DNA of 32,399 nucleotides, taken from positions 1 to 32,399 of the forward strand of contig JAILIC010000122.1 of NCBI GenBank assembly GCA_024695475.1. Direction: 5' to 3'. The position numbers were made by a program, and so were the translations under genes. The first letter of the stretch is position 1, and each line of letters opens with the position of its first letter. Source of the DNA: Treponema sp. GTDB taxonomy: Bacteria; Spirochaetota; Spirochaetia; Treponematales; Treponemataceae. This document shows positions 1-32,399 of the stretch, piece by piece. The notes under the pieces were generated by a model. It saw only the letters and a list, made by a program, of their open reading frames with translations. It did no database searches and was not told where the DNA came from.

Positions 1-6
1 CAAAGT

Positions 7-2070
7 ATGATACGTCGGTTATTGGTATTAATAGGCTTTGTTATTATACTTTTCAATGTTCTTCTGATTGTATGGATGTCTTCTACATTAAAAAAGACTG
101 TTGAACGTGAAGATATCGAAAAAATTACTACTATGGTCGATGCCCATGCACTTGCAATTGAAAATCAAGTGGAATGCTTGTATAAAGAAATTGATTTTTA
201 TGTCAATGCTGATATCATGCAAACCGGAGACTTTGACGAGATAAAAGAATGGTTAAATGCCCATGGTCATGTACGGTCACCAGATTTTGACTATATTCTT
301 TTTTCTGGACCTGACGGAAGTGCATTTTCTGATATAGGAACAACTACCAACATTAAGGGGCGCACATATCATAGTGATATTTTTCAAGGTAAAGATAAAA
401 CCGTTGATAATCCTGTTATTTCAAAAACAACAGGACAGCCTGTCATTCATATAACTCGAGCAGTTAAGCGAAACGGACGGACTTTTGCACTTGTCTGTGG
501 TGTTGTAAATCTTAATTCTTTAATTTCTAGTGTAGAACAGATTAAAATCGGAAAAGAAGGCTATGCATGGATGCTCGCCAGTGATGGTATGGTGATTTCT
601 CATCCTGTAAAAGAATATGTGATGGAAAAGAACTTTATAACCGGTTTAAGTGATGAACATACTGATATGGCTGATGTGGCTGCGCGTATTGCAGCTGGTG
701 AAGCAGGAAATGCTTGGATAGCGGGCTTAAAAAAATCCCGCGATTGTATTATTTTTCATGGCGTGGCTGGTACTCCCTGGGGATTAGCAGTGTCAATTCC
801 TGACTCACAATTGTTTGAGTTGTCGACGGTTATGTCTAATCAGATGGTTGTTGGTACAATCATTATTGTAGTAGTATTGATGCTGATAACAGGAACGGTG
901 GTGTTTTTTACTATACGGCCTCTGAAAACTGTTGTTACGACTATTGATGATATTGCCAATGGTGATGCTGATTTGACTCGCCGTATTGAGACAAAATCTC
1001 GTAATGAAATTGGTCAGGTTGTTACTGGCTTTAATTCCTTTGTTAGTAAATTGCAAACTATTGTTACTCAGGTTAAAAAATCAAAGGATGTCTTGGGTAC
1101 TGCAGGTAGTGATTTGGAAGCAAGTACTGTTGATACAACTGCATCAATAACACAAATTCTTGCCAATATTGACTCTGTCCGTTCTCAGATTGAAAATCAA
1201 AGTCATAGCGTTCATGAAACGGCAGGGGCAGTTAATGAGATTGCTTCAAACATCGAGTCTTTGGAAACTATGATTGACAGGCAGAGTACTGGCGTCAGTG
1301 CAGCTTCTTCTGCGGTAGAGGAAATGATCGGTAACATCGGTTCTGTAAACAACTCCATGGAAAAAATGTCCGCTTCATTTGAAGAGTTGACTTCTAGTGC
1401 TCAAAAAGGTGTACAGATTCAAAGCGATGTTAACGAAAAAATCGAGCAGATTAAAAGCTTGAGTGAGACTTTGCAGGAGGCAAATACTGCCATTGCCGCA
1501 ATTGCCGCACAGACCAACTTGCTGGCTATGAATGCAGCTATCGAAGCTGCTCATGCAGGTGATGCTGGTAAAGGTTTTAGTGTTGTAGCTGACGAAATTA
1601 GAAAGCTTTCGGAAACATCTACTTCGCAGTCAAAGACGATTGGTGTACAGCTAAAGAATATTCAAGATTCTATTACGAGCGTTGTAGGTGCTTCTGAACA
1701 GTCTACTCAGGCTTTTAATACGGTTACGGAAAAGATTACCGAGACTGATCAGATTGTACGCCAGATTAAGGCTGCCATGGATGAGCAAAATGAAGGATCT
1801 AAGCAAATCAGCCAAGCCCTGCATACAATGAATGACAGCTCTCTTGAAGTTAAGGCTGCCAGCCATGAGATGTCAGAAGGTAATAAGGCAATTTTGAGTG
1901 AAGTGCGTAACCTGCAGGATGCAACCAGCGTTATGGAAAGCAGTATGCAGGAAATGTCATCCGGAGCAAAAAAGATTAATGAGACCGGCTCAGCACTCAG
2001 GGATATTGCACAACACTTAAAAAATGCTATTGATGACATTGGTAAAGAAATAGATCAGTTTAAGGTGTAA
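7..2070 (+). CDS. Methyl-accepting chemotaxis protein (dCache-HAMP-MCP signal)
   Basis: This is a transmembrane chemoreceptor of 687 residues that should signal to CheA/CheW. A first membrane helix spans about residues 4-26. A periplasmic double-Cache-like sensor follows (about 35-275), with GRTYH near its ligand pocket region. The second membrane helix is about 281-303, HAMP follows from about 303, and a long coiled-coil signalling domain fills the rest. The conserved hairpin tip lies at about 491-540 ([17 protein letters not shown], then [13 protein letters not shown]). The ligand cannot be read from sequence; the canonical amino-acid Cache motif (R-x-W-Y) is not obvious. The ATG is six bases from the window edge, so the ribosome binding site and promoter are out of view and a slightly earlier start cannot be excluded. 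The protein ends in DQFKV, a tail shared in form with the other two receptors here. Confidence 0.95.
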
Positions 2071-2094
2071 TTATAGTGATTATGAACAAAGTTC

Positions 2095-2123
2095 TTGACA
2101 AAACTGAAACTATAGTGCATCAT
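2095..2123 (+). promoter_or_regulatory. Predicted promoter of the leu leader/leuA transcript
   Basis: A perfect -35 TTGACA (2095-2100) is followed after 17 bases by CATCAT (2118-2123), which matches the -10 consensus at four of six positions including the key A and final T. The standard distance puts the transcription start at about 2130, exactly the A of the leader-peptide ATG. A competing TATAGT at 2111-2116 has no suitably spaced -35. Confidence 0.5.
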
Positions 2124-2129
2124 TACAGT

Positions 2130-2183
2130 ATGAGTTATACAACACTACTACTACGCAAACGTCTCTTTTTGTGCCGAAGTTGA
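2130..2183 (+). CDS. leuL: Leucine leader peptide (attenuator peptide)
   Basis: This short reading frame encodes MSYTTLLLRKRLFLCRS (17 residues). Five of the 17 are Leu, three of them consecutive CTA codons (2145-2153). It lies between a promoter-like sequence and a rho-independent terminator directly ahead of leuA, the classical layout of a leucine attenuator. When leucyl-tRNA is short, a ribosome should stall on the CTA run. The first part of the frame (2135-2147) can form 13 consecutive pairs, three of them wobble, with 2184-2196 just after the stop codon, as expected for a region 1:2 stem. There is no Shine-Dalgarno sequence; the predicted transcription start coincides with the ATG, so translation may be leaderless. 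Function is inferred from arrangement and composition. Confidence 0.72.
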   Translation: MSYTTLLLRKRLFLCRS

Positions 2184-2217
2184 TGGTGTTGTGTGAGCTA
2201 TTGAAATGTAGATTACA

Positions 2218-2250
2218 GACCTGTTACCTCGGTAGCAGGTCTTTTTTTTT
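2218..2250 (+). terminator. Rho-independent terminator/attenuator ahead of leuA
   Basis: GACCTGTTACC (2218-2228) and GGTAGCAGGTC (2231-2241) form a GC-rich stem with one G-U pair and a small loop, followed by nine T (2242-2250). It sits 66 bases upstream of the leuA ATG and after a Leu-rich leader peptide, so it is best read as the conditional terminator of an attenuator. A weak, interrupted antiterminator can be drawn between 2185-2194 and 2219-2228, with two mismatches. It would also stop read-through from the upstream chemoreceptor gene. Confidence 0.85.
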
Positions 2251-2315
2251 GTTGCGCATATAAACGTACTTGGATAAACGTCGTTTACGAATACATATAA
2301 AAGGGGAGAATTAAA

Positions 2316-3989
2316 ATGATTAAAGGAAAGTACAGACCATTTGAGCCGGTTCCGATTACAAACAGAAAGTGGCCGGATAATGTTATTACCAAGGCACCAA
2401 CCTGGGTATCAGTTGATTTGCGGGACGGCAATCAAGCCCTCATCAATCCTATGGGCATTGATCAAAAGCTTGCTTTTTTTGATCTTTTGGTAAAACTTGG
2501 ATTTAAAGAAATTGAAGTAGGATTTCCAAGTGCATCAGATACCGAATATAATTTTTTACGTCGTCTTATCGATGAAAATCGTGTACCTGAAGATGTTACT
2601 CTTCAAGTACTGTGCCAAGCCCGAGAACACCTGGTAAAAAAGACTTTTGAGTCTTTGAAGGGCTTACCAAAGGCAATCTTTCATATTTATAACTCAACAT
2701 CGCCTGCACAACGCAAGTATACATTCAATATGTCAAAAGAACAAATAAAACAGCTTGCTGTTGATGGTGTTGCCTGTGTACAGGATTGTTTACCGATGGC
2801 ATCAGGTACTGATATACGCCTCGAGTATTCCCCGGAAAGTTTTTCTACTACTGAAATTGATTATTCTGTTGAAGTGTGTGAGGCTGTAAAAGAGCAATGG
2901 GCTAAGACCTGTAAAGATAAAATAATACTGAATCTTCCTACTACGGTCGAGTGCTCTACACCTAATCAATTTGCAGATCAGATTGAGTATTTTTGTACGC
3001 ATATCTCTAACCGTGAAAATGTCATTATCAGTTTGCATAATCATAATGACCGTGGCGAAGGTGTTGCTTCTTGTGAGCTTGGTTTACTTGCTGGAGCTGA
3101 TCGTGTTGAGGGAACCTTGTTTGGTAACGGTGAGCGTACCGGTAACCTTGATATTGTAACAGTAGCTTTGAACATGTATTCACAAGGTGTTGACCCAGAG
3201 CTTGATTTTTCTAATATTCCTGCTATTGCCGAAGAATATCAGAAATTGACTGATATGCCGATTCATCCACGTACACCATATGTCGGTGACTTAGTATATA
3301 CTGCCTTTAGCGGCTCTCATCAGGATGCTATCCGCAAAGGTATGGCCGCTCGTACTAAAATGGAAAACGATGCAGTCTGGGATGTTCCTTATCTGCCTAT
3401 TGATCCTCATGACATTGGTCGCCAATATGAGGGCATTATTCGTATTAACAGCCAAAGTGGTAAAGGTGGAGCTGCGTATATCCTGGAACAGGATTATGGT
3501 ATCAGTATGCCAAAGGCAATGCACTCTGCGCTTGGTATGGTTATTAAGCAGGCTGCTGATAACGCACAGCGTGAGTTGCAGTCAAAGGAAATTTACGATA
3601 TTTTTGCTGACCGCTGGCTTAATACAAAATCACCGCTTTCTATTATTGATTTGGCAGAAACTCATATCGAAGGTGAGCGAGGTAGTGATAAAGAGGAAGT
3701 TATGTGCCGGGCAACGGTCGAGTATAACCTTAAAAAGTATTCGATTGGTGCAAAGGGTAATGGTCCGCTTGATGCATTTGTCACCGCTTTGCAACAGACT
3801 CCGCTTCCTCGCTTTAACATCACTTCGTTCCATGAGCATAGTATAGGAACAGGTAGTGATACCAGTGCTATTGCGTATGTCCAGATTACTGTTGAAGATG
3901 GAAGACAGGTATGGGGTGTAGGCAAGTCAAGCAATGTTGGCCGTGCTGGTGTTGCTGCTGTTGTCAGTGCACTTAATTTTAAAGAGTAA
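2316..3989 (+). CDS. leuA: 2-isopropylmalate synthase (long, actinobacterial-type LeuA)
   Basis: The enzyme condenses 2-oxoisovalerate with acetyl-CoA to 2-isopropylmalate, the first committed step of leucine synthesis, in the cytoplasm. The 557-residue length and N-terminus (KYRPFEPVPITNRKWPD) fit the long LeuA group found in Corynebacterium and Mycobacterium. Visible motifs are DLRDGNQAL (from residue 34; metal and catalytic region), GFPSAS, and LHNHNDRGEG with metal-ligand histidines H241 and H243. The C-terminal part (about 430-557) matches the regulatory dimer domain that normally mediates leucine feedback inhibition. The start is supported by GGGGAG at 2303-2308. The gene is preceded by a leader peptide and terminator, so it is probably controlled both by attenuation and by feedback. 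No other leu gene is present, so leuBCD must lie elsewhere. Confidence 0.96.
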   Translation: MIKGKYRPFEPVPITNRKWPDNVITKAPTWVSVDLRDGNQALINPMGIDQKLAFFDLLVKLGFKEIEVGFPSASDTEYNFLRRLIDENRVPEDVTLQVLCQAREHLVKKTFESLKGLPKAIFHIYNSTSPAQRKYTFNMSKEQIKQLAVDGVACVQDCLPMASGTDIRLEYSPESFSTTEIDYSVEVCEAVKEQWAKTCKDKIILNLPTTVECSTPNQFADQIEYFCTHISNRENVIISLHNHNDRGEGVASCELGLLAGADRVEGTLFGNGERTGNLDIVTVALNMYSQGVDPELDFSNIPAIAEEYQKLTDMPIHPRTPYVGDLVYTAFSGSHQDAIRKGMAARTKMENDAVWDVPYLPIDPHDIGRQYEGIIRINSQSGKGGAAYILEQDYGISMPKAMHSALGMVIKQAADNAQRELQSKEIYDIFADRWLNTKSPLSIIDLAETHIEGERGSDKEEVMCRATVEYNLKKYSIGAKGNGPLDAFVTALQQTPLPRFNITSFHEHSIGTGSDTSAIAYVQITVEDGRQVWGVGKSSNVGRAGVAAVVSALNFKE

Positions 3990-4011
3990 GAGGTATAACG
4001 GGTGCCAAAAA

Positions 4012-4068
4012 ATGGGTCTTGTAATAGCTGTAAAGGTAAGTAGCCGATTATGGCTTGACAAGACCCAT
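4012..4068. repeat. Perfect 11-bp inverted repeat with inner hairpin before methyltransferase gene
   Basis: ATGGGTCTTGT (4012-4022) is matched perfectly by ACAAGACCCAT (4058-4068). The 35 bases between contain a small hairpin, AGCC-GATTAT-GGCT. The right arm ends six bases before the methyltransferase ATG. On the plus strand no T-run follows, so it is not an ordinary leuA terminator; read on the minus strand the stem is followed by six T. A TTGACA overlaps the right arm at 4055-4060. It could be a folded leader RNA, an operator or a weak reverse terminator. Confidence 0.6.
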
Positions 4069-4074
4069 AAGTAA

Positions 4075-5205
4075 ATGAAAAACTTAGCTATTATGGCAAC
4101 TGGTACGACTGAAGAAAACGAAAAGTTTCTTACAACACAGATAATCACTTATATCGGAAATAAACGTGCGTTGATTGGCACCATTGAAAACGAAGTTAAA
4201 AGTATTTGCCATAAACTTGGCAAATCAAAAGTGGTCTGTGCAGACATTTTTTCTGGTTCAGGTATCGTTGCCAGAATGTTAAAAAAGTATTCCAGCCAAT
4301 TGATTGTCAATGATCTTGAACACTATTCTACAATGATCAATTCCTGCTATCTTGCAAATCAAAGCGAATATCCAGAAAAAGAGTGTCATAAACTGCGAGA
4401 TGAGATAGAACGTTTTGCAACAAAAGAAAAATATACTGGGATTATAGCTACTCATTATGCACCACAAGATGATGCCCATATTTTAAAGGGAGAGAGAGTT
4501 TTTTATACGCATGAAAATGCCCTGCTGATCGATACCTATCGAAAGCTGATTGGCGATATCGTTGATGAAAGGTGGCAAAAGTATTTTCTTGCCCCATTGC
4601 TTACCGAGGCGTCGATACATGTAAATACGAGCGGTATTTTTAAGGGATTTTATAAAGACAAAAATACAGGAATCGGTTGCTTTGGAGCAAGTGGAAAAAA
4701 TGCCTTGTCCCGTATTTTAGGTAGAATCGAACTGAAAGAACCTGTTTTTAGTAATTATGACTCAGAGCTTGTCCTGTATCAAAAGGACGCGGTAGCCCTC
4801 TCAAAGGAATTGCAGCAGATAGACATAACCTATTTGGATCCTCCGTATAATCAACATCCTTATGGTTCCAACTACTTTATGTTGAATCTTATACTGAAAA
4901 ATAAACTGGATGTCGAAATAAGTCGAGTCAGCGGAATTACCCAAGGCTGGAATCGTTCCATGTTTAATAAGCCATATGCTGCACTCTCTTCCATGGAAGA
5001 CATTATAGCTCATATCGATACAAAATTTGCGATTATTTCTTATAACTCAGAAGGATTTATTGCCTTTGATGACATGGTGGCGATGCTTACTAAGTATGGA
5101 ACGGTAAAAACGGTAGAAATTGCCTATAACACATTTAGAGGAAGCCGTAATTTATGTAATAGAAATATCTATGTCAGCGAGTATTTGTTTGTTTTAGAAA
5201 AGTGA
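4075..5205 (+). CDS. D12-class N6-adenine DNA methyltransferase (orphan)
   Basis: This 376-residue protein should transfer a methyl group from S-adenosylmethionine to adenine N6 in a specific DNA site. The motif order is that of the alpha (Dam/D12) class: TYIGNKRALI near residue 25, the SAM-binding DIFSGSG near 62, and the catalytic DPPYNQHPYGSN near 261. The region between is the likely target-recognition domain; its sequence specificity cannot be read by eye. No restriction endonuclease gene flanks it, so it is either a solitary methylase or a remnant of a type II system. No convincing Shine-Dalgarno sequence precedes the ATG at 4075 or the in-frame ATG at 4093, which leaves the start uncertain. 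It lies 85 bases after leuA, behind a perfect inverted repeat. Confidence 0.9.
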   Translation: MKNLAIMATGTTEENEKFLTTQIITYIGNKRALIGTIENEVKSICHKLGKSKVVCADIFSGSGIVARMLKKYSSQLIVNDLEHYSTMINSCYLANQSEYPEKECHKLRDEIERFATKEKYTGIIATHYAPQDDAHILKGERVFYTHENALLIDTYRKLIGDIVDERWQKYFLAPLLTEASIHVNTSGIFKGFYKDKNTGIGCFGASGKNALSRILGRIELKEPVFSNYDSELVLYQKDAVALSKELQQIDITYLDPPYNQHPYGSNYFMLNLILKNKLDVEISRVSGITQGWNRSMFNKPYAALSSMEDIIAHIDTKFAIISYNSEGFIAFDDMVAMLTKYGTVKTVEIAYNTFRGSRNLCNRNIYVSEYLFVLEK

Positions 5206-5221
5206 TCCGCTAAGAATTGTT

Positions 5222-5249
5222 TTGGTATTTTTTAAGACTGTGTTATAAT
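5222..5249 (+). promoter_or_regulatory. Extended -10 promoter for second chemoreceptor gene
   Basis: TGTTATAAT (5241-5249) is a perfect extended -10. TTGGTA at 5222-5227 is a four-of-six -35 match with 16-base spacing. Predicted transcription start is about 5256, giving a leader of about 114 bases that holds two stem-loops. Confidence 0.6.
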
Positions 5250-5290
5250 AATAAGTATATCATTGCATACGTAAGCCCTGCTCAAAAGAG

Positions 5291-5347
5291 TTAGTTTTGA
5301 AACTTGTTAAAACTAAAATTTTACTATACTTTTACTTATAGTAAAAT
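5291..5347 (+). other. Two tandem stem-loops in the 5' leader of the chemoreceptor gene
   Basis: TTAGTTTT (5291-5298) pairs with AAAACTAA (5309-5316), and ATTTTACTATA (5318-5328) pairs perfectly with TATAGTAAAAT (5337-5347) around an 8-base loop. Both are AT-rich and lie between the predicted promoter and the ribosome binding site AGGAG (about 5358-5362). They could influence mRNA stability or bind a regulator; they do not match a riboswitch class I recognise. Confidence 0.5.
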
Positions 5348-5369
5348 AGTAACACATTAGGAGATCTTC

Positions 5370-7439
5370 ATGTCAAAAACAGCAAAAATAGTATTTGCTA
5401 CTGTCTTATCTGTCATTTTTCTTATTGCAGACATATTCATTGTTGATAAGATTGCACGAAATTCATTCGTTACTGCTGCCAGAGAACAAATGAACCTTCA
5501 TTCTCAAATACGTACATTAAAATTTGAGGCAAGCATGAATGAGCAGCTTACGCTTGTACGTCAAATGGTAAAAACCCCAAGCATCGTAAAGTTTCTTATT
5601 GATCCTGATGATGAAGAGATCCGCACTGCAGCTTTTGATGATTTTATCTCTTTTAAAAATTCCTTTTTAAGTAAGGTAATCTTCTGGACCAGTGATGCAA
5701 ATTTGGAATTCTGGAACGACATGAAATATGCATATACCGTAAATCCAAAAAGTCCCGATGACTACTGGTACAACATGACGCTCTATGAAACAGATGAATA
5801 CAACTTTAACATCAACTATAACGATGCATTAAAAACAACCATGCTTTGGGTTAATGCAGTCGTACGCAATTCCGGCAATAAACCGGTCGGTATGGCTGGT
5901 ACCGGTGTCCCGCTCCAAGACTTTATAGATACAATGTTCCTTGGATTACATGAGGGAACCACAATGTACTTGTTTAATGACAAGGACGAGATTACCGGAG
6001 CTCTTGATTCCTCCATACTTAAAGACAAACTGAGTATTTTTGATAAACTTCCTTATCTCAAAAATATCGAAGCAAAACCAGCGGAAAGCACTTTCATCGC
6101 AACAAAAGATGGTGCATATCTGCTTTCACCAATTTCCTTGGTAAAATGGCACATTGCATTGTATACTCCGTACTCAATGCAGGAACGTATAAAATACTCC
6201 ATACTTCCCTTGATCATTAGTATTATCATAATCTTTGTAATCGTAGGACTTATCATTGCCATTGTGGGAATAATAAACCGCATTGTCGTGTTAAAAGATG
6301 CTGTTGCAGAACTTTCAAGCGGTAATGCAGACTTAACCAAACGAGTTTCCATGAGAGGGCACTCTACCTTTAAAATCTTTGACGCACTTGTCAACGAACA
6401 AAACAAGTTCATCAAAAAATTTCAGGAAATTATCGGTACTGTAAAAGAGTCTGAACGTAAACTTACCTCTGTCGGAAATGACATGAGCATTTCTATGGAA
6501 AATACGTCCAGTTCTATTACGCAAATGATTGTTAATATTGACAGTGTTCACAATCAAATCAATCAACAGTCTCATAACGTACAAGATACCGCAGAGGCTG
6601 TAAGTAAAATAACTGACAATATAGAAAGCCTGCAAAAAATGATTAACGGACAGTCAGGTGGTGTAACAACAGCATCAACAGCAGTCGAAGAAATGGTTGC
6701 TAATATCAGAAGCGTCAACTCTACCGTTGATACCATGGCAAAATCATTTGCCTCACTTGAGGTAGAATCTCAAAAAGGCAAAGAAAAGCAAAAAGCTGTC
6801 AATGAAAAAATCATTCTTATTGAAGAAAAATCTAAAATGTTGCAAGAGGCAAATACTGCCATAGCAAACATCGCCAGTCAGACAAACCTGCTTGCTATGA
6901 ATGCTGCAATCGAAGCTGCTCACGCTGGCGAATCAGGAAAAGGTTTTGCCGTTGTTGCTGATGAAATTAGAAAGCTGTCAGAAACATCATCTTCTCAATC
7001 AAAGACAATTGGTGAACAGTTAAAGAGTATTCAGGACTCTATCCTCGATGTTGTAACAACTTCTCAGGAGTCAAGCAATTCGTTTAATGCGGTTTCTAAC
7101 GAAATTGCAACAACCAATCAGCTTGTACGCCAGATCAAGGCAGCTATGGAAGAACAAAACGAAGGCAGCAAACAAGTTATGACAACACTCCATACAATGA
7201 ACGCAAGTACTCAGGAGGTAACAGCGGCTGCACAGGAAATGACCAAGGACAACAAGATTATCCTCCAGAATATAAGCAGCCTCGAAGCCTCTACCCATAC
7301 AATGAAGTCAAGTATGGAGGAAATGTCCAATGGGGCAAAAAAGATAAACGCTGCAAGTACAGAGTTATCTGATGTTTCAAACAAAATGAAGGCATCTATA
7401 ACAGAAATCGAAGAACAGATGTCTCAGTTTACGGTATAA
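5370..7439 (+). CDS. Methyl-accepting chemotaxis protein (Cache-HAMP-MCP signal)
   Basis: This 689-residue chemoreceptor has a first membrane helix at about residues 7-27. A large periplasmic Cache-type sensor follows (about 35-270), rich in aromatic residues ([17 protein letters not shown]). The second membrane helix is about 278-303, followed by a HAMP-like segment and a coiled-coil signalling domain. The hairpin tip starts near residue 493 ([22 protein letters not shown]). Its sensor differs clearly from those of the other two receptors, so it should recognise a different ligand. The start is set by AGGAG about 8 bases upstream. Base composition is unusual: its plus strand is richer in A and C than the other plus-strand genes. 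It ends in SQFTV. Confidence 0.95.
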
Positions 7440-7447
7440 CTTTTGGC

Positions 7448-7510
7448 GCCCAGTGTCACACACACTGGGCACCCATGGTCACACTCATCGCGTACCCCGA
7501 CACTCGGGGT
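7448..7510 (+). terminator. Two GC-rich hairpins after the chemoreceptor gene
   Basis: GCCCAGTGT (7448-7456) pairs perfectly with ACACTGGGC (7462-7470), and ACCCCGA (7494-7500) with TCGGGGT (7504-7510). Neither has a proper T-run, so they may be imperfect terminators or 3'-end stabilisers. A TATAAT at 7512-7517 just after the second stem may serve the next gene, but no good -35 accompanies it. Confidence 0.45.
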
Positions 7511-7560
7511 GTATAATGCATAAAATAATTCATTTTTAAAAATAAGATTCGGCGAAGATT

Positions 7561-8886
7561 ATGAAACTGATAAAAAAAAAGACAGGCGACCTAGTTTTTT
7601 CATTTTGTATACTCTTATTTTTATGCGCATGTTCCACATCAAAATACGTTGACTCATCAGGTGTTGTTTTTACTAATGGATTTTATACGACACGTACGTC
7701 TCAGGGAATCCCGATAATTATCAAGCAGTCTGTTCATGATGTGACAAATGCTACTATTGCCTTGGTGTTTTTTCATAACGTACAGGATATGAGCAAAAAA
7801 GACGTTATGTTGGAAAGAGAGTGTTTCCGCTCTATTGAAAAATCCTTGCGTACCAAGGTGCAACCCACTCGTTTGTATTGTAAGTTTAATTATGATTATT
7901 CTGTTTGCTTGCTTACTGCACCAGTAGAAAATACCTATGACACCCTTTTTGATACAGCTTCCTGTTTTTTACAACCTGATTTTTCAGTCAGAGATGAAAG
8001 ACCTGAAAAGATGAATGATTCCTCGTTACCGCATCTGCCACCTCCTGAGCTGGCGGCTCTGAATGTGGTATTACAAGAAGTGTATCAGTCTCATCCCTAT
8101 AGCGTGTTACAAAACGAGGAGGGTAAGGAGCTGGCTCCTGATTTTGTTGGCGATGAGCTTTATGCATATTATATGCAGTCTCTGTTGCATGCTCAGAATA
8201 TGGCATTTGTGTTATGTGGAGATTTTACTGGAGTGCAGGCTGCACGACTTGTTATGGAAATAGAGCGTATGTGTAAAACGGTCCTTTTGGAGCATGACTC
8301 GATGCAATCATGGCAGGATAAGCCGACTATAACGCCTCCTGCAATTATACCGGGAGATACAATTATAGTACCTGGTGCTAATAAGCCACGTTATGTATAT
8401 GCAACGTTTACGGTACCACAATATGATGATGAGGACTATATTCCTTTTGCCTTTGCTACGATGTATCTCAATGATATGTTACAGGTGACGCTGGTAGAAC
8501 GAAATATGACTGCTCAAAGTGCTGGGATTGGGCTTATTGGTGGTACTGGTGTGACGGGAATACTTTCTGTCAATAATTGTACCGAAAAGCGGCTCGATGA
8601 CTGCAAAGAACAGATTGAAGCCTGTATTCGCGATTTTCCGTCTGAATCAGAAATTGATGAACTACTTGTAGAATATAAGCGAGATTATATTCGAAAACTT
8701 GTCCGTAGTACTGAAAAAACTGATAGTGAGTGTCTGAAAATTATTGAAAGTGCGTGTTATTTAAAATCGGAACAGGCATATACGGCAAGAATAGAAAAAG
8801 TGTCTCAAATAACTGCTGCACAAATAAAAAAAGCTGCAATAACCTATTTGACATCTGAAAAAATGCACTGGTACATGGTAGAGTAA
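7561..8886 (+). CDS. M16 (insulinase)-like lipoprotein lacking the zinc-binding motif
   Basis: The N-terminus is a lipoprotein signal: basic MKLIKKK, a hydrophobic stretch, then LCAC with the likely acylated Cys at position 24. The mature protein would be anchored in a membrane on the periplasmic side. The body resembles M16 metalloprotease domains: a stretch around SHPYSVLQNEEG, an LHAQNMAFVLCGDF segment, and a second domain with aromatic-rich strands and LVERNMTAQSAGIG. The HxxEH zinc motif of active M16 peptidases is absent; the corresponding area reads VFFHNVQDMSKKD. It is therefore probably an inactive, structural or binding homologue. At 441 residues it is the size of one M16 repeat pair. 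The ribosome binding site is weak. It lies just upstream of gltX, without an obvious functional link. Confidence 0.65.
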   Translation: MKLIKKKTGDLVFSFCILLFLCACSTSKYVDSSGVVFTNGFYTTRTSQGIPIIIKQSVHDVTNATIALVFFHNVQDMSKKDVMLERECFRSIEKSLRTKVQPTRLYCKFNYDYSVCLLTAPVENTYDTLFDTASCFLQPDFSVRDERPEKMNDSSLPHLPPPELAALNVVLQEVYQSHPYSVLQNEEGKELAPDFVGDELYAYYMQSLLHAQNMAFVLCGDFTGVQAARLVMEIERMCKTVLLEHDSMQSWQDKPTITPPAIIPGDTIIVPGANKPRYVYATFTVPQYDDEDYIPFAFATMYLNDMLQVTLVERNMTAQSAGIGLIGGTGVTGILSVNNCTEKRLDDCKEQIEACIRDFPSESEIDELLVEYKRDYIRKLVRSTEKTDSECLKIIESACYLKSEQAYTARIEKVSQITAAQIKKAAITYLTSEKMHWYMVE

Positions 8887-8888
8887 TT

Positions 8889-8897
8889 TGCTATAAT
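8889..8897 (+). promoter_or_regulatory. Extended -10 promoter of gltX, implying near-leaderless mRNA
   Basis: TGCTATAAT (8889-8897) is a perfect extended -10. The expected start of transcription is about 8904, two bases before the gltX ATG, and no Shine-Dalgarno sequence is present. The -35 region (CTGGTA, 8868-8873) is poor, which extended -10 promoters tolerate. Confidence 0.6.
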
Positions 8898-8905
8898 ATA
8901 TCACT

Positions 8906-10489
8906 ATGGAAAAGGAAAATACTGAAGTTAGAGTTCGATATGCACCATCTCCAACAGGAATGCAGCATATTGGCGGTGTAAGAACCGCACTTTTTAATTA
9001 TCTTTTTGCCCATTCAAAGGGTGGTAAATTTATTCTGCGTCTGGAAGATACAGACCGAACCCGTTATGACGAAAAATTTGTAAAGAATCTGTATGATACA
9101 ATGGCTTGGCTTGGTCTTGACTGGGACGAAGGTGGCGATAAGGGCGGTCCTTATGGTCCATATGTACAGAGCGAGCGTTTTGATTTGTATAAAAAGTATG
9201 CACAGGAACTAGTAGAAAAAGGCGAGGCTTATTACTGTTTCTGTGATTCAGAGCGTCTGGAGCGTATCCGTAAAATTCAGCAGGAAAACAACATGCCACC
9301 AGGATACGATCGTCACTGTCGTGTGCTGACTCCTGAAGAAGTAAAAGAAAATCTTGATGCTGGTAAGCCATACGTTATTCGTCTTAAGGTGCCTCTCGAA
9401 GGTGAGACACAGTTTAAGGATCATTTGTTAGGAAATATTACGTGGAAAAACGAAGATATTTCTCCTGATCCTATCTTGCTTAAGAGTGATGGCTTTCCAA
9501 CCTATCATTTGGCAAATATCGTCGATGATCACATGATGCATATCAGTCATGTTATGCGTGCACAGGAGTGGATTCCTTCTACTCCATTACATGTGCAGAT
9601 GTATCGCTCTTTTGGTTGGGAGCATCCTGAATTCTGCCATTTGCCGATGGTTAATGGTTCCGACGGTAAAAAATTGTCAAAACGTCACGGTGCAACCAGT
9701 GTTAATGAATTCCGTGCACGTGGCTATCTGCCGCAGGCGATTGTCAACTATGTAGCATTGCTTGGCTGTTCTTTTGAGGATGGCAAAGATATGTATACCC
9801 TTGATGAATTGTGCAAGGGGTTTAAGATTGAACATCTTAACAAATCTCCTGCAGTTTTTGATTACAAAAAACTGGAGTGGTACAATGGTCAGTATATACG
9901 TATGCTTTCTGACGAGGAGTTGTATCAGTGGACATTGCCGTTTATTACCAAAACGGGTGATGCAGCACTTGAAATTAATGTTACACCAGAATCTCCTGCA
10001 CCTCATGTAGGACCTGAATATTCAGGTATTGCTCTGGGGGACGATGGTGAGCCGTATTGTGTTGATACATCTATGAATATGAGCAGTGCTGATGTAAAAG
10101 CGGCGTTGATGCAGTTGATGCCTTTGATAAAGGAACGCTTGCATTATTTGACTGATGCTGCCGAAATGGTACACTTCTTGTTTACAGAACCTGCAGTTCC
10201 TCCTGTAGAGCAGATTATACCAAAGCGTCTTGATGCTGCAAAAACAAAAGAAGTACTGGAAAAAGCAAAAGAGTTTATTAAAGCTTTGCCTGGGCTTGAT
10301 CACGAAGCTGCTGAAAATCTTGCTCGTACTGCTGCAGAAGAAATGGGAATTAAGATGGGTGACTTTATGATGCCGATTCGTATGGCTGTTACTGGTAGTC
10401 GTGTTAGTCCGCCACTTATTGGTTCTATCTTGATCTTGGGTGTTGAGCGTTCTATTGCTCGTATCGAAAGAACATTAAAGGCATTCTAA
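8906..10489 (+). CDS. gltX: Glutamyl-tRNA synthetase
   Basis: This cytoplasmic enzyme charges tRNA-Glu (and, in bacteria that use the transamidation route, tRNA-Gln) with glutamate. It is 527 residues long. The class I signature HIGG is at residues 21-24 within SPTGMQHIGG, and the KMSKS loop is KLSKR at 256-260 (DGKKLSKRHG). RLEDTDRTR and the catalytic fold continue as expected. The protein is somewhat longer than many bacterial GluRS; the C-terminal anticodon-binding region contains an apparent insertion around residues 355-395 (VTPESPAPHVGPEYSG and following). No Shine-Dalgarno sequence precedes the ATG, and the -10 box is close enough that the mRNA may be leaderless. A strong terminator follows. 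Confidence 0.97.
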   Translation: MEKENTEVRVRYAPSPTGMQHIGGVRTALFNYLFAHSKGGKFILRLEDTDRTRYDEKFVKNLYDTMAWLGLDWDEGGDKGGPYGPYVQSERFDLYKKYAQELVEKGEAYYCFCDSERLERIRKIQQENNMPPGYDRHCRVLTPEEVKENLDAGKPYVIRLKVPLEGETQFKDHLLGNITWKNEDISPDPILLKSDGFPTYHLANIVDDHMMHISHVMRAQEWIPSTPLHVQMYRSFGWEHPEFCHLPMVNGSDGKKLSKRHGATSVNEFRARGYLPQAIVNYVALLGCSFEDGKDMYTLDELCKGFKIEHLNKSPAVFDYKKLEWYNGQYIRMLSDEELYQWTLPFITKTGDAALEINVTPESPAPHVGPEYSGIALGDDGEPYCVDTSMNMSSADVKAALMQLMPLIKERLHYLTDAAEMVHFLFTEPAVPPVEQIIPKRLDAAKTKEVLEKAKEFIKALPGLDHEAAENLARTAAEEMGIKMGDFMMPIRMAVTGSRVSPPLIGSILILGVERSIARIERTLKAF

Positions 10490-10545
10490 GAATAACAGAG
10501 TTAAGGTTGTAAACGTCAGTGTACCTTGACTCGGCGTGTTGTTAT

Positions 10546-10583
10546 AAGCGGTTGCTTCTTGTATCAGAAGCAACCGCTTTTTT
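10546..10583 (+). terminator. Rho-independent terminator after gltX
   Basis: AAGCGGTTGCTTCT (10546-10559) and AGAAGCAACCGCTT (10566-10579) form a perfect 14-bp stem with a 6-base loop, followed by a T-run (10578-10583). It separates gltX from the convergent minus-strand gene and may help terminate that gene too, although the T-run on that side is poor. Confidence 0.92.
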
Positions 10584-10592
10584 ATATGAGTA

Positions 10593-11423
10593 CTAGTCTA
10601 GCAGGTTTTTAAAGTAGGAAAGACTATTGGGTAAATCTTGAACGCCCTCAAATACGAGTAATGCCTGAGGTACTTCTCTACGTATTTCGGGAATCATTTT
10701 ATCCCACCCCATAATACCCTTTCCAAGCGGTACTTCTACGAGTTCATTTCCTTGATGAACAAAGTCCTTAATGTGGAAGATGACAATTTTATCAGCAAAT
10801 AACTCAAAGCATTGATGTAAAATATCATATCGTTGTTCATAATTTCCTATGTATAAATAATTGAAAATATCAACAGTGGTACGTACAAATCCGTTATCAA
10901 GGGCTTTTAGCAATCTATTCATTTGTTTTGGCGAATAGATACAATGGTGCCAGGCACCTTCGGGTGTGAGATAGCTGCCTGATTCTTTTGCGGTATCTGC
11001 TAGTGGGGAAAATACAGAGAGTACTTCGTTAAATCCCTCTTCTGTTTGATTTTTGGGATTGTAGGTCCAAGGTTCATCATTATAACTTCCTGTTTCGCTT
11101 GCGACATATTTTGCCCCGAATAATGATGCCTTTCGAAGATGATCGGCAAATTTTGCTTGACCAGCTGCGACTTTTGATTTGTCTGAGTGGACTGGATTAA
11201 AATAAGCTCCAAGAATCGGTATTTCGACGTGGTTATCATTAAAGCCCTTTCTAATATCCTGTATAACTTCCTGAGATAGTGTTTCAGGGGATCCGTTTTG
11301 TCCTTTTATAGCTTTTGCAATGGCAAGCTGTACTCCATAAAAACCAAGTGCATGTATTTTACTGCCTAAATCGGCAGCTGTCGTATTAGTACCAATATCA
11401 TGTGGTCTGATGCATAATTTCAT
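10593..11423 (-). CDS. Sugar-phosphate isomerase/epimerase-like TIM barrel protein
   Basis: The 276-residue product fits the xylose-isomerase-like TIM barrel family (AP endonuclease 2-type fold), whose members isomerise or epimerise sugars or act as related lyases. Candidate metal ligands appear in the expected strand order: the E in TPEGAWHH, the D in TVDIFNY, the H in VIFHIKDF and the E in LLVFEGVQ. No signal peptide is visible, so it is cytoplasmic. The start is supported by GGAGA at 11437-11433. It is divergent from the AraC-type regulator and near the glycan locus, which suggests it handles a monosaccharide released there, but the substrate is unknown. Its promoter appears to be TTTACC-N17-TATAAT. 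Confidence 0.8.
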   Translation of the reverse strand: MKLCIRPHDIGTNTTAADLGSKIHALGFYGVQLAIAKAIKGQNGSPETLSQEVIQDIRKGFNDNHVEIPILGAYFNPVHSDKSKVAAGQAKFADHLRKASLFGAKYVASETGSYNDEPWTYNPKNQTEEGFNEVLSVFSPLADTAKESGSYLTPEGAWHHCIYSPKQMNRLLKALDNGFVRTTVDIFNYLYIGNYEQRYDILHQCFELFADKIVIFHIKDFVHQGNELVEVPLGKGIMGWDKMIPEIRREVPQALLVFEGVQDLPNSLSYFKNLLD

Positions 11424-11452
11424 ATCGTATATTCTCCATCAAAATAAACTGT

Positions 11453-11462
11453 TTGCACTTTT
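11453..11462 (-). promoter_or_regulatory. Possible third AraC-regulator half-site (AAAAGTGCAA)
   Basis: Read on the minus strand this is AAAAGTGCAA, identical to the core of the direct repeat at 12444-12453 upstream of GH105. It lies between the divergent isomerase and regulator genes, about 17-26 bases after the predicted isomerase transcription start. A ten-base AT-rich match can arise by chance. Confidence 0.3.
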
Positions 11463-11485
11463 AGAGGTGCCAGTAAAACTAAGAT

Positions 11486-11514
11486 ATTATAGAATTACAT
11501 TTTATCTCGGTAAA
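11486..11514 (-). promoter_or_regulatory. Sigma-70 promoter of the isomerase-like gene
   Basis: On the minus strand TTTACC (11514-11509) is followed after 17 bases by a perfect TATAAT (11491-11486). Transcription should begin near 11479, leaving a leader of about 56 bases with a normal ribosome binding site. Confidence 0.6.
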
Positions 11515-11535
11515 GTACCATAAAAAACAAAAAAA

Positions 11536-11544
11536 TGATAAGAT
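11536..11544 (+). promoter_or_regulatory. Extended -10 of the AraC-family regulator gene
   Basis: TGATAAGAT (11536-11544) fits an extended -10 (TGn plus TAAGAT, four of six). The predicted start of transcription, 11551, is the A of the ATG, and no Shine-Dalgarno sequence is visible. The -35 is poor. Confidence 0.45.
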
Positions 11545-11550
11545 GAAGCT

Positions 11551-12432
11551 ATGATAGATTCTCCATCCTTGTTATATGAGCAGGCATATGCAATTCATAT
11601 TAATAAGCCATCCGATGATTTGTTTTATTATTTTGATTATGACGAGCGACATTATAGCATAAATATGGAGTTTCAACATTTCCATACGTTTTATGAAATT
11701 TTTATGCTGCTTGATACAGAGGCGTCTCATATTATTGACGGTACCTATTATCCCCTGCAAAAGTATGATATGGTTTTTTTACGGCCTGCTTTATTGCATA
11801 AGAGCGAGTATCCGCACGGTAAGCCACGAAAACGTTTGGTTATTGATTTTGCAGTCCCCGCAGCAAATCCTCTCTTAAAACATTCAATGGAACGCATATT
11901 TGGATTGTTTTCTGCACCGACACCAATTTACCGTTTTTCTGCAGACAAGCAACAACTCTTGTTTGATATTCTTAATGATATTTTTAATCAGGGAAAGCGT
12001 CTTGACCCCGTTAGAGATTTTTCGATACATACCAAGTTTATGGAATTTTTATACACGGTGTATGAGCAGAGCCGCTTTAATATCTATGAACCGGGACGAT
12101 TGCCTGATACTCCTGCATTTCGTATGTATACTATTACTGCTTGGATTCACCGGCATTATGCACAGGAGATGACGCTTGAAACATTGGCTGACAGGTTTAA
12201 CATCAGTAGTTGTTATTTGTCACATCAATTTAGAAAAGTAACTGGCTTTTCTGTTATAAATTACATTCAGATGACCCGTATAAAGAATGTGCAACAGTTG
12301 CTGTTATACTCTGATAAAAAAATAACAACCATAGCTGAAGAATGTGGGTTTAGTAGTTTTTCTCAGTTTAATCGAACCTTTAATACCTTCTGTCATATGT
12401 CGCCATCAAAGTACCGAAGTAGTGCAAAATAA
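11551..12432 (+). CDS. AraC-family transcriptional regulator
   Basis: This 293-residue DNA-binding protein has an N-terminal cupin-like ligand domain (about residues 20-150; EFQHFHTFYEIFML, then GTYYPLQKYDMVFLRP). The C-terminal double helix-turn-helix covers about 190-293 (LETLADRFNISSCYLSHQFRK, then the signature IAEECGFSSFSQFNRTFN...SPSKYR). It stands immediately upstream of, and in the same direction as, the glycan-uptake operon and divergent from the isomerase gene, so it is probably the local activator responding to an intracellular sugar. The 85-base gap after it contains a pair of direct repeats that are good candidates for its binding sites. No ribosome binding site precedes the ATG; transcription may start at the ATG itself. 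Confidence 0.92.
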   Translation: MIDSPSLLYEQAYAIHINKPSDDLFYYFDYDERHYSINMEFQHFHTFYEIFMLLDTEASHIIDGTYYPLQKYDMVFLRPALLHKSEYPHGKPRKRLVIDFAVPAANPLLKHSMERIFGLFSAPTPIYRFSADKQQLLFDILNDIFNQGKRLDPVRDFSIHTKFMEFLYTVYEQSRFNIYEPGRLPDTPAFRMYTITAWIHRHYAQEMTLETLADRFNISSCYLSHQFRKVTGFSVINYIQMTRIKNVQQLLLYSDKKITTIAEECGFSSFSQFNRTFNTFCHMSPSKYRSSAK

Positions 12433-12440
12433 ATAAAAAA

Positions 12441-12491
12441 GCAAAAAGTGCAATGTTTTTTTTAAAAGTTGGCAAAAAATGCGTTGTTTTT
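12441..12491 (+). promoter_or_regulatory. Pair of 20-bp direct repeats, probable AraC-regulator operator
   Basis: GCAAAAAGTGCAATGTTTTT (12441-12460) and GCAAAAAATGCGTTGTTTTT (12472-12491) match at 17 of 20 positions and start 31 bp apart, about three helical turns, so both would face the same side of the DNA. The downstream copy covers the -35 region of the GH105 promoter, the placement used by AraC-type activators. A partial inverted copy (TTTTTTGC, 12495-12502) lies just beyond. Confidence 0.6.
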
Positions 12492-12511
12492 ATGTTTTTT
12501 GCATTTATGAT
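12484..12511 (+). promoter_or_regulatory. Predicted promoter of the glycan operon
   Basis: TTGTTT (12484-12489) is a weak -35, and TATGAT (12506-12511) is a five-of-six -10, with 16-base spacing. The expected start is 12518, the A of the GH105 ATG. A weak -35 overlapped by a regulator site is typical of activator-dependent promoters. Confidence 0.5.
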
Positions 12512-12517
12512 TATACT

Positions 12518-13621
12518 ATGCAGAAAAACGAAAATGATGTAATTCAACATAAATTTTCTTTATTGGCAGAAAGTTTTCAAAAGGTACTGTATGAAGATGA
12601 TGTAACCTTTCTTGAAAATATGCGCAAGAAGAATGTTCCTGAAGCTGAAATAAAAAAATATCAGTTTTGGGAGTGGACACAGGGCGTAGGATTGTATGGA
12701 TTTTGGAAGTATTTTGAGTACACTCATAATACAACATATCTTGATATTCTTAAGGCCTATTATGATCGTCAGTTACAAATTGGCTTACCGGGTAAAAATG
12801 TAAATACTGTTGCTCCGTTGCTGCCACTTTCTTTTTTGGCAGAATATACTGGTAATGAGCAGTATATGGCAGTATGCAAAGAATGGGCTCAGTGGATTAT
12901 CGAATCTTTTCCTCGTACAAAAGAGGGTGGCTTTCAGCATATCACTTCTGACTGTATTAATGATCAGGAAATCTGGGATGATACTCTTTTTATGACTGTG
13001 CTGTTTCTTGCCAATATGTCACGAATCCTTAAAAACGAAACATATAAGCAAGAAGCAATCTATCAGTTTATGGTTCATGCAAAGTATCTTGCAGATAGAA
13101 CGACTGGATTATGGTATCACGGCTGGACATTCAAAGAAAATAATAATTTTGCAGGAGCTTTTTGGGGACGTGGTAATTGTTGGATTACCGCTGCAATTCC
13201 TGAGTTCTTGTCTATAGTTGATTGCCCAGAAGCAACAAGAATGTATCTTATGCAGTTGTTGCAACGACAGGTTGAGTCATTGGCTCGGTATCAGGATGAG
13301 GGGGGCATGTGGCATACACTTATTGATGATAAAACTTCATATGTAGAGACGTCAGCCACCTGCGGTTTTGCCTATGGTATTGTCAAAGCTGCCGCAATGA
13401 AACTTATTGATCATTCGTATGTTTCTTGCGCACAAAAGGCTCTTGATGCTGTATTGGCAAATATTGATGAGTCAGGTGTTGTAAGTCAGGTTTCTTATGG
13501 AACTCCTATGGGACGACTTACAAAAGATTTTTATAAAGAAATTCCTATCAAAGCCATGCCTTATGGACAGGCTTTAGCAATGTTATTTTTACTCGAAGTA
13601 ATTAAAGGAGGTCTTGTATGA
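12518..13621 (+). CDS. GH105-type unsaturated uronyl hydrolase (YteR/RhiN-like)
   Basis: GH105 enzymes remove the 4,5-unsaturated uronic acid left at the non-reducing end of oligosaccharides by polysaccharide lyases; known members act on rhamnogalacturonan and other acidic oligosaccharides. This 367-residue protein has the (alpha/alpha)6-barrel motifs of the family: WDDTLFMTVLFLA (W153-D154-D155, containing the likely catalytic Asp), WYHGW (199-203) and FWGRGNCW (about 216-223). No signal peptide is seen, so it works in the cytoplasm on imported substrate. I prefer the ATG at 12518: an in-frame ATG at 12479 would lie inside the operator and promoter, adding 13 unlikely residues. It is the first gene of the operon and overlaps the next gene by four bases (ATGA). 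Confidence 0.88.
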   Translation: MQKNENDVIQHKFSLLAESFQKVLYEDDVTFLENMRKKNVPEAEIKKYQFWEWTQGVGLYGFWKYFEYTHNTTYLDILKAYYDRQLQIGLPGKNVNTVAPLLPLSFLAEYTGNEQYMAVCKEWAQWIIESFPRTKEGGFQHITSDCINDQEIWDDTLFMTVLFLANMSRILKNETYKQEAIYQFMVHAKYLADRTTGLWYHGWTFKENNNFAGAFWGRGNCWITAAIPEFLSIVDCPEATRMYLMQLLQRQVESLARYQDEGGMWHTLIDDKTSYVETSATCGFAYGIVKAAAMKLIDHSYVSCAQKALDAVLANIDESGVVSQVSYGTPMGRLTKDFYKEIPIKAMPYGQALAMLFLLEVIKGGLV

Positions 13622-15522
13622 AAAGAGTGAGTATGAAGCAGGTTGTCGTTGCTTCTCTTATGTCTGTTCTGGTAGCTGGTTTTGCATTTGCAGCAGAAGC
13701 TCCAGAACTAGCCGCTTTAGTAAAGGCAGGAAAACTGCCTCCATTGGAAAAGCGTATTCCTGGTCCAAGTGATGTTTTTGTTTCAAAAGCAGATTCTGTC
13801 GGTACTTATGGAGATGCATTGCGCTTTACTTCGTTTGGTGGTAATTCACGTTGGACTGTCGGTAAGCTTACAGAAGAACCATTGTTCCGTTATAGACTTG
13901 ATGGAACTGTAGAACCAAACGTAGCAAAAGGATTTGACAGAAATAAAGATTCAACAGTTTATACCATTTACCTTCGTAAAGGTATGCGTTGGTCTGATGG
14001 TGAGCCTTTTACCGCTGATGACGTTGTATTCTACTACAATGACATGTGTGTTCCAAAGACTTTTGGTAAGTCTTTGTATGATTGTTTCTATTCAACAAAC
14101 CCAACTACTGGTAAGAAGACACCTTGTAAAGTTGAGAAGGTTGATGATTATACAGTAAAAGTAACATTTGCTGATACAAATACTACTTTCCTTGAAGCTT
14201 TGACAAATGACAGCAAGTGGTTCTTTGCTCCAAAACATTATTATAAAAAATTGCTTCCTGCTTACATTGGTGAAGAAGCTGCAAAAGCAAAAGCAAAGCA
14301 AATGGGCTATTCTGACGTTAAGGCAATGGGTAAACAGACAGGATATTACTACTGGACTGTTTTGGGTAGACCAACACTCCGTGCATGGGTTGCTAAAAAC
14401 GATATCGAAGACAATCTGTATGTCCTTGAACGTAATCCATATTATTGGAAGGTCGATACCAAGGGTAATCAGCTTCCATATATGAACTCATTAAAATGGG
14501 TAAAAGTATCAGATCAGGAACAGGTAAAACTTAAGGTTCTTGCTGGTGATGTTGATTTCTGTAAGATGCCACTTGCTGATTACACTGTTTTGAAGCAGGG
14601 TAGTAAGAAAGCTGGTATTGAAATGTACACATGGAGCCAGACAAGCTGGGCAAGCCGTCCAACTGTAGTTCAGTTAAACCAGACTATTAAGAATCCAAAA
14701 TATCGTGCTGTATTCCAGAATCCTGATTTTAGACAGGCTTTGTCAATTTGTGTTGACCGCAATGAAGTTTCAGAACTGGTAACTGATGGTTTTGGTGAGC
14801 CGGCTCAAGCTTCTGTTCCAGAAGGACTGATGGGATATGATCCTAACTGGACAAGAAAATGGACTGAATATAACGTAAAAAAGGCAAACCAGTTGCTTGA
14901 TAGTGTTGGTTTGAGCAAGAAAGATAAGAATGGATACCGTATGTTTGATGATGGTACTCCTTTTGTTCTTGATATGCAGTTGACTGATATCGAAGATATC
15001 AAGGAATCAGAAAAAACTGCTGAGTTGCTTACAAAGTACTATGGCGCAGTTGGTATTAAGACTACAACTAAGACTTATGGTCGTGATTTGATGACAGAAA
15101 TGTGTAATGCAAATAATCACACTGTATTAGTTGGTCCAATGAACTCAATTAATTCATTTAACCCAATTTTACGTCCTAACGGTATTATCCCTCTTGGAAT
15201 TTATTCTCCTTGGTCAGGTGCTTATGGTGAATACATAGCAACAAAGGGTGCTAGTGGCGTTAAACCTGAAGGTGATGTTGCAAAGCTTATTGATTTGTAC
15301 GGCAAGGCAAAATCTTCAACTACACAGCAGGAAATGGAAAAGAACCTAAAAGAGATTTTCAAGTTGCATGAAAAGAATATCTGGGAAATCGGTTATTGTG
15401 CTGTTTCTCCAGCTTTGATTGTTAAGAATACCAGATTGCAGAATATTGGTAAGACCTTGATTTTCTGTGAAGAATATCGTGACCTTGGTGTCGCACATAT
15501 AGAAAATGCTTATTTAAAATAA
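13618..15522 (+). CDS. ABC transporter solute-binding protein, family 5 (Opp/Dpp type)
   Basis: This is a 634-residue binding protein with a signal peptide (basic start, hydrophobic core, likely cleavage after AFA near residue 25). The family-5 fold is evident from EPNVAKGF, LRKGMRWSDGEPFTADDVVF and LERNPYYWKVDTKGNQLPY. Although the family is named for oligopeptides, members that sit beside glycosidases bind oligosaccharides, as shown for several Thermotoga proteins. The surrounding GH105 and GH38 genes point to an oligosaccharide ligand; that is inference. The start is well supported by AAAGGAGG (13604-13611). A terminator-like stem-loop follows the stop codon, which should raise its level relative to the permeases. 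Confidence 0.93.
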   Translation: MKRVSMKQVVVASLMSVLVAGFAFAAEAPELAALVKAGKLPPLEKRIPGPSDVFVSKADSVGTYGDALRFTSFGGNSRWTVGKLTEEPLFRYRLDGTVEPNVAKGFDRNKDSTVYTIYLRKGMRWSDGEPFTADDVVFYYNDMCVPKTFGKSLYDCFYSTNPTTGKKTPCKVEKVDDYTVKVTFADTNTTFLEALTNDSKWFFAPKHYYKKLLPAYIGEEAAKAKAKQMGYSDVKAMGKQTGYYYWTVLGRPTLRAWVAKNDIEDNLYVLERNPYYWKVDTKGNQLPYMNSLKWVKVSDQEQVKLKVLAGDVDFCKMPLADYTVLKQGSKKAGIEMYTWSQTSWASRPTVVQLNQTIKNPKYRAVFQNPDFRQALSICVDRNEVSELVTDGFGEPAQASVPEGLMGYDPNWTRKWTEYNVKKANQLLDSVGLSKKDKNGYRMFDDGTPFVLDMQLTDIEDIKESEKTAELLTKYYGAVGIKTTTKTYGRDLMTEMCNANNHTVLVGPMNSINSFNPILRPNGIIPLGIYSPWSGAYGEYIATKGASGVKPEGDVAKLIDLYGKAKSSTTQQEMEKNLKEIFKLHEKNIWEIGYCAVSPALIVKNTRLQNIGKTLIFCEEYRDLGVAHIENAYLK

Positions 15523-15552
15523 TAAACAACTAAACTAACCGTTTGTTGTTGT

Positions 15553-15594
15553 ACAGGAGAGTGCATTGTTAAGATGATGCTCTCCTGTATTTTT
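15553..15594 (+). terminator. Intercistronic terminator between binding-protein and permease genes
   Basis: ACAGGAGAG (15553-15561) pairs perfectly with CTCTCCTGT (15580-15588), with a few more pairs possible across a 2-base bulge, followed by A and five T (15590-15594). Partial termination here would give a short abundant mRNA for the binding protein and less of the permease message, a known pattern in ABC operons. Confidence 0.75.
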
Positions 15595-15657
15595 AGTGTT
15601 TGTGGAATTGTGAAATGCCGATTATCTGGACTGTCGGTGTGTTTTAAGGGAGGAATT

Positions 15658-16656
15658 ATGCTTAAATATATCGGGAAACGTTTACTTATTATTATTCCCA
15701 CTGTATTTATCATATCTCTGGCTTGTTTTTTTATTATTCAATTGCCACCCGGAGATTTTATCAGTAGTTATATTACTACAATGCAAGCTGAGGGTGAGCA
15801 AGTTACTCAGGAAGTAGTAGCACAGTTGCGTGCAGAGTACGGTCTGGATCATCCGTGGTATTATCAGTACTTTTTGTGGATGAAAGGCATTATTTTACAT
15901 GGTGATTGGGGATATTCATTTGAATATCAGCGTCCTGTTATTGCTATTATTAATGAACGCATGGCTATGACTATCACTATTTCATTAATAACCATGCTTT
16001 TTACTTACTTAGTTTCTATTCCTATTGGAATTTACAGCGCACTGCATCAATATTCTGTGGGCGATTATATATTCAGTGGTCTTGGATTTTTGGGTATGGC
16101 TACCCCTAATTTTTTGCTTGCCATAGTTTTGATGTATTGTTCATTCAAATTGACTGGTGATCCACTGATCGGATTGTTCTCTGATGAAATGCTTGAAGGT
16201 GGTGGATTTAAGATTTCATTTATTGCTGAGTTTATGAAGCGAATGGTTATACCGATTATTGTTATCGGTACTGCAGGAACCTGTAGCGTTATTCGTACTG
16301 TCAGAGCTCAGATGCTTGATGAAATGGTAAAGCAATATACACTTACAGCTCGTGCAAAAGGTGTTGCTGAAAAAGTTATTACGTATAAGTATTGTGTTCG
16401 TGCAGCATTAAATCCTGTTGTTTCTAGTCTTGCTACATCGTTATCAAGAATTTTTACAGGTTCAACTATTTCTGGTATCGTTATGAATTTACCAATACAA
16501 GGGCCTGTCTTGTATCAGGCATTGCGTAGTCAGGATATGTACCTTGCAGGTTCTATATTGTTTATCATGGCAGTTTTAGTTTGTGTTGGTACATTGATGT
16601 CTGATGTGTTACTTGCTTGGCTTGATCCACGCATTCGTTTTTCAGAGAGGAGCTAG
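15658..16656 (+). CDS. ABC transporter permease, DppB/OppB type
   Basis: This 332-residue inner-membrane protein has a DppB-like N-terminus (MLKYIGKRLLIIIPTVFIISL), a periplasmic loop, and five further membrane helices. The cytoplasmic coupling loop TARAKGVAEKVI (near residue 235) contacts the ATPases. The chosen start has GGGAGG just upstream. An in-frame ATG at 15574 would place 28 extra residues, CysMet-rich and unlike this family, inside the terminator stem, so it is rejected. It pairs with the next permease, four bases downstream, to form the channel. Confidence 0.93.
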   Translation: MLKYIGKRLLIIIPTVFIISLACFFIIQLPPGDFISSYITTMQAEGEQVTQEVVAQLRAEYGLDHPWYYQYFLWMKGIILHGDWGYSFEYQRPVIAIINERMAMTITISLITMLFTYLVSIPIGIYSALHQYSVGDYIFSGLGFLGMATPNFLLAIVLMYCSFKLTGDPLIGLFSDEMLEGGGFKISFIAEFMKRMVIPIIVIGTAGTCSVIRTVRAQMLDEMVKQYTLTARAKGVAEKVITYKYCVRAALNPVVSSLATSLSRIFTGSTISGIVMNLPIQGPVLYQALRSQDMYLAGSILFIMAVLVCVGTLMSDVLLAWLDPRIRFSERS

Positions 16657-16659
16657 GAT

Positions 16660-17772
16660 ATGCTGTTTTTTAAGAAAAAGGTTGTTTCAGAAGACGATTA
16701 CTACTTGGCTTCCCAGTGGAAACTGATGGGACGCAAGTTGGTAAAGCATAAGCTTGCTAGAGCAAGTATGATTGTATTGGGTATCTTTTATTTTGTTGCT
16801 GTGTTTGCAAATTTTATTGCTCCTCAGGGATTGACTGAGTACGATAGTGCCGCAAAAAATATAAAACCAACAATCGTACATTTATGGGATAGTGAAAAGC
16901 ACTTTCGAGGTCCCTTTGTCTATGGTTTTAGCAACAGAAGAAATCCAGAAACTTTTGAACGTGAGTTTGTTGAAGATAAAAGTAAAATCTATAAGCTTAC
17001 TTTTTTTGTAAAAGGTGAATCTTATAAGATTTTAGGGATTATACCATCTTCACGCCATTTATTTGGTGTAGAAGAGGGGGGACATGTATTCTTATTGGGT
17101 AGTGACTCAATGGGTCGTGATTTGTTCTCTCGTTTAATAATTGGTAGTCAGGTTTCATTGACTATACCACTTGTTGGTACCGCAATTAGTTTTATTTTAG
17201 GTATCTTGCTTGGTGGTATTTCAGGTTACTTTGGTGGATGGATTGATATGGTGATACAGCGTGTTATCGAAGTTATTACCTCTTTCCCATCGGTACCATT
17301 GTGGATGGCGTTGTCTGCTGCTATACCTCCTGATATCCCGATTGTACGTATGTATTTATACATTACTATCATCATGTCTTTTATTACATGGACAGGATTG
17401 GCACGTATTGTTCGCGGTAAGTTTATCTCGCTAAGAAAAGAAGATTATGTTATGGCTGCCCGCTTAGCAGGTGTCAGTGATTTTAAGATAATCATCAAAC
17501 ACTTGGTTCCAGGTTTTATTGGGTATCTTATTGTTAATTTGACCTTGGAAATTCCAAGCATGATTATTGGTGAAACTTCCATGAGCTTTTTAGGATTAGG
17601 TATGCGTTCTCCTGCTACTAGTTGGGGTGTACTCTTACAGGAAGCTCAAGATATATCAAATATTGCGTTGTATCCATGGAAGCTTATACCTCTGCTTGTT
17701 GTTATTGTCTCTGTTTTGGCATTCAATTTCCTTGGTGATGGTCTTCGTGATGCTGCGGATCCATACAAATAA
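16660..17772 (+). CDS. ABC transporter permease, DppC/OppC type
   Basis: This 370-residue protein is the second channel subunit. The N-terminal cytoplasmic stretch is followed by a first membrane helix (about 43-63), then a long periplasmic segment (about 65-145) larger than in classical DppC. The conserved core starts with LLGSDSMGRDLFSRLIIGSQVSL, and the coupling loop is AARLAGVSDFKIIIKH. Such enlarged loops occur in Opp-type transporters linked to carbohydrates. GAGG lies ahead of the ATG. It is followed 18 bases later by the first ATPase gene. Confidence 0.92.
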   Translation: MLFFKKKVVSEDDYYLASQWKLMGRKLVKHKLARASMIVLGIFYFVAVFANFIAPQGLTEYDSAAKNIKPTIVHLWDSEKHFRGPFVYGFSNRRNPETFEREFVEDKSKIYKLTFFVKGESYKILGIIPSSRHLFGVEEGGHVFLLGSDSMGRDLFSRLIIGSQVSLTIPLVGTAISFILGILLGGISGYFGGWIDMVIQRVIEVITSFPSVPLWMALSAAIPPDIPIVRMYLYITIIMSFITWTGLARIVRGKFISLRKEDYVMAARLAGVSDFKIIIKHLVPGFIGYLIVNLTLEIPSMIIGETSMSFLGLGMRSPATSWGVLLQEAQDISNIALYPWKLIPLLVVIVSVLAFNFLGDGLRDAADPYK

Positions 17773-17790
17773 TGCCCTCAGGAGTAAACT

Positions 17791-18804
17791 ATGACCGATA
17801 ACACATTGATTGAAATAAAAGATTTACATATAGATATAAAAACAGATGAGGGAACACTTACTGCAGTACGCGGTGTTAATCTCGATATAAAAAAGGGTGA
17901 GACTCTTGGACTGGTTGGAGAATCAGGTTGTGGTAAGAGTTTGACCAGTAAGGCGATTCTGGGAATCAATAATAAGAATTGTACAGCCAGTGGTTCCATT
18001 ATGTTTAGACCTTCTGACAGCTCAATGATGGCCGTTGATTTGCTTAAGTTAAAACGTGGTGGTAAAGAAATTCGTGCTATCCGTGGAAAACATATTTCTA
18101 TGATTTTTCAGGAACCTATGGCAGCATTTTCACCAATGTATACGATAGGTAATCAAATTAACGAATGTACCAGATTGCATATTACAAAAGATAAGGAAGA
18201 GTCCAAGGCTATTACCATCGAAATGATGAAAAAGGTAGGTATTGCAAATGCAGAAAAACGCTATGATCAGTACCCCCATGAATTCTCTGGTGGTATGCTT
18301 CAGCGTTCTTTGATTGCTATGGCTCTTGTTTGTAAACCTGATTTGTTAATTGCTGATGAACCGACAACAGCTCTTGATGTTACTATCCAAGCTCAAATCC
18401 TTGAGTTGATGAAGGAACTGCAAAAAGAAATTGGTATGTCCATTTTGTACATCACCCATGATTTAGGTACTGTCGCTGCAATGTGCGACAGAGTTGCCGT
18501 TATGTATCTTGGTAAAGTTGTTGAAATGGCTAGTGTTGACGATATTTTCAAAAAACCGTCACACCCTTATACACAAGGTCTTATTGGTTCTGTACATAAA
18601 CTTGGTGGTAATAAAACAGAACGTTTGTTCTCTATCCCAGGTACAGTTCCACTTGCACTTAATTTGCCAAAAGGATGTAGTTTCTACGATCGTTGTTCAA
18701 AACATATTGAGGGTGTATGTAATGCATGTGATCCAGCGTTGTCCGTAATTGAAGGAACACACAGCGTAAGTTGCTGTTTGTTCAATGGAGGAAACAATGA
18801 GTGA
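17791..18804 (+). CDS. ABC transporter ATPase, DppD/OppD type
   Basis: This 337-residue nucleotide-binding subunit has Walker [14 protein letters not shown] (about residues 47-59), Q-loop [10 protein letters not shown], signature [15 protein letters not shown], Walker [13 protein letters not shown] and switch His in YITHDLG. The C-terminus carries the Opp-specific extension with a Cys pattern ([19 protein letters not shown]) that in relatives can hold an iron-sulfur cluster. It forms a heterodimer with the next gene product. AGGAG precedes the start. It overlaps the next gene by eight bases. Confidence 0.95.
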
Positions 18805-19807
18805 GCCTATTTTAGAGGTTAAAAATATATATAAGCAGTTTACTTCCAAAGGGGTATGCGTAAAAGCTGTAACTGATGTTAGTTTTACGGTGAATGAAGG
18901 TGAAACCGTAGGTATTGTTGGTGAGTCTGGATGTGGTAAGACAACTCTGGGACGCTGTATTATCCGTGCAATCGAAGCTACAAAGGGTTCGGTTATGTAT
19001 CGGGCTGCAGATGGAAAAACCTATGATTTCTTACAGATTGATAAGAACCAAATGAAAGTACTGCGTAAAGAGTTGCAGATGATATTCCAAGACCCATACG
19101 CTTCTCTTGATCCTCGTATGACCGTCTATGATATTATCTCAGAACCTTTGAAAGCTAATTTCAAATTATCAAAAGAGGAATTATCTCAGAAGGTAATGGA
19201 TATTGCAGCTAAGGTTGGATTAAATACCACTTATCTGAAACGCTATCCTCATGCTTTTTCTGGAGGTCAGAGACAACGTATCGGTATTGCACGTGCATTG
19301 GTTTTGATGCCTCGGGTTATTGTCTGTGATGAGGCTGTATCTGCACTTGACGTTTCAATTAGAGCTCAGATTATCAATTTGTTAAAGGATCTTCAAAAAG
19401 AGTTTCATTTAACGTATCTTTTTATAAGTCATGATTTGTCAGTTGTTGAGCATATTTCTGATAAAGTAGGTGTTATGTATCTCGGTCGAATGGTTGAGTA
19501 TGCATCTTCACGAGATGTTTTTGCACATCCGCTCCATCCTTACACAGAAGCTCTTTTGTCAGCTGTTCCTGTAGCGGATCCTGACTATAAGATGGATCGT
19601 ATTCCTTTGGAAGGTGAAATTCCTAATCCTGCAAATCCTCCTGCTGGCTGTTATTTCCATGAGCGATGCCATTATTGTACAGAGAAATGCAAGAAGGAAT
19701 TTCCTCCATTTGTAGATGTTGGTAATGGCCATTTTGTTGCTTGCCATCGATATGCCGAATTACATTTGCGTGGTTTTGCAAATATTATGGAAAAGGAATC
19801 ACAATGA
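18797..19807 (+). CDS. ABC transporter ATPase, DppF/OppF type
   Basis: This 336-residue partner ATPase has Walker A GESGCGKTTLGRC, Q-loop MIFQDPYASLDPRMTV, signature FSGGQRQRIGIARAL, Walker B VIVCDEAVSALD and the switch His in ISHDLS. A C-terminal Cys/His cluster is also present (GCYFHERCHYCTEKC). I choose the ATG at 18797 because GGAGG lies at 18787-18791, directly over an in-frame ATG at 18785 that would otherwise add four residues. Its stop overlaps the next start (ATGA). Confidence 0.95.
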   Translation: MSEPILEVKNIYKQFTSKGVCVKAVTDVSFTVNEGETVGIVGESGCGKTTLGRCIIRAIEATKGSVMYRAADGKTYDFLQIDKNQMKVLRKELQMIFQDPYASLDPRMTVYDIISEPLKANFKLSKEELSQKVMDIAAKVGLNTTYLKRYPHAFSGGQRQRIGIARALVLMPRVIVCDEAVSALDVSIRAQIINLLKDLQKEFHLTYLFISHDLSVVEHISDKVGVMYLGRMVEYASSRDVFAHPLHPYTEALLSAVPVADPDYKMDRIPLEGEIPNPANPPAGCYFHERCHYCTEKCKKEFPPFVDVGNGHFVACHRYAELHLRGFANIMEKESQ

Positions 19808-20331
19808 GTAAAAAATTAATTGTTTTTTTTGACAGTGGAGATACTATCGTTGATGAATCAACAGAAATCCGTGATGATCGGGGAATAGTTGTTAAGGCTG
19901 ATCTGCATGCAGATGGAAAAGCCTTGTTGCAACGCCTTGTTCATGATGGGTATACATTGGCGCTTGTTGCTGACGGTGAGGTTGAGTCATTTAAGAATGT
20001 ATACGAACAACATGGACTCTCTGATGTGTTTACAACCCGTGCCATTTCTGAAGCATTAGGGGATCGTAAACCTGCTGCGATTATGTTTCAGACTGCTATG
20101 GATGCTTTGCATTTAACAGATGCAGATAAAAAACGTGTAGTCATGATAGGAAACAACCTTATCCGAGATGTTGTCGGTGCCAATCGATATGGAATTACTT
20201 CTATATTATATGATTGGTCTCCTCGTTATGATATGACTCCTAAGAATGCAGAAGAAACACCTGATTATCGGGTATCTACATCAGAAGAGCTATATGCCTT
20301 GTTGGAAAAACTCAATGGAGACTTGGATTAA
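19804..20331 (+). CDS. HAD-superfamily-like protein with altered catalytic motifs
   Basis: The 175-residue protein has the order of HAD phosphatase motifs: FFDSGDTIV near residue 8 (first motif), LALVADGE (second), the Lys in DRKPAAIMF (third) and MIGNNLIRDVVGA (fourth). Compared with the usual DxDxT and GDxxxD, the second Asp of motif I is Gly, the motif II Thr/Ser position appears to be Ala and the motif IV GD is GN. It could be a phosphatase with reduced activity, a phosphate-sugar binder or a regulator. No cap domain of size is visible. It is translationally coupled to the ATPase gene (ATGA), so it probably acts on a product of this locus. AAGGAA precedes its start. Confidence 0.8.
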   Translation: MSKKLIVFFDSGDTIVDESTEIRDDRGIVVKADLHADGKALLQRLVHDGYTLALVADGEVESFKNVYEQHGLSDVFTTRAISEALGDRKPAAIMFQTAMDALHLTDADKKRVVMIGNNLIRDVVGANRYGITSILYDWSPRYDMTPKNAEETPDYRVSTSEELYALLEKLNGDLD

Positions 20332-21001
20332 ATATGCACCTATACTGCTTTTTGACGAAAAAGAACCTTTCGCTATAAAGCAGGTAGGATGTACTCTATT
20401 TCATTCAGTTTCGTCTAGTCCTTCTTTTCCCGGGTCTCCATCGAGACGCAGGCTGATTGATCCAGCTTCAAAGGGTGCTGAGTTTGTTGTCGAATATGCA
20501 TATTCGTATGATTATGATATTCAGCATCTGTATGAACTGGAACATGTATGGATATATGTTGCTTCTGATAAAACGGTATGTGGGTGCGAAGCAAGTTTTC
20601 ATGGTAAATATTTAAATCAGATGATACCTGCTTTTCCTATTTTACCATCAGGAAATATGTCTGATACTCATGTGCGATTATATGTACAACCAGGAAAACA
20701 TGCGTTTTTACCACACCCTGACCTGTTTGCCTTATACCCAAATGCAGATAGTTGTTGCTTTGAGGAGGCAGGAAATGCTGGACTTGATACTCCTGAGATG
20801 TTTGAAAAGGTAGTTCCTGTCTTATCTGATACACAGCAATATATGGTTAAAACATATATCAAGCAAAAGTATGCATTTAAACCATCCTGGCATTTTAGAG
20901 AAATACCAATTCCTGAGGAGTTATATACCTCTTGGGTAGCAGTGGAAAAAGAGATACCTGCCAGAATTATTTCTGAGTTAAAAAAAATAGGAGCATTTTG
21001 A
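20315..21001 (+). CDS. Protein of unknown function, operon member
   Basis: I do not firmly recognise this 229-residue protein. It has no signal peptide or membrane helix. Segments that look conserved are ELEHVWIYV, CEASFHGKY and YVQPGKHAFLPHPDLF. The combination of a WxYV strand, an S-HG motif and a G-HAxxPHP motif faintly recalls NPP1/Vps62-like beta-sandwich proteins, which is only a guess. The likely start is 20315 (METWIKYAPILLF), overlapping the HAD gene by 17 bases; an earlier in-frame ATG at 20246 would lie deeper inside that gene. The next ATG overlaps its TGA stop. The tight coupling on both sides says it belongs to the glycan pathway. Confidence 0.7.
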   Translation: METWIKYAPILLFDEKEPFAIKQVGCTLFHSVSSSPSFPGSPSRRRLIDPASKGAEFVVEYAYSYDYDIQHLYELEHVWIYVASDKTVCGCEASFHGKYLNQMIPAFPILPSGNMSDTHVRLYVQPGKHAFLPHPDLFALYPNADSCCFEEAGNAGLDTPEMFEKVVPVLSDTQQYMVKTYIKQKYAFKPSWHFREIPIPEELYTSWVAVEKEIPARIISELKKIGAF

Positions 21002-22251
21002 TGACTTCATTACAAAGTAAAAGCACATTTCGCTTTCAGAGCATATATGTTTATATCGTACTAATGTTACTAATGATTGTCCTTGGGGCAAGTGACAGTA
21101 TGAGAGGTGTTTTTGGGCAAGTATTTGTTGACCATTTTGAAATTGGAACGGTTGGTTTTGCCCAAATTGTTACCGTGAGTTATATTGGTAACTTACTGTT
21201 TATGCTTTTTGGAAGTCGTCTTGCAGATGTATATGGCATTAAAAACGTATTCTGTACACTTCTTATTCTATTGCTTGTGGCTTTTATGCTTTATTTGGTA
21301 ACTGATAGTTACCTCGTTCTTCTTATAGGAATGTTTATTGCAATGGGAACTTCTACATTGATGAATACCTTAATCAATGTAATGACACCGCTGTTATTTG
21401 TTTCTGCTCCAGCACTCATTGTAAATACGTTATATTTTGTTCAGGGAATCGGTACCAGTGGAAATCAGTATATTTCTGGACGGCATGCTTCATCTTTTTT
21501 GGAATGGAAGTATGCTTGTCTTGTTTTGTTTGTTCTGGGTGTTATAGCTTTTATTTTATTCTGTTTTTTACAGATTCCTAAAACTGACACTAATGATGAT
21601 GAAAGTAAGATTAGATCTTCTTTTGAATCAGAAAATACTGGTTATGGACTAGTTATTCGTAATCCGTGGTTTTTTGTTTTAGTATTATTGTTTGGATTTT
21701 ATTTTGTGGCAGAACATAGCATTATGAATTGGTTGGTATTGTTTTGTTCCAGTCAGTATCAGTATACAACAGAAAAATCATCATTTTACTTGTCACTCTT
21801 TTTTGGTGGCATAACAATAGGCCGTCTCATATTTGCTCCGATTGTACATAAAATAGGTATAGCAAAAAGTTTGATTTTATTTACAACTGTGGGAGCATGT
21901 TTATATACATTTGGCATTTTAGGTGCTGATTTTCATGGATGCTGGTTATTTCCAAATAGTCTGCTGGATACTTATTTATTGATTCTTGGTTGTTCTGGGC
22001 TTGCGTTATCAATTGTATATCCGACAATGGTTATGTATATTTCTGGCTTTTATAATAACTCTATACTTTCTACCGCTACAGGAACGATTATTAGTAGTGC
22101 AACTGTTTTTGATATTGCTTTTAATGCCTTGTTTGGACCAGTCGTATCTGAAGTCGGTTTTACAGGTCCGATGTTAGTCTTACCTGTATGTATGGTGTTG
22201 TTTTTAGGTATGTTGTTGTACAGTAGGAGGGGATATCATGGAAATAGGTAG
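21001..22251 (+). CDS. Major facilitator superfamily transporter
   Basis: This 416-residue integral membrane protein has about twelve hydrophobic helices, with the central cytoplasmic loop near residues 195-215. The loop between helices 2 and 3 reads GSRLADVYGIKNV, the usual MFS signature region. The general look is that of sugar/proton symporters, but I cannot name the substrate. The start is the ATG at 21001 with AGGAG at 20988-20992; a TTG one codon earlier is less likely. It overlaps the previous stop by one base and the next gene by 14 bases. In an operon that already has an ABC importer, it may import a second sugar or export a product. Confidence 0.9.
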   Translation: MTSLQSKSTFRFQSIYVYIVLMLLMIVLGASDSMRGVFGQVFVDHFEIGTVGFAQIVTVSYIGNLLFMLFGSRLADVYGIKNVFCTLLILLLVAFMLYLVTDSYLVLLIGMFIAMGTSTLMNTLINVMTPLLFVSAPALIVNTLYFVQGIGTSGNQYISGRHASSFLEWKYACLVLFVLGVIAFILFCFLQIPKTDTNDDESKIRSSFESENTGYGLVIRNPWFFVLVLLFGFYFVAEHSIMNWLVLFCSSQYQYTTEKSSFYLSLFFGGITIGRLIFAPIVHKIGIAKSLILFTTVGACLYTFGILGADFHGCWLFPNSLLDTYLLILGCSGLALSIVYPTMVMYISGFYNNSILSTATGTIISSATVFDIAFNALFGPVVSEVGFTGPMLVLPVCMVLFLGMLLYSRRGYHGNR

Positions 22252-25200
22252 ACAGTGGGCAGAACGATTAAAGATTTGGAACGATTATTTTACTCGTTTT
22301 TTCTATATACCAGTTGCTGAAGTTTCTGCAGAGTATGCAACTACAATGGAACACTTGAATCTTGACCAAGTTCAAAAGCTTCCGATGAGTAAGGTTACTC
22401 ATAACATGCGGTGGGGAAAAAAATGGGAATATGGTTGGTTCCATTGGTCAATAAAAGTCTCGCGTGCTGTTGCTGGTAAAGAAATTGTGTGTCTCCCTGG
22501 GTGTGGAGGAGAATCTCTTATATATGTAAATGGCCATGTATGCGGTACACAAGATAAAAAGCACGACTATATTGTTTTATCATCATCTGCTGTTGCTGGT
22601 GATGTTTATGATTTATATGCAGAATGCTATGCTGGACATGGTGTCAGACCAGAAAATGGTGGTCCATATGCTCCAGACGAAATTCCTGTTCCCGAGCCAT
22701 CTTCACAACAGATAACAACGCAAGCATTTTCATGGGGTATTTGGGATGAGGCCGTCTATCAGGTGGCAATGGACTATCGTACATTATATAGTTTACTTTC
22801 AGTCCTTCCTCCTACGAGTTTGCGGTATCAGAAAGTTGCCAAAGCGTTAGAGGATTTTACGCTTATTGCTGATTTTGAGTTAGAAGAGCAGGAACGTACG
22901 GCTAGTATCCTTGAAGCAGATAAAAAGCTGAAAGATGCTCTTTCTTGTACTAATGGTAGTACGGCACCTGTTATGTCATTAATAGGACAATCTCATCTAG
23001 ATTTGGCATGGGAGTGGCCTCTTGAAGAAACAAAGCGTAAATGTGCCAGAACCTATGCGACGCAATTGGCCTTAATGGATAAGTATCCTGATTATCTTTT
23101 TTTGGCTTGTGAACCGTATATTTTTGAAGTATTACGACAATACTATCCAGAAGTGTATGGACGAGTACGTGAAAAGGCATTGCAAGGTCAATGTATCGGT
23201 GATGGTGCATTTTGGGTTGAAAGTGACGCAAATATGCCATCTGGCGAAGCTTTGATACGACAGTTGGTACGTGGTCGCCGATGGTTTAAGAAGTATTTTA
23301 ATCAAGATTCACGTATGGCATGGTTACCAGATACGTTTGGTTTTTCAGGAGCTTTACCGCAGATATTTGCGGGGTGCGGAGTATCTTATTTTTCTACTCA
23401 AAAGCTACTGCGTGCAGATCCAGAATGTGATCCGTTCCCGTATAATAATTTTATATGGAAAGGAATTGATGGTACTGAAATTGTCTCTCATATATATAAA
23501 AAGAATAATGCCGTTATTACACCTCAGGCTGTGTGGCAACGATGGCATGAGGATAGAATCCAACAAGAAAACATAGATGGTATGTTGTTTCCGTTTGGAT
23601 ATGGTGATGGTGGCGGTGGCCCAACTCGGGACATGTTGGAGACTGTTAAACGTATTGGCGATTTGGAAGGCATTCCTCGTACCAAGATGGAAGCTCCTCA
23701 GGTGTTTTTAGAGAAGATTACTAAACAACTGGAAGAAACTGGTACACAGGCTCCTTGTTATACGGGTGAGTTGTATTTGTCATGGCATAGAGGTAGTTAT
23801 ACTTCTCAAGGACATATTAAACGTTTGTCCCGTAAGACAGAAGTTGCTTTGCATGATGCAGATTATGCAGATGCAATTGATACTTTCTTATATGGTAAGC
23901 AAAGTAAAAGAAGAGAATTGTTAGAGCAGCAATGGTCAACACTGTTATTGAATCAGTTTCATGATATACTTGCTGGTACTAGTATACAGCGTGTAAATGA
24001 TGAGGCGTGTTCTGCTTTACAGGAAGCTTGCACTGCAACAAATGAATTAGCTCAAAATACACTGTATCATTTATACTCAGATGGTAACGATAGACCTTCA
24101 GATGTGTCTGAAAATGAGCAATATATTGTTGTTAATACACTGAGTCATGATAGAAATGAATTAGTTGTACATCCTAAGACAGAAAAATTGGTAGAAGTAT
24201 CTGTTCCTGCATATGGATATACAACACTTTCTTCACAGGTGGCTACGGAGTCTACTGACCAGACACCTGGTGTTTACTGTACTATGATAAATCAAAATGG
24301 CGAAACTTCTTTGAAAATAGAGAATGCCTACTTGATTTTGGTATTTGATACCTATGGACGACTTTCGTCAGTGTATGACAAAAGTATACATACAGAACTA
24401 GTACGTTCTCCTTGTAATGATTTTTGTATGTATAAAGATGTGACTCCATTTTATGATGCATGGGAATTAAGTCCAATGTACAATCAGATGCCGCTTACCC
24501 TGTCTGAACCTGCTCAAATATCTGTTGTGACTACCAATACGCGGTATGTACAGGTCAAAATTTGTCGAGTAATACATGATTCGACAATTGAGCAACTGGT
24601 GACAGTACGCGCAGATTGCCGGCGAGTTGATTTTGATACAAATATAGACTGGCATGAAAAACATAAATTCCTTAAGGTATTATTCCCTTTGCACATACAG
24701 ACAGATGAAGCATATTGTGAAACTCAATTTGGTTATGTAAAGCGTCCGACACATACATCTCGTCAATATGATAAAGATAGATATGAAGTATGTAACCATC
24801 GATATACGGCATTGTGTGATAGTGCTCATGGTGTTGCAGTCTTAAATGATTGCAAATATGGAGTGAGCGTCCATGATAATTGTATTGGATTGTCATTGTT
24901 GAAGGCTGCTGTTATTCCCGATATGCGCGCAGATGCAGGAATACATAAGATGCTTTACAGTCTCTATGTATTTGATACGCCATTTGCTGAAAGTGGTGTT
25001 GTAAATGAGGCAAGTGATTGTAATGTACCTTTGCAATTGATTGCAGTTCCAAAGGCCTTTAGTACAAAGTATGCAGATACCCGCTTTTTTATCTGTGACA
25101 ATGATTCAATTGTTATTGATAGCATTAAATCTGCAGATGATGATTCGGGCGCAATTATTATGCGTTTGTATGAGGCTTATGGTGGATGTGCTGAAACTTC

Positions 25201-25351
25201 AGTTTGTACTTCATTACCTGTTACTACGGTGAAGTGTATAGATATGATGGAAGAAAAAGAGCTTTGTGAATGTGATTTTAATACAGATACAAAATCGGTA
25301 TCACTGAGCTTTAGACCTTTTGAAATAAAAACTTTGAGATGGGAGAAATAA
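22238..25351 (+). CDS. Alpha-mannosidase, glycoside hydrolase family 38
   Basis: This 1037-residue retaining, zinc-dependent glycosidase removes alpha-linked mannose. The GH38 catalytic barrel starts near residue 247. Visible active-site elements are GQSHLDLAWEW with zinc ligands H253 and D255, WLPDTFGFSGALPQI with the likely nucleophile and zinc ligand D365, and NQFHDILAGTS with H575. The N-terminal beta-rich extension and the long C-terminal beta domains are typical of bacterial and vacuolar-type members. No signal peptide is present, so it acts on imported oligosaccharides in the cytoplasm. The start is supported by GGAGGGG just upstream, inside the MFS gene's end. With GH105 and the lyase-like gene it implies an acidic, mannose-containing substrate. 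Confidence 0.95.
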   Translation: MEIGRQWAERLKIWNDYFTRFFYIPVAEVSAEYATTMEHLNLDQVQKLPMSKVTHNMRWGKKWEYGWFHWSIKVSRAVAGKEIVCLPGCGGESLIYVNGHVCGTQDKKHDYIVLSSSAVAGDVYDLYAECYAGHGVRPENGGPYAPDEIPVPEPSSQQITTQAFSWGIWDEAVYQVAMDYRTLYSLLSVLPPTSLRYQKVAKALEDFTLIADFELEEQERTASILEADKKLKDALSCTNGSTAPVMSLIGQSHLDLAWEWPLEETKRKCARTYATQLALMDKYPDYLFLACEPYIFEVLRQYYPEVYGRVREKALQGQCIGDGAFWVESDANMPSGEALIRQLVRGRRWFKKYFNQDSRMAWLPDTFGFSGALPQIFAGCGVSYFSTQKLLRADPECDPFPYNNFIWKGIDGTEIVSHIYKKNNAVITPQAVWQRWHEDRIQQENIDGMLFPFGYGDGGGGPTRDMLETVKRIGDLEGIPRTKMEAPQVFLEKITKQLEETGTQAPCYTGELYLSWHRGSYTSQGHIKRLSRKTEVALHDADYADAIDTFLYGKQSKRRELLEQQWSTLLLNQFHDILAGTSIQRVNDEACSALQEACTATNELAQNTLYHLYSDGNDRPSDVSENEQYIVVNTLSHDRNELVVHPKTEKLVEVSVPAYGYTTLSSQVATESTDQTPGVYCTMINQNGETSLKIENAYLILVFDTYGRLSSVYDKSIHTELVRSPCNDFCMYKDVTPFYDAWELSPMYNQMPLTLSEPAQISVVTTNTRYVQVKICRVIHDSTIEQLVTVRADCRRVDFDTNIDWHEKHKFLKVLFPLHIQTDEAYCETQFGYVKRPTHTSRQYDKDRYEVCNHRYTALCDSAHGVAVLNDCKYGVSVHDNCIGLSLLKAAVIPDMRADAGIHKMLYSLYVFDTPFAESGVVNEASDCNVPLQLIAVPKAFSTKYADTRFFICDNDSIVIDSIKSADDDSGAIIMRLYEAYGGCAETSVCTSLPVTTVKCIDMMEEKELCECDFNTDTKSVSLSFRPFEIKTLRWEK

Positions 25352-25353
25352 GA

Positions 25354-27012
25354 ATGAAAGAACATTATAAAAGAATGATCGCTGATAGTGAAAAGAAAGT
25401 AGCTTTGGCATTGCGTAATCAGATAACCGATCCTGAAAATGAATATTGCGGTGGCTTCTTAAATGAAAATGGTTTGGTTGAGGCTAAGATTGCCATATAC
25501 GAAATAACCACTATGACTGCGGTTTACTGTAATAAAGAAAGTACGTTATACCATTCTGAACAAGTAAAAAATTCTATATTGGCAGGATTGACATATATTC
25601 GTTCTGTGCAACATGATAATGGCCTGTTTGATTATATCGACTGTAACTTTTTTTCTGCACCTGATACCGCATTTTGTATTAAGCGATTATTGGCTGCTTA
25701 TTTGTATCTACATGCTCATTTACAAGAGTATGAACGTGATGGTTTTGAGCGTCTTATTCATGACAGAATGGGCGTTATTATTGAACAAGGCGCAGAAGGA
25801 ATGGTGAACGGAGGGTTTCATACTCCAAATCATCGCTGGGCAATAGCATCAAATTTATTGGTTTGTGCTTCCTTGTTTAATCGTCCAGAGTTTGCAAAGC
25901 GTGCTCAGGATTATCTAAATGAAGGTATCGACTGTAATTCTGATGGTGAGTATGCTGAAAAATCAGCCGGTAACTACAATCGAATCAATAATGATGCCAT
26001 GATTACGATTGGAGATTGTACTGGCGATACCTCATACTATGATAATGCTATTAGAAATCTTCGTATGATGCTTACCTATTTTGAACCTAATGGTAGTATT
26101 TTTACTGCAAATTCTACAAGACAAGATAATGGTAAACTGGTATATCCAATTGATTATTATATGGAATATCTTCGTATGGGACATGATTTCAAGATTCCAG
26201 AATTTTTGGATATGGCAAACAAGATATTTGATACTATAGAATGTAATCGTTTGACAGCTCCCGATTTCTTGATTCATATTATGAACAGACCTGACTTGAT
26301 CGAAGTTGAACATGATGGATTATACCAGCAGCCTGATTTTGCAGCATTTTATAAAGATTCTGGTATTGCTCGTGTACATGAAAAAGATTGTACATGGACA
26401 GTCATGCAGGGAAAATCTAATTTCTTGTATGTTACCAACAAGTCAATTGTTCTTGAAGTAAAAGTTGCCGGCAGTTTTTGTGAACATCGTGCATTTATTT
26501 CTGAGTCAATGGATGCTCGTGATGATAAAAAAAGTTATACATTAGAGCAGACTATGAAAGGATGGTATTATCTTCCTTTTGAAACAAAGCCTGAAACTAC
26601 AGATTGGTGGAAGATGGATAATACTAAACGTCCAAAATTACATGGACCTAATTTAAATGTAAAGGTTACTGTAACAGAAGCTCGAGATGCTGATGGATAC
26701 GGAGTTGATTTACACGTTGTTACCAGTGGTGTAAAACCAGCTCCTTTCAGAATTGAGATTGCATGTACTGGAGCCGAGCGTGTAGTTGGTGATCAGTTTG
26801 AGATACCTGCTGATACTGGTAGTGGTATGATAGCAAAGACTGGCATGATAACATTTGAAAATAAAAATGAACATATCAGTATTGGTCCTGCATTTGCTGC
26901 TCACCGTTATACTGCTGGTAAATTTGGCAGTGAACAGGCTTCAAATCGTTGCTTTACTTTATATTTTACAGACTATGTACCATTTGATCGTATTATAAAA
27001 ATACGTTCTTAG
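25354..27012 (+). CDS. Lyase-like (alpha/alpha toroid plus beta-sandwich) protein, possible heparinase II/III relative
   Basis: The 552-residue protein has no signal peptide. The first about 330 residues are helical with repeated aromatic-rich helices, as in alpha/alpha toroids; the rest (about 350-552) is beta-rich. Residues that could be catalytic occur in FHTPNHRWA and in GEYAEKSAGNYNRINNDAM, where a His/Arg and Tyr pair resemble the arrangement in heparinase II/III-type polysaccharide lyases. This is a fold-level guess; I do not recognise the family. It is the last gene of the operon, three bases after the GH38 stop, with GGGAG at 25342-25346 setting the start; an ATG at 25339 inside the GH38 gene is less likely. 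A cytoplasmic lyase would generate the unsaturated uronides that GH105 removes. Confidence 0.65.
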   Translation: MKEHYKRMIADSEKKVALALRNQITDPENEYCGGFLNENGLVEAKIAIYEITTMTAVYCNKESTLYHSEQVKNSILAGLTYIRSVQHDNGLFDYIDCNFFSAPDTAFCIKRLLAAYLYLHAHLQEYERDGFERLIHDRMGVIIEQGAEGMVNGGFHTPNHRWAIASNLLVCASLFNRPEFAKRAQDYLNEGIDCNSDGEYAEKSAGNYNRINNDAMITIGDCTGDTSYYDNAIRNLRMMLTYFEPNGSIFTANSTRQDNGKLVYPIDYYMEYLRMGHDFKIPEFLDMANKIFDTIECNRLTAPDFLIHIMNRPDLIEVEHDGLYQQPDFAAFYKDSGIARVHEKDCTWTVMQGKSNFLYVTNKSIVLEVKVAGSFCEHRAFISESMDARDDKKSYTLEQTMKGWYYLPFETKPETTDWWKMDNTKRPKLHGPNLNVKVTVTEARDADGYGVDLHVVTSGVKPAPFRIEIACTGAERVVGDQFEIPADTGSGMIAKTGMITFENKNEHISIGPAFAAHRYTAGKFGSEQASNRCFTLYFTDYVPFDRIIKIRS

Positions 27013-27013
27013 G

Positions 27014-27019
27014 TATACT
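27014..27019 (+). promoter_or_regulatory. Possible -10 box of the lipid kinase gene
   Basis: TATACT (27014-27019) would start transcription at about 27026, three bases before the ATG; no Shine-Dalgarno sequence is present. No good -35 is seen, and read-through from the operon upstream is also possible because no terminator lies between. Confidence 0.35.
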
Positions 27020-27028
27020 GTTTGTATT

Positions 27029-27967
27029 ATGTATTATTTTATAGTTAATACTCATGGTGGTAGCGGCCGGGCATATAAGACATGGAAATATGTTGAAAAA
27101 CTACTCAAGAAGAAACATATCTCGTATGAGATGTTGAGTACGAATTATCCCGGTCATGCTACTGAACTAACTTCGTCATTGTGCTGTCGTGATGATCAGA
27201 ATATAAGAATAGTCATTGTTGGTGGAGATGGAACAATTAATGAAGTTCTTAATGGAATTACTGATTTTCAAAAAGTTTCAATTGGAGTGATACCAACTGG
27301 TTCTGGTAATGACTTTGCAAGAGGAGCTGGTATTTCCAAGAATACAAAAAAAGCTTTGGCACGAATACTGGATAATACTATCCACTCTATTGATATTGGA
27401 GTAACGTGTACAAAAGATGCTACGCATGTTGTTACAAAACGATATTTTGCAATTAGTTCTGGTTTTGGAATGGATGCTATAGTTTGTAAGCGGGCATTAA
27501 CAAGTCGGATAAAAACTGTTCTTAATTTTTTGCATTTGGGTGGTTTAACTTATATTGTTTTAACCATACAGACCTTGTTCAGTATGAAGATGGAAAAAGT
27601 CGCAGTTGTGTTAAATGCAGGTTTACCTGATGAGCACAAACTGGACTTTGCTAATCTTATATTTCTTGCATGTATGAATTTTAAGGCGGAGGGGGGAGGT
27701 GTCCCTATGGCTCCTGATGCAAGTGCTGAAGATGGCTTGTTGTCTATTTGTTGTGCTTATGGTATTCCAAAATTGGTTGCCTTGTTGGAGTTTCCTCTTT
27801 TAATATTGGGAAAACATCGTTCATTGCAAGGTTTTTATTGTGCCAATTGTAAAACAGTAGATGTACAAACCGCTGCTCCCCTTGTGGTTCATTTAGATGG
27901 GGAGTATGGCGGTGATGTACAATCACTTCATTTTGCGTGTTTGCCTTGTAAGTTGCGTTTATTGTAA
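27029..27967 (+). CDS. Diacylglycerol/lipid kinase (YegS/DagK family)
   Basis: The 312-residue protein carries the DAGK catalytic signatures: NTHGGSGRA at the N-terminus, the nucleotide-binding VGGDGTINEV (GGDGT 65-69) and PTGSGNDFAR (89-98). Members phosphorylate diacylglycerol or related lipids and are membrane-associated in bacteria, recycling diacylglycerol from phospholipid turnover. The C-terminal beta domain, including GGGVPMAPDASAEDGLLSI, is typical. It follows the glycan operon by 16 bases but its role suggests it is a separate gene. It converges with the M18 gene, leaving only 37 bases between, with no clear terminator. Confidence 0.9.
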   Translation: MYYFIVNTHGGSGRAYKTWKYVEKLLKKKHISYEMLSTNYPGHATELTSSLCCRDDQNIRIVIVGGDGTINEVLNGITDFQKVSIGVIPTGSGNDFARGAGISKNTKKALARILDNTIHSIDIGVTCTKDATHVVTKRYFAISSGFGMDAIVCKRALTSRIKTVLNFLHLGGLTYIVLTIQTLFSMKMEKVAVVLNAGLPDEHKLDFANLIFLACMNFKAEGGGVPMAPDASAEDGLLSICCAYGIPKLVALLEFPLLILGKHRSLQGFYCANCKTVDVQTAAPLVVHLDGEYGGDVQSLHFACLPCKLRLL

Positions 27968-28004
27968 CTAGGTGAGAGCTTTTAAGCACCTCCATTTGTA
28001 CGGC

Positions 28005-29345
28005 TTATTCGATTGCCAGCGTCCATGTAGTGCGATAAAACTCGGTAATTGCACGGATCATAAGTGCAGGGTCTTTTGCTCCTGCACTTTCGTAAGGAGA
28101 ATGCATGGCCCATTGTGCTAAGCCGATATCGACAGCAGGAATTGAAACTTGTGTTCCACTTATATTTCCAAGTGTAGAGCCTCCTGCAATATCTGAGCGG
28201 TTGGTGAAGATTTGATAAGGGACAGATGCTCTCTCGCAGACACTTTTAAATACTGAGGCACTGATAGCATCTGATGTGTACTTTTGGGATGCATTGAATT
28301 TAATGACAGGTCCTCCATTGGGAATTGGACGGTTTATCGGATCTGAAGATGCAGAAAAATTTGGATGAAGGGCATGTGCGTTATCTGCACTGATCATAAA
28401 GCTGTTTGCAAGACTCTGTAAAAATGCCTGTTGAGAGCGATTAAAGCACTCATTAATACGTACTAACGTATCATGTAAGAATGTAGATGCGGCTCCTTGT
28501 TGAGTTTGGCTACCGACTTCCTCGTTGTCAAATACGCAATGAACGAGGATGTGTGTATCATTTTCTGAGGCTGTAAAAGCTTTGAATGTTGTAAATGCAC
28601 ATTCTAAATCGTCAAGTTTAGTACTTGCAATGAATTCGTTTTTTGCTCCCCAAAATGTTCCTGGTTGCCTGTTATATAAGTATAAATCTGTGGCGAGTAT
28701 GAGATTTTGTTCAATATTTGCAGAACTGGCAACTAATTCCATGAGCTCTGATTTTTGAGTAGCTTTTTCTTGATTGCAGGAGAGAATTGGTAGCATTTCA
28801 TTTTGTACGTTATACGTATGTCCATTATTAGCATCTCTATTGAAGTGTATAGCTAAATTGGGAATCATTATAAGATCTCGATCAATATTGACTAGCTTTT
28901 GTTTAAGGTTTAACGGATTATCGGTATTGTTACTGTCTTTATAGATGATACGACCTGCAATTGATAAAGGTCTGTCAAACCATGGGGCACACAACATGCC
29001 TCCGTATTTTTCGATATTAAGTTTGATAAAAACGTTATCACTATGTATCTCACTATTTTCCTTGATTTTAAACGAAGGTGAGTCGCTGTGACTTGCTACA
29101 ATAGAAAACCCTTTGTAGTCAGTTTTTGGAACAATAAAAGCAATAATAGAAGAACTATTTTTTGTGACAAAATATTTGCCACCTTTTTGTATATTCCATG
29201 TGTTTTTTTCGTCAAGCTCTATAAAACCGTTTTGAATTAGTTTTTTTGCAAATTGAGCAATTACGTGGAAGCAACTAGGACTGTCTTGAATAAAATCAAG
29301 CAGTTCTTGTGCTGTAGTATCTTTGATATATTCTGTCTGTTTCAT
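28005..29345 (-). CDS. M18-family aminopeptidase
   Basis: This 446-residue cytoplasmic metallopeptidase should remove N-terminal (often acidic) residues from peptides using two metal ions. Expected metal and catalytic residues are in place: H86 in ASHSDSP, the D245-D246 pair in STKLDDLECAF, E275-E276 in FDNEEVGS, D321 in ADNAHALHPNF and H415 in WAMHSPYES. The length matches the family. The M18 family assignment is solid; the gene name is left open. No Shine-Dalgarno sequence is visible ahead of the ATG; a TATATT/TATTCT sequence ends 8-10 bases upstream, so this mRNA may also have almost no leader. It is divergent from the third chemoreceptor gene. Confidence 0.93.
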   Translation of the reverse strand: MKQTEYIKDTTAQELLDFIQDSPSCFHVIAQFAKKLIQNGFIELDEKNTWNIQKGGKYFVTKNSSSIIAFIVPKTDYKGFSIVASHSDSPSFKIKENSEIHSDNVFIKLNIEKYGGMLCAPWFDRPLSIAGRIIYKDSNNTDNPLNLKQKLVNIDRDLIMIPNLAIHFNRDANNGHTYNVQNEMLPILSCNQEKATQKSELMELVASSANIEQNLILATDLYLYNRQPGTFWGAKNEFIASTKLDDLECAFTTFKAFTASENDTHILVHCVFDNEEVGSQTQQGAASTFLHDTLVRINECFNRSQQAFLQSLANSFMISADNAHALHPNFSASSDPINRPIPNGGPVIKFNASQKYTSDAISASVFKSVCERASVPYQIFTNRSDIAGGSTLGNISGTQVSIPAVDIGLAQWAMHSPYESAGAKDPALMIRAITEFYRTTWTLAIE

Positions 29346-29405
29346 AGATACTAGAATATAGTATTGATACTTTTTTTTCTATAATAAGTCTTTTTTTCAG
29401 TGTGT

Positions 29406-29434
29406 TTGACTTTTAGAAAATACTTATATAGAAT
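29406..29434 (+). promoter_or_regulatory. Strong sigma-70 promoter of the third chemoreceptor gene
   Basis: TTGACT (29406-29411) and TAGAAT (29429-29434) each match consensus at five of six positions with ideal 17-base spacing. Transcription should start at about 29441, giving a 24-base leader with AAGGAG. This is a housekeeping-type promoter; I see no flagellar sigma-28 pattern. Confidence 0.7.
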
Positions 29435-29464
29435 AAGCAACGAAGAAAGGAGAACCTATATTTT

Positions 29465-31543
29465 ATGAAGATAAGGAGCCTCGCACTAAAGCTGTTAGGG
29501 CTAGTGCTTACTATTATTGTAGCTTCTAATTGTATCATGGGACTTATTGCCTATGGTACTTCAAAACCATCACTTGAAGCTGCTGTTCAAAATCAGATGG
29601 AAACAACATCAAAAAGCATTGCTGATGCGTTGACTGCTGAGAATCAAAAGGTATTTCATATGCTTGATGGTATTGCTTCGCTTTCTATTATGAGAGATGA
29701 AGATGTAAGCTTATATGAAAAAAATCTGTTTGCTCATGAAGTTGTTGAACTTGATTCTGACTATGTCAATATTAGTTATTATGATATAGATGGTAATGGT
29801 TTTACTCGTGATGGTACTCCGACAAATTTTGCTGGTCGTGCCTATTTTGAGGAGGCAAAAAAAGGTAAGCATGCTATTTTGGAGCCAAATATCAGTCCTG
29901 TAAATGGGCAGCTTTTGATGTTTTATGGTGTTCCTGTTTTTGATGGTAAAACAGTTTTAGGTGTTATTGTTGCTGTTGTTAAAGGCGAGCGACTTTCAAC
30001 ACTATGTGCAGATACTATTGTCGGTCGTGAAGGTCATCCGATTATTCTTAATATGGACAAGGGGACTACAATCGGAGATGCAGATGTTGAGTTTGTAAAA
30101 CAGGGACAGAATCTTCTTGAATCAACACAGGGCGAAATGCACGAAGCTGTGCAGTTGGCATGTTCAGGTAAAGTAGGTTATCATGTCTTTTATGAACCTA
30201 TTCGCAAAAAAAACATGGTAAGCACTTTCCGACCGGTAGATGGAACTAATTGGGTTGTATTCTGCATGGCTCCTCATGAAGACTTCTTTGGATCTATTAA
30301 TCGTATGGTATTTGTTATGATACTGGCAATGGTGCTTTGCGTTGTGATTGCTGCATTGCTGAGTATGCTTGTTGTATCAATAAATATCAAACCGCTTAAA
30401 ATTGTTAAAGATTCTATTCAGGATATAGCAAGTGGAAATGCTGATTTAACAAAACGTATAAAAGTATCTTCAGAAGATGAAGTTGGAGCTGTTGTTGATG
30501 GCTTTAATCAGTTTACTGCTAAGTTGCATACGATTATTGCCCAAATTAAAAACTCAAAGCAGATGCTTACTGAGGTAGGTGATGACTTAGGAGCAAGTAC
30601 GGAGGATACAGGTACTTCAATTAAGGAAATCTTATCTCAGATTTCAAGTATGAGTACACAGATTGTTAATCAGAGTAACAGTGTTAGTCAAACTGCGGGG
30701 GCTGTTAATCAAATTGCCTCAAATATTGAGTCTCTTGAGCATATGATTGAATCTCAATCTGCTGGGGTTACGCAGGCATCTGCTGCGGTAGAAGAGATGA
30801 TTGGTAATATTGCATCAGTAAATCAATCTGTTGATAAAATGGCTGCTTCATTTGCGGAATTGCAAACCAATGCTCAGAATGGTTCTACAAAACAACTTGA
30901 TGTAAATGAACGTATTGAGCAGATTGAAAACCAGTCAGAAATGTTGCAAGAAGCGAATCAGGCTATTGCAAGTATCGCAAGTCAGACAAATTTACTTGCA
31001 ATGAATGCAGCTATCGAAGCAGCTCATGCAGGTGATGCTGGTAAAGGTTTTAGTGTTGTTGCAGATGAAATACGAAAACTGTCAGAAACTTCTTCTGCAC
31101 AATCAAAAACAATTGGTCAGCAGCTTAATAGCATTAAGGAATCAATTAGCAGTGTTGTTAGTGCGAGTGCTGAATCAAGTGAAGCTTTCCAGTCTGTATC
31201 TAATAAGATAAAAGAAACTGACGAACTTGTTCGCCAGATAAAATCTGCAATGCAAGAGCAACAGGAAGGATCTCATCAGATTACGCAAGTTTTACATACC
31301 ATGAATGATAGTACTATTGAAGTACGGAATGCTTCTTCTGAAATGGCAGCCGGTAATAAAGCTATTTTGCAGGAAGTTCGTGCTTTGCAAGATGCTACAT
31401 TGACTATGAAAGAAAATATGACACAAATGTCTAATGGTGCTCGTAAAATCGATGAAACTGGTTCTGCATTACATGATATTTCTGAAAAGATGAAATCTTC
31501 TATTGAAGATATTGGTACTCAAATAGATCAATTTCATGTGTAA
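29465..31543 (+). CDS. Methyl-accepting chemotaxis protein (dCache-HAMP-MCP signal)
   Basis: This 692-residue chemoreceptor has a first membrane helix at about residues 8-28 and a periplasmic double-Cache-like sensor (about 35-275) with [11 protein letters not shown] in the membrane-distal module. The second membrane helix is about 281-304, followed by HAMP and the coiled-coil signalling domain. The hairpin tip starts near residue 496 ([22 protein letters not shown]). The signalling half is close to that of the first receptor in the window, while the sensor is distinct. The start follows AAGGAG. It ends in DQFHV and is followed by a strong terminator. Confidence 0.95.
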
Positions 31544-31561
31544 CATATAGCAAGTTTGTAT

Positions 31562-31597
31562 AAAGGGAACTGTTGAAGTGAGCAGTTCCCTTTTTTT
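31562..31597 (+). terminator. Rho-independent terminator after the third chemoreceptor gene
   Basis: AAAGGGAACTG (31562-31572) pairs perfectly with CAGTTCCCTTT (31583-31593) around a 10-base loop, followed by seven T (31591-31597). Confidence 0.93.
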
Positions 31598-31666
31598 ATC
31601 TCTATATGAGATATGATAAGTGTGTGCTTTGATTATGTGTTTTTTGAGGTTATCTAGTGAATGTTA

Positions 31667-31695
31667 TTGCATTTTTATTTTATTAGATGTATAAA
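31667..31695 (+). promoter_or_regulatory. Predicted promoter of argJ
   Basis: TTGCAT (31667-31672) and TATAAA (31690-31695) are spaced by 17 bases. Transcription would start near 31702, giving a leader of about 38 bases that contains the ribosome binding site CTGGAG. No clear ArgR box is seen. Confidence 0.5.
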
Positions 31696-31739
31696 TATGC
31701 TAGATATTTTGTATATTTATGTATCTGGAGTGAAAATAT

Positions 31740-32399
31740 ATGCCTAACAGTATACACTATATAGATGGTGGTGTAACGGCTGCACAGGGGTTTACGGCCA
31801 ATGGTGTTCTTTGTCATATTAAGGCTAGTAGGACAACAAATGATACAGCTTTGATTTTCTCTGAAAAGCCATGTCATGCAGCAGGTGTGTTTACGCAAAA
31901 TCGAGTAAAGGCAGAATGTGTTAAACTTACTAAAAAACATCTCGCTGATGGTTGCATTCAGGCTGTTATTGCCAATAGTGGTAATGCAAATGCCTGTACG
32001 GGCGAACAAGGTGCTAAAAATGCCTATCGTATGGCTCAGTGTGTAGCTTCTGCATTACATATTAAGGCGGAAGATGTTATTGTTTGTTCTACAGGTGTAA
32101 TTGGGCAGCAGCTACCGGTAGAAAAAATCGAAGAACATATAGAGGAGCTTAAGAATGGGTTGTCAAAAAAAGGTCATGAAGAAGCTCGTATTGCTATTAT
32201 GACAACTGATACTCATTATAAGGAATGTGCCGTACAAGGTCAGGTTGGTGGTAAAACAATAACTATAGGTGCAATGTGCAAAGGCAGCGGTATGATACAC
32301 ATAAATCTTGGTACCATGCTTTGCTTTATCACAACAGATTGTGCTATTTCTGTACCGATGTTATCACAAGCTATAAAGGAAACCGTACAGGGAACCTAT
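31740..32399 (+). CDS. argJ: Glutamate N-acetyltransferase/ornithine acetyltransferase (5' part, runs off window)
   Basis: The first 220 codons of ArgJ are present and the gene continues past the window. ArgJ transfers the acetyl group from N-acetylornithine to glutamate in the cyclic arginine pathway, and some members also use acetyl-CoA. Matching segments are TAAQGFTANGV at the start, VFTQNRVKA, IANSGNANACTGEQG, the oxyanion-hole STGVIGQQLP, and KGSGMIHINLGTML with the nucleophile Thr at residue 192. The precursor is normally self-cleaved just before this Thr; here the preceding residue is Gly rather than the usual Ala. CTGGAG at 31725-31730 supports the start. Confidence 0.93.
   Translation, partial: MPNSIHYIDGGVTAAQGFTANGVLCHIKASRTTNDTALIFSEKPCHAAGVFTQNRVKAECVKLTKKHLADGCIQAVIANSGNANACTGEQGAKNAYRMAQCVASALHIKAEDVIVCSTGVIGQQLPVEKIEEHIEELKNGLSKKGHEEARIAIMTTDTHYKECAVQGQVGGKTITIGAMCKGSGMIHINLGTMLCFITTDCAISVPMLSQAIKETVQGTY

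Follow-up and report, generated by a model that had tools for sequence, protein, structure and literature searches.

The DNA in front of leuA in a Treponema contig raises the question of whether transcription into this gene is decided by a ribosome translating a short leader. In the stretch analysed (32,399 nucleotides, hereafter the window), leuA, encoding 2-isopropylmalate synthase (2316–3989; HMGL-like, E = 4e-70), has a Shine-Dalgarno sequence, ggggag, before its ATG and is preceded by a promoter-like site, a 17-codon leader frame and an intrinsic terminator, all on the forward strand. An earlier note, made from these letters alone, read the region as a classical leucine attenuator, a reading that comparison of 58 leuA leaders supports, and it is very likely that leuA of gut-type Treponema is under ribosome-mediated transcription attenuation. 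The mechanism itself is already known from classical amino-acid attenuators such as enteric leuL; as far as sequence can tell, what is new here is the phylum, the predicted leaderless anatomy and a short TTCTC element. Elsewhere in its 32 kb the window holds three genes whose sequences suggest methyl-accepting chemotaxis receptors (7–2070, 5370–7439 and 29465–31543) and, by reading only, a run of carbohydrate-use genes (10593–27012) that includes a TIM-barrel epimerase-like gene, an AraC-type regulator, a glycosyl hydrolase-like gene, an ABC transporter, an MFS gene and an alpha-mannosidase-like gene.

Conservation of the leader

Upstream DNA from about 80 loci, chosen through LeuA searches, gave 58 leuA leaders. 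Almost all belong to the genus of the window, and one (L079) comes from a different family of the order. In every one of the 58 collected leaders leuA is preceded by a Leu-rich short frame and a terminator and, when the leaders are aligned as the earlier note had proposed, conservation is seen in the CTA run, the stem between regions 1 and 2 (the 1:2 stem), the antiterminator and the terminator. The genes further upstream vary: 39 unlinked groups can be told apart among the 56 upstream regions, and a chemoreceptor gene occupies this place only in the window. Because the neighbours differ among relatives while the leader persists, the leader belongs to leuA. The covariance model R1 finds a single strong copy per genome, located at the leuA leader; secondary matches in G007 and G016 proved to be ordinary terminators at gene ends and were rejected.

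About a dozen congeners are without the leader, mostly those with more diverged LeuA. In L066, the region upstream of leuA in G020, there is no terminator; what is found instead resembles a decayed leader, with a TTGACT box and, running into the leuA Shine-Dalgarno sequence, a remnant-like frame (MLLATIYVRS). For ilvB, hisG and trpE, about 12 Treponema genomes apiece were surveyed, and the 1.5 kb scanned upstream, a reach that may miss operon heads, contained no comparable leader. Elsewhere in the phylum, several families have candidate leaders, in which a Leu-rich frame and a terminator come before leuA. Short frames with Leu runs were also seen before leuA outside the spirochaetes, in Limisphaera (L038, MNGWLNLLLLWGALRHRGAAVGF) and in Brackiella (L043, MPALLSLLSLLSLLAIGYQA).

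The predicted leader peptide and its promoter-like site

The leader frame (2130–2183) encodes MSYTTLLLRKRLFLCRS, whose 17 codons include five for Leu, three of them consecutive CTA codons (2145–2153), as the earlier note had described; leader peptides in Treponema are mostly 14–23 residues long. CTA is the rarest Leu codon in the genes of the window, where it makes up 3.4% of 822 Leu codons in coding sequences, as against 55% of 317 Leu codons in the leaders. The enteric leu leader likewise uses CUA, and replacing CUA by CUG lowered its sensitivity in Salmonella (reported in PMC1183508). Rarity is nevertheless unproven as the cause of the CTA bias, because the CTA codons pair within the 1:2 stem and this pairing may itself select for CTA.

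A promoter-like site of the sigma-70 type, TTGACA-N17-CATCAT (2095–2123), places the predicted transcription start at or next to 2130. Taken alone, the promoter match that the earlier note had pointed out is within chance expectation (shuffle mean 2.1), yet the same register recurs in relatives. The best −10 box ends 6–8 nt before the leader ATG in 46/58 leaders; with the limits widened to 5–9 nt the share is 79%, against 4.4% in shuffles. TTGA[CAT] starts 33–39 nt before the ATG in 50 of 57 leaders, most often at 35, and this register is shared by Leu leaders from further genera and families in the phylum (L160, L166, L177, L181, L196). A Shine-Dalgarno core is missing before 46 of the 58 leader ATGs and present before 56 of the 58 leuA ATGs. 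Since the −10 box ends so close to the leader AUG, the peptide is very probably leaderless, and its start codon appears to begin with the first base of the RNA, both predictions being drawn from sequence. Among spirochaetes, Leptospira commonly makes leaderless transcripts (PMC5243855), and near-leaderless leader peptides are known from Actinobacteria (PMC11857589).

The attenuator could stand with a peptide that is not leaderless, if transcription began further upstream and the ribosome entered through a Shine-Dalgarno sequence or at the in-frame ATG at 2083, from which a longer reading (MNKVLDKTETIVHHYSMSYTTLLL...) does exist. Consistent with this arrangement, four leaders (L020, L022, L024 and L082) directly follow an upstream gene and carry a purine-rich stretch ahead of the ATG. 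Against it stand the positions of the −35 and −10 boxes in most leaders and the contrast between leader and leuA start codons in their Shine-Dalgarno cores; nor is such short spacing a general property of attenuators, since in E. coli leuL 63 nt separate TTGACA from the ATG. An upstream start is thus unlikely, and the leaderless start is the reading followed below. The same four leaders are without a leaderless promoter, and the gene upstream of them ends in a sequence like VNVAEERKPRPPRE, possibly that of an RNA-binding protein.

Mutually exclusive helices

The window leader folds at −43.8 kcal/mol (z = −3.16), and all but one of 200 dinucleotide shuffles are less stable. Its minimum free energy fold contains the 13-pair stem that the earlier note had drawn between region 1 (2135–2147), which overlaps the Leu codons, and the 3′ arm in region 2 (2184–2196); this 1:2 stem would serve as the anti-antiterminator. 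The intrinsic terminator (2217–2250) is likewise present, as a 3:4 hairpin (2217–2242) followed by nine T (2242–2250), and re-reading of the window confirmed the coordinates given for the leader frame, the stem and the terminator. The alternative pairing required adjustment: 2185–2194 with 2219–2228, as first suggested, is only the edge of the antiterminator, and the best supported helix joins 2172–2190, a part of region 2 that includes the leader stop codon TGA (2181–2183), to region 3 (2218–2234), which is the 5′ arm of the terminator together with its loop.

The antiterminator was located by pairing the tail of each leader with its own terminator. Across the 58 leaders this pairing has a mean energy of −14.0 kcal/mol, compared with −11.2 when partners are swapped (none of 5000 permutations as low) and −9.5 with dinucleotide-shuffled tails, and in 32 similarity-thinned leaders none of 20000 swaps did as well. 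The window helix (−11.9) is of ordinary strength, as 23 of the 58 terminators pair better with the window tail. Loop and tail co-vary, with TTCGGC facing GCCGAA, CAGTTGCGG facing CCGTAACTG and CTTGCGG facing CTGCAAG in different leaders, and in an unsupervised scan of all column pairs of a 52-sequence alignment (A1) the antiterminator pair 67:148 ranks first. Cells in which both partners have changed number 28 in the antiterminator (8.8 expected) and 48 in the terminator (4.0 expected), each above all 500 shuffles, and the antiterminator also exceeds every shuffle in paired cells and in covariation score; the shuffles do not keep relatedness, so these results are supporting evidence and not probabilities. 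In the terminator, 97.4% of cells are paired in 52 relatives and both sides change in 10 of 11 pairs, and a control with slid partners favours antiterminator and terminator alike. Column covariation is weak in the 1:2 stem, where own partners beat swapped ones by energy (0/5000). The GGT of its 3′ arm also pairs with the ACC of the terminator, and the two helices are therefore mutually exclusive.

The leader thus has what is expected of a ribosome-mediated attenuator: tandem codons for the product amino acid, an intrinsic terminator between them and the gene, a covarying antiterminator that excludes it and a 1:2 stem over the control codons.

Proposed mechanism

The pairings and their conservation rest on comparison among the leaders; for ribosome occupancy and the leucine response we infer the following scheme. 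RNA polymerase would begin at the A of the leader AUG or at an adjacent base, and a ribosome would load on the leaderless 5′ end. With ample Leu-tRNA it would pass the CTA codons, reach the stop codon and mask 2172–2190, so that the antiterminator would be blocked and the hairpin at 2217–2242 would end transcription. When Leu-tRNA is short, the ribosome would stall on CTA and mask region 1, leaving 2172–2190 free to pair with 2218–2234, and transcription would continue into leuA. Without translation, region 2 would be hidden in the 1:2 stem and termination would be the default.

Folding models in which the ribosome footprint was assumed to extend 12 nt downstream of the A-site codon agree with this scheme. 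When the modelled ribosome is halted at the first Leu codon of the run, 57 of the 58 leaders form the antiterminator ahead of the synthesis of region 4; when it is placed at the stop codon, nine do. In the final folds of the window the terminator form (−24.8 kcal/mol) is more stable than the antiterminator form (−20.1 kcal/mol), and for this reason the switch must be kinetic, decided during transcription.

The TTCTC element

Among the 5-mers of the leader frames, TTCTC is over-represented more than any other: it is found in 49 of 57 against 10.2 expected. Most of the remaining leaders carry a close variant; that of the window, GTCTC, is read at 2161–2165 in the loop of the 1:2 stem. The element is spread over the three reading frames (15, 16 and 20 times) and, being frame-independent, acts as RNA or DNA rather than as peptide. 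It is mostly unpaired. Measured from the leader ATG, its TCTC core ends at +34 to +42 (mean 38.9, sd 1.9), and this distance is tighter than that to the Leu run or to the terminator. No consistent cis partner of the GAGAA type was found for it in the leaders, and the surrounding sequence shows no evident G-10 Y-1 G+1 pause consensus. One tentative possibility is a spirochaete-specific form of leaderless leucine attenuation with an extra nucleic-acid signal, in which TTCTC may delay RNA polymerase and thereby give a ribosome time to bind the bare 5′ AUG ahead of synthesis of the switch region.

A conserved TTCTC could also be a protein site, and a terminator with an alternative helix is compatible with a riboswitch, a T-box or a protein-binding leader in place of ribosome-mediated attenuation. 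Rfam scans brought no T-box, known riboswitch or other family over threshold, and such a leader would be at odds with the conserved combination of Leu codons, an antiterminator overlapping the stop codon and a terminator, which makes regulation of this kind very improbable. Two Rfam RNAs, TD-1 and TD-2, have sub-threshold matches near leuA in two relatives (L055:571–689 and L047:466–550). That the hairpin is the plain terminator of the upstream chemoreceptor gene (7–2070), with a short frame there by chance, is scarcely credible: it does lie about 150 bases past that gene, but the gene is upstream only in the window whereas leader and terminator persist over all 39 unlinked groups, and a chance frame leaves both the antiterminator coevolution and the CTA bias unexplained.

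Relation to known systems

The ribosome-mediated attenuator proposed here can be compared with enterobacterial leuL (Rfam RF00512, Leu_leader), which also precedes leuA and encodes a short Leu peptide in which rare CTA codons stand in tandem, together with competing hairpins and a U-tract terminator. The E. coli peptide, however, is 28 residues long and its ATG, preceded by GGAG, lies 63 nt after TTGACA, whereas the Treponema ATG lies about 35–36 nt after TTGAC without a Shine-Dalgarno sequence. The RF00512 model scores 14.5 bits on the window (E = 1.5), and among 20 other leaders one reaches 18 bits, both below the 50-bit gathering cut-off; homology to E. coli leuL, considered because E. coli has TTCTT at the same place, is not claimed, these scores being too low for it.

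The anatomy predicted here resembles that of the Corynebacterium ilvBNC attenuator (ilvL, ilvB-II motif), which has a peptide of 15–17 residues, an RNA that begins a single nucleotide away from the start codon and three competing hairpins (PMC11857589; PMC10272879), but it controls ilvB through mixed Val, Ile and Leu codons and belongs to Actinobacteria; this comparison is by description. The polycysteine short ORFs of mycobacteria, in the account cited (Canestrari et al., 2020, cited in PMC13236596), are leaderless, amino-acid-rich frames that act as attenuators, the amino acid there being cysteine. The actinobacterial LEU element has a run of Leu codons before leuA but forms a pseudoknot in which the Leu codons pair with the leuA Shine-Dalgarno sequence, with no terminator switch (PMC1262725).

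In 2010 leader-peptide systems were said to have been shown only in Proteobacteria and Actinobacteria, to which Firmicutes were then added (PMC2965389). The earlier note's remark that such attenuators are well known from the first two phyla holds with qualification, in that the leuA leaders of Actinobacteria are the LEU element and not classical attenuators, and that Firmicutes and a Leptospira ilvB candidate (PMC10272879) also count. The note's authoring model was aware of no case in Treponema, which agrees with the literature searched: the sole spirochaete candidate for uORF attenuation there is the Leptospira ilvB motif (PMC8632094; PMC10272879), which differs in preceding ilvB rather than leuA, in its Val-rich uORF and in having seven representatives. 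No spirochaete leuA case was found in that literature; a 2010 survey by Lopatovskaya and co-workers may contain some, and priority is therefore unclaimed.

Implications

The leaders described here would extend leucine attenuation to the Spirochaetes, where the ilvB candidate of Leptospira was the only earlier one in the literature searched. They also suggest leaderless translation as the sensing step, a use so far described mainly in Actinobacteria. With clear covariation among them, the fifty-odd natural variants offer ready material for testing how ribosomes that load on leaderless RNA keep pace with RNA polymerase, and what part TTCTC plays.
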